From Mycolicibacterium sp. MU0053 (GTDB lineage Bacteria; Actinomycetota; Actinomycetes; Mycobacteriales; Mycobacteriaceae), in the NCBI RefSeq assembly GCF_963378095.1, contig NZ_OY726397.1:3968001-4032000 (forward strand): a stretch of 64,000 nt of DNA. The letters are read 5' to 3'. The notes below the pieces were generated by a model that ran no database searches, was not told the origin of the DNA, and was given only the letters and a program-made list of their open reading frames with translations. The translations under genes and the position numbers were made by a program. This document shows positions 1-64,000 of the stretch, piece after piece (position 1 is the first letter of the stretch; the number at the start of each line of letters is the position of its first letter).

Positions 1-1
1 T

Positions 2-436
2 GCGGTGAACTATCCGGCCACCTACGACTTCTTCGCCGCGGCCGACGGCGCCAACGACGCCACCAACCGCATCGCGACCATGGCGGCGCAGTGCCCGTCG
101 ACGCGCATCGTGCTCGGCGGCTATTCGCAGGGCGCGGCCGTGGTCGACATGCTGGTCGGAATTCCGCCGTTGGGTAACAAGGTCGGCGATGTGGGCTCGG
201 CGGCCCCGCTGCCCGGCAGTCTGCGCGAAAACGTGGCCGCGATCGCGGTTTTCGGCAACCCCGCCGCCAAGTTCGGAAACCCGGTCACCGCAGGGAATCT
301 CGGCGCTCGTTCGATCGACATGTGCAGCGACGGCGATCCCATCTGCTCGGGTGGGCGCAATCCGTTCGCACACACCAACTACGAGTCCGGCCCGTTGCCC
401 GGTCAAGCCGCCGGGTTCATCGCCCGGTTGATCTGA
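2..436 (+). CDS. Cutinase-like esterase (Culp), 5'-truncated by window edge
   Basis: This is the C-terminal about 145 residues of a secreted alpha/beta-hydrolase of the cutinase family, which hydrolyses lipid esters outside the cell. The frame runs open to the left edge, so the GTG at 5 is an internal valine and not the start. The nucleophile elbow GYSQG is followed by the conserved GDPIC segment with the catalytic Asp and a downstream His in the HTNY stretch, so the visible catalytic triad is complete. The next gene, 24 bases downstream on the same strand, is a second family member. From memory, M. tuberculosis has two cutinase genes (cut3, cut4) at the same place beside truA. Family is certain; substrate is unknown. 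Confidence 0.93.
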   Translation, partial: AVNYPATYDFFAAADGANDATNRIATMAAQCPSTRIVLGGYSQGAAVVDMLVGIPPLGNKVGDVGSAAPLPGSLRENVAAIAVFGNPAAKFGNPVTAGNLGARSIDMCSDGDPICSGGRNPFAHTNYESGPLPGQAAGFIARLI

Positions 437-447
437 CGCCGGTTCGG

Positions 448-453
448 TACTAT
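448..453 (+). promoter_or_regulatory. Candidate -10 element (TACTAT) for a leaderless cutinase transcript
   Basis: TACTAT fits the mycobacterial TANNNT -10 pattern and ends 7 bases before the GTG at 461. No Shine-Dalgarno sequence is visible between it and the GTG. Transcription would begin at or next to the start codon, giving a leaderless mRNA, which is common in mycobacteria. No convincing -35 at normal spacing was seen. Confidence 0.45.
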
Positions 454-460
454 CGACCAA

Positions 461-1138
461 GTGGAAATCCGTCGATATTGCGCACTGCTCGGAGCGGGCA
501 TTATCGCCGCTGCATCCCTGTTCGTCGCACCCGCGGTGCTACCGCGCTCGACCGCGATTCCGGCGGCGGCCGCGGCGCCGTGTCCCGACGTCGAAGTGGT
601 GTTCGCGCGGGGGCGGGTGGAACCCGCGGGCGCCGGCCAGATCGGCAACGCGTTCGTCAATGCGCTGCGGTCCAAGACCGGGCAGAACATTCGGCTCTAT
701 GCGGTGAACTACCCCGCCAACACCGAAGTCGATATCGGCGCCAACGATATGAGCCAGCGCATCCAGAACACCGTCGGGGACTGCCCCGACACCCGAATCG
801 TGGTGGGCGGCTACTCCCTGGGCGCCGCGGTCGCCGATGTGGTGCTGGCAGTGCCGTTCTCGTTTTTCACGTTCAAGAAGCCGCTGCCGCCGAATGCCGA
901 GCAGCGCATCGCGGCGGTCGCGTTGTTCGGCAACGGAGCCTCCTGGGTGGGGCCGATCTCGAATTTCAATCCGGTGTACCAGGACCGGACGATCGAGTTG
1001 TGCCACGGCGACGATCCGATCTGCAACCCCACCGATCCGGAGAACTGGGAAGCGTATTGGCCCGACCATCTGGCACCGGCCTACATCAAGGCCGGGATGG
1101 TGAACCAGGCGGCCGATTTCGTTGCCGGCCGGTTGTAG
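461..1138 (+). CDS. Cutinase family esterase (Culp)
   Basis: A 225-residue secreted esterase of the mycobacterial cutinase-like family. A hydrophobic, alanine-rich signal peptide covers about residues 8-38 and ends at an AAAAAP cleavage-like region. The mature part starts with the conserved CPDVEVVFARG block. Ser119 sits in GYSLG, Asp185 in the DDPIC segment, and His203 follows, giving an intact triad. Cys41/Cys108 and Cys181/Cys188 are at family disulfide positions. GTG at 461 is the start because the signal peptide begins there and a -10 element lies just upstream. The gene converges on truA with only 7 bases between stops, and no terminator hairpin is visible. It is a paralogue of the partial gene upstream. 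Confidence 0.93.
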   Translation: MEIRRYCALLGAGIIAAASLFVAPAVLPRSTAIPAAAAAPCPDVEVVFARGRVEPAGAGQIGNAFVNALRSKTGQNIRLYAVNYPANTEVDIGANDMSQRIQNTVGDCPDTRIVVGGYSLGAAVADVVLAVPFSFFTFKKPLPPNAEQRIAAVALFGNGASWVGPISNFNPVYQDRTIELCHGDDPICNPTDPENWEAYWPDHLAPAYIKAGMVNQAADFVAGRL

Positions 1139-1145
1139 GCGACCG

Positions 1146-2012
1146 CTAGATTTCGTCCGGGCTGCGGACGTCACGGGTGATCAGGCTGCGCGCGGCGAGT
1201 TCGTCGTCGGACGGGTAATCCACCCCGATCATCGTCAGGCCCCGCGCCGGCGCCGCCGCGAAGGCACTGGACCGACTGCTGGCGGACAGCAGATCCACGG
1301 CCCACGCCGCCGGACGGCGCCCCTCGCCGACCGCAAGTAGCGCACCGACCAGCGAGCGCACCATGTTCCAGCAGAACGCGTCGGCGCTGACGTAGGCGGA
1401 CACCAGGTTGCCGTCGCGTTCCCAGTGCAGCCGCTGTAGCTCGCGAATCGTCGTCGCGCCGGGGCGGTGCCGGCAGAACGCGGCGAAATCGCGCAGGCCC
1501 AGCAACTCCGAGGCGGCCTGATTCATGGCCGCCACGTCCAGCGGTCGCGGCCACGGTGTGACGAACCGCGCCTGCTGCGGATCAACACCATAGGGCGCCA
1601 GCGACAACCGGTAGACGTAGTGCCGACGCAACGCCGAGAAGCGGGCATCGAAACCGGCTGGAGCCCGGACGATGTCGCGGACCCGGACATCCTCGGGCAG
1701 CAAGCGGCCCAGCCGTCGCACCAGCGGCAGGAATTCCGGCTCGCCGACCCGGGCGGTGCGCGGGTAGGCATGGTGCAGTGCATCGTCGGGGACATCGACG
1801 TGCGCGGTCTGTCCGGTGGCGTGCACGCCGGTGTCGGTGCGCCCGGCCGCACGCAGCACGACCGGCCCGCGAAACACCGTCGACAACGCCTCCTCGATCA
1901 CGCCGGCCACGGTGCGCTGCTCGCGCTGCGTGGCCCAGCCGGCGAAATCCGTGCCGTCATAGGCGATGTCGAGGCGAAGGCGAACAACGTTGTCGCTAGG
2001 CCTGCTCGTCAT
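1146..2012 (-). CDS. truA: tRNA pseudouridine(38-40) synthase TruA
   Basis: Isomerises uridine to pseudouridine at positions 38-40 of the tRNA anticodon arm. The 288-residue protein has the catalytic-Asp motif [10 protein letters not shown], the N-terminal [15 protein letters not shown] block and the late [14 protein letters not shown] segment. ATG at 2012 is the start. The frame stays open to 2489, but that extension is a fossil of the rplQ tail followed by sequence antisense to mceF. In M. tuberculosis, from memory, truA directly follows rplQ. Here it lies 166 bases downstream of mceF, so it may be read from the mce operon or from an unseen promoter of its own. Confidence 0.96.
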
Positions 2013-2107
2013 CCTCGGCGGAGCCTCATTCTGGTCTTCTGCGGCCTCGGTATCTTCCGTCGCGGGACCTTCGACCTCTTTCCGTTCGACAGCCGCCTGC
2101 GGGGCCC
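1996..2107 (-). pseudogene. Fossil of the rplQ 3' end next to truA
   Basis: Read on the minus strand this stretch encodes [14 protein letters not shown] and then a Glu/Ala-rich run. After a small frameshift it gives EDD, three further codons and a TAG. The intact rplQ 12.6 kb away ends [14 protein letters not shown], a Glu/Ala-rich run, EDDTKS and TAG, with the same nine bases CGACAACG(C/T) following the stop. The truA ATG lies inside this fossil, as expected if rplQ and truA once overlapped. It has no start codon of its own and codes for nothing functional. Confidence 0.8.
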
Positions 2108-2178
2108 GCAAAGAGTAGGCGCGTTCGCTGCATCTTGGCAAAGAATACTTGCTGACCACCGGGATGACCAAAATGCGT

Positions 2179-3567
2179 TTAGGGAGGCAGCAGCATGTTC
2201 TGCCACGACCTGTCCGTCCGGGCGCCCCTCGCCAGACCCGTGGCCGGGTCGTACGCGGCGGCAGGCAGCGCCGGCGGCTCGGGAGCTGCGGACTGCGGCG
2301 GCACGTGTGGCACGGCTTGGCCCGACAGCGTGGCGTTCGGGTCCCCCTTCCAGTTGAGGCCGTCGTTGAGCGGCACGTAGTGATCGTCGCTCTCGCACAT
2401 CGCGACCGTCGGTGCACGCTTACCCGGCACGGTCGCACAGGGTGTGTTGCGCGCACCCCGCACATTGAACTGCGAGTCCTGCGGCACACGGCAGTACAGG
2501 TCGCCCTCGGGGCGGTCCGGAGCGTCTTCGAAGACCGCCGAGCGTGCCTGCTGTGCAGGCAGAAAGCCGGTTGTGCACGGCGGCGGCAAGTTGATGTTGA
2601 GGTTGAAGCTCAGATACTGCCCTTTGTAGGCCTGTTGGGTGTTGAGGTTGGCCACCAGCCCCGCCTGTCCCGCGGACACCACCCCGGGAAACAGCACCAG
2701 CAACTGTTCGACGTTGTCGTGGTAGGTGACCGCCACCTGCCCCACGCTGACCAGATTGGCCAGCACGATGGGAAGCGTCGGCTTGACCCGGTCGACGAGC
2801 TGACGCACAGAACCGGCGGCCGCACCACCATTGTCGATCAGGTGAGCGACGGTCCGATCGTGGGTCTGCAGCTGCGTGGTCACCGTGGCGACCTGTGACG
2901 CCCACGCAGCGATGGCCTTCGACGTATCGCTCTGCGAATCCAGCACGGGCCGCGCCTGGTCGATCAGCCTGATGAGCGGATCGAGATGCCTGCGTGCCTC
3001 GATCGCGAGATCCGTTGACCCCTCGACGATCCGAGACAGCTCGGCTCCGAGCCCGCCGACCGCGGTGTAGGACTCGTCGATGACGGTCTTGAGATTGCCG
3101 CGCGGAATGGCCTGCAGCCCGGCGTTGGCGTCCGCAAGCAGCGTGTTGACGTCGGGCGGCACCGACGTGTCAGCAAGCGCGATGACGTCATTGTCACGCA
3201 ACGGCGGGGCATCGCCATTGCGCGGCAACAACGCTACGTACTGCTCGCCGATTGCCGACTGGCTGTGCACTTCCGCACGCAGATCGGAGGGTATCTCGAT
3301 GCCCCGCTTCAGCGACAACACGGCTTCGACCCCGCTCCGGGTGAGCCGCACGTTCTCGACCCGACCGACCTCGGTGCCGCGGTAGGTGACGTTGCCCCCG
3401 CTGTACAGCCCGCCGGTCTGCGGTAACTCCATGACGACCGTGTACCGGCCGACGCCGAACAGCTTGGCCGGCAACTTCATGAAGTGCAGGCCCATCAACC
3501 CCATCGCCAGCAACGCGATCACGGTGAAGACCGCGAGTTGGATCTGCATTCGCCCGTCCAGTCGCAT
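2179..3567 (-). CDS. Mce family protein MceF
   Basis: Last of six MlaD/Mce-domain proteins of a mycobacterial lipid importer; it would form part of the periplasm-spanning shuttle. It has 462 residues. An N-terminal membrane anchor lies at about residues 7-28 and is followed by the MCE domain ([19 protein letters not shown], then TYRGTEVG). A long helical region and a Pro-rich C-terminal tail follow. The ATG at 3567 overlaps the mceE stop by one base (TAATG), which argues for this start over the upstream in-frame candidates. The tail contains several Cys and Pro residues typical of MceF. It is the final mce gene before a 71-base spacer and the rplQ fossil. Confidence 0.92.
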
Positions 3568-4709
3568 TACGGCCCCTGATCCCATCGATACGGCACGACC
3601 AACGGATTGCCCTTTGTATAGGGGCTGGGGAACTGTCCGATCGTGCGGCCCCACTGCACTTCCAGCGCGGTCAGATCACCTTCCCACCGGGTACCGGTGA
3701 ACATTCCCGCGTCGATTCGGCTCAGGGTGAGGTCCGCGATCGCGGTCAGGTTGGCATAGTCGCCACGCTGCCACTTCTCGATCGTCTCGTTGGGAAACGG
3801 GAAGGTAAGGATGAGCGACAGGGCTCGGGTCATGCTCGGCCCGGCGTCGGCGAGCGACTCCAGCACCGGGCCGACGTCGTTGAGTTCCTTGACCAGGTTG
3901 TCCTTGGTCTGGTTGACCGAATCGACCGTCAACGCACTGAATATGCCGAACTGGTGGGCGGTTTCGACGAGGTTACGCCGCTGCCCGTTGAGTACGGCCA
4001 GCGCCTCGGGGACCGCCTGCAAGGCCTGGTCCAGAACCGGCCGCTGTGCGGCGAACTGCCCAGCCAGGTTGTTGAGGCTCTCCGTGGCGGTGATGATGTC
4101 GCCGGTTTGGTCGTTGACGTTGCGGGTGAATGTCTCGAGCTGACCGATCATACTGCGCAGGTCGTGCTCGCGGCCGCGGAAAGCGGTCGCGAGCGCCGCA
4201 GTGATGTCCTGCACCTGACCGAGTCCGCCACCGTTGAGCACCACGGACAGCGCCGCCAAAGTCTGCTCGGTGCTTGGGAATGCGTCACCACGCGACAGCG
4301 GAATAAGTGAGCCGGCGTGCAGTCTGCCCTTCGGCGCGGCGTCGGTCGGCGGCGCGAGCTCGATGTGCAATGAGCCCAGCAAACTCGTCAGACCTATTGT
4401 GACGGTGGAGTTCTCCGGTAGGTCGACGCTGCCGTCCAGCTGCATCGTCAGCAACGCGTGCCAGCCCTGGCGCTCGATCCTGGTGACCGCGCCGACGTCG
4501 ACGTCGCCGACACGGACCCGCGAGTTCGGCTGAATGTTGTTGACATCGGGCAGCTGCGCCTGGATCACGAACGACCCGGGGCCCCCGCCCGCCGTTCCGG
4601 GCATCGGCAACGAGTTCAGCCCTTGCCAGTCACCACAGCCAACGACCCCACCAGCGATGACGAGCGTCGCCCACGCCATCACCATTCGTCGCCACCAGAT
4701 GCGCATCAT
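3567..4709 (-). CDS. Mce family lipoprotein MceE (LprN-like)
   Basis: The lipoprotein member of the Mce shuttle, 380 residues. An Arg/Met-rich N-terminus (MMRIWWRRMVMAW) leads a hydrophobic segment ending in a lipobox VVGC, so the Cys at about residue 25 would be acylated and anchor the protein. The MCE domain follows (FVIQAQLPDVNNIQPNSRV), then a long helical region. The ATG at 4709 overlaps the mceD stop (ATGA), which fixes the start. Position five of six and the lipobox match the usual mceE slot. Confidence 0.93.
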   Translation of the reverse strand: MMRIWWRRMVMAWATLVIAGGVVGCGDWQGLNSLPMPGTAGGGPGSFVIQAQLPDVNNIQPNSRVRVGDVDVGAVTRIERQGWHALLTMQLDGSVDLPENSTVTIGLTSLLGSLHIELAPPTDAAPKGRLHAGSLIPLSRGDAFPSTEQTLAALSVVLNGGGLGQVQDITAALATAFRGREHDLRSMIGQLETFTRNVNDQTGDIITATESLNNLAGQFAAQRPVLDQALQAVPEALAVLNGQRRNLVETAHQFGIFSALTVDSVNQTKDNLVKELNDVGPVLESLADAGPSMTRALSLILTFPFPNETIEKWQRGDYANLTAIADLTLSRIDAGMFTGTRWEGDLTALEVQWGRTIGQFPSPYTKGNPLVVPYRWDQGP

Positions 4710-5971
4710 GCACCACCACCGTTGGTGGGGAGCATGATTCCTGACAGGCCGGCGGTGGGGTCCGTTGCGGTCGTTTGCGGCCCGTCCTCGGCGGGCGGTA
4801 CGAAATCGGGTCGCATCCGGTCCTCGCTGTAGGTGACCTCGTTGGGTCTGGCCTGCGCTCCGACGACCAGGTTCGCCCCGATCGGCGGGAAGTTGTACTG
4901 CCGGTTCTTGACGATCGGGGCCAGGTACTGCACGCACAGCTTCGCCGACTGCTCGGCACCACGCCGAGACGCCGCCTGGATTGCACCGCAGAGGAAGCTG
5001 ATCGGGTTCGCGAAGTTGTTGACGGCCAGCGCGCCGGTCAACGCGCCGTTGGCGGGCTCGAAGATGTTGTAGAAGTTCGCCACTGTGCCGGGGGCGATGT
5101 GCAGTGTCTGCTCGAGATCATCGAGGCTGGCGATCAACGTGTCGCTGATCGACGCCAGTTTGTCCGAGGCCGTGCCGATCGCTTCCCGATTGTCGTCGGC
5201 GAAGTCCTTGACATCGCCGATGACACCACCGAGATCCTCGATCGTCCGTGCCACCTTCTGCGGGTCGTCGGCGACCAACGAAGTCACCTCCGCCATGTTG
5301 CCGTTGAGCTGCTCGAGCAGGTCGGCACTGTCGTGCAGGGCGGAAACCAGGGTCGACAGATTGGTGAACGTCGAGAAGATATCGGAGCTGTGACCGCCCA
5401 GCGTCGCCAGTGCCTGCGACAGTCTGACGACGGTCTCGCGGATGCTGGCGCCTTGCCCGCGTAGGTTGTCGGCCGCGGTGTTGATCACCGCGCCCAGTGT
5501 GCTGACACCGCCTGGCTCGGTTGGTTGAAGCAGTCTGGTCAAGCGTTGCAGTTGAACTCGGACCTCGTCCCATTCCACCGGGACCGCAGTGCGCTCCTCC
5601 GGAATCACCGACCCGGTAGGCATCATCGACCCACCGGTGAATGCGGGGGTCAACTGAATCGACCTGCCGGTCACCAGTTGCGGCGCGAGAATCACCGCGT
5701 TCGCATCGACCGGTATCGGATACTTGCGGTCCACCCAGAACGTGATTCTGGCACGGGTGGGCTGCGGCTCGATGTGGTCGATGCGTCCCACCGGCACGCC
5801 GAGGATGCGCACGTCATCACCGGCGAACAGGCCGTTGCTGTTAGCGAAATAGGCGGTCACCCAGGTTTTCCCGATTCGATCGGAATGCCGTACCACCACA
5901 ACGAACCCGGCTGCGAGCGTCAACGCGAGTATGCCCGCCAGTGCTGTGCGCAACCAGCGCAGGCCGGTCAT
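4706..5971 (-). CDS. Mce family protein MceD
   Basis: Fourth Mce subunit of the lipid importer, 421 residues. A membrane anchor covers about residues 8-28 (ALAGILALTLAAGFVVVV). The MCE domain contains FANSNGLFAGDDVRILGVPV, a pattern shared with the other subunits. A helical shaft and a Pro-rich tail follow. It overlaps mceC and mceE by four bases each (ATGA), implying translational coupling and fixed stoichiometry. The substrate cannot be read from sequence. Confidence 0.93.
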   Translation of the reverse strand: MTGLRWLRTALAGILALTLAAGFVVVVRHSDRIGKTWVTAYFANSNGLFAGDDVRILGVPVGRIDHIEPQPTRARITFWVDRKYPIPVDANAVILAPQLVTGRSIQLTPAFTGGSMMPTGSVIPEERTAVPVEWDEVRVQLQRLTRLLQPTEPGGVSTLGAVINTAADNLRGQGASIRETVVRLSQALATLGGHSSDIFSTFTNLSTLVSALHDSADLLEQLNGNMAEVTSLVADDPQKVARTIEDLGGVIGDVKDFADDNREAIGTASDKLASISDTLIASLDDLEQTLHIAPGTVANFYNIFEPANGALTGALAVNNFANPISFLCGAIQAASRRGAEQSAKLCVQYLAPIVKNRQYNFPPIGANLVVGAQARPNEVTYSEDRMRPDFVPPAEDGPQTTATDPTAGLSGIMLPTNGGGA

Positions 5972-7215
5972 GGCTGCCCCGATTCCGGGGTGGCGTTGCC
6001 GGACAACGCGGGTGGGCCGGGCGGGGGACCACCCGGCAGCGGTGCGGGCAGCGGTGCACGGTACGGGTAACGAGGATCGCCCGGGTTGCCGGTGATGGCG
6101 TCGGGCACGGTCAGATGGGGCTCCCCACCCTGGCCGGTGCGCGGGTGGGGCACCGGCAACGCGGGTGTGCCCGGCTGACCTGTCGGGGGATCTGTCAGCT
6201 GCGATGGAGCCAGCACATTGGGGTCGAGGCCGAGGTCCGAGAACGCGGCGTCGACGAACGGCTGAACGAACTGTCCGGGAAGCAAGTTGACCACATATGC
6301 CTTGAAGAACGGCCCGGACGACAGCGACTCACCCAGCGACATCGCGTATTTGTTGAGCAATTTGACCGCTTCCCGAAACCGGTCCTTGCGATTGTCCAGA
6401 ATCGCCATGACTCCGTTGAGCTTCTCCAGTGCCGGCCGCAGCTGCTGGCGGTTCTCGGCGATGAACGCCTTCAATTGCGCTGCGGCCGAGGAGATGCTGG
6501 CCCAGATCTGGTTCACCGCGTCGCTTTGGGTGCGCAGTTGCGCCAACAGGTCGTTGGTGGCGGAAACCAGCCGGGCAACCTGATCGCTGCGGTGGGCCAG
6601 TACACCTGTCGCCTTGGCGGCATTGGTGAGCAGCGTGCGCAGCTGCGTGTCGCGGTCGTTGAGAGTCTGAGCGAAGCGCGCCACGCCGTGCACCGCCTCC
6701 CGAAGCTCCCCGGGGGTATCGGCGAAGGTGTCCGACAAGGTCGACAACGATTCCGAGAGTTCATCTGTGTCCAGGCCGCTGATGGTGTCGGCGAGATCGC
6801 CGAGCGCATCGGGCAGCTGATACGGCGAGCTGGTCCGGTTCATCGGGATGGGCCCGTCGAGGTCGCCTCCGCCCTGTGGAAGAACGGCAAGCATCTTGGT
6901 TCCCAGCAGGCTCTTCGTCTTGATTGCGGCCTCGGTCGCCTCGCCCATTCGGATGTTCTTGTCGACGCTGAAGCGCACCAGCACCGCGGCTCCGTCGAGC
7001 TCGATGGACGACACCCTGCCCGCCGGATATCCGGAGACCTCCACCGTGGCCCCGCTGAGCAGGCCTCCGGCGTCGGCGAAGTGAGCCGAGTAGGTCTTGA
7101 CCTGATTGACCAGGGGCAGATTCTGGTACTGCAGCGCCCCGACGACGACCGCGGAGACCACCACGACGCCGACGGCCCCGATCGCGAGCGGACTGCGCTC
7201 CGTGAAGGATCTCAT
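5968..7215 (-). CDS. Mce family protein MceC
   Basis: Third Mce subunit, 415 residues. The anchor SPLAIGAVGVVVVSAVVVGA lies near the N-terminus. The MCE domain includes FADAGGLLSGATVEVSGYPAG. A helical region follows, then an unusually Pro/Gly-rich C-terminal tail of about 80 residues, as is common in MceC. The ATG at 7215 overlaps the mceB stop (ATGA). The reading frame is open further upstream to 7305, but that start would bury 90 bases inside mceB. Confidence 0.92.
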   Translation of the reverse strand: MRSFTERSPLAIGAVGVVVVSAVVVGALQYQNLPLVNQVKTYSAHFADAGGLLSGATVEVSGYPAGRVSSIELDGAAVLVRFSVDKNIRMGEATEAAIKTKSLLGTKMLAVLPQGGGDLDGPIPMNRTSSPYQLPDALGDLADTISGLDTDELSESLSTLSDTFADTPGELREAVHGVARFAQTLNDRDTQLRTLLTNAAKATGVLAHRSDQVARLVSATNDLLAQLRTQSDAVNQIWASISSAAAQLKAFIAENRQQLRPALEKLNGVMAILDNRKDRFREAVKLLNKYAMSLGESLSSGPFFKAYVVNLLPGQFVQPFVDAAFSDLGLDPNVLAPSQLTDPPTGQPGTPALPVPHPRTGQGGEPHLTVPDAITGNPGDPRYPYRAPLPAPLPGGPPPGPPALSGNATPESGQP

Positions 7216-8240
7216 CTCGGTGCGCACCGCCCCGAGACCTGATCGGCGACCTTCACGTATACCGGCTGACCGCCTTTCCCGTTGAGCTTGAGCACGATTT
7301 CGCACAGGTAGAAGCTGAAGAAGTCGCCGTTGATGCCCTGTCGGCCCAGCGCCCGGTACTTGTCCGGCAGGGTGTTGATCAGGTTGTCGAGATACTCGTG
7401 GTCGGCCAGCGCGATGGCGGCCGTGCGGTCCGTTTCGCGGACCACCTTCGCGAACGGTTGGCGGGACTGCGCCAACAGGCCGGCCACCGAGCCTGCCGCG
7501 GCATCGGTGTACGCCAAGGCCGTTGAAATGTCGCCCTTGCGTTCGGCGAGCCCCTGCACCAGTTCGGACAACGACGTGACCGCCAGATCGAGGCGCTCGG
7601 TTTGACCGCCGAGGGATCCGAGCACGACGTTGAGGTTGTCGATGACCTGACCGATCAGCACGTCGCGATCGGCCAGGGTGTTGGTCACCATCGCCGCCTG
7701 TTGCAGAAACGATCCGATGGTGGCGCCCTGGCCCTGAAGGGCCGAGATCAACTGTCCACTCAGCGCGTTGACCTGATCGGGATCGAGCACCCGGAACAGC
7801 GGCCTGAACCCGCCGATGACGGAATCCAAGTCGAGGGCGGGCTGTGTCCGCGCGACCGGGATCGTTGCGCTGGGCTGCAGCGGGCGCAGTCCCCCGGCGC
7901 CCTCCTCCAGGGCCAGATACCGTCCGCCGATCACGTTGTCATATCGAACGGCCGCGCGGGTGCCCTCGGTGAGCAGGACCGAATCGTCGGTGGCGAACTC
8001 CACGCGCACGGTCGAGTCACCATTGAAGGAAATGTCTTGGATCGTGCCGACTTCCACCCCTGCGATGCGCACCATATCGTCGCTCTTCAATCCGGACACA
8101 TTGGTGAAATCGGCGAAGTACTTCTTGCCGCCACCGAAACGGAATTCGGCGAACACCGTCAGCAATGCGAAGGTCCCGAATGCACACACTGTCAGGAAAA
8201 TCAGCAGGCGCCATGCCGCGCCCTTGAAGTCGTCCTTCAC
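7212..8240 (-). CDS. Mce family protein MceB
   Basis: Second Mce subunit, 342 residues. A membrane anchor (LLIFLTVCAFGTFALLTVF) precedes the MCE domain with FTNVSGLKSDDMVRIAGVEVG. GTG at 8240 is chosen because an AGGAG lies eight bases upstream and the resulting length is normal for MceB. The open frame back to 8339 would overlap mceA by 68 bases. A conserved-looking C-terminal pair of Cys may form a disulfide. Overlaps mceC by four bases. Confidence 0.92.
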   Translation of the reverse strand: MKDDFKGAAWRLLIFLTVCAFGTFALLTVFAEFRFGGGKKYFADFTNVSGLKSDDMVRIAGVEVGTIQDISFNGDSTVRVEFATDDSVLLTEGTRAAVRYDNVIGGRYLALEEGAGGLRPLQPSATIPVARTQPALDLDSVIGGFRPLFRVLDPDQVNALSGQLISALQGQGATIGSFLQQAAMVTNTLADRDVLIGQVIDNLNVVLGSLGGQTERLDLAVTSLSELVQGLAERKGDISTALAYTDAAAGSVAGLLAQSRQPFAKVVRETDRTAAIALADHEYLDNLINTLPDKYRALGRQGINGDFFSFYLCEIVLKLNGKGGQPVYVKVADQVSGRCAPR

Positions 8241-8271
8241 GGTTTCGTCTCCTGAGCTCGGTGGGATCGAG

Positions 8272-9522
8272 TCATCCGCCCGGCCCCGGCGCGGCTCCGG
8301 GCAGGCACTGCCTGATGCTCGCCCGCTCGGGGTTCCCACGGGTCACCGGGAAGTAGTTAGCCCAACAGGGATGGCCGATACCGGGATTCGGCCGGATGTC
8401 CAGACCCGGTCCCCACCCGGTGTTCGTGATGAGCTGGCGGACCGGGAAGTTCTCGGTGGCGTCCGGTAGCGACCCGCAGCCGGGCTTCCCACCGGGACCT
8501 CCCTTGGCGGCGATGACGGGCAGGTTGTCCGGGTACTTGTACGGGTCGTTACCGAACAACAGGCCGACATCGAACTGAATCGAGCGGTCGTTGTCCCCAC
8601 CCCAAGCATCGAACCCGCCGTTGTCGAGAAACCACGTTGCGCCTTGTAGCCAGCAGGCGTACACCGGGCTGTACTTGTTCAGCAGGCCGGTCGTGGGCTC
8701 AAGAATGTTGACCAGACCCACCAGGCTGTCCTTGCTGGATGCCAGCAGTTCAGTTCCGGACCTGGCCAATCCAGTGGTGCTGAGCAGCAAGTGATCCAGA
8801 TTCGCTGCCCGGTCGACCACGGTCTTGCTGGTAGTACTCGCGCCGTCGAGGATGGTCACGATGTCATTGGCGACCGCGGCATAGGTGTCGTTGAAACGCC
8901 CGAAGGACTGCCAATCCTGCCGGATTGTCTCGTTGCGTTCGTTGAGCGCGGTGAGGACGACGTTCAGGTCGGTGGTGGCCTGCCCCATCCGTTCGCCCTG
9001 GCCGCGCACGCCGTCGGCGACGGCGGTGAGAACCGCGTTGAGCTTGGAAGGATCGATCATCCGCAGGAGGTCGGACAGGTTCTCGAAAATGGTGTTGACC
9101 TCGGTACTGACATTCGTTGACTGCAGCACCGCGCCGGCGGCCAACGGGGCAGGGCTCGGATCCGGCGGATACACGAGCTCGACGAACTTCGCGCCGAATG
9201 CAGTGGTGGCCTGAATTCGTGCCTGCACGTTCGCAGGGATGAACTGGGTCTGGTTCGGGTCAATCGCCACTTCCAGCTTGGCACGGCCGTCACCGCCACT
9301 GATGTTGCGGACCCGGCCCACCTCGACGCCGCGCAGCTTCACTTTCGCACCGGTCTCCATCACCAACCCGGATCGGTCCGAAGTCAAAGTGACTGGAACA
9401 TGAGAACTGAACGTGCCGCTGTAGACGCCGACGGTGACGAGAAGAAACGCGCCCACGACAGCCAGCAAGATGACGGTCCACCAAGCGTTGTGGATGCGGG
9501 CTTCGCCCTTGCGCGGCCCCAT
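8272..9522 (-). CDS. Mce family protein MceA
   Basis: First Mce subunit, 416 residues. The N-terminal anchor TVILLAVVGAFLLVTVGV is followed by the MCE domain (LTSDRSGLVMETGAKVKLRG) and a long helical segment. The C-terminal domain is Trp- and Gly-rich with four Cys. It begins one base after the yrbEB stop, at ATG 9522. With the two permeases it forms the standard yrbEA-yrbEB-mceABCDEF order. The ATPase MceG is normally encoded elsewhere and is not in this window. Confidence 0.93.
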   Translation of the reverse strand: MGPRKGEARIHNAWWTVILLAVVGAFLLVTVGVYSGTFSSHVPVTLTSDRSGLVMETGAKVKLRGVEVGRVRNISGGDGRAKLEVAIDPNQTQFIPANVQARIQATTAFGAKFVELVYPPDPSPAPLAAGAVLQSTNVSTEVNTIFENLSDLLRMIDPSKLNAVLTAVADGVRGQGERMGQATTDLNVVLTALNERNETIRQDWQSFGRFNDTYAAVANDIVTILDGASTTSKTVVDRAANLDHLLLSTTGLARSGTELLASSKDSLVGLVNILEPTTGLLNKYSPVYACWLQGATWFLDNGGFDAWGGDNDRSIQFDVGLLFGNDPYKYPDNLPVIAAKGGPGGKPGCGSLPDATENFPVRQLITNTGWGPGLDIRPNPGIGHPCWANYFPVTRGNPERASIRQCLPGAAPGPGG

Positions 9523-9523
9523 G

Positions 9524-10378
9524 TCAGCCCGCCAGGTTGAAGTTGCCAGACTGCCCGTAAACGGCCAGTGAGATCATCACGATTTCGATCGCGGCGACGA
9601 CCATCGATGTGCGCACCGCGCGGCCCACCGCCTCGCCGACCCCCGCGGGTCCACCGGACGCGGTGAAGCCGTAGTAGGTGTGCACGAGCATGATGACGAC
9701 TGTCATTGCCACACACTGGAAGAAGGACCAGATCAGGTCAGTCGGGTTGAGGAACGTCCCGAAGTAGTGGTCGTAGACCCCTGAACCCTGGCCGTAGATC
9801 ACGGTGGTGCCGAAGCGGGCCGCGAGAAACGCCATCATCACCGCCACGCAGTAGAGTGGGATGACCACGATCACCCCGGCGAGGACACGCGTCGCGGCGA
9901 GATAAGTGACGCTGCGGATTCCGATCACCTCGAGCGCGTCGATCTCCTCGTTGATCCGCATCGCACCCAACTGGGCGGTGGCGCCGGCGCCGATGGTGGC
10001 CGACAAGGCCACTGAGGTGGTGCCCGGCACGATCAGCCGGACGTTGAAGAACGCCGAGGCGAATCCGGTCAGCGCCTCGAAACCCACCGACGCAAGTTGG
10101 TTGTACCCCTGCACCGCAACCAAGGCGCCCGTTGTCATGGTCAAGAAGCCGACGATCGCGACAGTTCCACCGACAACGGCCAGGGCCCCGCTGCCCAACC
10201 CCATCTGCGCGATCAACCGCAACAACTCGGTCCGGTAGTGCGTGACGGCATCGGGGATTGCCGCCAACGTATTGGCGTAGAACCGAGCTTGGCCACCGAT
10301 ACGGTTCCAAGCGGCGACGAACTCGTCGACCACATGCGCAAGCCGTCCAAACGGCCTGCTGGGTGTCCCGACGCTCAT
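9524..10378 (-). CDS. YrbE/MlaE-type ABC permease, B subunit
   Basis: Integral membrane permease of the Mce importer, 284 residues, MlaE fold. It has about five to six membrane segments. The conserved cytoplasmic coupling region GAMRINEEIDALEVIGI is clear, as is the C-terminal GPAGVGEAVGRAVRTS block. Starts at ATG 10378, 12 bases after the yrbEA stop. It would pair with the A subunit and an MceG-type ATPase to drive lipid transport across the inner membrane. Confidence 0.94.
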   Translation of the reverse strand: MSVGTPSRPFGRLAHVVDEFVAAWNRIGGQARFYANTLAAIPDAVTHYRTELLRLIAQMGLGSGALAVVGGTVAIVGFLTMTTGALVAVQGYNQLASVGFEALTGFASAFFNVRLIVPGTTSVALSATIGAGATAQLGAMRINEEIDALEVIGIRSVTYLAATRVLAGVIVVIPLYCVAVMMAFLAARFGTTVIYGQGSGVYDHYFGTFLNPTDLIWSFFQCVAMTVVIMLVHTYYGFTASGGPAGVGEAVGRAVRTSMVVAAIEIVMISLAVYGQSGNFNLAG

Positions 10379-10390
10379 GGCACTGCCACC

Positions 10391-11164
10391 TCACGTGACC
10401 GTGAACTGGATACCGACCGCGGTGACGAGGATGTTGATCGCGAACAACACCGTGAAGGTGAAGACCACGGTCTCGTTGACCGCGTTGCCTACCCCCGCAG
10501 GTCCGCCGTTGACGTAAACCCCCTTGTAGCAGGCGATCAGTCCGGCTGCCAAGCCGAAGAGCGCCGCCTTGGCAAGCGACACGATAACGTCCCCGGCACC
10601 GGTGAGCAGGGTCAGCCCGGAGACGAACGCACCCGCCGAGACGTTCTGGATGTACACACAGAATACGAATGCGCCTGTCAGACCGACGATGATCACCGAG
10701 GCGGCCAGGGCAAGCGCCACGGTTGTCGCCGCGAGTACGCGGGGCACCACCAACGCTTGTATCGGATTGATACCCATGACCCGAAGCGCGTCGAGTTCGT
10801 CACGAATCGTACGGGCGCCGAGATCGGCGCACATCGCAGTGGCGCCGGCGCCCGAGACCACCAGCACCGTCACGATCGGCCCGATCTGGTTCACCGTTCC
10901 GATAGCGGCGCCCGTCCCCGAGAAGTCCGTCGCGCCAAACTCATTGAGCAGGATGTTGAAGGTGAACACCAGCAGGACCGAATACGGCATTGTCAGCATC
11001 AGCGCGGGTACCACCGATACTCGCGCGACGAACCAGGTCTGGATGACGTACTCGTGCCAGGCGAATGGCCGCTTGAACATCGAGACGAAGGTGTCCAACG
11101 ACATCGCGAATATTCGGCCGATCGCACGTACCGGCTTTGCTGCCGTCTGCGCGGCTATCACCAT
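10391..11164 (-). CDS. YrbE/MlaE-type ABC permease, A subunit
   Basis: First gene of the mce operon; MlaE-family permease with the coupling motif RDELDALRVMGINP and the C-terminal GPAGVGNAVNETVV block. I prefer ATG 11164 (257 residues), which has GAGAGG about 11 bases upstream and a length near that of other YrbEA proteins. An in-frame ATG at 11212 gives 273 residues but has no ribosome-binding site. The 143 bases back to the ferredoxin stop show no terminator, so the mce operon may be read from the P450 operon upstream, on the same strand. Confidence 0.9.
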   Translation of the reverse strand: MVIAAQTAAKPVRAIGRIFAMSLDTFVSMFKRPFAWHEYVIQTWFVARVSVVPALMLTMPYSVLLVFTFNILLNEFGATDFSGTGAAIGTVNQIGPIVTVLVVSGAGATAMCADLGARTIRDELDALRVMGINPIQALVVPRVLAATTVALALAASVIIVGLTGAFVFCVYIQNVSAGAFVSGLTLLTGAGDVIVSLAKAALFGLAAGLIACYKGVYVNGGPAGVGNAVNETVVFTFTVLFAINILVTAVGIQFTVT

Positions 11165-11307
11165 GGCGCCACCCACCTCTCCTCCGGACGGGTCGATGTG
11201 GATAAGTGACATTCGAGGGCGTAAGCGCCCCGCACATCTATGTCCATATCCAACGCTTTCAACTGATCCTCGTACTGATGCATTGCTTCTGCAGCGGCGG
11301 CTTGTCC

Positions 11308-11547
11308 TCAGTCACGTATCTTGGCGCTGTCGCCAGAAGCTAAGTGGTGCAACTTATTCGGAAACACCTGAAGAGCGCCCGACGGGCACAGCCCGACTGC
11401 GGCCCGAACCCGGGCCTGCTGGTCGTCGGGTACCTCCTCGAACGCGAGCACGACGACACCGCTCTCGTCCTGGTCGAAGAACCCGTCGGCGGTCATCACG
11501 CACATTCCGGCGGACATGCAGATCTCGCGGTCGGCGGTGACCCTCAT
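11308..11547 (-). CDS. 3Fe-4S-type ferredoxin, probable P450 electron donor
   Basis: A 79-residue soluble ferredoxin. Cluster ligands are seen in CMSAGMC near the N-terminus and in GLCPSGAL, with a non-Cys residue at one position of the first motif. This is the arrangement of mycobacterial 3Fe-4S P450 ferredoxins. It overlaps the SnoaL-like gene by four bases (ATGA) and is the third gene of the P450 operon. It would carry electrons from a reductase encoded elsewhere to the P450. Confidence 0.92.
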   Translation of the reverse strand: MRVTADREICMSAGMCVMTADGFFDQDESGVVVLAFEEVPDDQQARVRAAVGLCPSGALQVFPNKLHHLASGDSAKIRD

Positions 11548-11957
11548 CGGCTGAACGCATCCTGCGTCAAGGCGGAGTTCATGAAGTCACGAAAATGCAG
11601 CCAGCGCCCATTGCGAAGCGTGATGATGTGCGCGAATTCCGATTGCCATTCGTGGCCGTTGTCGAGCCTGCGGAAGCGCTGCCGACCCCAAACGGCGAGG
11701 TCGTCACCCTGGGCGATGAACTTCCACGGTTCCATTTCGACGATCTCGATGGTCTGCCCGACCCTGCTGAAGAACGTCATTGCGTCGGAGATGCCTCGGT
11801 AATCACCGGCATACGGGATCTTCTCAGTGCCGTAGTAAGTGATCCGCACATCTGGATCGAGGTACCGCAGAGCGGTATCCAGGTCGCCGGCAGGCACCGC
11901 GGCATAGATCGCCTTGGTCGCGTCGATGTTGCGCGCCTCTCCAGTGATGGCGGTCAT
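11544..11957 (-). CDS. SnoaL-like / NTF2-fold protein
   Basis: A 137-residue protein of the SnoaL-like, NTF2-fold superfamily, seen from its length and the pattern AIYAAVPAGDLDTALRYLDP at the start and FAHIITLRNGRW near the end. Members act as small isomerases, hydrolases or binding proteins on polyketide- or steroid-like substrates. ATG at 11957 overlaps the P450 stop; an in-frame GTG at 11966 is less likely. It sits between P450 and ferredoxin with four-base overlaps on both sides, so it probably acts on the P450 substrate or product. The reaction itself is unknown. Confidence 0.8.
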   Translation of the reverse strand: MTAITGEARNIDATKAIYAAVPAGDLDTALRYLDPDVRITYYGTEKIPYAGDYRGISDAMTFFSRVGQTIEIVEMEPWKFIAQGDDLAVWGRQRFRRLDNGHEWQSEFAHIITLRNGRWLHFRDFMNSALTQDAFSR

Positions 11958-13189
11958 GAGAGGCACAGGGGCAGGCGGACATACGCGTGCGTCAGCAAAC
12001 TGGCGGTCTGCTTCGTACCGGGGTCGTCGCTCAAGGCAATGTGCTCATACCGGTCGAGTACCGCGTTGAGCATCGCGGTCACCTCCAGTCGGGCCAGCGA
12101 GGAACCAAGGCAGAAGTGCAACCCATGACCGAGTGACAACTGCTTGCGCAGATTCGGCCGGTCGATGTCGAGTCGCGACGGGTCGGGAAAGATGGCGGGG
12201 TCACGGTTGGCCGAACCGAAGAACAACGCCACCCACTGCCCCTTGCGGATCAGCTTGTCCCCCACCTCGACATCGCGGGTGGCGATCCGGAACAGTCGCT
12301 GCGGAGGTCCGTCGAGCCGCATCGTCTCTTCGATGAAGACCGTCAGCAGTGAGCGGTCTGCGCGGATCCGCGCGGCGACCTCGGGTTCCCGCGCCAGGGC
12401 ATGCAACAGGTTGCCGATCAGAAACGTCGTGGTTTCACTACCCGCGACCACCAGCGTGACACAGAACCGGACGATCTCCTCGGGAGTCAGCCGCTGACCG
12501 TCCACCTCCGCGCGCAACAACGCCGAAATGAGGTCTTCGGCGTCGTCGACGTCTTCGCTTGTCGCCTGTTGAGCAACCCGGGCGGAGTGCTCGGCGAGTC
12601 GGGCAGCGAACGTCGCAACCATCTCCTCGTTGCTCGCGATGCGCTCCTCCGGAGTCAGAGACGAGGACAACATGAACGCGTTGGCCCAACGTCTGAACCG
12701 GACGTGGTCGCCTTCGGGCAGGCCCAGCAGGCGCACCATGGCCCTGGTGGGGATTTCGGCCGCGAACGTCATCACGTCCACTTCGCCCTCCCCGAGATCG
12801 TCAAGCAATCGCGGGATCAACTCGTTGAGCCAGCCGTCCAGCCGCTTAATGCGGCGCGGAGAGAACGCCTGCCCGACCAACTTTCGTTCCACCTCGTGTT
12901 TGGGCGGATCGGTGTTGACCAGCATCAGACTGGGGGCGGTGGAGGCCTCTTGGAGTGGGTCCCGCGACGAGAACGTGGCACTGTCGCGGGCGGCCTCGAA
13001 GACCTGGTCGTAGCGAAAAAGCGCCCACGCGGTGACGGGCTCGTCGGCACCGGGCACAGTACCCGGGGGCCAATCGCGGTAGCCCGCGACCGGGGAGGAC
13101 GCGCGCAGCTGGTCGTACAGCGGATAAGGGTCGGCGATGCCCTGTGGCGTCGTGAGCAACTCGAGTGCCGAAACCGTGGTCGATGACAT
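11954..13189 (-). CDS. Cytochrome P450
   Basis: A soluble bacterial P450, 411 residues from ATG 13189. A GTG six bases upstream is possible, but GAGG sits at better spacing for the ATG. Visible hallmarks are the I-helix AGSETT (residues 249-254), the ExxR pair E288 and R291, and the heme-binding loop GHGLHFCLG with ligand Cys360. The substrate cannot be assigned. It heads an operon with the SnoaL-like protein and the ferredoxin, lies upstream of an mce importer on the same strand, and faces a GAF-LuxR regulator. This suggests oxidation of a lipid or sterol-like compound brought in by the Mce system. Confidence 0.95.
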
Positions 13190-13226
13190 GTCCACTAGCC
13201 TCGGCCAACCACGTCAGCAAAGCGAT

Positions 13227-13255
13227 CCCCCGTTGTGGAGCACTTCTACCCCCGT
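13227..13255. promoter_or_regulatory. Paired CCCCCGT direct repeats in a divergent promoter region
   Basis: CCCCCGT occurs at 13227-13233 and again at 13249-13255, 22 bases apart, or about two helical turns. The spacing lets a dimer bind one face of the DNA. The second copy is also part of a weak palindrome (CCCCCGTATGAGGG, 13249-13262). The site lies in the 125-base gap between the divergent P450 operon and the LuxR-family gene, where a shared operator would be expected. Confidence 0.4.
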
Positions 13256-13314
13256 ATGAGGGCATTTTGCAGTTCATACCGCAAGCCCGGCGCGGCCGGA
13301 GGACAGTGAACACC

Positions 13315-14496
13315 ATGACCGTCACCGGCGACACACCCGACTCCGAGTCGGGCGCGACGTTGGCGGGCCATGCTGGCTGGGCGTCGCGTCCGGCGGTTGA
13401 AAGCGAGGCTGCCCGCCGCTACCGAGAGGTGTTTCGGGATTGGCGTATTGACCCTACCGACGATCCAATGGCCGCGGTGTCGGAAGCGATCGACACCAAC
13501 GCCACCGAGGTGCGAAACGCCTTGGAGGCGTGTGGCGACGAAGAGGCGATCATCGCACTGGAGTCAGTGCTCGACTTGTGTTCACTGGAACGGGAGTTGA
13601 TCGAGGACGGCGCGAGGCGGCGTACGTTCGCGCTGTTGCAGGTTCAAGAGGCCTTGAGCAAGTTGCGGGTGGTCGATGATGTTGCGACGATCGTCGACCG
13701 GGCCCCGCGAGAGCTGGTGGAGTCGTGTGGATTTGATCGCGCCGTGCTTTTCCGCGTGCATGAGGGCCGGATGTTCATGGAATCGGCGTACTTCGGCGAC
13801 GATCGCGAGGGCGCCGAGAAAATGGTCGCGTTCGCCCAATCCGTGGCGCCGCCGTTGGACCACATGTTGTTGGAGACACAGATGATCCGCCGTCACGCAC
13901 CGGCGATCGTGCGCGACGCCCGCAACGACCCCCGCGTCAACAGACCGATTATCGACTTCTCGATGACCCATTCCTATGTAGCGGCACCGGTAATGCCGAC
14001 GGGCAAGGTGATCGGCTTCCTGCATGCCGACCGGTTGTACTCAGGCCGACTGGTTGACGAGATCGACCGCGACACGGTGTGGGCGTTCGCGGAGGGATTC
14101 GGGTACGCCTACGAGCGCACGGTGCTGATGGAGAGGATGCGCCGCCAGCACGCGGAGGTGCGTAATGCGCTGGCGTCGGCGGACGAGGCGGCCCGTGCGT
14201 TACAAGACGCCGATCTTGACCTGCGCAAGATCGAACCGCTGGAGCGCAGTCCCGCGGCGAGGTCCCTGGCCGAGGTGCAGACGAGGGTGATGACGATGCT
14301 CACCCGCCGTGAGGTCGAGGTGCTTCGGCTGATGGCGGCCGGTCGCACGAACCAACAAATCGCCGATGAGCTGGTGATCTCGGCGGGCACCGTCAAGTCC
14401 CACGTGAAGCGGGTGCTGCGGAAATTGCATGCCACGAACCGTGCCGAGGCCGCTTCGGCATACGTGCGGTTGGCCAGTGTGCCCGACGTCGGCTGA
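13315..14496 (+). CDS. GAF-domain LuxR-family transcriptional regulator
   Basis: A 393-residue one-component regulator. A central region of about 150 residues (roughly 100-260) has GAF-like features, including [22 protein letters not shown]-terminal LuxR/FixJ helix-turn-helix spans about residues 330-390 ([20 protein letters not shown] and the recognition-helix region [14 protein letters not shown]). No receiver domain is seen. ATG at 13315 has GGAGGA eleven bases upstream; earlier in-frame starts would overlap the P450 gene. It is transcribed divergently from the P450 operon and probably controls it, and perhaps the mce genes, in response to a small ligand. Confidence 0.9.
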
Positions 14497-14549
14497 GGCG
14501 ATACCAAGGCGCAACCGCACGGCGGCGGCCAGGCGGCGATCTGACGGAA

Positions 14550-14581
14550 CATGCCCGCCACCGGAATCAGTGACGGGCATG
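14550..14581. terminator. Bidirectional hairpin terminator between luxR-type gene and rplQ
   Basis: CATGCCCGCCAC pairs with a near-perfect complement ending CGGGCATG: about 12 base pairs including one G-T, with a loop of about 8. No T-run follows, as is usual in mycobacteria. It sits in the 100 bases between two convergent genes and can end transcripts from both. Confidence 0.7.
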
Positions 14582-14583
14582 CT

Positions 14584-14613
14584 CACAGCGTTGTCGCTAG
14601 GACTTGGTGTCAT
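14584..14613 (-). pseudogene. Fossil of the truA 5' end overlapping the rplQ stop
   Basis: In the +2 frame over the rplQ stop the minus strand reads [10 protein letters not shown], against [10 protein letters not shown] at the start of the real truA. The two sites share 13 identical bases (CCTAGCGACAACG). This is the partner scar to the rplQ fossil beside truA. It is not a working gene; sequence after the tenth codon is unrelated to truA. Confidence 0.65.
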
Positions 14614-15148
14614 CCTCGGCGTCAGCCTCGGGCGCCTCGGCCTCGGTGGCCTCGACCTCGGTGGCCTCGGCCTCTTCGGCGGTGGGGCCTTCGGCCTCTT
14701 CCGGCTCGACGGCCGCCTGCGGCGCCGCCGCGGCCGCCACCGGTTGCGCGGCCGCCGAGCGGCGGGCGCGGTCGGCCTCCGAGGTCACGGTCTTCTCCCG
14801 CACCAGCTCGATGACGGCCATGGGTGCATTGTCACCCTTGCGCGCCTCGACCTTGATGATGCGCAGGTAGCCACCGTTGCGGTCGGCGTAGAACGGCGCG
14901 ATCTCGGCGAACAGCGCGTGCACCACGTCCTTGTCGCGGATCTTCTTCATCACCTGACGCCGGTTGTGCAGCGAACCCTTCTTGGCGTGGGTGATCAGCT
15001 TCTCCGCGTACGGCCGCAACGCCCGCGCCTTCGGCTCGGTCGTCTTGATCCGGCCGTGCTCGAACAGCGCGGTGGCCAGGTTGGCCAACAGCGCCTGCTG
15101 GTGCGAGGACGACCCGCCGAGGCGAGGCCCCTTTGTGGGCTTGGGCAT
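14597..15148 (-). CDS. rplQ: 50S ribosomal protein bL17
   Basis: Large-subunit protein near the exit tunnel. The first 120 or so residues are canonical ([20 protein letters not shown], then [20 protein letters not shown]). The protein is 183 residues, because of a roughly 60-residue Ala/Glu tail that ends EDDTKS and is absent from bL17 of E. coli. Start has AGGAG upstream. Last gene of the alpha operon, followed by a hairpin terminator. truA, its usual downstream partner, has been displaced by the mce block. Confidence 0.97.
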
Positions 15149-15208
15149 TGCGACTATCTCCTAAATGGGGCCGGCCCCCGTATCAGGTAGGACCGGGACG
15201 GAATTCTG

Positions 15209-16345
<1,137 letters not shown>

Positions 16346-16951
16346 TTACTTCGAGTAGAACTCGACGATCAGCTGCTCGGCGAGCGGCACCTGGATCTGC
16401 GCACGCTCCGGCAACTGGTGGATCAGGATGCGCTGACGTTCGCCCACGACCTGCAACCAGGACGGGATCGGACGCTCACCCGCGGTCTCGCGGGCGATCT
16501 GGAACGGCACGGTGTTCAGCGAGGTTTCCCGCACGTCGATGATGTCGTACTGCGACACCCGGTAGCTCGGGATGTCGACCTTGACACCGTTGACGGTGAA
16601 GTGGCCGTGGCTGACCAGCTGGCGGGCCATCCGGCGGGTACGCGCTATGCCGGCGCGGTACACGACGTTGTCCAACCGGCTCTCGAGGATCTGCAGCAGC
16701 TCCTCGCCGGTCTTGCCGGCGCGGCGCTGGGCCTCCTCGTAGTAGCGACGGAACTGCTTCTCCATCACGCCGTAGGTGAAGCGGGCCTTCTGCTTCTCCT
16801 GCAGCTGCAGACGGTATTCGCTCTCCTTGATCCGCGCGCGGCCGTGCTGGCCGGGCGGGTAGGGACGCTTCTCGAAGGACTGGTCTCCGCCGACAAGGTC
16901 GACGCCGAGGCGACGCGACTTGCGCGTGACGGGTCCGGTGTAACGAGCCAT
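16346..16951 (-). CDS. rpsD: 30S ribosomal protein uS4
   Basis: Primary 16S rRNA-binding protein of the 30S body and, in many bacteria, an autoregulator of this operon. It has 201 residues, the usual length. ARYTGPVTRKSRRLGVDLVG opens the protein, and the S4 RNA-binding domain lies near residues 90-150 (SRLDNVVYRAGIARTRRMAR). It has the Cys-free N-terminus of a zinc-independent form. Gap of 26 bases to rpsK. Confidence 0.98.
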   Translation of the reverse strand: MARYTGPVTRKSRRLGVDLVGGDQSFEKRPYPPGQHGRARIKESEYRLQLQEKQKARFTYGVMEKQFRRYYEEAQRRAGKTGEELLQILESRLDNVVYRAGIARTRRMARQLVSHGHFTVNGVKVDIPSYRVSQYDIIDVRETSLNTVPFQIARETAGERPIPSWLQVVGERQRILIHQLPERAQIQVPLAEQLIVEFYSK

Positions 16952-16977
16952 TTATTCTGTACCTCTTCCTGACTCTC

Positions 16978-17394
16978 TTAGACCCGGCGCCGCTTGGGCG
17001 GACGGCAACCGTTGTGGGGCTGTGGTGTGACGTCGGAGATGGCGCCCACCTCCAGGCCGGCGGCCTGCAGCGAGCGGATCGCGGTCTCGCGTCCCGAACC
17101 CGGGCCCTTGACGAAAACGTCGACCTTCTTCACGCCGTGTTCCTGCGCCTTGCGGGCCGCGTTCTCGGCGGCCAGCTGCGCGGCGAACGGCGTCGACTTG
17201 CGCGATCCCTTGAATCCGACATGGCCCGAGGACGCCCAGGCGATGACGTTGCCCTGGGGATCGGTGATGGACACGATCGTGTTGTTGAACGTGCTCTTGA
17301 TGTGGGCGGCGCCGTGCGGGACGTTCTTCTTTTCCCTCTTACGGGTCTTCTGCCCCTTCTTCGCCGTGGAGGCCGACTTCTTCGCTTGTGGCAT
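16978..17394 (-). CDS. rpsK: 30S ribosomal protein uS11
   Basis: Platform protein of the 30S subunit, 138 residues from ATG 17394. A basic N-terminal stretch ([20 protein letters not shown]) precedes the conserved core [20 protein letters not shown] and the C-terminal [13 protein letters not shown]. The frame stays open upstream, but that would run through rpsM, four bases away, so the ATG is taken. Confidence 0.97.
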
Positions 17395-17398
17395 GTGC

Positions 17399-17773
17399 TT
17401 ACCTGGCCTTCTTCTTGCCGGCGATGGTGCGCTTGGGACCCTTACGAGTGCGCGCATTGGTCTTGGTCCGCTGGCCACGCACCGGCAAGCCGCGGCGATG
17501 CCGCAGGCCCTGGTAGCAGCCAATCTCGATCTTGCGGCGGATATCGGCCTGCACCTCGCGGCGCAGATCACCCTCCACCTTGAGGTTGCCCTCGATGTAT
17601 TCGCGCAGCTGAGTCAGCTGGTCATCGGTCAGGTCTTTGGTCCGCAGGTCCCGGTCGATACCGGTCGCATCCAGGATCTCCTGGGAGCGGGTACGGCCCA
17701 CGCCGAAGATGTAGGTCAGCGCGATCTCCATGCGCTTATCGCGCGGGAGATCGACGCCCACTAGACGTGCCAC
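17399..17773 (-). CDS. rpsM: 30S ribosomal protein uS13
   Basis: Head protein of the 30S subunit that contacts the P-site tRNA and forms bridges to the large subunit. It has 124 residues with the conserved [20 protein letters not shown] start and the C-terminal [16 protein letters not shown]. It is separated from rpmJ by 187 bases, a long gap for this operon in which I see no gene. Confidence 0.98.
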
Positions 17774-17960
17774 AGTGGTGTGCTTCCTTCTCTATGCGGA
17801 GGTCTGTTCCCAGCTCGTTCCCGCCTGCTGACGGGGTCCGGCCTCCGAACCGAACGTGTCCGAGCCGCCAATCGGCCCGGTGAAACTGGGAGGTCTGCAT
17901 TCAGTTGTGGGTGACGACGTCGCAGCCGAAGCCAACTGCTCTTCGCGCGAGCGCTCGTCG

Positions 17961-18074
17961 CTAGCCCTGCCGCTGCTTGTGGCGCGGATCGGGGCAGATC
18001 ACCATGACCCGCCCATGCCGGCGGATCACCCTGCACTTGTCGCAGATCGGCTTGACGCTCGGGTTCACCTTCAC
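17961..18074 (-). CDS. rpmJ: 50S ribosomal protein bL36, zinc-binding form
   Basis: A 37-residue protein starting at GTG 18074 ([20 protein letters not shown], then [16 protein letters not shown]). Cys11, Cys14, Cys27 and His32 form the C-x2-C-x12-C-x4-H zinc site, so this is the zinc-requiring form. Mycobacteria often have a zinc-free paralogue elsewhere for zinc starvation. Lies 49 bases after infA in the alpha operon. Confidence 0.96.
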
Positions 18075-18123
18075 GGCTGTTCGATCCTGTTCTCTGTCGT
18101 AAATGGGGCAGTGTTGCGGGGCG

Positions 18124-18345
18124 CTACTTGTACCGGTACACGATGCGGCCGCGGGACAGGTCGTACGGAGACAGCTCCACTACGACGCGGTCCTCCGGCA
18201 GGATGCGGATGTAGTGCTGCCGCATCTTGCCGCTGATGTGCGCGAGCACCTTGTGACCGTTCTCCAGCTCAATGCGGAACATCGCATTGGGCAATGGCTC
18301 GACCACGCGGCCCTCGACCTCGATGGCACCGTCTTTCTTGGCCAT
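18124..18345 (-). CDS. infA: Translation initiation factor IF-1
   Basis: A 73-residue S1/OB-fold protein that binds the ribosomal A site during initiation. The sequence is canonical ([20 protein letters not shown] to [13 protein letters not shown]). It is the first gene of the alpha operon on the minus strand; promoter signals must lie in the 325-base gap upstream. Confidence 0.98.
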
Positions 18346-18670
18346 ACTTCTTGGCGATCCTGTCGTCTGGTGTTTCGTAACTACTTCGGTTTCGTATGTG
18401 TTGTACTCGTTAGCGCCCGCATCAGCGCAGCCACGTCCGCGACTACAATCAACGTGATATCCCGCCTGGAAAGTTCCAGGAAATCTTTAGAATGCACGCA
18501 AGAAGTCGGCGCGGTGGCCGCACCGTTGGTCCACGATACCCGCTCTGCGCTCAGGCTCCAAAACTCCTGCAGGCGGACCGACCGCGGTGATGCGAGGATC
18601 ATCCCAGCAGCACCGACAGTGCGTCAACACGCTGTGGACCGGCGCTGGCGGCCGGCAGAAAGGAGCCCCG
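18346..18670. other. Intergenic region with divergent promoters (infA / nfeD)
   Basis: This 325-base gap separates the divergent infA operon and the NfeD/flotillin pair. No gene is visible. It holds a perfect 16-base palindrome at 18465-18480 and must contain the promoter for the alpha operon. A good Shine-Dalgarno (AAAGGAG, 18659-18665) serves the nfeD-like start. Confidence 0.6.
18465..18480. promoter_or_regulatory. Perfect palindrome upstream of infA
   Basis: CCTGGAAAGTTCCAGG has two perfect seven-base arms around a two-base centre. It lies 120 bases before the infA start and 190 bases before the nfeD-like start. The form suits a dimeric repressor or activator site. The binding protein is unknown. 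Confidence 0.4.
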
Positions 18671-19177
18671 GTGACGGCTGGGTACCTCGCCGCGTTCGCG
18701 GTGGGCGGAATCGCGCTGCTCGCCACGCTGCTGCTGACCGACCTCGACGTCGGGGGTGACGGTGACGGCCTGCCGTTCCTGAGCCTGACCAGTGTGTCGG
18801 CGGGTCTGCTCGGCGCCGGCACCGGCGGCCTGGTCGGCACGTTCGCCGGTATCGGCGCGGTGACCACCGGCGTGATCGCCGCGGTCAGCGCCGTCGTCCT
18901 GATCGCCGCGCTGCAGGGCGTGCTGCTGCCCTACCTGCGTCGCCAGGAGGCGAACTCGCAGCGGGGCCGGGCCTCCTACATCGGCCGGCTCGGCACCGTC
19001 ACCCTCGACGTCGCGCCCGACGGCTGGGGCGAGATCACCTTCCTCGACGCCGACGGCAATCGCGTGCACACCCGCGCGATCACCGCCGAAGCACGGCCCC
19101 TGCGCAAATCCACCACGGTGTACATCGCCGACGTCGACGCGGACTTCGTCCACGTCGTCGCGGTGCCCGAGCCCTGA
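18671..19177 (+). CDS. NfeD-like membrane protein
   Basis: A 168-residue protein from GTG 18671, which has AAAGGAG upstream. Three to four hydrophobic segments fill about residues 1-95, followed by a soluble C-terminal domain of OB-fold type (GRLGTVTLDVAPDGWGEITF). NfeD-like proteins accompany flotillin-type SPFH proteins and are thought to assist membrane microdomain or quality-control functions. The flotillin gene begins 30 bases downstream on the same strand. Confidence 0.82.
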   Translation: MTAGYLAAFAVGGIALLATLLLTDLDVGGDGDGLPFLSLTSVSAGLLGAGTGGLVGTFAGIGAVTTGVIAAVSAVVLIAALQGVLLPYLRRQEANSQRGRASYIGRLGTVTLDVAPDGWGEITFLDADGNRVHTRAITAEARPLRKSTTVYIADVDADFVHVVAVPEP

Positions 19178-19207
19178 GTCACCCGCCACCGCCAGAAAGG
19201 TCGACCG

Positions 19208-20665
19208 ATGTCCACCCTGATGATCATCGTCATCGTCGCCGCCGCAGCCCTGCTGCTGCTCGTGGTGCTTCCCCTGATCTATGTGAAGAACTACATCAAG
19301 GTCCCGCCGAATGAGGTCGCGGTGTTCACCGGCCGCGGCACCCCGAAGGTGGTGCGCGGCGGCGCCCGATTCCGGATGCCCGGCATCGAACGCGTCGACA
19401 TCATGAGCCTGGAGCCGTTCAACGTCAGCATCAACCTGCAGAACGCGCTGTCCAACAACGGCGTGCCGGTCAACGTCGAGGCCGTCGGCCTGGTCCGGAT
19501 CGGCTCGGCCGAAGAGGCCGTGCAGACCGCGGTGCAGCGCTTCCTGACCTCCGATCTCAACGAGCTGCAACGGCAGATCAACGAGATCCTGGCCGGCTCG
19601 CTGCGCGGCATCACCGCGACCATGACCGTCGAGGACCTCAACTCCAACCGCGACACCCTGGCCCGCAGCGTGGTCGACGAGGCCGGCGGCGACCTGGCCC
19701 GGATCGGCATGGAGGTCGACGTCCTCAAGATCGCCGGCATCTCCGATGCCAACGACTACCTCAAGTCGCTGGGTCAGCGCCGGATCGCCGAGGTGAAGCG
19801 CGACGCCGAGGTCGGCACCGCCGAGGCCGAACGCGATGCGCAGATCCAGTCCGCCAAGGCCCGCCAGGAAGGCTCGGTGGCCCAGGCCGAGGCCGATACC
19901 GCGATCGCGACCGCCAACCAGCGCCGCGATGTGGAACTGGCGCGCCTGCGCGCCCAGACCGAGGCCGAGAACGCCCAGGCCGACCAGGCCGGCCCGCTGG
20001 CCAATGCCCGCGCCCAGAAGGACGTCGGCATCGCCACCGAACAGGCCGAGGCCGCCCGGGTGCAGGCCCGCATCGAGGTCGAGCAGCGCCGCGCCGAGCA
20101 GGCACAGGCCGCGCTGCAGGCCGACGTGATCGCACCGGCGGAGGCGCAGCGCCAGGCCGACATCGCGCGCGCCGAAGGTCAGCGTCAGTCCGCGATCCTG
20201 GCCGCTCAGGCCCACGCCGAGGCGGCCCGGCAGGCCGGCGATGCCGAGGCCGACGCCCGCAAGGCCGCCGCCGAGGCGTTGCGCGTCGAACGGCAGGCCG
20301 AGGCCGACGGCATCAAGGCCCGACTGCTGGCCGAGGCCGACGGCAAGAAGGAGATCGCCGCGGCGCTCAACAGCTACTCGGCCGGCGCGGCCCGCCTGCA
20401 GATGCTGCCCGAGGTCCTGCAATCGGTGATCAAGTCCACCGAGGCGGCCGCGGCACCGCTGGCCGAGATCGAGCGGATGTCGATCATCGGCGGGTCCGGC
20501 GATGTCCAGGATGCGATCGGCGGCCTGCTCGGGGTGAGCCCGCTGGCGGTCGCCAAGACCATCGAGGCGCTGAAGTCCTCGGGCATCGACGTGGCCGCGA
20601 TGCTGAACCGCAGCGACGGCGACCACCCCGCGGCGGCCGCGGAACCGGCGTCGCCCTCGGAGTAA
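19208..20665 (+). CDS. Flotillin-like SPFH-domain protein
   Basis: A 485-residue membrane-microdomain scaffold protein. An N-terminal hydrophobic hairpin (LMIIVIVAAAALLLLVVLPL) precedes the SPFH/band-7 domain (about 30-190, including NEVAVFTGRGTPKVVRGGAR). A very long Ala/Glu/Arg coiled coil with repeated AEA units covers about 195-390 and drives oligomerisation. A C-terminal hydrophobic segment (IGGLLGVSPLAVAKTIEAL) follows. It pairs with the NfeD-like gene, as is common in bacteria. Confidence 0.93.
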   Translation: MSTLMIIVIVAAAALLLLVVLPLIYVKNYIKVPPNEVAVFTGRGTPKVVRGGARFRMPGIERVDIMSLEPFNVSINLQNALSNNGVPVNVEAVGLVRIGSAEEAVQTAVQRFLTSDLNELQRQINEILAGSLRGITATMTVEDLNSNRDTLARSVVDEAGGDLARIGMEVDVLKIAGISDANDYLKSLGQRRIAEVKRDAEVGTAEAERDAQIQSAKARQEGSVAQAEADTAIATANQRRDVELARLRAQTEAENAQADQAGPLANARAQKDVGIATEQAEAARVQARIEVEQRRAEQAQAALQADVIAPAEAQRQADIARAEGQRQSAILAAQAHAEAARQAGDAEADARKAAAEALRVERQAEADGIKARLLAEADGKKEIAAALNSYSAGAARLQMLPEVLQSVIKSTEAAAAPLAEIERMSIIGGSGDVQDAIGGLLGVSPLAVAKTIEALKSSGIDVAAMLNRSDGDHPAAAAEPASPSE

Positions 20666-20721
20666 CCGGAGTTCGGCCGTCCCCCACCGGTTTGCGTCGC
20701 TGCGGCGCATACTGGACGGCG

Positions 20722-22386
20722 ATGCCCGGATCACAGTCCCCCAGCCGTAAGCCCGTCATCCTGACCGTCGACGACGACCCCGGGGTTTCGCGTGCGGTGG
20801 CCCGGGATCTGCGCCGCCACTACGGTGAGCACTTCCGGATCGTGCGCGCCGAATCGGGGCCGGATGCGTTGGCGGCCCTGAACGAACTCAAGCTGCGCGG
20901 CGAGACCGTGGCGGTTTTCGTCGCCGACTACCGGATGCCGCAGATGAGCGGTATCGAGTTCCTCGAGGCCGCAATGGATCTGTACCCGCTGGCCCGCCGG
21001 GTGCTGCTGACCGCCTACGCCGACACCCATGCCGCGATCGATGCGATCAACGTCGTCGACCTCGACCACTACCTGCTCAAACCGTGGGACCCGCCGGCGG
21101 AGAAGCTGTACCCGGTCATCGACGCGCTGATCGATGCGTGGCGCTCCGCGGGTGACCGGGCCATCCCGCACACCAAGATCGTCGGCCATCCCTGGAATGC
21201 CCGCTCTTCGGAGGTCCGTGAATTCCTGGCCCGAAATCGGCTGCACTACAGCTGGTTTCGCGCCGACGAAGCCAAGGGCGCGCGGCTGTTGGAGGCGGCC
21301 GGGCTCGATGGCCTGACGCTCCCGGTGGTGATCACCGAGCAGGGTCAGACGTTGGTGGGACCGTCCGATGCCGAGTTGGCGGCCACCCTGGGGCTCACCA
21401 CCACGCCGGCCGAGGACTTCTATGACCTGGTGGTGATCGGCGGCGGCCCGGCCGGTTTGGCCGCCGCCGTCTACGGCGCCTCCGAAGGGCTCAAGACCGT
21501 ACTGATCGAGCGGACGGCCACCGGCGGTCAGGCCGGTCAGAGTTCGCGCATCGAGAACTACCTGGGCTTCCCGGACGGATTGTCGGGCTCGCAGTTGGCC
21601 GAGCGCGCGCGCCGCCAGGCCGAGAAGTTCCGGGCCGAATTGATCACCGCCGCCGAGGTGACCGCCCTCGAGGTCGACGGTGCCGCGCGCACCGTCCAGC
21701 TGTCCGATGGCCGCTGCATCGGTGCGCGTGCGGTGATCCTGGCGATGGGCGTCGAGTACCGGCAACTGCCCGCGGCGGGCTGCGCCGGGCTCACCGGGGC
21801 CGGGGTGCATTACGGGGCGACGTCGTCGGTGGCGGCCGACTGCGCCGGCGACGACGTGTACGTCATCGGCGGCGCCAACTCGGCCGGTCAAGCGGCGATG
21901 TTCCTGTCGCGCACCGCGCGGTCGGTGACGATCGTCAGTCGTCGCACCCTCGAAGAGTCGATGTCGCACTACCTGATTCAGCAGATCCGGGCCAACGACC
22001 GGATCGTCGAGATGCCCCATACCGTGGTGCACGCCGTCAACGGCAACGGACATCTGGAGGGCATCTGCCTGGAGGACACCCGCACCGGGACGCGGTCGAA
22101 CTTCCGCTGTGGCCGGATGTTCATCTTCATCGGCGCCGAACCGCGCACCGACTGGCTCGACGGCGTGGTGGTGCGCGACGACCACGGCTTCATCCTGGCC
22201 GGGCCGGATCTGCGCGAGGTGTCCGGGTGGACCATCGATCGCCCCCCGCACCACCTCGAGACCAGCGTCCCCGGCGTCTTCGCCGCCGGGGATGTCCGGG
22301 CCGAGTCCGCCAAGCGGGTGGCCGCGGCCGTCGGCGAGGGCTCGATGGCGGTGATGCTGGTGCACCGGTATCTGGCCGAGGCCTGA
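20722..22386 (+). CDS. Fused response regulator / thioredoxin-reductase-like flavoprotein
   Basis: A 554-residue three-part protein. Residues 11-140 form a CheY-type receiver with the acidic cluster D17-D19, phosphoacceptor D69 and K120. Residues about 150-225 form a thioredoxin/glutaredoxin-like domain (IVGHPWNARSSEVREFLARN) without a CxxC. Residues 232-554 form an FAD/NADPH domain of the thioredoxin-reductase type (VVIGGGPAGLAAAVYGASEG, then VIGGANSAGQAA for NADPH). The redox CxxC of true thioredoxin reductase is replaced by residues around ATSSVAADC. It therefore probably senses or transfers redox state rather than reducing thioredoxin. The kinase gene lies 30 bases downstream. Confidence 0.88.
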   Translation: MPGSQSPSRKPVILTVDDDPGVSRAVARDLRRHYGEHFRIVRAESGPDALAALNELKLRGETVAVFVADYRMPQMSGIEFLEAAMDLYPLARRVLLTAYADTHAAIDAINVVDLDHYLLKPWDPPAEKLYPVIDALIDAWRSAGDRAIPHTKIVGHPWNARSSEVREFLARNRLHYSWFRADEAKGARLLEAAGLDGLTLPVVITEQGQTLVGPSDAELAATLGLTTTPAEDFYDLVVIGGGPAGLAAAVYGASEGLKTVLIERTATGGQAGQSSRIENYLGFPDGLSGSQLAERARRQAEKFRAELITAAEVTALEVDGAARTVQLSDGRCIGARAVILAMGVEYRQLPAAGCAGLTGAGVHYGATSSVAADCAGDDVYVIGGANSAGQAAMFLSRTARSVTIVSRRTLEESMSHYLIQQIRANDRIVEMPHTVVHAVNGNGHLEGICLEDTRTGTRSNFRCGRMFIFIGAEPRTDWLDGVVVRDDHGFILAGPDLREVSGWTIDRPPHHLETSVPGVFAAGDVRAESAKRVAAAVGEGSMAVMLVHRYLAEA

Positions 22387-22416
22387 GCACAGGGCGAGAC
22401 GACGGGGGAAACGCAG

Positions 22417-23865
22417 ATGTCCGAGGAATGCCAGGCCGAGGAATTGCGGACGCTGTTCCTGTTCGAGCAGCTGTCCACCGAGCAGCTCGAGATGTTGTGT
22501 ACCGCTGGGTATATCGAGACCTTCCCGGCCGGACCGCTGTTCGCCGAGGGGGAACCCGCGACGCGGCTCTACGTGCTGATCGACGGCGAGGTGGTGATGT
22601 CGAAACGCTCGGGTGGCGTCGACATCGAGACCACTCGGACCTCGCAGCGCGGCGTGTACTGCGGCGCCTGGTCGGCCTATCTCCCCTACGCCGAGCGCGC
22701 CTATCAGACCTCGGTGCGGCTGACCGTGCCGTCCCGGATGTTCGTCCTGCCCGCTGCCGACTTCGCCCGGTTCATGCAGACCCAGTTCCCAATGGCCGTG
22801 CACCTGTTGGAGGGCCACATGATCGGTGGGGAGCGGCAACGCCAACTCGTCGGTCAGCGCGAACGACTGCTCGCGCTGGGCACCATCACCGCAGGCCTGA
22901 CGCACCAACTCAACAATCCGGCGGCGGCCACCGCCCGCGCGGTGGCCGATCTGCGCGAGGGTATCGGCAAGATGCGGCACAAGCTGGCGATGCTCGCCGA
23001 GGGCAAGTTCACCCCGGCTGCGCTGCGGGTGCTGGTCACCGTCCAGGACGAGGTGGCCGAACAGGTGGCGAGGACGGACCGGACGGAGCCCTCGGCACTG
23101 GAATCCGCGGACCGCGAGGACGAGCTGGGCCAGTGGTTCGAGGACCACGGGATCGCCGGCGCCTGGGAGTACGCGTCGACATTCGTCGAGGCCGGCCTCG
23201 ACATCAGCTGGCTTCAGCGGGTCGCGAGCACCGTCGATGCCGCCATGCTGCCGAGCGCGATCGGCTGGCTCAAGCACACCATCGACGCCGAACTGCGCAC
23301 CCAGGAGATCGCCGAGGCGAGCAAGCGCATCTCGGCGCTGCTGGCCGGGGCCAAGCAGTATTCACAGATGGACCGCGGCGCGTACCAGAGTGCGAACGTC
23401 AACGAACTTCTTCGCAGCACCATCATGATGTTCGGCGACAAGCTCGGCGCGCCGGGCAAGGGCAAGCCGGTGACCCTGGTCAAGGAGATGGATTACGACC
23501 TGCCCGAGATAGCCTGCTATCCCGGCGATCTCAACCAGGTGTGGACCAACCTCATCGACAACGCGATCCAGGCCATGAACGGCCACGGCACGCTGACGGT
23601 GCGGACCAACAGCGACAACGCGGCGATGATCCGGGTCGAGATCTGCGACGACGGACCCGGCATCCCCGCGGACATCGTCGAGAAGATCTTCACCCCGTTC
23701 TTCACCACCAAGCCCATGGGCGAGGGCACCGGGCTGGGCCTGGATCTGGCCTGGCGGGTGGTGGTCGAGAAGCATCACGGCAGCCTGTCGGTGGAATCGA
23801 AGCCCGGCGACACCCGGTTCACGGTGTGTCTGCCGTGCCAGGCCCCGCCCCCGGGCGCGGAATAG
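22417..23865 (+). CDS. Histidine kinase with N-terminal cyclic-nucleotide-binding-like domain
   Basis: A 482-residue soluble sensor kinase. Residues about 12-130 form a CRP/cNMP-binding-like beta-barrel ([20 protein letters not shown]). The H-box [13 protein letters not shown] gives His163, followed by a long helical insert. The catalytic ATPase domain has the N-box [10 protein letters not shown] and G-boxes DDGPGIP and [10 protein letters not shown]. There is no transmembrane segment. It follows the receiver-flavoprotein fusion on the same strand and is very likely its cognate kinase. I did not see a full phosphate-binding cassette of a cAMP receptor, so the ligand is uncertain. Confidence 0.9.
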
Positions 23866-23895
23866 TCGGCGCGCCGGCCAAGGTTGTTCTTGAAC

Positions 23896-24753
23896 ATGAC
23901 CAAACCTGACCTCGGCACCTTCGGCGTATTCGGCCACTACGTCCAATGGCAGCAGCTGCCGCCCGAACAGCTCCGCGAGATCGAGCGACTGGGTTACCGA
24001 GCGCTCTGGGCCGGCGGGTCGCCGGCGGCCGAATTGGAGTGGGTCGAACCGATCCTGGCCGCGACCGAGACCTTGCAGGTCGCCACCGGCATCGTGAACA
24101 CCTGGACCGCCCCCGCCGAGGTGGTGGCGCAATCCTTTCACCGCATCGAGGCGGCCTATCCGGGCCGGTTCCTGCTCGGCATCGGCATCGGCCACCCCGA
24201 GGCCCAGACCGAGTACCAGAAGCCCTACGACGCGCTGACCGAATACCTGGACCGCCTCGACCAGCACGGTGTGCCGGTGGACCGCCGCGTAGTGGCCGCA
24301 CTCGGTCCCCGCGTCCTGGAGTTGTCGGCGCGTCGCAGCGCCGGCGCCCACCCGTACCTGACCACCCCGGAGCACACCGCCCGGGCCCGCGAGATCCTCG
24401 GTGCGCAGGCCTTTCTGGCGCCCGAGCACAAGGCCGTGCTCAGCACCGACGCCGAGCATGCCCGGGCTGCCGGTCGTAAGATGCTCGACATCTACCTGGG
24501 TTTGCAGAACTACCGGAACAACTGGAAGCGCCTCGGCTTCAGCGACGCCGACCTGGCCAAACCGGGCAGCGACGCGCTGGTCGATGCGGTGATCGCGCAC
24601 GGCAGCGCGGAGCAGGTCGCCGCGCGCCTGCACGAGCATCTGCGCGCCGGAGCCGACCACGTGCCCGTCCAGGTCCTCACCCGAGGTGACAAGCTGGTAG
24701 CTGCACTCGCCGAACTGGCCGGGCCTCTGGGGCTGACCACCGGCGCCGCCTGA
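23896..24753 (+). CDS. LLM-class F420-dependent oxidoreductase (copy 1)
   Basis: A 285-residue luciferase-like TIM-barrel oxidoreductase that probably uses coenzyme F420. ATG at 23896 is taken over the upstream TTG. Core blocks include LGYRALWAGGSPAAELEWVE, TGIVNTWTAPAEVVAQSFHR and GRFLLGIGIGHPE. From memory, M. tuberculosis has a gene of this family in the same place before rmlB (Rv3463). The next gene is a close paralogue. Substrate unknown. Confidence 0.9.
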   Translation: MTKPDLGTFGVFGHYVQWQQLPPEQLREIERLGYRALWAGGSPAAELEWVEPILAATETLQVATGIVNTWTAPAEVVAQSFHRIEAAYPGRFLLGIGIGHPEAQTEYQKPYDALTEYLDRLDQHGVPVDRRVVAALGPRVLELSARRSAGAHPYLTTPEHTARAREILGAQAFLAPEHKAVLSTDAEHARAAGRKMLDIYLGLQNYRNNWKRLGFSDADLAKPGSDALVDAVIAHGSAEQVAARLHEHLRAGADHVPVQVLTRGDKLVAALAELAGPLGLTTGAA

Positions 24754-24776
24754 CGACCGACAGAGATGGACCCGCG

Positions 24777-25634
24777 ATGACCGACGCAGTTTCGCTCAAA
24801 CCCGACCTCGGCCGCTTCGGCGTCTGGACCTTCGGCCCGGTCAGCCCGACAACCGCCGTCGAGATCGAGAAGCTGGGCTACGGCGCGCTGTGGGTGGGCG
24901 GCTCGCCGGCCGCCGACCTCGACTTCGCCGAACCGATACTCGCCGCGACCGAGACCCTGCAGCTGGCCACCGGCATCGTCAACATCTGGACCGCACCCGC
25001 GGCCGAGGTGGCCGAGTCCTATCACCGCATCGAAAAGGCCTACCCCGGGCGGTTTCTGCTCGGGGTCGGGGTCGGCCATCCCGAGCACACCGAGCAGTAC
25101 GCCAAGCCGGTGGAGGCGCTGGTGAAATACCTCGACGACCTCGACGCCAAGATGGTGCCCACCAGCCGGCGGGTCATCGCGGCGCTGGGCCCCAAGGTGC
25201 TGCGGCTCGCGGCGCAGCGCAGCGCCGGCGCCCACCCCTACCTGACCACCCCCGAGCACACCGCCAGCGCGCGTGGCCTGATCGGCAACACGGTGTTCCT
25301 GGCCCCCGAGCACAAGGTCGCGCTGACCCGCGACGCCGCCAGCGCCCGCGCGCTGGGCCGCCAGTCCGTGGACTTCTATCTGGGGCTGTCGAATTACGTC
25401 AACAACTGGCGCCGCATCGGCTTCACCGCCGAGGAGGTCGCCTCGCCCGGCAGCGACCGCCTGATCGACGCGGTGGTCGCGCACGGCACACCCGAGTCGA
25501 TCGCGGCCCGGCTGACCGAACACCTCGACGTCGGCGCCGATCACGTCACGATCCAGGTCCTCGGCGACCCCGAGGACCTGCTGCCGACGCTGGCCGATCT
25601 GGCCGGCCCCCTGGGCCTGACCGCCGGGAGCTGA
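24777..25634 (+). CDS. LLM-class F420-dependent oxidoreductase (copy 2)
   Basis: Also 285 residues, and alignable with the previous gene along its whole length (shared AHPYLTTPEHTA and FLAPEHK blocks). The two arose by tandem duplication but have clearly diverged, for example ETHE-like residues differ around the substrate loop after GVGVGHPEH. It lies 23 bases downstream of copy 1 and 27 bases before rmlB. Probably co-transcribed with copy 1. Substrate unknown. Confidence 0.9.
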   Translation: MTDAVSLKPDLGRFGVWTFGPVSPTTAVEIEKLGYGALWVGGSPAADLDFAEPILAATETLQLATGIVNIWTAPAAEVAESYHRIEKAYPGRFLLGVGVGHPEHTEQYAKPVEALVKYLDDLDAKMVPTSRRVIAALGPKVLRLAAQRSAGAHPYLTTPEHTASARGLIGNTVFLAPEHKVALTRDAASARALGRQSVDFYLGLSNYVNNWRRIGFTAEEVASPGSDRLIDAVVAHGTPESIAARLTEHLDVGADHVTIQVLGDPEDLLPTLADLAGPLGLTAGS

Positions 25635-26657
<1,023 letters not shown>

Positions 26658-26658
26658 G

Positions 26659-27264
26659 ATGGCGTTCCGTGAACTGCGCGTCCCGGGCTCCTACGAGATC
26701 ACCCCGGCGCTGCACACCGACGAGCGCGGGACGTTCTTCGAATGGTTCGCCGATGCGGAGTTCACCCGGCTCGCCGGGCACCGCCTCGACCTGAAGCAGG
26801 CGAACTGCTCGGTGTCCTCGGCCGGGGTGCTGCGCGGCCTGCACTTCGCGCAACTGCCGCCCGGCCAGGCCAAGTACGTCACCTGCGTGCGGGGCTCGGT
26901 CTTCGACGTGGTTGTCGACGTCAGGGTCGGATCGCCGACCTACCGCCAGTGGGACGCGGTGCAACTCGACGACCGCAGCCGCAACTCGGTGTACCTGTCC
27001 GAGGGACTCGCGCACGGCTTCCTGGCGCTCGAGGACGACTCCACGGTGATGTATCTGTGCTCGGCGGGCTATGACCCGCAGCGCGAGCACACCATCTCCC
27101 CCACCGACCCCGCGATCGGGATCGCCTGGCCGGAGACGGTTTTCGGCACCAGCCGGGTGATCTCGGAGCGTGATGCCGCCGCGCCCAGCCTGGCCGGGGC
27201 CGAGGCGGCCGGGCTGCTGCCGACCTGGGACGAGACCCGCGACTTCATCGCCGGCCTGCGCTGA
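26659..27264 (+). CDS. rmlC: dTDP-4-keto-6-deoxyglucose 3,5-epimerase
   Basis: Third enzyme of dTDP-L-rhamnose synthesis; a cupin-fold epimerase of 201 residues. The catalytic His is in GVLRGLHFAQLPPGQAK, and conserved FEWFADAEF and GLAHGFLALED blocks are present. Separated from rmlB by one base. Expected partners rmlA and rmlD are not in the window. Confidence 0.96.
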   Translation: MAFRELRVPGSYEITPALHTDERGTFFEWFADAEFTRLAGHRLDLKQANCSVSSAGVLRGLHFAQLPPGQAKYVTCVRGSVFDVVVDVRVGSPTYRQWDAVQLDDRSRNSVYLSEGLAHGFLALEDDSTVMYLCSAGYDPQREHTISPTDPAIGIAWPETVFGTSRVISERDAAAPSLAGAEAAGLLPTWDETRDFIAGLR

Positions 27265-27304
27265 GACCGTTCTGCGGCAGGGTCTTGCGCATCCGCATCC
27301 CCAA

Positions 27305-27324
27305 ATACTAGGATATGCAAGTAT
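27305..27324. promoter_or_regulatory. Inverted repeat ATACT-N10-AGTAT upstream of mmsA
   Basis: Two perfect five-base arms, ATACT (27305-27309) and AGTAT (27320-27324), flank ten bases and overlap a TANNNT-type element (TAGGAT, 27309-27314). It lies 31 bases before the mmsA start. Such an overlap suits repression of the valine-catabolic operon. Confidence 0.3.
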
Positions 27325-27354
27325 CTCTGCTCCAACTCCCGCGTAGGACGTCTC

Positions 27355-28881
27355 ATGACCTCAAAGATTCCGCACTTCGTCGATGGACGCCGTAGCGATC
27401 TCGCCTCCACCCGCACCGCCGATGTGCTCAACCCCAGCACCGGCGATGTGCAGGCCCAGGTGCTGCTCGCCTCGACCGATGACGTCAACACCGCCGTCGC
27501 CTCCGCCGTGGCAGCCCAGAAAGAGTGGGCGGCCTACAACCCGCAGCGCCGCGCCCGCGTGCTGATGAAGTTCATCGAGCTGGTCAACGCAAACGCCGAC
27601 GAGCTGGCCGAACTGCTGTCCAAGGAACACGGCAAGACCGTCGCCGACTCCCACGGCGACATCCAGCGCGGCGTCGAGGTCATCGAGTTCGCCGTCGGGA
27701 TCCCGCACCTGCTCAAGGGCGAGTTCACCGAGAACGCCGGCACCGGCATCGACGTGTACTCGATCCGGCAGCCGCTCGGCGTGGTCGCCGGCATCACCCC
27801 GTTCAACTTCCCCGCGATGATCCCGCTCTGGAAGGCCGGACCGGCACTGGCCTGCGGCAACGCCCTGATCCTCAAGCCGTCCGAGCGGGACCCGTCGGTG
27901 CCGCTGCGGCTGGCCGAGCTGTTCACCGAGGCGGGTCTGCCCGACGGCGTGCTGCAGGTGGTGCAGGGCGACAAGGAGGCCGTCGACGCCATCATCGAGC
28001 ACCCCGACATCCAGGCCATCGGCTTCGTCGGCAGCTCGGACATCGCCCAGTACATCTACTCCGGTGCGGCCGCCCACGGCAAACGCGCCCAGTGCTTCGG
28101 CGGCGCCAAGAACCACATGGTCGTGATGCCCGACGCCGACCTGGATCAGGCCGTCGACGCCCTGATCGGCGCGGGCTACGGCAGCGCCGGTGAGCGCTGC
28201 ATGGCGATCAGTGTCGCGGTGCCGGTCGGCGAGGAGACGGCGAACCGGCTGCGCAACCGGCTGGTCGAGCGGATCAGCCAACTGCGCGTCGGGCACAGCC
28301 TGGATCCCAAGGCCGACTACGGCCCGCTGGTCACCGGCGCGGCCCTGGAGCGCGTGCGCGATTACATCAAGCAGGGCGTCGACGCCGGTGCCGAGTTGGT
28401 GGTCGACGGCCGCGAGCGGGCCAGCGACGACCTGGCCTTCGGCGACGAGGACCTGTCGAAGGGGTACTTCATCGGCCCCACCCTGTTCGACAACGTCACC
28501 GCCGAGATGTCGATCTACACCGACGAGATCTTCGGGCCGGTGCTGTGCATCGTGCGCGCCGAGGACTACGACGAGGCGCTGCGGCTTCCTTCCGAGCACG
28601 AGTACGGCAACGGTGTGGCGATCTTCACCCGCGACGGCGACGCCGCCCGCGACTTCGTCTCCCGGGTGCAGGTCGGGATGGTGGGCGTCAACGTGCCGAT
28701 CCCGGTTCCGGTGTCCTACCACAGCTTTGGCGGCTGGAAGCGCTCCGGCTTCGGTGACCTGAACCAGTACGGGACGGCGTCGATCCAGTTCTACACCAAG
28801 GTCAAGACCGTGACCGAGCGCTGGCCGTCGGGCATCAAGGATGGCGCCGAGTTCGCCATCCCCACCTTCAAGGAGGGGTGA
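27355..28881 (+). CDS. mmsA: Methylmalonate-semialdehyde dehydrogenase (CoA-acylating)
   Basis: Converts methylmalonate semialdehyde to propionyl-CoA in valine breakdown. The 508-residue aldehyde dehydrogenase has the NAD-binding GFVGSSDIAQYIY region, the catalytic Cys in GSAGERCMAIS and the C-terminal GGWKRSGFGDLNQYG block. It starts a three-gene operon and overlaps the acyl-CoA dehydrogenase region. The same mmsA-fadE-mmsB set exists, from memory, at Rv0753c-Rv0751c in M. tuberculosis, at a different locus. Confidence 0.95.
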   Translation: MTSKIPHFVDGRRSDLASTRTADVLNPSTGDVQAQVLLASTDDVNTAVASAVAAQKEWAAYNPQRRARVLMKFIELVNANADELAELLSKEHGKTVADSHGDIQRGVEVIEFAVGIPHLLKGEFTENAGTGIDVYSIRQPLGVVAGITPFNFPAMIPLWKAGPALACGNALILKPSERDPSVPLRLAELFTEAGLPDGVLQVVQGDKEAVDAIIEHPDIQAIGFVGSSDIAQYIYSGAAAHGKRAQCFGGAKNHMVVMPDADLDQAVDALIGAGYGSAGERCMAISVAVPVGEETANRLRNRLVERISQLRVGHSLDPKADYGPLVTGAALERVRDYIKQGVDAGAELVVDGRERASDDLAFGDEDLSKGYFIGPTLFDNVTAEMSIYTDEIFGPVLCIVRAEDYDEALRLPSEHEYGNGVAIFTRDGDAARDFVSRVQVGMVGVNVPIPVPVSYHSFGGWKRSGFGDLNQYGTASIQFYTKVKTVTERWPSGIKDGAEFAIPTFKEG

Positions 28882-28889
28882 GGTCGCAC

Positions 28890-30050
28890 GTGTTCGAGTT
28901 GGACGACGACGAACGCGTGATCGCCGAGACGGCGGGCGCGTTCGCCGCCAAACGGCTGGTGCCGTATGCGCTGGAATGGGATGAGAGCAAGCACTTCCCG
29001 GTGGACGTGCTGCGCGAGGCCGCCGAGCTCGGCATGGCCGCGATCTACTGCGGCGAGGACGTCGGCGGCAGCGGGCTGCGCCGGCTCGACGCCGTGCGCA
29101 TCTTCACCGAGCTCGCGGCCGCCGACCCGACCATTGCGTCGTTCATCTCGATCCACAACATGTGCGCGTGGATGGTCGACAGCTACGGCACGCTGGAACA
29201 GCGCAAGGCCTGGGTGCCGCGGTTGGCCTCGATGGAGGCGATCGCCAGCTACTGCCTCACCGAGCCTGGTGCCGGTTCGGATGCCTCGGCGTTGCGCACC
29301 CGGGCCGTCCAAGACGGCTCCGACTATGTGCTCGACGGCGTCAAGCAGTTCATCTCCGGCGCGGGGGTGTCCGACCTGTACGTCGTGATGGCCCGCACCG
29401 GCGCCGAGGGCCCCCGCGGAATTTCGGCGTTCGTCGTCGAAAAGGGCACGCCGGGACTCAGTTTCGGCGCCAACGAGGCCAAGATGGGCTGGAGTGCCCA
29501 GCCGACGGCCCAGGTGATCCTGGAGAAGGTGCGGGTGCCCGCCGACGCGCTGCTCGGCGGCGCCGAGGGCGAGGGCACCGGATTCGGCATCGCCATGAAC
29601 GGCCTCAACGGCGGCCGCATCAACATCGCGGCCTGTTCGTTGGGCGGCGCGCGCACCGCCTATCAGAAGGCGGCCGGCTACGTCCGCGACCGCGAGGCGT
29701 TCGGCGGCGCACTGATCGACGAGCCGACCATCAGGTTCACCCTGGCCGATCTGGCGACGTCGCTGGAGACGTCTCGAATCATGTTGTGGCGCGCGGCATC
29801 CGCTCTTGACGCCGATGCGCCCGACAAGGTCGAATTGTGCGCGATGGCCAAACGCTATGTCACCGACGCCTGCTACGACGTCGCCGATCAGGCGCTGCAA
29901 TTGCACGGCGGGTACGGCTATCTGCGTGAGTACGGGCTGGAAAAGATCGTCCGCGATCTGCGCGTGCATCGCATCCTCGAGGGCACGAACGAAATCATGC
30001 GGGTGGTCGTCGGACGGGCTGAGGCCGCCCGCGCCAGGGCCGCCGGCTGA
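28890..30050 (+). CDS. fadE9: Acyl-CoA dehydrogenase, probable isobutyryl-CoA dehydrogenase (FadE9-like)
   Basis: Oxidises a short branched acyl-CoA, most likely isobutyryl-CoA from valine. It has 386 residues from GTG 28890, which has GGAGGGG at good spacing. An in-frame GTG at 28878 overlaps the mmsA stop and has almost no spacing. Visible are YCLTEPGAGSDASAL (FAD/substrate region) and HRILEGTNEIMR with the catalytic Glu. The function is inferred from the operon. Confidence 0.92.
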   Translation: MFELDDDERVIAETAGAFAAKRLVPYALEWDESKHFPVDVLREAAELGMAAIYCGEDVGGSGLRRLDAVRIFTELAAADPTIASFISIHNMCAWMVDSYGTLEQRKAWVPRLASMEAIASYCLTEPGAGSDASALRTRAVQDGSDYVLDGVKQFISGAGVSDLYVVMARTGAEGPRGISAFVVEKGTPGLSFGANEAKMGWSAQPTAQVILEKVRVPADALLGGAEGEGTGFGIAMNGLNGGRINIAACSLGGARTAYQKAAGYVRDREAFGGALIDEPTIRFTLADLATSLETSRIMLWRAASALDADAPDKVELCAMAKRYVTDACYDVADQALQLHGGYGYLREYGLEKIVRDLRVHRILEGTNEIMRVVVGRAEAARARAAG

Positions 30051-30067
30051 ACCGGAAAGGGTTGGCA

Positions 30068-30952
30068 ATGACGACGATCGCATTCCTGGGCTTGGGCAAT
30101 ATGGGCGGCCCGATGGCGGCCAATCTGCTCACCGCCGGGCACACCGTGCACGGCTTCGACCCGGTGCCCGCCGCGGCGCAGACCGCCGCCGAGCGCGGCG
30201 CGTCGGTGTTCGGCAGCGGCGCCGAGGCCGTCGTCGGCGCCGACGTGGTGATCACCATGCTGCCCAACGGCGAATTGGTGAAGCGCTGCTATCAGGAGGT
30301 GCTGCCGACCGCGAGCCCGGGCGCGCTGTTCATCGACAGCTCGACGATCTCGGTCGATGATGCGCGCGAAGTGCACAAGCTCGCCGCCGACGCCGGATTC
30401 GCCCAACTCGACGCGCCGGTGTCCGGTGGCGTCAAGGGCGCGGTCGCCGGCAGCCTGGCGTTCATGGTCGGCGGCGAGGACGCCGCGGTGGAACGCGCGC
30501 GGCCGGTGCTCGACCCGATGGCCGCCAAGGTGGTGCACTGCGGCTCCGCCGGGGCCGGTCAGGCCGCCAAGGTGTGCAACAACATGGTGCTGGCCGTCCA
30601 GCAGATTGCCGTCGGGGAAGCGTTCGTGCTCGCCGAGAAGCTGGGCCTGTCGGCTCAGTCGCTGTTCGACGTCATCACCGGTGCCACCGGTAACTGCTGG
30701 GCGGTGCACACCAATTGTCCGGTGCCGGGCCCGGTTCCGACCTCACCGGCCAACAACGACTTCAAACCCGGGTTCGCCACCGCGCTGATGAACAAGGACC
30801 TGGGGCTGGCCATGGCCGCGGTGGCCTCGACCGGTTCGGCCGCCCCGTTGGGCAGCCACGCCGCCGAGATCTACGCGGAGTTCATGGGGTCCGCCGGACC
30901 CAACGCCGACAAGGACTTCAGCGCCGTGATCGAGGCGCTGCGCGGCGCATAG
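30068..30952 (+). CDS. mmsB: 3-hydroxyisobutyrate dehydrogenase
   Basis: Oxidises 3-hydroxyisobutyrate to methylmalonate semialdehyde, the substrate of MmsA. The 294-residue protein has the Rossmann motif GLGNMGGPMAANL, the substrate motif DAPVSGGVKGA and the catalytic Lys in GAGQAAKVCNNM. ATG at 30068 has AAAGGG upstream. Completes the operon; its 3' end is overlapped on the other strand by a small membrane-protein gene. Confidence 0.95.
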   Translation: MTTIAFLGLGNMGGPMAANLLTAGHTVHGFDPVPAAAQTAAERGASVFGSGAEAVVGADVVITMLPNGELVKRCYQEVLPTASPGALFIDSSTISVDDAREVHKLAADAGFAQLDAPVSGGVKGAVAGSLAFMVGGEDAAVERARPVLDPMAAKVVHCGSAGAGQAAKVCNNMVLAVQQIAVGEAFVLAEKLGLSAQSLFDVITGATGNCWAVHTNCPVPGPVPTSPANNDFKPGFATALMNKDLGLAMAAVASTGSAAPLGSHAAEIYAEFMGSAGPNADKDFSAVIEALRGA

Positions 30953-31335
30953 CTCGCAGCGCGGGCGCGACGCGCGCCGGCCACCGCCGGCGCGACGAGG
31001 GTCGCGAGCAGGATCGCCGCGCCGATACCGCCGACCGCCAGGGACACCGACCGGCGATCGGCGATCAACTCGGCGCAATCCCCCGCGTAATTCGTGGCGA
31101 CGAAGCCCGGCCCGTTCTCGACGTGAAGCCGCCGGTTCAGGGTGTCGACGTGCTGCGCAATGGCGACGTTCGGAGTCAGGCCGCTGCCACAGGCGATGGG
31201 CTGACCCGCCCGGTCGACGACGCTCAGTCCCAGCGGCACACACAGCGCAAGGAACGCGCCCAGCACGGCCGCGGCCCCGATCAGCTGCCAACCGCTTCGC
31301 ATCCTCGGATGCCCACCGTGCGATAGAGCTGCCAT
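30871..31335 (-). CDS. Hypothetical membrane protein
   Basis: A 154-residue protein I do not recognise. Two hydrophobic segments are clear: about residues 16-38 (WQLIGAAAVLGAFLALCVPL) and 97-118 (AVGGIGAAILLATLVAPAVA). Between them lies a loop of about 60 residues with two Cys (ACGSG and GDCAE) that could form a disulfide outside the membrane. The last 27 codons run antisense to the end of mmsB. AAGGG lies ten bases before the ATG. Probably real, but no function can be given. Confidence 0.6.
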   Translation of the reverse strand: MAALSHGGHPRMRSGWQLIGAAAVLGAFLALCVPLGLSVVDRAGQPIACGSGLTPNVAIAQHVDTLNRRLHVENGPGFVATNYAGDCAELIADRRSVSLAVGGIGAAILLATLVAPAVAGARRARAASYAPRSASITALKSLSALGPADPMNSA

Positions 31336-31536
31336 CTCAGCGAACCCTTCAAGTTGGCATTGGCTTGGCGAGCCGGTGCGCTTCGACCAATTGACCCTTC
31401 CGACAAAACGTAAAGTACCACCGTTGTTGCGGAACTAAACATCGATCGAGGCGTCCCGCTATCGCGTCAGTTGAGGCACAACGAGGTGTGCTCAGCTACC
31501 ACCTTTGCGAGTTCGTCACCGATTGGTCATCTCGGG

Positions 31537-32052
31537 TCAGAAGTCGCCGGCGTGCCGGCGCAGCGACTCGATCGACGTCACGAGCGCCCGCGACTGCTCG
31601 GGCGACATCCCGATGTCGGCGAACACCTTCTCGTTGAGCGTGACCGTCGCATCCTCGACCGTCGAGCGGCCCAGTTCGGTGATCTCCACCAGCGTGGTGC
31701 GGCCGTCGGTCGGATGCGGCAGCCGCCGGACCAGACCGCCCGCCTCCAGCCGGCGGATGGCGTGCGTGACGCTGGTGACGTGGACCTGCAGCCGATCGGA
31801 GGCCTTGGTGATGGGTAATGCGCCGCTGCGGCTGAACGCCAGCAGTCGTAGCAGCTCGAACCGGGAGAAACTCAAATCGTAGGGTCGCAGCGCGGTTTCG
31901 ACGCGCGCGAGCAGGATCTGATGCGCCCGCATGACCGAGGTGACCGCGACCATGCCGTCGGCGACCTCACCCCAGCCCGACCGCTCCCAATTTGCGTGCG
32001 CCTGCGCGATCGGATCGCGCGACTCAACCGAATCGACCATCCGCACATTCAT
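31537..32052 (-). CDS. MarR-family transcriptional regulator
   Basis: A 171-residue dimeric winged-helix regulator. The core is LSFSRFELLRLLAFSRSGAL, LQVHVTSVTHAIRRLEAGGL as recognition helix, and PHPTDGRTTLVEIT as wing. It is 39 bases downstream of rslA on the same strand. From memory a gene of this type (Rv0737) sits at the same place in M. tuberculosis. ATG 32040 is a possible alternative start. Targets and ligand unknown. Confidence 0.92.
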   Translation of the reverse strand: MNVRMVDSVESRDPIAQAHANWERSGWGEVADGMVAVTSVMRAHQILLARVETALRPYDLSFSRFELLRLLAFSRSGALPITKASDRLQVHVTSVTHAIRRLEAGGLVRRLPHPTDGRTTLVEITELGRSTVEDATVTLNEKVFADIGMSPEQSRALVTSIESLRRHAGDF

Positions 32053-32091
32053 ACCGCATGACCGCGCCGGTTCGGTTGTCGCCCGGCCCCT

Positions 32092-32826
32092 TCACAGCGT
32101 GCGCTGCAACAGGACCGTCCCGGAGTCGGCGGAAACGACTTGGACCGCGGCAATTTCGGTTATCGGCAGGGCGGTGCTCGCGGTGGGCAGCGCGGTTGCC
32201 GCGGGCAACGCGACCCAGCTCGCCAGCCGGGTCGCGCTGCCGTCGCGGGCCAGCGCAACCAAGACCAGCTCGTCGCCGCCGTCACCCTCCTCGCCCGACC
32301 AACTGCGGTAGGTGCAGGTCAGTTGAATCAGGGTGCCCCAATCCTGCGGCGACAAGCTGACCGCGGCCTCGAATTCCGACGGTGTCATCGGTGTCATGGT
32401 CTCCGCGTTGGCCACCGCGTCGCCCAGCGCTTCGGTGTCGGCGGGCGTCCCCGGCCGCAGCGCGACGAAAGCACTCATCGACAGCGCGATCGCAACGAGC
32501 GCGGCCGCGGCGGCGGTGAACCAGCGTCGACGTCGACGCCGTGCCCCCACGCGGCGCAGCAGGGCCGTGCGCAGACCCGGCGGCAGTTCGGCGGCGAGGC
32601 TGGTCTCGGAGCCGTCAGCGGCCGGGTCGGTGGCGGGATCGTGATCCAACAACGCCAGCAGCGCCGGCACGCCGCTGATTTCCGATACCGCCGACCGGCA
32701 GGCTCGACACCCGGGCAGGTGGTCCTCGAATTCCCGGCGCCGCGCGCTCGAGAGCGCACCGAGCACGTAGGCGGCGTCCCAGCGCGCATAGGGGTCCGGG
32801 CCGTCCGGGCCGTGGTCGCCGGTCAC
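32092..32826 (-). CDS. rslA: Anti-sigma factor RslA
   Basis: Membrane-bound anti-sigma factor that holds SigL inactive. It has 244 residues from a GTG that overlaps the sigL stop (GTGA). The zinc-associated anti-sigma domain has the H-x3-C-x2-C motif HLPGCRAC near residue 35, which in M. tuberculosis RslA releases SigL on oxidation. A single membrane segment follows (FTAAAAALVAIALSMSAFVA, about residues 105-125) and an exported C-terminal domain. Translational coupling to sigL keeps the pair balanced. Confidence 0.93.
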   Translation of the reverse strand: MTGDHGPDGPDPYARWDAAYVLGALSSARRREFEDHLPGCRACRSAVSEISGVPALLALLDHDPATDPAADGSETSLAAELPPGLRTALLRRVGARRRRRRWFTAAAAALVAIALSMSAFVALRPGTPADTEALGDAVANAETMTPMTPSEFEAAVSLSPQDWGTLIQLTCTYRSWSGEEGDGGDELVLVALARDGSATRLASWVALPAATALPTASTALPITEIAAVQVVSADSGTVLLQRTL

Positions 32827-33344
32827 CGTGTCACGCCCATTTCCTGCAGGGCGAGCCGCAACGCGCGCACCCCGTAGTGCAGCCGAGACTTGACGGTGCC
32901 CTCCGCGATGTCGAGGTCCGAGGCAATCTGCGCGGTGGTCCAGCCCCGGTAGTAGGCGCGGCGTATCACCGCGCGGTGATCCTCGGACAGCCGCGCCAGG
33001 GCGTCCCCGACCAGCAGCCGATCCAGGGCCGCGTCCACCTCGGCCGAATCGCGCTCCTCGGGTTCGGGGACCGCCGGCAGCCACCCGGTTTCGTGGCGGT
33101 ACCGGGCGCTGCGCCGCTCGTCGATGATCATGTTGCGGGCGACGGTGAACAACCACGCCCGCGCGGAGCGGTCCCCACGGGCGACCTCGGGGTGTTGCCA
33201 GGCCCGCAGCAGGGTTTCCTGCACCACGTCCTCGGCGCGGGCTCGATCTCCGGTCAGGTGCGTCGCATAGCGCCACAATGCCGCGGCGTGCTCGTCGTAG
33301 AGCAACCGCATCAGTGCTGTCTCGGGATCGTCCTGGTGATACAC
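32823..33344 (-). CDS. sigL: ECF sigma factor SigL
   Basis: A 173-residue ECF sigma factor. Region 2 (LWRYATHLTGDRARAEDVVQ, then AWLFTVARNMIIDERRS) and region 4 (AQIASDLDIAEGTVKSRLHY) are intact. GTG 33344 is the first usable start. It overlaps rslA by four bases and lies 70 bases downstream of map, with a SigL-type promoter in that gap. In M. tuberculosis SigL controls cell-envelope and polyketide genes. Confidence 0.94.
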   Translation of the reverse strand: MYHQDDPETALMRLLYDEHAAALWRYATHLTGDRARAEDVVQETLLRAWQHPEVARGDRSARAWLFTVARNMIIDERRSARYRHETGWLPAVPEPEERDSAEVDAALDRLLVGDALARLSEDHRAVIRRAYYRGWTTAQIASDLDIAEGTVKSRLHYGVRALRLALQEMGVTR

Positions 33345-33367
33345 GTCCGTGCCGACCTCCCGCCGGT

Positions 33368-33395
33368 GGTACGAGACCGGCAGTCGATCGGTTCA
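33368..33395 (-). promoter_or_regulatory. SigL-type autoregulatory promoter of sigL-rslA
   Basis: On the minus strand TGAACC (33390-33395) is followed after 16 bases by CGTACC (33368-33373), 23 bases before the sigL GTG. This matches the SigL consensus I recall from M. tuberculosis (TGAACC, 16-18 bases, CGT-type -10), so sigL probably activates its own operon. It lies wholly in the map-sigL gap. Confidence 0.7.
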
Positions 33396-33414
33396 GTGTG
33401 CTCCGCTGCGGGCG

Positions 33415-34221
33415 TCAGCCGGCGGGAAGGGTGAGAATGCGCGGTCCGTCCTCGGTGACCGCGACGGTGTGTTCCCAGTGCGCGGCGCGAGATCCGTCGG
33501 CGGTGACGACGGTCCATTCGTCGTCGAGGATGCGGGTCTTGACCGTGCCCAGCGTCAGCATCGGTTCGATGGCCAGCACCGAACCCGGAGCCAGGAGCGG
33601 GCCGCGACCGGGCGCACCCTCGTTGGGCAGGAACGGGTCCATGTGCATCTCCCGCCCGATGCCGTGGCCGCCGTAGCCGTCCACGATGCCGTATCGGCGG
33701 CCGTGCTCGGCCTCGGCGGCGCGGGTGCCGCGTTCGATCGCGTGCGAGACATCGGTGAGGCGATTTCCCGGGATCATGGCGGCGATGCCGGCCTCCATCG
33801 ATGCCCGGGTGGCCGCCGACAGCGCCTCGTCGGCGGGGATCAACGCACCCACGCCGAACGTGATGGCCGAATCGCCGTGCCAACCCTCGACGATCGCCCC
33901 GCAGTCGATCGACACCAGGTCGCCGGCCGCGAGCACCTCGGTGGCCGACGGGATGCCGTGCACCACGCGGTCGTTGACCGAGGCGCACACCGTCGCGGGA
34001 AAGCCGTGATAGCCCAGGAATGAGGGAATGCCGCCGCCGTCGCGGATGACGGCCTCGGCGATGGCGTCCAGTTCGAGCGTGGAGACCCCGGGGGCGGCGG
34101 CGGCGCGCACCGCGGCCAGCGCGGCGGCCACCAGGGCACCGGCCACGGCCATCGCATCGAGTTCGGCGGCGCTGCGCTGGGCGACGACCTTGCGACTACG
34201 CAAACCGGGGATGGAGACCAT
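33415..34221 (-). CDS. map: Type I methionine aminopeptidase
   Basis: Removes initiator methionine from new proteins. The 268-residue pita-bread enzyme has the metal ligands in SIDCGA, HGDSA, GGHGIG, IEPML and DDEWTVVT, and the VVHGIPS substrate block. It lacks an N-terminal SH3-binding extension, so it is the short type. It lies 14 bases after adk in the secY-adk-map operon, and its product acts with the secretion and translation genes around it. Confidence 0.96.
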
Positions 34222-34235
34222 GACCAGCGCAGCCG

Positions 34236-34781
34236 TTACCGGCCGAGGGCCTGCAGGGTGCGCGCGAAGACCTCGTCCAGCGAGCCGACGGCGTCGACGG
34301 TCTTGAGCTCGTCGCGGTAGAAGTCCAGCAGCGGCGCGGTCTCGTCCCGGTAGACGCCCATCCGGTGCCGGATGACGTCCTCGGTGTCGTCGGCGCGACC
34401 GCGGCCCTTGAGCCGCTCCACCAGCTCGTCGGTGGGCACCCGGAATTCCACCACCGCATCGAGCTGGACGCCGCGCTTGGCCAGCATGTCGGCCAGCGCC
34501 TCGGCCTGTTCGACCGACCGCGGGAAGCCGTCGAGGATGAATCCGGCGGCGGCGTCGGCCTCGTTGAGCCGGTCGTCGACCAGGGCATTGGTCAGGGTCG
34601 CGGGCACCAGGTCGCCGGCATCGAGATACTTCTTGGCCTCCAGGCCGAGTTCGGTGCCGTTGCTGATGTTGTGCCGGAACAGATCGCCGGTGGAGATCTG
34701 CGGAACCCCGAGCTTCTCCGCCAGCTTGACCGCCTGGGTGCCTTTGCCCGCTCCGGGGGGTCCGAGTAGGACGATTCTCAC
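34236..34781 (-). CDS. adk: Adenylate kinase
   Basis: Interconverts AMP, ATP and ADP. The 181-residue enzyme is the short actinobacterial type, with the P-loop [10 protein letters not shown], the AMP-site segment ISTGDLFR and [10 protein letters not shown]. It lacks the zinc-finger LID extension of longer forms. Its GTG start overlaps the secY stop (GTGA). Confidence 0.97.
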
Positions 34782-36103
34782 TTCAGGAACCCTTCGTAGT
34801 TGCGCTGCATGAGCTGGCTTTCGATCTGTTTCACCGTATCCAGACCGACGCCGATCATGATCAGAACAGCCACACCGCCGAAGGGCAGGTTCTGCAAGGT
34901 TGCTCCGCTACCCATCTGCAGGAACACGTTGGGCAGCACGGCGATGACGCCGAGATAGATCGAGCCCGGCAAGGTAATCCGGTTCAGGACAAAACGCAGG
35001 TGATCCGCGGTCGGGCGACCGGGACGGATACCGGGGATGAAGCCGCCGAACTTCTTCATCTCGTCGGCGCGCTCGTCGGGGTTGAACGTGATCGACACGT
35101 AGAAGTACGTGAAGAACACGATCAGGCCGAAGTAGAAGGCCACGTAGACCAGGTCGGCGGGGTTGGTCAGGTGGTCCGCCACGAAGCGGTCCCACCAGCT
35201 GTTACCGGGTTCGGCCCGGCCGCTCTGGATCAACTGGGTGATCAGCTGCGGAATATAGATCAGCGACGAGGCGAAAATCACCGGGATCACGCCGGCCTGG
35301 TTGACCTTCAACGGCAGGTAGGTCGAGGTGCCGCCGTACATCTTGCGGCCCACCATGCGCTTGGCGTACTGCACCGGGATCCGGCGCTGGCCCTGCTCGA
35401 CGAAGATGACGCCGATCAGGATCGCCAGCGCGGCGAGGCAGACCAGGGTGAACACCATGCCGCCCCGGCTTTCCAGGACCATCTGGCCCTCGCCGGGGAT
35501 CTGGGCGGCGATACCGGCGAAGATCATCAGCGACATGCCGTTGCCGACGCCGCGCTCGGTGACCAGCTCGCCCATCCACATCACCAGCGCCGCGCCCGCG
35601 GTCATCACCAGCACCATGACGACCAGCGTGAAGATGCTGGTGTCCGGGATGATGGGCAGCGCGCAGCCCTGCAGCAATCCCCCGTTGGCGGCCAGGGCCA
35701 CGATCGAGGTGGCCTGCAGGATCGCCAGGGCGATCGTCAGGTACCGGGTGTACTGCGTCATCTTCGCCTGGCCGGACTGGCCTTCCTTGCGCAGCTGCTC
35801 GAACCGCGGGATGACCACGGTGAGCAGCTGGACGATGATGCTCGCGGTGATATAGGGCATCACGCCGACGGCGAAGACCGCCAACTGCAGCAGGGCGCCA
35901 CCGGAGAACAGGTTGATCAACGAATAGATCTGCCCGGAGTCACCCCCGCTGACCTGCTCGATGCACTGTTGCACATTGCGGTAATCCACACCTGGAGACG
36001 GCAGGGTCGCGCCAGCCCGGTAAAGGAGGACGATTCCGAGCGTAAAGAGGATCTTGCGCCTCAGGTCGGGTGTCCGCAGCGCCGAGATAAAAGCTGAGAG
36101 CAC
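34778..36103 (-). CDS. secY: Protein translocase subunit SecY
   Basis: Central pore of the Sec translocon, with ten membrane segments and 441 residues. GTG 36103 has AGGAGGA at ideal spacing and gives the same length as M. tuberculosis SecY, as I recall. Conserved [17 protein letters not shown] (cytoplasmic loop) and the plug region [17 protein letters not shown] are present. It is the first gene of secY-adk-map, with its own promoter upstream and not joined to rplO, unlike in E. coli. Confidence 0.97.
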
Positions 36104-36220
36104 TCTTCCTCCTGGGCCGCCGGGTGGGTGACCACGGCGTGCCAATGGGGCTGGCTTCGAGATATCCCAAGCCAGCGTCGGGTTGTCCGGTGTGACGCGC
36201 CGATGTCGGCGGCGTGCAGC

Positions 36221-36226
36221 AGTCTA
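36221..36226 (-). promoter_or_regulatory. Candidate -10 element (TAGACT) for secY-adk-map
   Basis: TAGACT on the minus strand fits TANNNT and would start transcription about 110 bases before secY. The same hexamer occurs in the candidate rplN promoter. No -35 at normal spacing is convincing. The rest of this 293-base gap (36104-36396) also holds AT-richer sequence and a GGAGG that serve the divergent methyltransferase gene. Confidence 0.3.
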
Positions 36227-36396
36227 CGAGAGTAACAGCTGGCACCGGACCAATCCGCATCGCAGCACGCTGGGTTGCCGTTCCGTCCCGCTGAGCTCCC
36301 AACCCGTCGCTTTCACAGCTTTTCTTCAGGGCGGCGCGCGTAGGCTCGCGGTATCTCGTTATACACACTAATTACCACGGATCCGGAGGTGCACTC

Positions 36397-37347
36397 GTGA
36401 CCCCAGCCGACCGAACCGAGCCGGCCCGAACGGACCGCACCGACGACGACACCTGGGATCTCGCCTCCAGCGTCGGAGCCACCGCGACCATGGTCGCGGC
36501 CGCCCGCGCGGTGGCCACCCGCGCCGAGCACCCGGTGATCGACGACCCGTACGCCGAACCGTTGGTGCGGGCCGTCGGCGTCGAATTCTTCAGCCGCCTC
36601 GCACGCGGCGAACTCACCCCGGCCGAACTCGACGACGCGGACTCCCCCGTCGGCGTGCGCCGCTTCGCCGACGCGATGGCCGCTCGGACCCGGTTCTTCG
36701 ACGACTTCTTCATCGGCGCCACCGACGCCGGCATTCGGCAGGCCGTGATCCTGGCGGCCGGTCTCGACGCCCGCGCCTACCGCCTGTCCTGGCCCGACGG
36801 CACCGTGGTGTTCGAGATCGACCAGCCGGAGGTCATCGACTTCAAGGCCCGCACCATGGCCGAATTGGGTGCCCGTCCGACCGCGCAGCTCCGTACCGTC
36901 GCCGTCGACCTGCGCGCCGACTGGCCCGCGGCGCTGATCGGTGCGGGATTCGATGCCCGGCGACCGACCGCCTGGATCGCCGAGGGACTGTTCGGCTATC
37001 TCCCCCCGGCGGGCCAGGATCGGCTGCTGGATCAGATCACCGCGTTGAGTGTGCCGGGCAGCCGGATGGCCGCCGAGGGCGTACCCAGCCAGCAGGGTGC
37101 CGACGAGGAGGCCTCGCGCGAACGCATGCAGGCCTCGGCCGACCGCTGGCGCGAACACGGCTTCGACATCGACTTCGCCGCGCTGGTGTTCCTCGGCGAC
37201 CGCGCCGACCCCGCCGCCTACCTCGCGGGCCACGGCTGGTCGACGACCGCGGTCAAGGCCAACGACCTGCTGGTCCGCTACGGACTGGCACCGCTGGGAT
37301 CCGACGAGGGCTTTGCCGACGTCTCCTATGTCAGTGCGGAGAAGTGA
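36397..37347 (+). CDS. Class I SAM-dependent methyltransferase (TIGR00027 type), copy 1
   Basis: A 316-residue putative O-methyltransferase of a family expanded in mycobacteria. The N-terminal signature is [17 protein letters not shown]. The SAM-binding region is [14 protein letters not shown], with the acidic EIDQPEVI strand end after it. GGAGG lies upstream of GTG 36397. From memory, M. tuberculosis carries several members in this spot near secY. It overlaps the truncated copy by four bases. Substrate unknown; the family is often linked to lipid or cell-wall metabolite methylation by annotation only. Confidence 0.92.
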
Positions 37348-37349
37348 CC

Positions 37350-37616
37350 ATGACACGCAAGGCAGGCGACACCTGGGACCTGGCCTCGAGCGTCGGCGCC
37401 ACCGCCACCTCGGTGGCGGCTTCGCGCGCGCTCGCCAGCCGGGGCCCGAACCCACTCATCGACGATCCGTACGCCGAACCCCTGTGGCAGGTCAGCGTGG
37501 CCACCACCGCGCAGGCCTACACTGCCAACGGCTTCGAACCGCCGCATGCGGAACTGCTGGCCATGATCGGTGATTCCGGTTATCTCACGGCCGAACTGAG
37601 CGGACCGCCGAATTAG
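37350..37616 (+). pseudogene. Truncated methyltransferase paralogue
   Basis: An 88-codon frame from ATG 37350. Its first 45 residues match the family ([20 protein letters not shown], then [14 protein letters not shown]). The C-terminal half ([20 protein letters not shown]) matches neither neighbour, and the SAM-binding motif is missing, so it cannot be a methyltransferase. It looks like an internal deletion of a third copy. The frame remains open and has a plausible start, so a short protein may still be made. Confidence 0.65.
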
Positions 37617-37628
37617 GGAGGAGCACTG

Positions 37629-38540
37629 ATGGCACGCACCGGCGACGATTCGTGGGATCTGGCCTCGAGTGTGGGCGCCACCGCGACGATGGTGGCCGCC
37701 GGGCGGGCGGCGGCGAGCAAGGACCCGGACCCGTTGATCGACGACCCGTTCGCCGAACCGCTGGTCCGGGCCGTCGGACTGGATTTCTTCACCCGGATGC
37801 TCGACGGCGACATCGACTTGTCGATGATCCCGAACGGGTCAACCGAGCGGGTGCAGGCCATGATCGACGGAATGGCGGTGCGCACCAAGTTCTTTGACGA
37901 CTACCTGCTGGCTGCGGCGGCGACCGGTGTCCGCCAGGTGGTGATCCTGGCGGCCGGCCTCGACGCGCGCGCCTACCGGCTGGCCTGGCCGCCGGGGACC
38001 GTGGTGTACGAGATCGACCAACCCGACGTCATCGAGTTCAAGACGCGGACGCTGGCCGGCATCGGCGCGACGCCGACCGCCGAACGCCGCACCGTCGGTA
38101 TCGATTTGCGCGACGACTGGCCCGCGGCGCTGCGGGCGGCCGGGTTCGACCCGGGCGCACCGACGGCCTGGCTGGCCGAAGGACTGTTGATCTACCTGCC
38201 ACCGGAGGCCCAGGACCGACTGTTCGACACCATCACCACGTTGTCGCCCGCGGGCAGCACGGTGGGCACCGAATACGCACCGGGAATCCTGGATTTCGAC
38301 GCCGACCAAGCGCGTGAACTCTCGGCGCCGCTGCGCGAGCACGGACTGGACATCGACATGCCGTCGCTGGTGTACGCCGGTCAGCGCAGCCACGTCATGG
38401 AATACCTCGCCGAAAAGAACTGGCGCGTCACCGGCGCGCCGCGCGACGAACTGTTCACCAGATTCGGCCGGCCCGCCCCGGCGCTGGACCACATCGATCC
38501 GCTCGGCGAGATCGTCTACGTCAGCGCCACGTTGGCCTAG
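37629..38540 (+). CDS. Class I SAM-dependent methyltransferase (TIGR00027 type), copy 2
   Basis: A 303-residue full-length paralogue of copy 1, with the same [17 protein letters not shown] start, [17 protein letters not shown] motif and EIDQPDVI. The most divergent stretch between the copies lies at about residues 55-80 and in the region after [10 protein letters not shown], probably the substrate lid. GGAG lies 9 bases before the ATG. It converges on the transporter gene with 7 bases between. Confidence 0.92.
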
Positions 38541-38547
38541 CGTCCGG

Positions 38548-39936
38548 TCAACCGGACCGCTCCCCCGCCGCGGTGTACTCGAGTTGGTCGGGGGCGTCGT
38601 CGGTGCCCGGGGTTTCGGTGCCGCCGATCGGACACCGCGCGGTCTCCGGCAGCCCGAACAGGGCGATCGCGCCCACCACACAGGCCGCCATCATGTAGTA
38701 CGCCGGCACCAGATTGTCACCGGTGGCGTTGATCATCCAGTCGTTGACCGCCGGTGCGGTGCCACCGAACAGCGACGTGGACACGTTGTAGGCGATCGCG
38801 AACCCGGCGTAGCGCACCTGCGTCGGGAACATCGCCGGGAACGTCGCCGAAATCGTGGCCAGCTGCGGCACGTACAGCAACCCGAGCACCGCGAACCCGA
38901 TCACCGCGCCGAGGATGCCGGTGCTCATCAGCATGAACATCGGGATCCCCATGACGAACAGGCCGATCAGCGAGAACCACCACAGCGGTTTGCGGCCGAC
39001 CCGGTCCGACATGCTGCCGGCGATCGGCAGGAACACCATCATCGACAACATGCCGATGATGGGCACCAGCAGCGACATCGTGTCGGACAGCCCGATCGAG
39101 GTGTCGAGGTAGGTCGGCATGTACGTCAACAGCGTGTAGTTGACGACGTTGAGCGCCACCACCAAACCGCCGAGCCGCAGGATCGGGCTCCAGAACCGCA
39201 CCAGCAGATCCTTGAACTCCGCCGAGATTCCCTTCTCGCCGCGGCCCTCGTCTTCGAGCTCCCGGAAGATCGGGGTCTCCTCCAGCCGGGAACGCAGATA
39301 GATCCCGATCAGGCCCAGCGGCGCGGCGACCAGGAACGGCAACCGCCAGCCCCAACTGTGCATCTGCTCGTCGTTGAGGATCAGCGACATGCTCAACATC
39401 AACAACGCGCCGAGGGAGAATCCGGCCAGGGTGCCGAACTCCAGGAAGCTGCCCAGGAATCCGCGGCGCCGGGTGGGCGCGTACTCGGCCATGAACGTCG
39501 CCGCCCCGCCGTACTCGCCGCCGGTGGAGAAGCCCTGGATCATCCGCAGCAGCACCATCAGCACCGGCGCCCAGAACCCGATCATGTCGTAGGTCGGCAC
39601 CAGCCCGACACACAGCGTCGCCCCCGACATCAACAGGATGGTCACCGCCAGCACCTGGCGCCGGCCGATGCGGTCGCCGAGCGGACCCCACACGAAACCG
39701 CCGAGGGGTCGGACCAGGAACGAGACGGCAAAGGTCATCAGGGCCAGCAGCGTGGCGCTCTCGGTGTCGCCCGGGAAGATCGCCGCCGAGATGTAGGCCA
39801 CCCCGTAGGCATAGATGCCGTAGTCGAACCATTCGGTGGCGTTGCCGATGGCCGAGGCCCCGATCGCGCGTTTGAGCACTTCCGGCGACGGCTGCGGTCC
39901 CTCGACACCCAATTCCTGCTGGTGCTCGCGCTCCAC
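38548..39936 (-). CDS. MHS/ProP-type MFS transporter
   Basis: A 462-residue major-facilitator permease with 12 membrane segments, of the metabolite:proton symporter subfamily. Visible are GNATEWFDYGIYAYGVAYIS in the first segment, the GPLGDRIGRR loop between segments 2 and 3, and GEYGGAATFMAEYAP. Such proteins import osmolytes, dicarboxylates or similar solutes; the specific substrate is not readable. It is a single gene, preceded by 101 bases to sppA. Confidence 0.92.
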   Translation of the reverse strand: MEREHQQELGVEGPQPSPEVLKRAIGASAIGNATEWFDYGIYAYGVAYISAAIFPGDTESATLLALMTFAVSFLVRPLGGFVWGPLGDRIGRRQVLAVTILLMSGATLCVGLVPTYDMIGFWAPVLMVLLRMIQGFSTGGEYGGAATFMAEYAPTRRRGFLGSFLEFGTLAGFSLGALLMLSMSLILNDEQMHSWGWRLPFLVAAPLGLIGIYLRSRLEETPIFRELEDEGRGEKGISAEFKDLLVRFWSPILRLGGLVVALNVVNYTLLTYMPTYLDTSIGLSDTMSLLVPIIGMLSMMVFLPIAGSMSDRVGRKPLWWFSLIGLFVMGIPMFMLMSTGILGAVIGFAVLGLLYVPQLATISATFPAMFPTQVRYAGFAIAYNVSTSLFGGTAPAVNDWMINATGDNLVPAYYMMAACVVGAIALFGLPETARCPIGGTETPGTDDAPDQLEYTAAGERSG

Positions 39937-40037
39937 AGCGACGCCCTCCTCGGGTCAGGACCGAACTGCTCGACCCGTGCTAGGTACCCACAACGGCGCC
40001 GGGCAAACCCCGCCCCGGACCGGGACCCACCGCCGAC

Positions 40038-41831
40038 CTAGAAGCGGTGCTGTCCCCACCACACCGCGTTGGCGTCGCCGAATTGGCGGTGCGCCTGGTC
40101 AACGGCCTCGATGAGGGCGCCGGCGACCATTCCCGGCAGCGCCTGGGACAGCGCTGCCGCGGCCGGAACCGAGGACGGCTTGGGCCGCAACAGGTCGCGC
40201 AGCGAAGAACCCGGATAGGACACGATCTTGGCCTTGGCGTCCGGGTCGAGGCCCGCGAGCACCTTGGCGCGGCGGACGGCGGTGCGCAGACCGCCGAGTT
40301 CGTCGACCAGGCGGTGCTCGAGCGCGTCGGCCCCGGTCCAGACCCGACCCTGCGCGATCCGGTCCACGGCCTCGACCGTCATACCGCGCCCGTCGGCCAC
40401 CCGCTCGATGAAATCGCGGTAGAGCAGGTCGGTTTCGGCCTCCACGCGGGCCTGCTGCTCGGCGGTGAACGGCGCGTTGCTCGACCACGCGTCGGCATTG
40501 GCGTTGGTGCGCACCGCCTCCGAACGTACGCCGAGGCGGTCCTTGAGGTCCCTGGCCACCAACTTGCCGGTCACCACCCCGATCGAGCCGGTGATGGTGC
40601 CCGGGTTCGCCACGATCGCGTCGGCCGACATCGACACGTAGTAGCCGCCCGAGGCCGCCACCGCACCCATCGAGGCGACCACCGGTTTGCCGGCCGCCCG
40701 GGTCCGGCCGACCTCGCGCCAGATGGTCTCCGAACCGGTCACCGAACCGCCGGGGCTTTCCACCCGCAGCACGATGGCCGCAACGTCGTCGTCGGCGGCG
40801 GCTTCGCGCAGCGCGGCGGCGATGGTGTCGCCGCCGGCGCTGGGGTTGCCGAACGGGAGCAACTGCGGACCTCCGCGGCCGCTGACGATCTGGCCGGCCA
40901 CCGTGACCACGGCGACGCATCCCCGCCCCTTGCGGCCCGGGATGTTCATGCTGGGCAGTTCGGGTTTGCCGCTGCGGGCGTACCTCGACAGGTACAGCCG
41001 GGCCGGCGCGTCGTCGCCGTCGGGGTCGCCGGTGGTCGATGTAATACCTTCGGCGCCAACAAGTTCGGCGATCCGACCATAAGCCTCGTCACGGAAACCG
41101 ACGCGGTCGATCAGGCCGCCGGCCAGCGCGTCCTCGCGCAGCAGCGGCGCCCGGTCGGCGAGTGCGTCGACCGCCGCGACCTCGATGCCCCGGGATTCGG
41201 CCACCCCCTGCCACACCTGGGCCGCCAGGCTCTCCACGATCCGGGTGTCGGCCTCCCGATGCGCCGTGGTGTAGCCGTCCTCGGTGAACAGACTGGCCGC
41301 CGACTTGTACTGACCGCGGGCCACGAACTGCGGCTCGATGCCGGCCTTGTCCAACGCGTCGCGCAGGAACATCGGGCTGGTGGCAAACCCGATCAGCCCG
41401 ACCGTGCCCGAGGGTTGCAACCACACCTCGCCGAACGCCGAGGCCAGGTAGTAGGACAGCGTGCCGGGGTAGGTTTCGGCCCACGCCAGTGACGGTTTCA
41501 CGGCGCTGAAGGCCGCGATCGCCTCGCGCAACTCCTGGATCGGGCCCGGCGGTGCGGCGTTGATCTGCACCCGGGCGATCAGCCCGGCGACGCGCTGGTC
41601 GTCGGCCGCACGATGGATCGTCGCGACCGTCTCCCGCAAGGTCAGCGGGCGGCGCTGGCCCACCACGTTCGACAGCATCGCCAGCGGTCCGGGGTTCCCC
41701 GTCTCCGGCGGCACCGTGTCCAGGTCGAGTTCGAGGATGCAGCCGGCGGGCACCCCGTTGTGGCGGGCGGTGTCGACCTTCTTGGCCAAGGCGCGCACAT
41801 CGTCGGGCAGGGCGGGCAGCAGAGAGAACAT
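40038..41831 (-). CDS. sppA: Signal peptide peptidase SppA, 67K type
   Basis: A 597-residue membrane-associated serine peptidase that degrades released signal peptides. It has two tandem Clp-like domains. The general-base Lys is in ARGQYKSAASLF in the N-terminal half and the nucleophile Ser is in AVAASGGYYVSM in the C-terminal half. I see no clear N-terminal membrane segment. From memory sppA (Rv0724) follows rplO in M. tuberculosis too; here a DUF732 gene lies between them. Confidence 0.95.
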   Translation of the reverse strand: MFSLLPALPDDVRALAKKVDTARHNGVPAGCILELDLDTVPPETGNPGPLAMLSNVVGQRRPLTLRETVATIHRAADDQRVAGLIARVQINAAPPGPIQELREAIAAFSAVKPSLAWAETYPGTLSYYLASAFGEVWLQPSGTVGLIGFATSPMFLRDALDKAGIEPQFVARGQYKSAASLFTEDGYTTAHREADTRIVESLAAQVWQGVAESRGIEVAAVDALADRAPLLREDALAGGLIDRVGFRDEAYGRIAELVGAEGITSTTGDPDGDDAPARLYLSRYARSGKPELPSMNIPGRKGRGCVAVVTVAGQIVSGRGGPQLLPFGNPSAGGDTIAAALREAAADDDVAAIVLRVESPGGSVTGSETIWREVGRTRAAGKPVVASMGAVAASGGYYVSMSADAIVANPGTITGSIGVVTGKLVARDLKDRLGVRSEAVRTNANADAWSSNAPFTAEQQARVEAETDLLYRDFIERVADGRGMTVEAVDRIAQGRVWTGADALEHRLVDELGGLRTAVRRAKVLAGLDPDAKAKIVSYPGSSLRDLLRPKPSSVPAAAALSQALPGMVAGALIEAVDQAHRQFGDANAVWWGQHRF

Positions 41832-41918
41832 GAAACCGAGGGTACCGACCGGCGCCGCCGCGATAGATTCGCGGCGCTCTCATCGGCGGGGACGTCGACG
41901 AGGGTTACCGCAACCCGG

Positions 41919-42278
41919 TCAGCGCCCGGCGACCGACCCGTGCTCCGGGCAGTAGACCACGACCGAGGCCCGCATCAGCGAGACCGCCTGGCCGCGCGTC
42001 AGACCGCTCTTTTCCAAGGTGTTCACCACGCCGCGGACCGTCGGGACCGGGTCGATGGTGCGCGCGCGACCGGAGGTGAGCATCTCGCATACGTCGCGGC
42101 CGACCTTGGGCAGGTCGACATCGGCGGACATCTGGATCCCCATCTTGGAGACCGCATCGGTGAACCGCTGGTCGTCCGGGCCGGCATGGGCGGCCCCGGC
42201 ACCGAGCAGCGCGGCGCCGACGCCGGCGGCGGTCAGCAGCGCGACGAGGCTGCGATGGGTCCGACGCCGGTGCTCCAT
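41919..42278 (-). CDS. DUF732-domain secreted protein
   Basis: A 119-residue exported protein of a mycobacterial family of unknown function. A signal peptide covers about residues 9-33 (SLVALLTAAGVGAALLGAGA), cut near AHA. The mature part has two Cys (DVCEML and VYCPEHG) that probably form a disulfide, and the helical pattern of DUF732. AAGGAG lies before the ATG. Confidence 0.88.
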   Translation of the reverse strand: MEHRRRTHRSLVALLTAAGVGAALLGAGAAHAGPDDQRFTDAVSKMGIQMSADVDLPKVGRDVCEMLTSGRARTIDPVPTVRGVVNTLEKSGLTRGQAVSLMRASVVVYCPEHGSVAGR

Positions 42279-42340
42279 GAAATCTCCTTGGTCCTCGACA
42301 GCCGCAGTTTAGTCAGCTCGCGGTGGATCCGCCCAATACA

Positions 42341-42370
42341 GAAGTGCCCCCGCCGGAGCGGGGGCACTTC
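42341..42370 (-). terminator. Strong hairpin terminator after rplO
   Basis: A perfect 13-base-pair stem, GAAGTGCCCCCGC and its complement, closes a four-base loop. On the transcript strand the loop reads UCCG closed by C-G, a stable UNCG tetraloop. No U-run follows. It lies 27 bases after the rplO stop and ends the spc operon. Confidence 0.85.
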
Positions 42371-42396
42371 CTATGTCGATATCAGCTGGCGGGCTG

Positions 42397-42852
42397 TTAC
42401 AGCTCCGTGGCGGTGCCGCCGGCGGCCGTGATGGCCTCCCGCGCGCTGCCGCTGAACTTGTGCGCGACCACGTCGACCTTCGTCGAGAGCTTGCCGTCGC
42501 CCAGCACCTTCACCAGAACGTTCTTGCGGACCAGGCCCGCGCCGACGAAGTCGTCGATCCCGATGCTGCCGCCGTTGGGGAACGCCTTGGCGATCTCCCC
42601 GACATTGACGACGGCGTACTCGGTGCGGAACCGGTTCTTGAAGCCCTTGAGCTTGGGCAGCCGCATGTGAATCGGCATCTGCCCGCCCTCGAACGTCGCC
42701 GGCACGTTCTTGCGCGCCTTGGTGCCCTTGGTGCCGCGACCGGCGGTCTTGCCCTTGGATCCCTCGCCACGACCCACGCGGGTCTTGGCGGTCTTGGACC
42801 CGGCGGCCGGCTTCAGGTCATGGAGCTTGATGACCGATGAGTCCGAGCTCAT
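42397..42852 (-). CDS. rplO: 50S ribosomal protein uL15
   Basis: Late-assembly large-subunit protein, 151 residues, with the Gly-rich [19 protein letters not shown] start and the [16 protein letters not shown] core. ATG 42852 overlaps the rpmD stop (ATGA). Last gene of the spc operon, followed by a strong terminator rather than secY. Confidence 0.98.
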
Positions 42853-43043
42853 TTGTCGCCCTCCTTGACTTCCTCGACCTCGACGAGATGGTGCACGACG
42901 CGAATCAGACCGCGGGTCTGCGCGTCATCCTTGCGCACCACCGAATGGCGGATCTTGCGCAGGCCCAGCGTACGCAGGCTCTCGCGCTGATTCCAGCGCG
43001 CGCCTATGGTGCCGCGCACCTGGGTGATCTTGAGCTCTGACAT
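42849..43043 (-). CDS. rpmD: 50S ribosomal protein uL30
   Basis: Small large-subunit protein, 64 residues, canonical ([20 protein letters not shown]). Its GHH-like tail is lengthened by an acidic [10 protein letters not shown] end. It overlaps rplO by four bases and follows rpsE after two. Confidence 0.97.
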
Positions 43044-43045
43044 GT

Positions 43046-43759
43046 CTATGCGTTTCCTTCACGCGCCGCTACGGCAGCCAGCGCATCACTTTCCCGACGC
43101 GCGCGCAGCATCCGCGCCGGCGCGACGTCCTCGATCGGCAGACCGCGACGGGCCGCCACCTCTTCGGGACGCTGCAGCATCTTCAGCGCGGCCACGGTGG
43201 CATGCACCACGTTGATCGCGTTGTCGCTGCCCAGCGACTTGGCCAGGATGTCGTGCACGCCCGCGCATTCCAGCACGGCACGCACGGCACCACCGGCGAT
43301 CACTCCGGTACCGGCACTGGCCGGACGCAGCATCACGACACCGGCAGCGGCCTCGCCCTGCACCGGATGGGTGATGGTGCCACCGATCAGCGGCACCCGG
43401 AAGAAGTTCTTGCGAGCCTCTTCGACGCCCTTGGCGATCGCGGCCGGTACTTCCTTGGCCTTGCCGTAGCCGACACCGACCATGCTCTTGCCGTCGCCGA
43501 CGATGACCAGCGCGGTGAAGCTGAACCGGCGACCACCCTTGACGACCTTGGAGACCCGGTTGATGGTCACGACGCGCTCGAGGTAGTTGTTCTTGTCGCC
43601 GCTGTCGCGGCCGCCGCGGCTACCGCGGTCGTCACGCCGGCCACGGCCGCCGTCACGTCCGCCGCGTCCGCCACGCTCGGTGTCGGTCCGGGTACCGGCG
43701 GTCGGGGCGCCGGAGCTGGCGGCTGGCTCAGCCGCAGCGCCCGTAGTCTGCTCCGCCAT
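43046..43759 (-). CDS. rpsE: 30S ribosomal protein uS5
   Basis: Decoding-fidelity protein of the 30S body, 237 residues. The S5 core begins at about residue 60 ([20 protein letters not shown]). It is preceded by an unusual low-complexity extension rich in Ala, then Arg/Gly ([20 protein letters not shown]). Such extensions are found in actinobacterial uS5 but the Arg/Gly repeat is striking here. Between rplR and rpmD in the spc operon. Confidence 0.97.
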
Positions 43760-43784
43760 TATGCGGTCCTTCCGTTGTCAGTCA

Positions 43785-44189
43785 CTAGAACTTCAGTCCA
43801 TTCTCGCGGGCGGCATCGGCCAAGGCCGCGATGCGTCCGCCGTAGGTGTATCCGCCACGGTCGAACACCACGGCTTCGATTCCGGCGGCCTTGGCGCGCT
43901 CGGCGATCAGCTGACCGACCCGGACGCTCTTGCCCTTCTTGTCACCCTCGACGCCACGCACGTCGGCCTCGATGGAGGAGGCCGCCGCCAGCGTGGTGCC
44001 GGTCAGGTCGTCGACAAGTTGAACGTGGATGTGCCGCGAGGAGCGGTTGACCACCAGGCGGGGCCGCTGGGCGGTGCCGGCGACCTTCTTGCGCAACCGC
44101 GCATGCCGACGCAACCGCGCCACCCGCCGGGCGGCGGAGATGCTCTGCCCCACCGGCTGATGCTTCTTGGTAGTGGATGTCTGCGCCAT
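43785..44189 (-). CDS. rplR: 50S ribosomal protein uL18
   Basis: 5S rRNA-binding protein of the central protuberance, 134 residues. The basic start ([20 protein letters not shown]) and the [12 protein letters not shown] strand are canonical. Two bases after rplF, 25 before rpsE. Confidence 0.98.
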
Positions 44190-44191
44190 AT

Positions 44192-44731
44192 CTACTTACC
44201 TGTCTTTCCGACCTTGCGGCGGATCTGCTCACCCTCGTAGCGGATGCCCTTGCCCTTGTAGGGGTCGCTCTTCCGCAGGCGACGAATGTTGGCCGCCATC
44301 TGGCCGACCTTCTGCTTGTCGATCCCGGAGATCGAGAACTTCGTCGGGGTCTCCACCGCGAAGGTGACGCCCTCGGGAGCGTCGATCTGCACCGGGTGGC
44401 TGTAACCGAGCGCGAACTCCAGGGTGTTGCCCTTGGCCACGACGCGGTAACCGACCCCGAAGATCTCCATCTTGGTCGTGTAACCCTCGGTCACCCCGGT
44501 CACGAGGTTGGCGATCAGCGTCCGCGACAGCCCATGCAGGCTGCGGTTGTGCCGGTCGTCGTCCGGGCGGGTGACCACAATGGCACCGTCGTCGTCGCGC
44601 TGCACCACAATCGGTTCGGCGACGTTGAGCGACAGCGTGCCCTTGGGGCCCTTGACGGACACGTGCTGTCCGTCGATCGTCACATCGACCCCGGACGGAA
44701 CCGGGACCGGATTCTTTCCAATACGCGACAT
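44192..44731 (-). CDS. rplF: 50S ribosomal protein uL6
   Basis: Large-subunit protein near the factor-binding site, 179 residues. Starts [20 protein letters not shown]; the C-terminal domain has the [16 protein letters not shown] signature. Canonical length and order. Confidence 0.98.
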
Positions 44732-44752
44732 AGTCTTGTTGCTCCTATCCCG

Positions 44753-45151
44753 CTACCAGACGAAGGCGAGGACTTCGCCGCCCACGCCTTGTCGAGCTGC
44801 CTGACGGTCGGTGAGCAGACCCGAGGACGTGGAGATGATCGCCACGCCCAGGCCGCCGAGCACCCGAGGCAGATTGGTGGACTTTGCATAAACCCGCAGA
44901 CCGGGCTTGGACACCCGCCGCAGGCCGGCGATGCTGCGCTCACGGCTGGGGCCGTACTTGAGCGAAACAACCAGGGCCTTGCCGACGCGGGCGTCTTCGG
45001 TCCGGTAATCGGTGATGTAACCCTCGCTCTTGAGGATCTCGGCGATGTTGGCCTTGATCTTCGAGTGCGGGAGGGTCACCTCGTCGTGATACGCCGAGTT
45101 GGCGTTACGCAGACGTGTCAAGAAGTCTGCGATCGGATCCGTCATTGTCAT
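44753..45151 (-). CDS. rpsH: 30S ribosomal protein uS8
   Basis: 16S rRNA-binding assembly protein, 132 residues; in E. coli it represses the spc operon. [20 protein letters not shown] and the late [20 protein letters not shown] are canonical. Separated from rpsN by 85 bases, the longest gap inside this operon. Confidence 0.98.
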
Positions 45152-45236
45152 GACAGGTATGTCACCTTCCTCGCGGCGGTTCCCTGATACTCGTCAGGGC
45201 CTGCCGCGCCCTTACTTGGTCTGTGGGTGGTTTTGG

Positions 45237-45422
45237 TTACCAGCTGGATTTCTGCACGCCGGGCAGCTCGCCCGCATGCGCCATCTCACGCAAGCAGATG
45301 CGGCAGAGGCCGAACTTGCGGTAGACCGAGTGGGGCCGACCGCACTTGTTGCAGCGGGTGTAGCCACGCACCTTGAACTTGGGCTTCTTGTTGGCCTTGT
45401 TGACCAGCGCTTTCTTTGCCAT
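45237..45422 (-). CDS. rpsN: 30S ribosomal protein uS14, zinc-binding type Z
   Basis: A 61-residue protein from ATG 45422. Two CxxC pairs (RCNKCGR and LCRICLR) bind zinc. The short form sits in the spc operon, while a longer zinc-free form is usually encoded elsewhere in mycobacteria. The frame is open further upstream, but that would overlap rplE. Confidence 0.97.
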
Positions 45423-45426
45423 CTGC

Positions 45427-45999
45427 TCAGTTCTCCTTGAACGGAAAGCCGAGGGCCCGCAGCAGCGCTCGTCCTTCGTCGTCATTCGTCGCCGAGGTGA
45501 CGACGGTGATGTCCATGCCGCGGGGACGGTCGATCGAGTCCACGTCGATTTCGTGGAACACCGATTGCTCGGTCAGACCGAAGGTGTAGTTGCCGGTGCC
45601 GTCGAACTGCTTCGGGCTCAGGCCGCGGAAGTCGCGGATACGGGGCAGCGAGATCGAGATCAGCCGATCCAGGAACTCCCACATCCGGTCGCCGCGCAGG
45701 GTCACCCGCGCGCCGATGGGCATGCCCTCGCGCAGCTTGAACTGTGCGATGGACTTGCGGGCCTTGCGGATCTCCGGCTTCTGGCCGGTGATCAGGGCGA
45801 GGTCGTTGACGGCGCCGTTGATCAGCTTCGCGTCGCGAGCGGCGTCGCCGACACCCATGTTCACGACGACCTTCACCACGCCCGGGATCTGCATGACGTT
45901 GGCGAAGTCGAACTCTTTTTGCAGCGTGTCGCGGATTTCCTCGCGGTAGCGCTGCTTGAGCCGGGGCTGCACCTTCTCGGTGGTTTCTGCGGTGGTCAC
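45427..45999 (-). CDS. rplE: 50S ribosomal protein uL5
   Basis: 5S rRNA-binding and P-site tRNA-contacting protein, 190 residues. Includes [20 protein letters not shown] and the [20 protein letters not shown] tail. The GTG start overlaps the rplX stop (GTGA); rpsN follows after four bases. Confidence 0.98.
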
Positions 46000-46319
46000 T
46001 TCTGAATGTCCTTGCCGTTCGTCTTGGCGATGCGGACGCGCTTGCCGCTCTCTTCGTCGGTGCGGTATCCCACGCGGGTCGGCTTGCCGTCGGAGTCGAC
46101 CACCATCACGTTGGACACGTGGATCGGGGCTTCCTGGGTGACGATGCCGCCCGAGGAGGCGCCACGCTCGGTCGACGAGACCGCGGTGTGCTTCTTCATC
46201 CGGTTGACACCCTCGACCAGGATGCGGTTGCGGGTCGGGTAGGCCTGCAGGACCTTGCCCTTGGCGCCCTTGTCCTTACCGGAGATGACGAGGACGGTGT
46301 CGCCCTTGTGAATCTTCAT
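45996..46319 (-). CDS. rplX: 50S ribosomal protein uL24
   Basis: Assembly-initiator protein of the large subunit, 107 residues, KOW motif at the start ([20 protein letters not shown]). It starts directly after the rplN stop with no gap and overlaps rplE by four bases. Confidence 0.98.
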
Positions 46320-46688
<369 letters not shown>

Positions 46689-46900
46689 TAGATCTCCTAT
46701 ATTTTCCCAGCCCGCATCGTTCGGTCCCGGCCGAAACGAACTGGTCTTCCTCGTTGCGCACGCCAAAGATCCCCCGACAATCCCTGCATATCGGCCAGGG
46801 CATGCCGGAAAAACCTTGACGAGCTCGGTCTTCGTCACCGAAGGGCACGCGGGGCCGATGAAGCTCTCATCGACCGAGGTCTGCCCACGACAACCACTAG

Positions 46901-46929
46901 AGTCTAGGTGACGAGCAGCCCTGCACCAA
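46901..46929 (-). promoter_or_regulatory. Candidate promoter of the rplN (spc) operon
   Basis: On the minus strand TTGGTG (46924-46929) and TAGACT (46901-46906) are separated by exactly 17 bases. The -10 overlaps a perfect CTAGA-G-TCTAG palindrome (46897-46907). Transcription would start about 205 bases before rplN, leaving a long leader with no gene in it. The region 46689-46946 is otherwise unassigned. Confidence 0.4.
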
Positions 46930-46946
46930 ATCTGCGCCGACAGCGC

Positions 46947-47831
46947 TCAGCCGCGCACACAGCGGAACCCGATATGGGTGGTCGCACTGTCCTGGGCCTG
47001 CGGGGATCTCGCGGCGGGCCGATAACGGTGACAGTACTCCGGCGCGCACAAATGCGAGCCGCCCTTCAGCACCTGGCTGACCGCGGGGTCCGGGTCCCGC
47101 GGGGGCGGGCAGCACCCGTTCTCGGGCGGCCGGCCGGGCCGGTGCCGGGCGGCGTATCGGGTGGTGGTCCACTCCCATACGTTGCCGATCATGTCGACGA
47201 GCCCGAAGTCGTTGGCCCGGAAGGTGCCGACCGGGGAGGTCCCGACCCAGCCCCGTGCGCCGTCGTTGCGATACGGAAACCGGCCCTGCCAGGTGTTGGC
47301 CATGAGCGTCCCGCCCGGGGCGGCCTCCGCACCCCATGCGTAGGTGGTGTCGGCGCCGGCCGCGGCGGCGTACTCCCATTCGGCCTCGGTGGGCAGCCGA
47401 CGCCCGGCCCAGGCCGCGTAGGCCGCCGCATCCGGATAGGCGATCTGGACCACGGGGTGTTCCGGCCGGTCGGCGACGGTGCTGTCCGGCCCGAACGGGT
47501 GCTGCCAACAGGCGCCGGGCACCCAATGCCACCATTGCCGCCAGTCGCGCAGGTCGACCGGACCCGCGGTGGGACGGAACACCAGCGCGCCGGGCTGCAG
47601 ATCCGACTCGGCCACGCCCGGGTAGAGCGCCGGATCCAGCGGGCGTTCCGCCACCGTGCGGTAGCCGGTGGCGGCGACGAACTCGGCGAACTGCGCGTTG
47701 GTCACCGGATGCCGCTCCACCGCCAGGGCCGCGACCGTGACGGGGTGGACCGGGGCCTCCTCGGGATAGAACGCCGTCGACCCCATCCGGAAGGTGCCGC
47801 CCGGCAGCTCGATCAGTTCGGTGAGCGCCAC
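46947..47831 (-). CDS. Formylglycine-generating enzyme (sulfatase activator)
   Basis: Oxidises the active-site Cys of sulfatases to formylglycine. The 294-residue C-type-lectin-fold protein has the family blocks FRMGSTAFYPEEAPVHPVTV and RRLPTEAEWEYAAAAG. The active-site pair Cys262/Cys267 lies in GGSHLCAPEYCHRYRPAAR. Starts at GTG 47831, 27 bases after the arylsulfatase stop on the same strand, so substrate and activator are made together. From memory M. tuberculosis has the same pair at this locus (Rv0711-Rv0712). Confidence 0.95.
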   Translation of the reverse strand: MALTELIELPGGTFRMGSTAFYPEEAPVHPVTVAALAVERHPVTNAQFAEFVAATGYRTVAERPLDPALYPGVAESDLQPGALVFRPTAGPVDLRDWRQWWHWVPGACWQHPFGPDSTVADRPEHPVVQIAYPDAAAYAAWAGRRLPTEAEWEYAAAAGADTTYAWGAEAAPGGTLMANTWQGRFPYRNDGARGWVGTSPVGTFRANDFGLVDMIGNVWEWTTTRYAARHRPGRPPENGCCPPPRDPDPAVSQVLKGGSHLCAPEYCHRYRPAARSPQAQDSATTHIGFRCVRG

Positions 47832-47858
47832 GGGATCAGGTTATCGGGGCGTCTCGGG

Positions 47859-50210
47859 TCAGTCCTTCGCGAAGGCCGCCGCGAGTTCGCGTTCGATGTC
47901 CACATACGGCGCGCCCGAGACGTCGACGACGGCCTTGGCGATGACGCCACCGGTGAACGGGTACGGCGCGGTATAGGCCGCCGAGACGGCTTGGCCGCCG
48001 TTGCGCCCCACCGCGAGCCCGCCCCCGGCCAACCCGAAGGTGCCGGGATGGGCGCGGACGTCGGCGCGGGTGGCCACGACGACGTCGTCGACATGCAGCG
48101 TGACCGTGCCCAGCGGCGTGTGGCTGCCCTCGACGGCCCCGGACCGCTCAAAGCGCACCCCGAACACGTGCTCGCCGGTGGCCACCACGTCGGGCGCCGC
48201 CACGGCCTGTTCGTCCTCGCCCATGAAGTTGTAGACGTAGTGCAGTGCACCGCCGGCGAGGTAGAGCACATGGCCGCCGTGCCCGGCGCCGTGCTTGACG
48301 AGCACACCCTCGGCTTCGGGGGTGTCCACCGTCACCTCGACCAGCACCGAGAACGATTGGCCGCGCAGTTCGACGCCGGCTCCGGGCCCGATCTCGGCCG
48401 TATCCGGGTAGTAGGTGAACCGTTGGCGCTCCCCGACCAGGTAGGGCCGGCTACGGGCCAGCGTTTCGAAGATGTTGAGGTCGCCCAACGGCAACCCGTT
48501 GTACTTGGCCGCCTCGCTGAACCACAGCGCCTTGAGCTCTTCGAGGCGCTCGGGGTGTTCGTCGGCCAGGTCGCGGCACTGACTGCGGTCCGATTCGATG
48601 TGGTAGAGCTCCCAGCGGTCGGTGTCGAAGTGCCCCCAGCCGGCCGGCGACGCCGCGTGCACGGTGTTGGCGAACCACCCCTGGTGCCAGATACCCCGGG
48701 TGCCCAGCATGGTGTAGAACTGCGTGTGCTTACCGGTCGGGAATTCCGGATCCTTCAGTGCCGCAGCGAAACTCACCCCCTCGAGCGGTTTCTGTGCGAC
48801 GCCGCGCACGGTCGCGGGCGGGCAGATGTCCAGCAGGTCGAACACCGTCGGGGTGACGTCGCAGACGTTGGCGTAGACATCGCGGATCTCGCCGTGTGCC
48901 GCAATGCCATTGGGCCAGGCGATGATCGCCGGATCGGCGACGCCGCCCTCGTGGGAGGCGTACCGCTTGTAGAGCTTGTAGGGCGTGTTGAACGCCATCG
49001 CCCAGCCGATCGGATAGTGGCCGTAGGTCGAGGGCCCGCCGAGTTCGTCGTAGTAGCGCAGGCTTTCCTCGACGGTGTCGATGTAGCCGTTGAAGAACTT
49101 GACCTCGTTGACCGACCCGCTGGGCCCGCCCTCGCCGGACGCGCCGTTGTCGGAGATCACCACGATGATGGTGTTGTCCAGCTGACCCGATTCCTCGAGA
49201 TAGTCGAGGACTCGGCCGATCTGATCGTCGGTGTAGCTCAGGAATCCGGCGAAGACCTCGGCCATCCGGGCGAACAGCCGCTTCTCCTCATCGTTCAACG
49301 ATTCCCACGGCCGGACGGTGTCCTGCTCGGGCCACGGCTCGCCGCCGGGGCCGGTCACGTCTTGATAGGGGTTCATCGGGGACAGTTCGGTGTGCTGGGG
49401 CACCAAGCCCATCCGCTGCTGATTTTCCAGCACGACCTCGCGGTAGCGCTCGTAGCCCATGTCGAAGCGGCCCCGGTAACGGTCGGCCCAGTCGGTGGGC
49501 ACGTGATGCGGCGCGTGGCCCGCGCCCGGGCACACGTAGGAGAACCACGGCTTGTCCGGCGCAATCACCTTGGCGTCGCGGATGAACTCGATGGTCTTGT
49601 CGGCCAAGTCCTTCGACAGGTGGTAGCCCTGTTCCGGGGTCCCCGGCGGGCTGACCGGATGGTTGTCGTACACCAGCTCCGGGTACCACTGGTCGGTCTC
49701 GCCGCCCAGGAAGCCGTAGAACCGTTCAAAGCCGCGGCCCAGCGGCCAATGCCGTTTGCTGGCAGCCAGATTCGACTCCTCCAGCGGGGTCAGGTGCCAC
49801 TTGCCGACGCAATAGGTGTTCCAGCCGCGTTCGGCGAGGACCTCGGACAGCAGCGCTGTCTCGTTGGGAATGCGCCCGCTGCAGTTGGGGAATCCGTCGG
49901 TGAACTCCTCGATGGTGGCCATCCCCACCGTGGTGGGGTTGCGTCCGGTCAGCAGGGCGGCCCGAGTCGGCGAGCACAGCGCGGTGGTGTGGAACTGTGA
50001 CAGCCGCACCCCGCGGTCGGCGATGCGGCTCATGGCGGGCATCTCGACAAGTCCCCCGAAGCAGTCCCAGGTCGCGATGCCGATGTCGTCCCAGACCAGA
50101 TACAGCACGTTGGGCGCACCCGCCGGCGCGGTCGGGGCGGCGAACGGACCCCAGTCGGGCTCGGAATCCCGGATGTCCAGTTCGATCTTGCCGTTGAAGT
50201 CCGTGCCCAT
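47859..50210 (-). CDS. atsA: Type I arylsulfatase (AtsA-like)
   Basis: Hydrolyses sulfate esters to release sulfate. The 783-residue enzyme has Cys79 in the modification motif LCSPTRAALLTGR, to be converted to formylglycine, and metal ligands in LVWDDIG and VISDNGASGEGG. The length is close to that of M. tuberculosis AtsA. The C-terminal 230 residues form a beta-rich domain, probably a sandwich. No signal peptide is seen, so it is likely cytoplasmic. Followed by its activating enzyme. Confidence 0.95.
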   Translation of the reverse strand: MGTDFNGKIELDIRDSEPDWGPFAAPTAPAGAPNVLYLVWDDIGIATWDCFGGLVEMPAMSRIADRGVRLSQFHTTALCSPTRAALLTGRNPTTVGMATIEEFTDGFPNCSGRIPNETALLSEVLAERGWNTYCVGKWHLTPLEESNLAASKRHWPLGRGFERFYGFLGGETDQWYPELVYDNHPVSPPGTPEQGYHLSKDLADKTIEFIRDAKVIAPDKPWFSYVCPGAGHAPHHVPTDWADRYRGRFDMGYERYREVVLENQQRMGLVPQHTELSPMNPYQDVTGPGGEPWPEQDTVRPWESLNDEEKRLFARMAEVFAGFLSYTDDQIGRVLDYLEESGQLDNTIIVVISDNGASGEGGPSGSVNEVKFFNGYIDTVEESLRYYDELGGPSTYGHYPIGWAMAFNTPYKLYKRYASHEGGVADPAIIAWPNGIAAHGEIRDVYANVCDVTPTVFDLLDICPPATVRGVAQKPLEGVSFAAALKDPEFPTGKHTQFYTMLGTRGIWHQGWFANTVHAASPAGWGHFDTDRWELYHIESDRSQCRDLADEHPERLEELKALWFSEAAKYNGLPLGDLNIFETLARSRPYLVGERQRFTYYPDTAEIGPGAGVELRGQSFSVLVEVTVDTPEAEGVLVKHGAGHGGHVLYLAGGALHYVYNFMGEDEQAVAAPDVVATGEHVFGVRFERSGAVEGSHTPLGTVTLHVDDVVVATRADVRAHPGTFGLAGGGLAVGRNGGQAVSAAYTAPYPFTGGVIAKAVVDVSGAPYVDIERELAAAFAKD

Positions 50211-50298
50211 CGGTCCAACCCCTACCCTGTGATCACACCCGAATGTGTTCGGACCCTACCGCGCCGCCGCGCCGAACCGGCCCGAATCGCGCGGCGGA

Positions 50299-51402
50299 TC
50301 ACCACATCAGTCCCCGGATCAGCGCGGCTGGTGGCACATCTTCGATCGACAGCAACCCGCTGGGGGCGGCACAGATCCAGTCGATCGCGTTGACCACGCG
50401 GGCCGCCGTCGAGATGCAACCCGCGTCGGTGGTGTCCAGCCTCGGATGCGACACGTGGGTGTTGATCTCGACCCGCGGCTCCCCTTCGACCACGACGCGG
50501 TGTACGCCAGTGTGGTTGTCGGGCGGGTATTCCCAGTCCGGCGCGGCGGCCGCGGTCAACCGGGTGATGTGTTCCATCGTGATCACCGGCGTACCGTCGC
50601 GAACCCCCTCCACGGCGAACCGGATCGCGCCCATCTGACCCGGCTCCACCGTCGTCATGATGCATTCGATCGTGTCGGTGGCGTACCAGGGTTCGATGCG
50701 TTGTCGGACCTCGTCGAGTTCGATCCCGAGCAGGCCGGCGAGATTGCGGATCGGTCCGCTCCACAGGTTCGTGAGCACCCCGGGCAGGAACAGCGGGGGC
50801 GTCTCGTCGTCCGGACCGAGACCGAAACCCATTGTGGTGCCGGTGAACTCGAAGTCATCATAGTTGGCGTAGTCGAAGATCTCCTGGACGGTGATCGATT
50901 CGGCGCGGGTGACCAGGCTCAGCGCGCTGAACACCTCGGTGTCCCCGGAGTACCCCGGGTCGACTCCGTTGGCATACAGCGACGAATTGCCCTGCTTGCA
51001 GGCCTGCTCCAGCGGCACCCGCAGCCAGTCGTCGGCCAGGCGCGGCGCCACCAGCCACACCATCGAGGTCGACGCGACGTTGATGCCGGCCCGCAGGAAC
51101 GTCGCGATCTGCTCGATCGCCGCCATCGGGCGGGTCTCGCCCTGCGCGGTGTAGACCACACAATCGGGCGCCAGCGCCACCAGGGCCTCGATGTCGTCGG
51201 TCGCGATGATGCCGGTCGGTTCGCTGCGTCCGCACAATTCGGCGGCGTCGCGGCCGATCTTGTCCGGACTCGCCGCGTGCACCCCGACCAGTTCCAGATC
51301 CGGCCGACCGATGATCGCGTGCAGCGAGTGACGGCCGACATTGCCGGTGGAGAATTGCACGACTCTTCGCATCCGCGGGGTTCGCTTTCGCTCGATGGTC
51401 AC
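50299..51402 (-). CDS. Dihydrodipicolinate-reductase-like NAD(P)-binding protein, copy 1
   Basis: A 367-residue Rossmann-fold protein (VVQFSTGNVGRHSLHAIIG) whose N-terminal half resembles dihydrodipicolinate reductase. Its C-terminal half resembles 2,4-diaminopentanoate-dehydrogenase-type domains. It is not DapB, which is shorter with a different active site. ATG 51372 is a good alternative to GTG 51402. It lies 88 bases before atsA on the same strand and faces a paralogue across 128 bases. Substrate unknown. Confidence 0.82.
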   Translation of the reverse strand: MTIERKRTPRMRRVVQFSTGNVGRHSLHAIIGRPDLELVGVHAASPDKIGRDAAELCGRSEPTGIIATDDIEALVALAPDCVVYTAQGETRPMAAIEQIATFLRAGINVASTSMVWLVAPRLADDWLRVPLEQACKQGNSSLYANGVDPGYSGDTEVFSALSLVTRAESITVQEIFDYANYDDFEFTGTTMGFGLGPDDETPPLFLPGVLTNLWSGPIRNLAGLLGIELDEVRQRIEPWYATDTIECIMTTVEPGQMGAIRFAVEGVRDGTPVITMEHITRLTAAAAPDWEYPPDNHTGVHRVVVEGEPRVEINTHVSHPRLDTTDAGCISTAARVVNAIDWICAAPSGLLSIEDVPPAALIRGLMW

Positions 51403-51472
51403 CGATCGCTTCAGATTCGCACAACTGCCGGCTCGCCGATGGGCATGTGGAGTTATCCGCGCCGACCTATAT

Positions 51473-51484
51473 TGACTGAAGTCA
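51473..51484. promoter_or_regulatory. Candidate TetR-type operator between divergent reductase genes
   Basis: TGACTGAAGTCA has two perfect five-base arms, TGACT and AGTCA, around two bases, a form common for TetR-family sites. It sits 47 bases before the copy 2 start and 71 bases before copy 1, in the shared promoter region. No regulator gene is adjacent. Confidence 0.45.
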
Positions 51485-51530
51485 GTGTCGTCAGCGTCGT
51501 GACAGCACCCGATCCCACCAGGAGTGGCCG

Positions 51531-52601
51531 ATGCCGCAGCAGACCTACCGCGTGATCCAGTGGATGACCGGCGATGTCGGGCAAGTGGGTGTGCGACATT
51601 TCGCGAGCAACCCGGTGTTCGAACTGGTCGGTGTGCTGGTGCACACCCCGGACAAGGTCGGGCGGGACGCCGGCGACATCGTCGGTATCGCGCCCACCGG
51701 CGTCGTCGCCACCGACGATGTCGAGGCCGTGATCGCCCTCGACGCCGACTGCGTGTTCTACACGCCGGTGATCATGGACGTGGACACCGTCTGCCGGCTG
51801 CTCCGCTCGGGCAAGAACGTCGTCACCACCAGTGGGTTCTTTCACCCCTCGCCGGACTTCCGCGACGCCGGCGATCGCATCCGCGCGGCGTGCCGCGACG
51901 GCGGAAGTTCCTTTCACGGCGCGGGAATCCATCCCGGCTACGCCGGCGACGTGCTGCCGTTGACGCTGGCCCGGGTCGCGAGCCGAATCGACAAGATCGA
52001 GGTCTACGAAGTCGTCAACGTCCTGTCCGATGCGCCGCTGGATCACATCGACTGGCTCGGTTTCGGGAAGTCGGCGGGTGAGTTCCTCGGGGCGCCCACG
52101 ATTCTGGGGCTCGGCGTTCCGTTCTTCGCCCAGTCGATGCACCTGATCGCCGACGGGTTGGGGGTGGACATCGACGAGGTGTCCGCGGAGGTGACGGTGG
52201 CCACCGCGACCGCGGACATCGCGCATGAACTGGGCGTGATACCCCGCGGCACCGTCGCGGCGCAGCATCACGTCTGGACCGCCTGGGTGGGCAGCGATCC
52301 GCTCATCGTCTTCCACGCGATCTACACCACGGGCGGGCCCGACGACCTGGAGCCGGCCTGGGACTGGGGCAAGACCCGGTACCGAATCGTCATCGAGGGC
52401 GATCCGGCGACCGAACTCACGCTTGCCGGCGTCGAGCGGCCGGACGGCACCATGAGCCACCCCGGCTACTCCTGGACCGCGATGGCGGCGACCAACGCGA
52501 TCCCGTCGGTGTGCGATGCCCCGCCGGGCTGGGTCACCCACCTCGACCTCGGACTGGTCGCGCCCCGTGGTCTGGTGCGCCGGGCTACTGCTGATCGATG
52601 A
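51531..52601 (+). CDS. Dihydrodipicolinate-reductase-like NAD(P)-binding protein, copy 2
   Basis: A 356-residue paralogue of the divergent gene, with the Rossmann start VIQWMTGDVGQVGVRHFASN and the shared TPDKVGRDAGDIVG and GIHPGYAGD blocks. AGGAG lies nine bases before the ATG. Similarity runs the full length, but the two are clearly diverged, so they may act on different substrates. The 3' end overlaps the EPS operon's last gene by 17 bases (convergent). Function unknown. Confidence 0.82.
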   Translation: MPQQTYRVIQWMTGDVGQVGVRHFASNPVFELVGVLVHTPDKVGRDAGDIVGIAPTGVVATDDVEAVIALDADCVFYTPVIMDVDTVCRLLRSGKNVVTTSGFFHPSPDFRDAGDRIRAACRDGGSSFHGAGIHPGYAGDVLPLTLARVASRIDKIEVYEVVNVLSDAPLDHIDWLGFGKSAGEFLGAPTILGLGVPFFAQSMHLIADGLGVDIDEVSAEVTVATATADIAHELGVIPRGTVAAQHHVWTAWVGSDPLIVFHAIYTTGGPDDLEPAWDWGKTRYRIVIEGDPATELTLAGVERPDGTMSHPGYSWTAMAATNAIPSVCDAPPGWVTHLDLGLVAPRGLVRRATADR

Positions 52602-54279
52602 CGGGTTCGTTCACCCGATAGAGCCGCCAATCAGGCAGGCTGTCACCGTCATTGGGGATCTCGAGCTCGAGCGTGGCGATCTCGGCACCGGTCTCGTACA
52701 GCGTCGGGTAGCGCAGGTTCAGCGCATCGGAGACCCCTCGACCCTCCCGCGGAACCGCCAACAGGTACTTGATCCCACCCAGGGACGGATCGTTGAGCAG
52801 CGCGGTGAAGTCCGGATCCGACGGGATGACGAAGATCTTGGGCCGATCGGTGGCCGCCAAGATCGCGAATCCGTGCACGGTGTCGGTGATCACCGAACTG
52901 TCCGGCAGCCCGAGGCCCTCGAGGTAGTCGGAAATCTTGCGTTCGGTGGCGAAGCTCGCCGCGATGCGGCGCTGCAGCGCACTGTGTTCGGAGACGGCGT
53001 GGCGGTCCGGTGCCAGCACCGTCGCCAGGGCGTATTCCTGCGGCGCGTACTGCGGCAGGCTCATCCCCCACGCGGTCATCGGCAGGCTGACCGCGAACAA
53101 CAGCGCCACCACGACGTAGCCGGTTCGGGAGTGCCTTCGGGTGTCGACCGGGGCCGGCACCGGCGCATACCGGCCCCGCCGCTTGGCGGCCGCCAGCGCC
53201 CCGTCCGGGACCGCGAGCATCGCCAGGCAGGCCGTCAACGGGACCGCGATGATGTAGAACCGCAGGAAGGGAAACGTCGACCCGGAGGCGTAACTGACTG
53301 CCTGAAACGCCAGCGCCGCACCGTAGATCGACAGTGGTACCAGCACCACCTGCCAGTTCGGGGTGCCCCACCGCCGCGCCACACACCACAACGTGATCGG
53401 CACCAGGGTCGGTGCCAGCAGCGCAATGCACGCAACCGCGAACAGCAGACCCGCGCCGAACGTCTGGGTGACCTGACCCGATTGCGCCAGGATCGCAGTG
53501 TTTCCATATTGCGAGGTGAACTGGGCGAAGGCCGCCCCGGTGATCAACCAGCTGACCCCCACCCAGCCGATGAACGCCACCGTGCCGGGGGCACTGACCA
53601 TCACCGTGTCCAGCATGGCGCGCCGCAACCGCGGCGCCGGGCGCGCGCGACGATAGGTGGTGGCACCCACCAGCAGACCGGCCGCGGCGATGCACGCCAC
53701 CGCGTCGTAGCGGGTCAGGTAGGCCAGGCCCATCGCGATACCACCGGCGGCCACCAGATGATGCACGTCGTCGTCGACCATCCACCGGATCAACCGGCGC
53801 ACCGCCCAGGTCATGAAGAAGATGAACGGCGCCTCGCTCATCCCGTTGGAACCGTAGAACACGATCATCGGGTTCAGCGCGAACATCGCGGTGATCGCCA
53901 GCGCGTAGCCCCGGGGCAGGCCGCGGTCCAGGCCCATCCCGAGGATCTGGATGACGGCCCCGGCCATGAAGACCGCCGACATCAGGCTGCCCGAGAACGC
54001 TCGCTCGGCGATATCCGGCCACACCGGGCTCAGCAGGAGCGCCGGCACCTGCGCCAGCGCCGTCAGCGGGGTGAAGATGAACCCGATCGCCGCCAGGTGG
54101 GGGTCGCGGCTGAACAGCACCGATTGCGCGGCCGCCACGCGGGACAGCGCGTCGCCGATGATGAACCCGTGGCGGACCTGGAGCCAGTAGCCGACCGCGG
54201 CGTAGAGCGCGAAGCAGACGAAGAACACGGCGACCAGCAGACGTCGCCCCGACCAGCCACGGGCCACCGATCCCGGCAC
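52585..54279 (-). CDS. Polytopic GT-C-like glycosyltransferase / membrane protein of EPS operon
   Basis: A 564-residue integral membrane protein with about 11-12 hydrophobic segments and a soluble C-terminal domain of about 130 residues. The first external loop has DALSRVAAAQSVLFSRDPHL with conserved-looking acidic and Arg residues. The overall layout resembles GT-C lipid-linked-sugar transferases. The GTG start directly abuts the stop of the GT2 gene (TAGGTG). It is the last gene of the four-gene operon. The GT-C assignment is an inference from layout. Confidence 0.72.
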   Translation of the reverse strand: MPGSVARGWSGRRLLVAVFFVCFALYAAVGYWLQVRHGFIIGDALSRVAAAQSVLFSRDPHLAAIGFIFTPLTALAQVPALLLSPVWPDIAERAFSGSLMSAVFMAGAVIQILGMGLDRGLPRGYALAITAMFALNPMIVFYGSNGMSEAPFIFFMTWAVRRLIRWMVDDDVHHLVAAGGIAMGLAYLTRYDAVACIAAAGLLVGATTYRRARPAPRLRRAMLDTVMVSAPGTVAFIGWVGVSWLITGAAFAQFTSQYGNTAILAQSGQVTQTFGAGLLFAVACIALLAPTLVPITLWCVARRWGTPNWQVVLVPLSIYGAALAFQAVSYASGSTFPFLRFYIIAVPLTACLAMLAVPDGALAAAKRRGRYAPVPAPVDTRRHSRTGYVVVALLFAVSLPMTAWGMSLPQYAPQEYALATVLAPDRHAVSEHSALQRRIAASFATERKISDYLEGLGLPDSSVITDTVHGFAILAATDRPKIFVIPSDPDFTALLNDPSLGGIKYLLAVPREGRGVSDALNLRYPTLYETGAEIATLELEIPNDGDSLPDWRLYRVNEPVIDQQ

Positions 54280-55710
54280 CTACTCGGCCTCCGCCTCGGT
54301 GGGCCGTTCGGCCAGACCGTGAAAGGTCTTCTCCCAGTAAGACGGGTTGCGGATCAGCTGATAGCAGCCCTTGGCCGCCGCGACACTCATCATCACCCAG
54401 AACAACGGCACCGTCAGCGCGGCCACCAACAGGTCGGAGCGGTCGTCCTCGCGCAGCGCGATGAGGTTCATGTAAAGCGTGGCGGCGTTGCCCAGCACCA
54501 GGGCGACCAACGCGGGAAAGTAGATGTACCACGGGAATACCGCCTCGACCAGTGCGGGCTGACCGAGAAACCACACCACGGTGATCAGCCAGAACGCCAG
54601 GTTCAGCACCGCGATGATCGGCGTGCCGGCCAACACCAGGTTGAATCGGACGAAGCCGCGGGGGCCGAGCGTGCGCAGCAACTGAACGGGCCGACGAATG
54701 TGCACCAGCCAGGTCTGCAGATACCCCTTGTACCAGCGGGAGCGCTGCCGCACCCAGTTGATCGGGTCGCTGTTGGCCTCCTCGAGCGTGTACGAGTCGA
54801 TCACCGCGGTGCGATAACCGTTGGCCGCGATCCGCAGCCCCAGGTCGGCGTCCTCGGTGACATTGAACGGATCCCACGCGCCGATCTCGTCGAGAACCTC
54901 ACGGCGGAGGTGATTGGACGTGCCGCCCAACGGAATCGGGGACGTCGAGCCCATCATGCCCGGTAGCAGATAGCCGAACCACAGCCCGTACTCGGCGGTG
55001 AACCAGCCGGTCAGGATGTTCTGGTGACCGTTGTGGTACACCAGTTTTGCCTGCACGCAGGCGACATCCTCGGGTAGGTCGCCGAACGCGGCGACCACCC
55101 GGCGCAGCTGCAACGGCTCGGGCAGGTCCTCGGCGTCGAAGATCGTGACGATGTCCCCGGTGGCAAAGTGCAGACCGTAGTTGCAGGCCTTGGGTTTGGT
55201 GCGCGGCTCCGCGGGCGGCACCAACAAGATGGTGATGGCATCGGAGTCCGCGCAGTCCTTCGCCGCGGCGATCGTGACGTCGTCGTCGGCCTCGAGCAAC
55301 AGCAGCACCTGCAACTTGTCGCGCGGGTACTCCAGGGCCGCCATCGCCCCGATCAGGTCGCCGACCACCTCCGGTTCGTTGTAGGCGGGCACCAGGATCG
55401 TGTACCGGGGCAGGTCCTCATCGGGGGTCGCCCGGGCCCGCTCATCGGCGATGACGATCGCGCGCGACGCCAGTCCCTGCCGGAAGATCAACAACCTATC
55501 CCCCATGGTGAGCAGGTAGCCGGCCGTGCTGAGACCGATGAGCACCACGGCGGTGGTCATGGGTTGCCATGCGGCACACACGATCACGAGCACCAACAGC
55601 GACCACAGCGCCACCCGCTGCCACCCGATCACCGGGACCGAGGCCGAGCGCAGCGGATGGTCCTCACGCAGGCCGTTGATCGCCCGGTGCAAGGCGTGCT
55701 CGGTACTCAT
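54280..55710 (-). CDS. BcsA-like processive family 2 glycosyltransferase
   Basis: A 476-residue membrane glycosyltransferase. Two N-terminal membrane segments (about 35-70) precede the GT-A catalytic domain, with PAYNEPEV, acidic E140-ADDD, FDAED (D192), the catalytic-base motif TED (E286-D287) and QRSRW (Q322-W326), the QxxRW signature of processive synthases. Three or more C-terminal membrane segments follow. No PilZ domain is present, so it is not controlled by c-di-GMP in the manner of BcsA. The ATG overlaps the upstream stop (ATGA). The polymer is unknown. Confidence 0.9.
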   Translation of the reverse strand: MSTEHALHRAINGLREDHPLRSASVPVIGWQRVALWSLLVLVIVCAAWQPMTTAVVLIGLSTAGYLLTMGDRLLIFRQGLASRAIVIADERARATPDEDLPRYTILVPAYNEPEVVGDLIGAMAALEYPRDKLQVLLLLEADDDVTIAAAKDCADSDAITILLVPPAEPRTKPKACNYGLHFATGDIVTIFDAEDLPEPLQLRRVVAAFGDLPEDVACVQAKLVYHNGHQNILTGWFTAEYGLWFGYLLPGMMGSTSPIPLGGTSNHLRREVLDEIGAWDPFNVTEDADLGLRIAANGYRTAVIDSYTLEEANSDPINWVRQRSRWYKGYLQTWLVHIRRPVQLLRTLGPRGFVRFNLVLAGTPIIAVLNLAFWLITVVWFLGQPALVEAVFPWYIYFPALVALVLGNAATLYMNLIALREDDRSDLLVAALTVPLFWVMMSVAAAKGCYQLIRNPSYWEKTFHGLAERPTEAEAE

Positions 55711-57239
55711 CGCGTCACCGCCACCGATTCGAATTGCGTCGCCACCAACTCCCGGCCGAACTCGGTGAGCAGTTCGGCGTCCTTGAAACTCGGGGTTCGC
55801 TCGTCGAGCACCGCGTTGCCACGGAACAGCAACGTGAACATGGTCCGCAGCGTCGAGGCCAGCGTGGTGGTCGGCTCCGGGAACGGCGCATCGGGCTCGT
55901 GGTTGTCGACCGCGAAAATCGTGACGCGCTGGGCGATCTCCTCGTCCGTGCCCCACGCGAATCGCAACGAGTTCCAGGTGATGAGCAGGTTGTCGTCGAC
56001 CACCGACAGCAGGTCGCCGCTGACCCCGTGCCCGAGGTCGACGCGCCGAGGATCGCTGAGCCGGGCATTGGCCATGTTGTAGATGATTCGCCCGTGAAAG
56101 GTGTCGAACGAGAGCGGCCGTTGGCTCACGATACTGTCGACGACCACCGTTCGGGGCCGAGAGTCCTTGTCGAAGCGGGGATCTCCGGTGGTGGCGGTCA
56201 TCTGCTGGCGCAACAGCACCGCGTGCTGGCCGTAGAACCGGCTCATGCCGTCATAGGTGTGCTGCTCGGTGGTGTCCCAGCCGGCCGGGGTGGCCAACGG
56301 ACGCCCCGGAACGAGCTCGGCGGGCCCGGCATGGGTGATGACGGTCGCGGATGCTCCCGCAGGCAGCGGAATGAGTGCCAGTGCAATGGTCACCCCCACG
56401 ACGAGCGGCACGCCCGCCCACACCTGATTGGCGGCCAACGGCTCGACCCTGCGGTCGAACAGCCGTTTGGGCTGACCGCGCCGGGCCTGCAGATACATGA
56501 AGACACCGACTGCGGCGATCGCGACGAGCACCGGAACCTCTTGGTAGACCAGCATCGGCGCATCCTCGAAGAACACCCCGATGAGGGTCAGGACGCTGAA
56601 ACCCACCAGCCACGCATACAGGGAGCCGATCGCCCCGCGCCGCACGGTGGTGCGCACCGCGACGCCGGTCGCCACGGCGGCGATGATCATCGTGGAGGCG
56701 CCGGCGGCGAACTTGCCGCCGCCGAGGAACACCACCGACAAGAAGTACGGCAGCGTGAACACCATGAACAACAGCGCCCAGACGTGGCGGAACCGCATCA
56801 CGGGGCGCAGTCCGAACAGCACGATCGCCGCCGAGAGCACGAACAACCACATCGCGACCAGGTCGAGTCGCAGCAGGTGGAAGTACAGCGAAAAGCGGGG
56901 CGCCAGTACGGCTTGGACCAGCAGCGCGAGAATCAGTCCCATGGTGCCGACGATGATGTCGGTCTGTCGGTCGTGGATCGGCAGCTCGGTCCGATCGCGT
57001 CGTGCCACGCCCACCGCGGCGAGGGCGGCCGCGCCGGGCACCAGCCACACGTAGCCGCCGATACCGCCCACGGCCGCCGTGTGGGCCGAGGTGGCCACGC
57101 TGTCGGAGAACGCCACGCCGGCACACCCCAGGATCAGCGCCCAGCGCAGTGCCAACCGATAGGGCGGCGACAGTGCCAGGTAGCGCTGCAGCACGGCGGA
57201 GCCCCACGACCGGCGCTCCTCGACCTCGGCGACCGTCAA
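55707..57239 (-). CDS. Polytopic membrane protein of unknown function in EPS operon
   Basis: A 510-residue protein I do not recognise. About nine hydrophobic segments fill residues 20-300 (for example MGLILALLVQAVLA and GVPLVVGVTIALALIPLPAG), followed by a soluble domain of about 200 residues. The start is a TTG at 57239 that overlaps the stop of the BcsB-like gene (TTGA). No ATG or GTG start with a good binding site was seen nearby. The layout recalls exosortase-EpsI type fusions, but I find no Cys-Arg-His triad to support it. It lies between the synthase and its BcsB-like partner, so it likely belongs to the same machine. Confidence 0.78.
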   Translation of the reverse strand: MTVAEVEERRSWGSAVLQRYLALSPPYRLALRWALILGCAGVAFSDSVATSAHTAAVGGIGGYVWLVPGAAALAAVGVARRDRTELPIHDRQTDIIVGTMGLILALLVQAVLAPRFSLYFHLLRLDLVAMWLFVLSAAIVLFGLRPVMRFRHVWALLFMVFTLPYFLSVVFLGGGKFAAGASTMIIAAVATGVAVRTTVRRGAIGSLYAWLVGFSVLTLIGVFFEDAPMLVYQEVPVLVAIAAVGVFMYLQARRGQPKRLFDRRVEPLAANQVWAGVPLVVGVTIALALIPLPAGASATVITHAGPAELVPGRPLATPAGWDTTEQHTYDGMSRFYGQHAVLLRQQMTATTGDPRFDKDSRPRTVVVDSIVSQRPLSFDTFHGRIIYNMANARLSDPRRVDLGHGVSGDLLSVVDDNLLITWNSLRFAWGTDEEIAQRVTIFAVDNHEPDAPFPEPTTTLASTLRTMFTLLFRGNAVLDERTPSFKDAELLTEFGRELVATQFESVAVTR

Positions 57240-59191
57240 GGCCGGCCTTCGGAATGCCTGCTGCGCCGGTAGATCACGACGCCGGCCGCTGCAACGAGCA
57301 GCACGCCCAGCGCCGTGGCGAGACCCAGATACAGCGACGACCGGTCCGCGGTCGCCGCGGCAGCGGCCGGCACCGACGGCGCGGTGGAGATCAGCACCGG
57401 TTCCCGGTCCGGCGCGGCGATCAACGCGGTGCCGGACAGCGATGACCACCGCTGGACGTCGTTGCCGAGCCAGCCGAGCAGCGCGTCGAGGCGCTCGGGG
57501 GCATTGTTGGAGGTCGCGATGAGCACGCTGCGCTCGCCGTCGTAGACCGTTTGCAGCGAGCCCCAGGCCAGGCCGGGGTCGAGCTCCAGGGTGCTCGCCA
57601 CTTGGGTTCCGTCCGGTGGATCGGGGCGCTCGACACTGATCTCGCCGTCGGCACCGGCGGTGACGGGCAGGGTGATGCGCTCGTCGGTCCACCCCGCTGC
57701 GCTGACCAGCACCGCCGGGCCGGCAGCGTCGATGGCCTCGCGCACCGACATCACCGCGGTGTCGATCGGCAGCGCGCTGAGGCGCTGCAGGCCGGCCAGC
57801 AACACGACCGCCCTGCGGGCGTCGTCGAATCCACCGTCGACGCCGACGGCCGCGCGCGGCAGCAGGGCTTGCGGCAACGACTGAAACCCACCGCGAACCG
57901 GCGGCTCCGCGAGCCTGCTGTGCACCGGACTGTCGCCGTCGATGGTCAACGTCAGCGGCTGGAATTCACCACAGCGGCCGGTGTTGCCGCTGATGTCCAA
58001 CCGCACACCGAGCGAGGTGTAGCGCTCCATCAGATGGTCGGGCACGTCCACCCAGCGGTCGATGTCGCCGGTGGCATCGGCCGGCCAGCGGTCGACGGTT
58101 TCGCCGCCGATCGAGGCGACCAGTTGCCCGGCGACCGAGCCGGGCAGCGGCGTGTAGTCGCCACGCAGGTGTACCCGCACATCGCGCACCGAGCGCCCCA
58201 GCCGAGTCTGGTCCAAACCGATCGAGACCTGGGGCGACATCGCGGTGGCATTGACCCCCGGCTGGCCGAGCCGACGCAGCGTGGTCTGGTCGCCGGGAAG
58301 TTGTGGGGTCGAACTGAGCGGACCCGCAACGGCTTTGGAGGCGATCGCGAGCCGGTTCAGATCGCTGGTCAGCAGCCGACTCTGGTTGCCCAACTCTTCG
58401 GCGGGGCCGGCCACCAGCAGCGCCGGTACTCCGCCGGTGCCTCGTAGGGACACCCCCGCCTCGGCGTCTTCCCGGATCACGATGTGGCGCTGCAGCGGCG
58501 CCGAGGGCGCCTCGGGCAGCAGTTGGCCGTCCCGCAACGGCAGCAGTTCGATGCCGGGATTCTGGGTCCCGTAATGCGCGGCAACGGCCGTCGCCAACCG
58601 GACCGCGGCGTTGGTCTCGGCGCGGGACGGATCGTCGTCGACGAAGATGCTGAGCTGACGTAGCACCGGCGGCAGGAAATCCGCCACCGCGGTGGGAACG
58701 TGCTCGACGCCGGCGAATGTCACGCCGGCCTCCGACAACCGCAGCGGGTTGGACGGGTCCAGACAGTAGCCGTCGAGGGGGATCAGATAGGTGCGCAACA
58801 TGACGTGCGCCGCGTTGTCCACGACCCGGACACCTTCGAGTGGGATCACCACGGGCGCACTTTCGCCCGGCGGCATCTCGACCCGGCCAATCGTTCGGTC
58901 GTCCTGCATGACGGTGATCGCGGCGCTCCGCACATTCACGGGCAATTGCGTAATCGCGGTCAGCGCCACGGGATTCAACCCTGGGGGGACCGGGATTTCC
59001 AGGGATTCGGTGCCCTGCGTTCCGTAAAAGGCCAGCTGGGGCACAGCCCCGAGCTCGACCAAGGGCAGCGTCGGCGCGACGGAGACACCCAACTCCTCCG
59101 GGGGCTGACTCCTTGCCACCGGCGAAACCAGCAAAGTCATCAGTGTGATTGCCGCCAGCAACCTTGCACAGGCCGCGATAGATTGTTTCAT
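57236..59191 (-). CDS. BcsB-like cellulose-synthase-associated subunit
   Basis: A 651-residue exported protein. A signal peptide covers about residues 5-28 (LLAAITLMTLLVSPVARS), and a C-terminal membrane helix (LYLGLATALGVLLVAAAGVVI) ends in a short basic tail, as in BcsB. Two repeated jelly-roll/flavodoxin-like parts are suggested by RDVRVHLRGDYTPLPGSVAG and LPVNVRSAAITV, close in pattern to BcsB. It would guide the polymer outside the membrane. First gene of the operon; TTGA overlap with the next. Confidence 0.8.
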   Translation of the reverse strand: MKQSIAACARLLAAITLMTLLVSPVARSQPPEELGVSVAPTLPLVELGAVPQLAFYGTQGTESLEIPVPPGLNPVALTAITQLPVNVRSAAITVMQDDRTIGRVEMPPGESAPVVIPLEGVRVVDNAAHVMLRTYLIPLDGYCLDPSNPLRLSEAGVTFAGVEHVPTAVADFLPPVLRQLSIFVDDDPSRAETNAAVRLATAVAAHYGTQNPGIELLPLRDGQLLPEAPSAPLQRHIVIREDAEAGVSLRGTGGVPALLVAGPAEELGNQSRLLTSDLNRLAIASKAVAGPLSSTPQLPGDQTTLRRLGQPGVNATAMSPQVSIGLDQTRLGRSVRDVRVHLRGDYTPLPGSVAGQLVASIGGETVDRWPADATGDIDRWVDVPDHLMERYTSLGVRLDISGNTGRCGEFQPLTLTIDGDSPVHSRLAEPPVRGGFQSLPQALLPRAAVGVDGGFDDARRAVVLLAGLQRLSALPIDTAVMSVREAIDAAGPAVLVSAAGWTDERITLPVTAGADGEISVERPDPPDGTQVASTLELDPGLAWGSLQTVYDGERSVLIATSNNAPERLDALLGWLGNDVQRWSSLSGTALIAAPDREPVLISTAPSVPAAAAATADRSSLYLGLATALGVLLVAAAGVVIYRRSRHSEGRP

Positions 59192-59199
59192 CGCAGGTC

Positions 59200-59205
59200 A
59201 GCGTA
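59200..59205 (-). promoter_or_regulatory. Candidate -10 element (TACGCT) of the EPS operon
   Basis: On the minus strand TACGCT fits TANNNT and ends eight bases before the ATG of the BcsB-like gene, giving a nearly leaderless transcript. Upstream of it, TTGCGG occurs three times in a row-like array (59206-59226), one copy near -35 position. The rpsQ terminator lies just further upstream. Confidence 0.4.
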
Positions 59206-59239
59206 GCCGCAACGCCGCAACCGCAAACATGAATGCGAA

Positions 59240-59271
59240 AACCCCCGTCGCCCAACCGGCGTACGGGGGTT
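59240..59271 (-). terminator. Rho-independent terminator after rpsQ (S10 operon)
   Basis: AACCCCCGT pairs perfectly with ACGGGGGTT; an inner CGCC/GGCG pairing extends the stem. On the transcript strand it is followed by TTTT (minus strand) and an A/T-richer stretch, the classic terminator form and rare for mycobacteria. It ends the S10 operon 45 bases after rpsQ. Confidence 0.85.
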
Positions 59272-59276
59272 CTGCG

Positions 59277-59298
59277 CGTAGCGCCTTGCGGCGCTACG
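59277..59298 (-). terminator. GNRA-loop hairpin between rpsQ and the main terminator
   Basis: CGTAGCGCC and its perfect nine-base complement close a loop that reads GCAA on the transcript strand, a GNRA tetraloop. It lies 19 bases after the rpsQ stop and five bases before the main terminator. It may be a first terminator, or may protect the 3' end of the mRNA. Confidence 0.6.
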
Positions 59299-59316
59299 GG
59301 TTTGGCTACGTGGCCT

Positions 59317-59625
59317 CTACTTCGCCTTCTCGAGGATCTCGACCAGGCGCCAGCGCTTGGTCGCCGACAGCGGCCGGGTCTCCATCAACGACACCCGGTC
59401 GCCGATGCCGGCGTCGCCGTTCTCGTCGTGGGCCTTGACCTTGGTGGTGGTCCGGATGATCTTGCCGTAGAGCGGGTGGCTCTTGCGCGATTCCAACTCG
59501 ACCACGATGGTCTTCTGCATCTTGTCGCTCACCACGTAGCCGATGGCCGTCTTGCGACGGTTGCGCGGCTTCTCGGTGCGCGGGGTGTACTTAGGACCCT
59601 TGTCCTTTGCTTGTGCATCTGCCAT
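59317..59625 (-). CDS. rpsQ: 30S ribosomal protein uS17
   Basis: Primary 16S rRNA-binding protein, 102 residues with an actinobacterial basic N-terminal extension ([20 protein letters not shown]). Core [20 protein letters not shown] is canonical. Overlaps rpmC by one base and ends the S10 operon. Confidence 0.98.
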
Positions 59626-59858
59626 TAGGAATCCTCACCCTGGGGTCCGGCGGCCAGACCCAATTCACGTTCGCGCAGCACCGTGTAGACGCGCGCAATT
59701 TCCTGGCGCACCGTGCGCAGCCGACGATTGTTGTTCAGCTGGCCGGTCGCATTCTGGAACCGCAGGTTGAACAGCTCTTCCTTCGATTCGCGCAGGCGCT
59801 CGGTCAGCTCGTCGTCGGTGAGCTCGCGCAGTTCGCCAGCGGAAACTCCCACTGCCAT
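59625..59858 (-). CDS. rpmC: 50S ribosomal protein uL29
   Basis: Helical large-subunit protein at the tunnel exit, 77 residues ([20 protein letters not shown]). A short acidic C-terminal extension follows the [18 protein letters not shown] core. Overlaps both neighbours by one base. Confidence 0.97.
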
Positions 59859-60274
59859 CAGAACTGCTCCTCTCGGGTAACGATGCGTGCCTTGATCGGC
59901 AACTTGTGGATAGCACGGGTCAGTGCGTCCCGTGCGGTCTTCTCATCCGGGTAGCTGAGCTCGAAGAGCACGCGTCCCGGCTTGACGTTGGCCACCCACC
60001 ATTCGGGCGAGCCCTTACCGGAACCCATGCGGGTCTCGGCCGGCTTCTTGGTCAGCGGGCGGTCCGGGAAGATGTTGATCCAGACCTTGCCGCCGCGCTT
60101 GATGTGGCGGTTGATGGCGATACGAGCGGCTTCGATCTGCCGGTTGGTGACATAGGCATGCTCGAGCGCCTGGATCCCGTACTCACCGAAGCTCACGGTG
60201 GTGCCGCCGCTGGCGATACCCCGCTGCCTCGGGTGGTGTTGCTTGCGGTGCTTGACCTTACGCGGAATCAGCAT
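59858..60274 (-). CDS. rplP: 50S ribosomal protein uL16
   Basis: Large-subunit protein near the A-site tRNA, 138 residues, canonical ([20 protein letters not shown] to [15 protein letters not shown]). Includes the [19 protein letters not shown] block. Three bases after rpsC. Confidence 0.98.
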
Positions 60275-60277
60275 GAC

Positions 60278-61607
<1,330 letters not shown>

Positions 61608-61611
<4 letters not shown>

Positions 61612-61889
61612 CGCCGCTTACTCTTCCGGTCGTCCTTGATGTGACCCTTGAAGGTCCGCGTCGGCGCAAACTCGCCGAGCTTGTGCCCGACCATCGACTC
61701 GGTGACGAACACCGGCACATGCTTGCGACCGTCGTGGACGGCGAAGGTGTGGCCGATGAAGTCGGGGATGATGGTCGACCGACGGGACCAGGTCTTGATG
61801 ACCTGCTTGGTGTTCTTCTCGTTCTGCACGTCGACCTTCTTGAGCAGATGGTCGTCGACGAACGGGCCCTTCTTCAGGCTGCGTGGCAT
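61608..61889 (-). CDS. rpsS: 30S ribosomal protein uS19
   Basis: Head protein contacting uS13, 93 residues. [20 protein letters not shown] and the [19 protein letters not shown] end are canonical. Overlaps rplV by four bases. Confidence 0.98.
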
Positions 61890-61907
61890 CTGTGCTTCCT
61901 TTCCGGG

Positions 61908-62744
61908 CTAGCGCTTCTTGCCGGTGCGCCGGCGTCGGACGATGAGCTTGTCGCTCGGCTTGTTGGGCTTGCGGGTACGGCCCTCGGGCTTACCCCACGG
62001 GCTGACCGGGTGGCGACCACCGGAGGTCTTACCCTCACCACCACCGTGCGGGTGGTCAACCGGGTTCATCACGACACCGCGGACGGATGGGCGCTTGCCC
62101 TTCCACCGCATCCGGCCGGCTTTACCCCAGTTGATGTTGGCCTGCTCGGCGTTGCCGACCTCGCCGACGGTGGCGCGGCAGCGCACGTCGACGCGGCGGA
62201 TCTCACCGGAGGGCATCCGCAGCGACGCGTAGGCGCCTTCCTTACCCAGCAGCTGGATGCTGACACCGGCCGAGCGGGCCAGCTTCGCGCCGCCGCCGGG
62301 CCGCAGTTCCACCGCGTGGATGACGGTACCGGCGGGGATGTTGCGCAGCGGCAGGTTGTTGCCCGGCTTGATGTCCGCGTTGGCGCCCGACTCGATCACG
62401 TCGCCCTGCTTGAGGCCCTGCGGCGCGATGATGTAGCGCTTGTCGCCGTCCAGGAAATGCAGCAGCGCGATGTTGGCGGTCCGGTTCGGGTCGTACTCGA
62501 TGTGTGCAACCTTGGCGTTGACGCCGTCCTTGTCGTGGCGACGGAAGTCGATCAGGCGGTAGGCACGCTTGTGGCCACCGCCCTTGTGCCGGGTGGTGAT
62601 ACGGCCGTGCGCGTTACGCCCGCCCTTGCCGTGCAGCGGACGAACCAGCGACTTCTCCGGATGGTCGCGAGTGATCTCGGCGAAATCGGAGACGCTGGCA
62701 CCGCGGCGACCGGGGGTCGTCGGCTTGTACTTGCGAATTGCCAT
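61908..62744 (-). CDS. rplB: 50S ribosomal protein uL2
   Basis: Core protein next to the peptidyl-transferase centre, 278 residues. [20 protein letters not shown] start and the conserved [20 protein letters not shown] loop are intact. 18 bases before rpsS. Confidence 0.98.
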
Positions 62745-62784
62745 GTCTACTAAGTCTTTCTGGTCTCTGCGTCCTGGCCGGCGG

Positions 62785-63087
62785 TTAGGCCGGGGCTCCG
62801 AACAGGTCGATCGGCTTGCTGCCGGCGGCCAGGGTCACGATCGCGCGCTTGGTGCTCTTGCGCTGGCCATAGCCGGTGCGGGTGCGCTTGCGCTTGCCCT
62901 GCCGGTTGAGGGTGTTCACCGAGTCGACCTCGACCTTGAAGATCTTCTCGATCGCGATCTTGATCTGCGTCTTGTTCGAATCCGGATGCACCACGAACGT
63001 GTACACGTTGTCCTCGATCAACCCGTAGGACTTCTCGGAGATGACCGGGGCCAGGATGATGTCGCGGGGGTCAGTCACGTTTGCCAT
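62785..63087 (-). CDS. rplW: 50S ribosomal protein uL23
   Basis: Tunnel-exit protein that docks trigger factor and SRP, 100 residues ([20 protein letters not shown]). Overlaps rplD by one base; 40 bases to rplB. Confidence 0.98.
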
Positions 63088-63764
63088 CAGGCCGACACCT
63101 CTTCTTTCTCAGTCCCTGCAGACCTCGAGTTGGACTCGATGTAGGCGTTGAGCGCCTCCACCGAGAACACCAGGTCGTCGGCGTTGAGCACGTCATACGT
63201 GTTCAGCTGATCCGGCGAGATCACGTGCACGCCAGGCAGATTGTTGACACTTTTGGCGCTGACCACGTCGGCGCGGCCGATCACGACGAGCACCTTCTTG
63301 TGACCGGTGAGCGACTCGAGGAACTCCCGCGCGCTCTTGGTCGAGGGGGTCTGGCCGCTCACGATTTCGGTGACCGCGTGGATGCGCTGGTTGCGCGCCC
63401 GGTCCGAGAGCGCCCCGCGCAGTGCGGCGGCGATCATCTTCTTCGGGGTGCGCTGGCTGTAGTCGCGCGGCTTGGGGCCGTGGACGACGCCACCACCGGT
63501 GTACTGCGGCGCGCGGATGGAACCCTGACGGGCCCGGCCGGTGCCCTTCTGCCGGTACGGCTTGCGACCGCCACCGCGAACCTCGCCGCGGCTCTTGGTC
63601 GAATGCGTGCCCTGCCGGGCGGCCGCACGCTGCGCGATGACCACCTGGTGCATCAGCGCGATGTTCGGCTCGACGTCAAACAGCTCGGCGGGCAACTCGA
63701 CAGTGCCGTCCTGCTTGCCCCCGGGGGCGAGCACGGAGAGCTTCAGAAAGTCTTGGCTGGCCAT
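63087..63764 (-). CDS. rplD: 50S ribosomal protein uL4
   Basis: Exit-tunnel protein, 225 residues. The tunnel loop ([20 protein letters not shown]) is canonical, and the C-terminal half holds the usual Rossmann-like fold. In E. coli this protein represses the S10 operon. Two bases after rplC. Confidence 0.98.
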
Positions 63765-63766
63765 CT

Positions 63767-64000
63767 CTACTTCTCACCTCGTTTGATCGCGGTGCGAACC
63801 ATGACCAGTCCGCCGTTGCGTCCCGGGATGGCGCCCTTGATCAGCAGCACGCCGTTCTCGGCGTCGACCTTGTGCACCTTCAGGTTCTGCGTGGTGACTT
63901 TGTCACTGCCCATCCGGCCGGACATCCGGGTGCCCTTGAAGACGCGGCCCGGGGTGGCGCAGCCACCGATCGAACCGGGCCGGCGGTGCACGGCCTGGGT
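63767..64000 (-). CDS. rplC: 50S ribosomal protein uL3, partial (C-terminal)
   Basis: Only the last 77 codons are in the window; the frame continues past the right edge. The [20 protein letters not shown] block and the [20 protein letters not shown] end are diagnostic of uL3. rpsJ and the operon promoter would lie beyond the edge. Confidence 0.96.

What the first reader, a model, noticed from the sequence alone, without database searches (positions are those of the whole stretch)
1985..14613. Reciprocal rplQ/truA scars show that a 12.5 kb mce-P450 block split an overlapping gene pair
Beside truA lies a decayed rplQ 3' end (1996-2107); over the rplQ stop lies a decayed truA start (14584-14613, [10 protein letters not shown] against [10 protein letters not shown]). 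Each site thus holds one live and one dead half of the same rplQ-truA junction, and the two copies are direct repeats sharing CCTAGCGACAACG. This is what a single-crossover (Campbell-type) integration of a circle carrying its own rplQ-truA junction would leave. It would date the mce block as an insertion into the alpha operon. Gene order in M. tuberculosis and M. smegmatis (rplQ next to truA) is recalled knowledge; the repeat is seen directly.
Basis: partly seen in the sequence, partly recalled or inferred. Interest (0 to 1): 0.8.

Follow-up and report, generated by a model that had tools for sequence, protein, structure and literature searches.

The report
Lipid-import operon wedged into ribosomal operon
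In one mycobacterium a borrowed lipid-import gene cluster has split two neighbouring housekeeping genes, and the leftovers at its edges suggest that a ribosomal-protein operon was briefly duplicated and then eroded to a bare promoter that may now drive the detached gene.

Summary
A rplQ-truA junction stands at each end of a 12.5-kb mce-P450-luxR block, each copy half live, half dead. In 144 of 145 other genus genomes with both genes they are adjacent; the exception is split by contigs. Sister genome G012 has the empty site.

Two findings change the story. (1) In G256, G232 and G068 the block lies behind rmlC, across the same ribosomal (alpha) operon, in the same orientation; this block is too similar to theirs for vertical descent. 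(2) The 77 bp between mceF and the dead rplQ tail is a foreign-type alpha-operon (infA) promoter: 87% to G104 and G138, poor against the genome's own. Both junction copies look native.

Best reading: donor DNA with alpha-operon sequence and block recombined on one side; its luxR end was joined to truA codon ~17 of a native copy; the extra alpha operon was deleted down to its promoter, which may now drive truA.

The parts
1146..2012 (-). truA, live; the ATG at 2010-2012 lies inside the dead rplQ tail
   Evidence: Pfam PF01416, NCBIfam TIGR00071; 84% to G012
1996..2107 (-). dead 3' end of rplQ, native type
   Evidence: best of 123 tails is the genome's own live rplQ tail, 111 against 81 for the next; G104 77, G012 only 61 (rank 36)
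2101..2177 (-). foreign-type alpha-operon (infA) promoter; TTTTGG at 2168-2173, TATTCT at 2142-2147
   Evidence: 87% over 78 columns to the infA-upstream gap of G104 and G138, 86% G339; own infA upstream scores 36 against 110; strict motif in 73 of 89 infA upstreams
2179..3654 (-). mceF; its stop codon abuts the promoter remnant
3567..4937 (-). mceE
   Evidence: Pfam MlaD
4706..5971 (-). mceD
   Evidence: Pfam MlaD
5968..7305 (-). mceC
7212..8339 (-). mceB
   Evidence: Pfam MlaD
8272..9522 (-). mceA
9524..10378 (-). yrbE-type permease B; 96-97% to G256
   Evidence: Pfam MlaE
10391..11212 (-). yrbE-type permease A
   Evidence: Pfam MlaE
11544..11966 (-). SnoaL-like protein
   Evidence: Pfam PF12680
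11954..13195 (-). cytochrome P450; 94% to G245
   Evidence: Pfam PF00067
13165..14496 (+). GAF-LuxR regulator; 91% to G256
   Evidence: Pfam GerE and GAF
14497..14613 (-). dead truA 5' end, joined to the luxR stop codon at a place matching codon ~17 of live truA; native (G012-like) type
14547..14584 (-). hairpin after rplQ, kept here and absent on the truA side
   Evidence: similar inverted repeats between rplQ and truA in many relatives
14597..15148 (-). rplQ, live
   Evidence: Pfam PF01196
18533..18563 (-). genome's own infA (alpha-operon) promoter, same motif, different type
27262..27354 (+). rmlC-mmsA gap: here G256, G232, G068 hold the block; empty here and in G012

Best explanation
The 12.5-kb mce-P450-luxR block was acquired horizontally after the split from G012. 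A donor fragment held part of the alpha operon, its infA promoter and the block. One end recombined by homology inside the recipient's alpha operon. The other end, at the luxR stop codon, was joined without homology to truA codon ~17 of a native copy of the chromosome. That made a tandem partial diploid: truA - junction - rplQ - alpha operon - donor promoter - block - | truA start - junction - rplQ - native alpha operon. The copy next to truA was then deleted from inside rplQ to just below the donor infA promoter, leaving promoter plus dead rplQ tail. truA, cut off from its old operon, is now preceded by this spare alpha-operon promoter and is probably transcribed from it. The hairpin was lost in front of truA and kept behind rplQ. 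Shown: both junction scars, the promoter homology, the closest matches of each scar, the foreign affinity of the block, the empty sister site. Inferred: the duplicated alpha operon, the order of steps, transcription of truA from the promoter.
For: Promoter at 2101-2177: apart from itself, hits at E below 1e-16 only in G104, G138 and G339 of 396 genomes, in all three upstream of infA; scores 110/110/104 against maxima of 300 shuffles 34/32/28; own promoter 36. Dead rplQ tail nearest to the genome's own (111, next 81, of 123). Dead truA start nearest to G012 (82, next 72). Block behind rmlC across the alpha operon in G256, G232, G068, behind o24777 in G245, same orientation. Block too similar for descent: G000-G245 path 0.12 for SnoaL+P450+LuxR against 0.26 for core proteins of this locus. 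G012 has no luxR hit at E 1e-110 and an empty site. M. smegmatis conjugation gave donor tracts averaging 33.8 kb, and 11 partially diploid regions in two transconjugants (PMC3706393, passages).
Against: The duplicated alpha operon is not seen; only its promoter and the rplQ tail remain. If the donor had the gene order of G256, a second deletion (o20734 to rmlC) is needed between promoter and mceF. None of G104, G138, G339 has the luxR gene at E 1e-110, so no sampled genome joins that promoter type with the block. The dead rplQ tail is not especially close to G012 (61, rank 36 of 123) while G104 ranks third (77); its native type rests on the match to the genome's own tail. CCGTCAGA, shared by the dead truA start and G012, also occurs in one other tail, L060. 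In published HFIR most illegitimate joints have 3-10 bp of microhomology and the product a deletion (PMC3240628); here overlaps look like 1-2 bp and the result is a duplication. The promoter type does not follow the species tree (G245, close to G104, differs), so the donor cannot be named.
Confidence: 0.6

Rival explanations
1. Campbell-type integration: a linear donor fragment running from truA codon ~17 through the alpha operon and block to the luxR stop was closed into a circle and integrated by one crossover in the alpha operon or rplQ. The gene order produced is the same; one alpha operon was then lost.
For: Topology fits all joints. In E. coli conjugation 56 of 60 selected clones gave a PCR product diagnostic of a duplication; 14 sequenced had 109-950 bp duplicated, read by the authors as one crossover with re-circularised DNA; the other 4 of 60 appeared to be HFIR (PMC3240628, passages).
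Against: The truA start and junction beside rplQ would then be donor DNA, yet they are nearest to G012, while the promoter is nearest to G104, G138 and G339, whose junctions lack the CCGTCAGA stretch.
Confidence: 0.2
2. Capture of donor DNA at a staggered break: a piece in which the block already abutted an infA promoter was ligated into a broken rplQ-truA junction, and fill-in copied about 230 bp on both sides.
For: Needs no alpha-operon duplicate; both junction copies would be native, as their best matches suggest.
Against: Unlikely that a random insertion lands at the end of the operon whose promoter it carries; landing within 25 kb of that operon in the same orientation has a rough chance of 0.5% (50 kb of 5.45 Mb, halved; my arithmetic). 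In the four genomes where the block lies near the alpha operon it does not abut infA.
Confidence: 0.13
3. Vertical history: the block was ancestrally beside rmlC, the region was tandemly duplicated, and different parts were lost.
For: Block beside rmlC in three relatives.
Against: G000 and G012 share the empty rmlC-mmsA gap; block proteins are far closer to G245/G256 than core proteins are; the promoter is foreign-type.
Confidence: 0.05
4. Site-specific integration of a mobile element at the rplQ 3' end.
For: A displaced gene tail is typical of such islands (recalled).
Against: No integrase, recombinase or transposase among the block genes scanned. Against 72,556 plasmid records a megablast of the block matched 2, over 8% at 73% (this mode misses DNA under roughly 85%), and LuxR by tblastn matched none over 80% of its length, best identity 41%.
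Confidence: 0.02

Closest known systems
Homology-facilitated illegitimate recombination (HFIR)
   Same: One homologous end and one non-homologous joint bring in foreign DNA
   Different: Published HFIR gives inserts of about 1 kb with a deletion and mostly 3-10 bp microhomology (PMC3240628, passages); here a 12.5-kb insert with a duplication and joints of about 1-2 bp overlap
Single-crossover (Campbell) integration of re-circularised conjugated DNA
   Same: Duplication of the homologous stretch on both sides of the insert
   Different: Junction copies both have native best matches while the promoter between them is foreign-type
Distributive conjugal transfer in Mycobacterium smegmatis
   Same: Large chromosomal tracts move between strains; partially diploid regions are reported (PMC3706393, passages)
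   Different: Here transfer is between species and the product is an ectopic insertion, not an in-place replacement; this route was not tested here
Mycobacterial mce operons (two YrbE, six Mce)
   Same: Complete set, uninterrupted frames
   Different: Placed between rplQ and truA; preceded by a SnoaL-like protein and a P450, with a divergent GAF-LuxR gene

Membership tests
mce operon | two MlaE/YrbE permeases followed by six MlaD/Mce proteins, frames open | tested here: met
   Pfam for all eight; NCBIfam TIGR00996 above cut-off for the three Mce proteins scanned; TIGR00056 matched both permeases below cut-off
Campbell-type integration | direct repeats at both ends, reciprocal live and dead halves | tested here: met
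Campbell-type integration | one junction copy of donor type in line with the rest of the imported DNA | tested here: inconclusive
   rplQ tail nearest the genome's own, truA start nearest G012, promoter nearest G104/G138/G339: against it, but the sequences are short and were ranked by score, not by tree
HFIR | one end by homologous recombination | tested here: inconclusive
   the stretch that would hold the crossover is gone; only promoter and rplQ tail remain
HFIR | illegitimate joint with 3-10 bp microhomology (most cases) | tested here: not met
   luxR stop and truA codon 17 overlap by about 1-2 bp by eye
HFIR | loss of recipient DNA at the joint | tested here: not met
   rplQ and truA both present; the junction is duplicated
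integrase-borne genomic island | integrase or other recombinase gene in the element | tested here: not met
   none in Pfam scans of the block genes
plasmid-borne block | same gene set on known plasmids | tested here: not met
   (72,556 records)
alpha-operon (infA) promoter | TTTTGG, 18-20 bases, TANNNT, then a conserved start region, as upstream of infA | tested here: met
   TANNNT as mycobacterial -10 motif in PMC3898074 (passages)
alpha-operon (infA) promoter | starts transcription into truA | not testable with these tools
   needs RNA data; the generic sigma-70 scan found none on either strand of 1900-2400

The most novel reading that the evidence does not exclude
Interspecies transfer made a cell briefly diploid for the essential alpha ribosomal operon; one copy then eroded to a bare promoter, and this spare promoter rescued truA, so that an insertion into a nearly invariant operon end was tolerated. 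Promoter capture by transient operon duplication would be a general way for foreign clusters to enter essential operons.
Probability: 0.5. Interest if true: 0.6.

Novelty: new variant of a known kind. Interest (0 to 1): 0.45.

Why it matters
Splitting rplQ from truA is rare: in 144 of 145 other genus genomes with both genes they are adjacent and the last cannot be judged. The three scars keep a readable record of how a foreign cluster may have got in without a mobile element, and suggest how the stranded gene kept expression. It makes a testable prediction: truA is read from a spare alpha-operon promoter. It also suggests that the position of an mce cluster can shift across an operon between species by transfer and duplication rather than by transposition.

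Tried and rejected
Rejected: chance repeat; island with integrase; known plasmid; vertical duplication and loss. I first took the 70 bp behind mceF for meaningless filler: it has no second copy in its own genome and nothing above shuffles in a local scan of flanks; the search of 396 genomes showed a promoter.

Led nowhere: a breakpoint in synonymous divergence between G000 and G012. truA and two cutinases show 0.42-0.47 at fourfold sites against 0.18-0.34 from rplQ to o30062, a stronger contrast than in the control pairs, but much of the left flank is high, so no crossover can be placed. Base composition of the block does not stand out. The sigma-70 scan found no promoter; it demands TATAAT-like sites. 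No paper of the library holds rplQ, truA, mce and Mycobacterium together, nor infA, rplQ, operon, Mycobacterium and transcription start sites.

Error of mine: truA was cut out of frame; that tree was discarded and redone. The core trees use only genes near this locus; those had the quick method.

Not done: transcription; a full sample of G000's nearest kin (the genus samples are draws of 148 and 396 genomes; the named scan, kept 80 of 546 and leaves out the window's own genome); a test of all 70 luxR-bearing genomes for block position. truA and luxR were placed in eight (G256, G245, G324, G068, G207, G232, G064, G125); others in both samples were compared by eye: no further close pair, but genes on different contigs cannot be judged.
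Full report
WHAT WAS CLAIMED. Two copies of a rplQ-truA junction flank a 12.5-kb mce-P450 block, each half live and half dead; a circle integrated by a single crossover was proposed.

THE REPEAT IS REAL. 1984-2107 aligns with 14584-14726 at score 69; the best unrelated stretch of the window scores 41. A search of the whole genome found no third copy. truA, rplQ, six Mce proteins, two YrbE permeases, a SnoaL-like protein, a P450 and a GAF-LuxR regulator are identified by Pfam. 'Alpha operon' for infA-rpsM-rpsK-rpsD-rpoA-rplQ is a recalled name; the order itself is seen.

THE SITE IS EMPTY IN RELATIVES. truA and rplQ were each found in 146 of 148 genus genomes, the same 146. Comparing all coordinates by eye, the two matches lie within 200 bases of each other in 144; in the window's genome they are 12.6 kb apart, and in G041 they lie on different contigs. 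On loci in hand, 108 of 110 (30 unnamed, 80 named, some apparently the same species) have rplQ next to truA; the two without are the window's own genome and G041. In some searches nine of ten genomes, all but G000, are adjacent (some of the nine were also in the first sample). G012, the nearest sampled relative (truA 84%), is collinear on both sides and lacks the block here; it has no luxR match at E 1e-110.

WHERE THE BLOCK LIVES ELSEWHERE. The LuxR gene has matches in 70 of 396 genus genomes, the window's included. In G256, G232 and G068 the whole block lies directly behind rmlC, its luxR end 22-24 kb from truA on the other side of the alpha operon, in the orientation it has here; in G245 it lies behind o24777. 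In G207, G125 and G064 luxR is far from truA. In G000 and G012 rmlC is followed at once by mmsA, with similar intergenic sequence.

THE BLOCK WAS TRANSFERRED. YrbE-B is 97% identical to G256 and the P450 94% to G245, while truA is 70-71%. Tree paths G000-G245 are 0.12 for SnoaL, P450 and LuxR and 0.26 for core proteins of this locus. For comparison, G256-G245 is about 0.13 or slightly more (my sum over the branches printed, where weak forks are collapsed) and 0.12. The Mce and YrbE part groups with G256 (SH-aLRT 100). In the core tree G000 and G012 form a pair outside the clade of nine that holds G256, G245 and G104 (95/99); the branch that adds G125/G039 to that clade has 80/85.

THE SCAR BESIDE rplQ. 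Behind the live rplQ stop the sequence reads on as a truA start, in frame, up to 14497, where it meets the luxR stop. It keeps the hairpin. The best match among the compared junctions is G012 (82, next 72; the genome's own truA side, which lost the hairpin, 27). Both carry CCGTCAGA behind the hairpin, which of the other 121 tails only L060 also holds. This copy looks native.

THE SCAR BESIDE truA. The dead rplQ tail at 1996-2107 matches the genome's own live tail best (111, next 81, of 123 tails). G104 scores 77 (third), G012 61 (rank 36): the tail evolves fast, and the reading 'native' rests on the match to the own copy. A search of 396 genomes with 1984-2107 gave the own rplQ as second-best place (E 2e-9); 12 other genomes gave matches of 22-64 bases to parts of it, the best (G082, 36 bases by the stop, E 2e-6) a little better over those bases than the own copy, though not in the alignment. 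Its hairpin is gone.

THE THIRD SCAR. 2100-2185 matched five other genomes at E 0.01 or better: G104, G138 and G339 at E 1e-17 to 1e-19 (2101-2177), and two short weak matches. In the three the place is the gap upstream of infA. Alignment scores are 110, 110 and 104 (maxima of 300 shuffles 34, 32, 28), 50 for G245, 33-38 for G256, G232, G068, 34 for G012 and 36 for the genome's own infA upstream, the last ones only just above their shuffles. All nine infA upstreams compared and the truA side share TTTTGG, 18 to 20 bases, TANNNT. A strict form is in 73 of 89 distinct infA upstreams, the 16 others showing by eye variants of the first hexamer, and in 7 of 2000 random 450-base stretches of the window. 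TANNNT is the -10 motif at 73% of primary starts in M. tuberculosis, without a conserved -35 (PMC3898074, passages). So mceF is followed by a foreign-type alpha-operon promoter that points at the dead rplQ tail and truA.

MECHANISM. Promoter and block are foreign-type; the two junctions have native best matches; the infA-to-rplQ body is missing between promoter and rplQ tail. The simplest history is a one-sided homologous import through the alpha operon with an illegitimate joint (luxR stop to truA codon ~17) on a native copy, giving two alpha operons, and then deletion of the redundant one. Partially diploid regions and long donor tracts are reported after mycobacterial conjugation (PMC3706393, passages). 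A re-circularised fragment with one crossover gives the same order, and in the one E. coli study that I looked into it was the commoner source of such duplications (PMC3240628, passages); against it stands the G012-like junction beside rplQ. The sequences are short and a closer set of relatives could move the balance.

CONSEQUENCE. truA, in relatives the next gene behind rplQ, now has a copy of an alpha-operon promoter 130 bases upstream (2142 to 2012) and has lost the hairpin; rplQ keeps the hairpin facing the convergent luxR. Expression is inferred, not shown.

NOVELTY. No paper in the library joins rplQ, truA, mce and Mycobacterium. The parts of the mechanism are known; this combination, with a spare ribosomal promoter left as scar, was not seen in the listings of the searches made, which are few.

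Noticed in passing
window 19178-20665: A flotillin-like gene (NCBIfam FloT match below cut-off) lies between infA and o20734 in G000 and G012; no match to it was found in the fetched alpha-operon regions of G256, G232, G068, G104, G138 and G339, where infA and o20734 are direct neighbours.
   Followed up: partly
L145 (G245) and L181, L182, L183 (G104, G138, G339): No rmlB or rmlC match lies behind o24777 in these genomes; in G245 the mce block stands there instead.
   Followed up: no
L154, L157, L158: In G256, G232 and G068 about 15 kb of further sequence lies between luxR and mmsA; in G256 it holds long open frames that were not identified.
   Followed up: no
window 2179-14496 against L144 and L145: The block is a mosaic: Mce, YrbE and LuxR proteins are nearest to G256 (78-97%), the P450 and the SnoaL-like protein to G245 and G324 (87-94%) among the genomes.
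   Followed up: partly
G000 whole genome: The genome holds 15 MceA-like matches at E 1e-60 or better, second only to G018 (18) among the 37 genomes with matches.
   Followed up: no
infA upstream of G104, G138, G339 against G245: The alpha-operon promoter type does not follow the species tree: G245 groups with G104 and G138 in core proteins but scores 50 against their 110 with the truA-side promoter.
   Followed up: no
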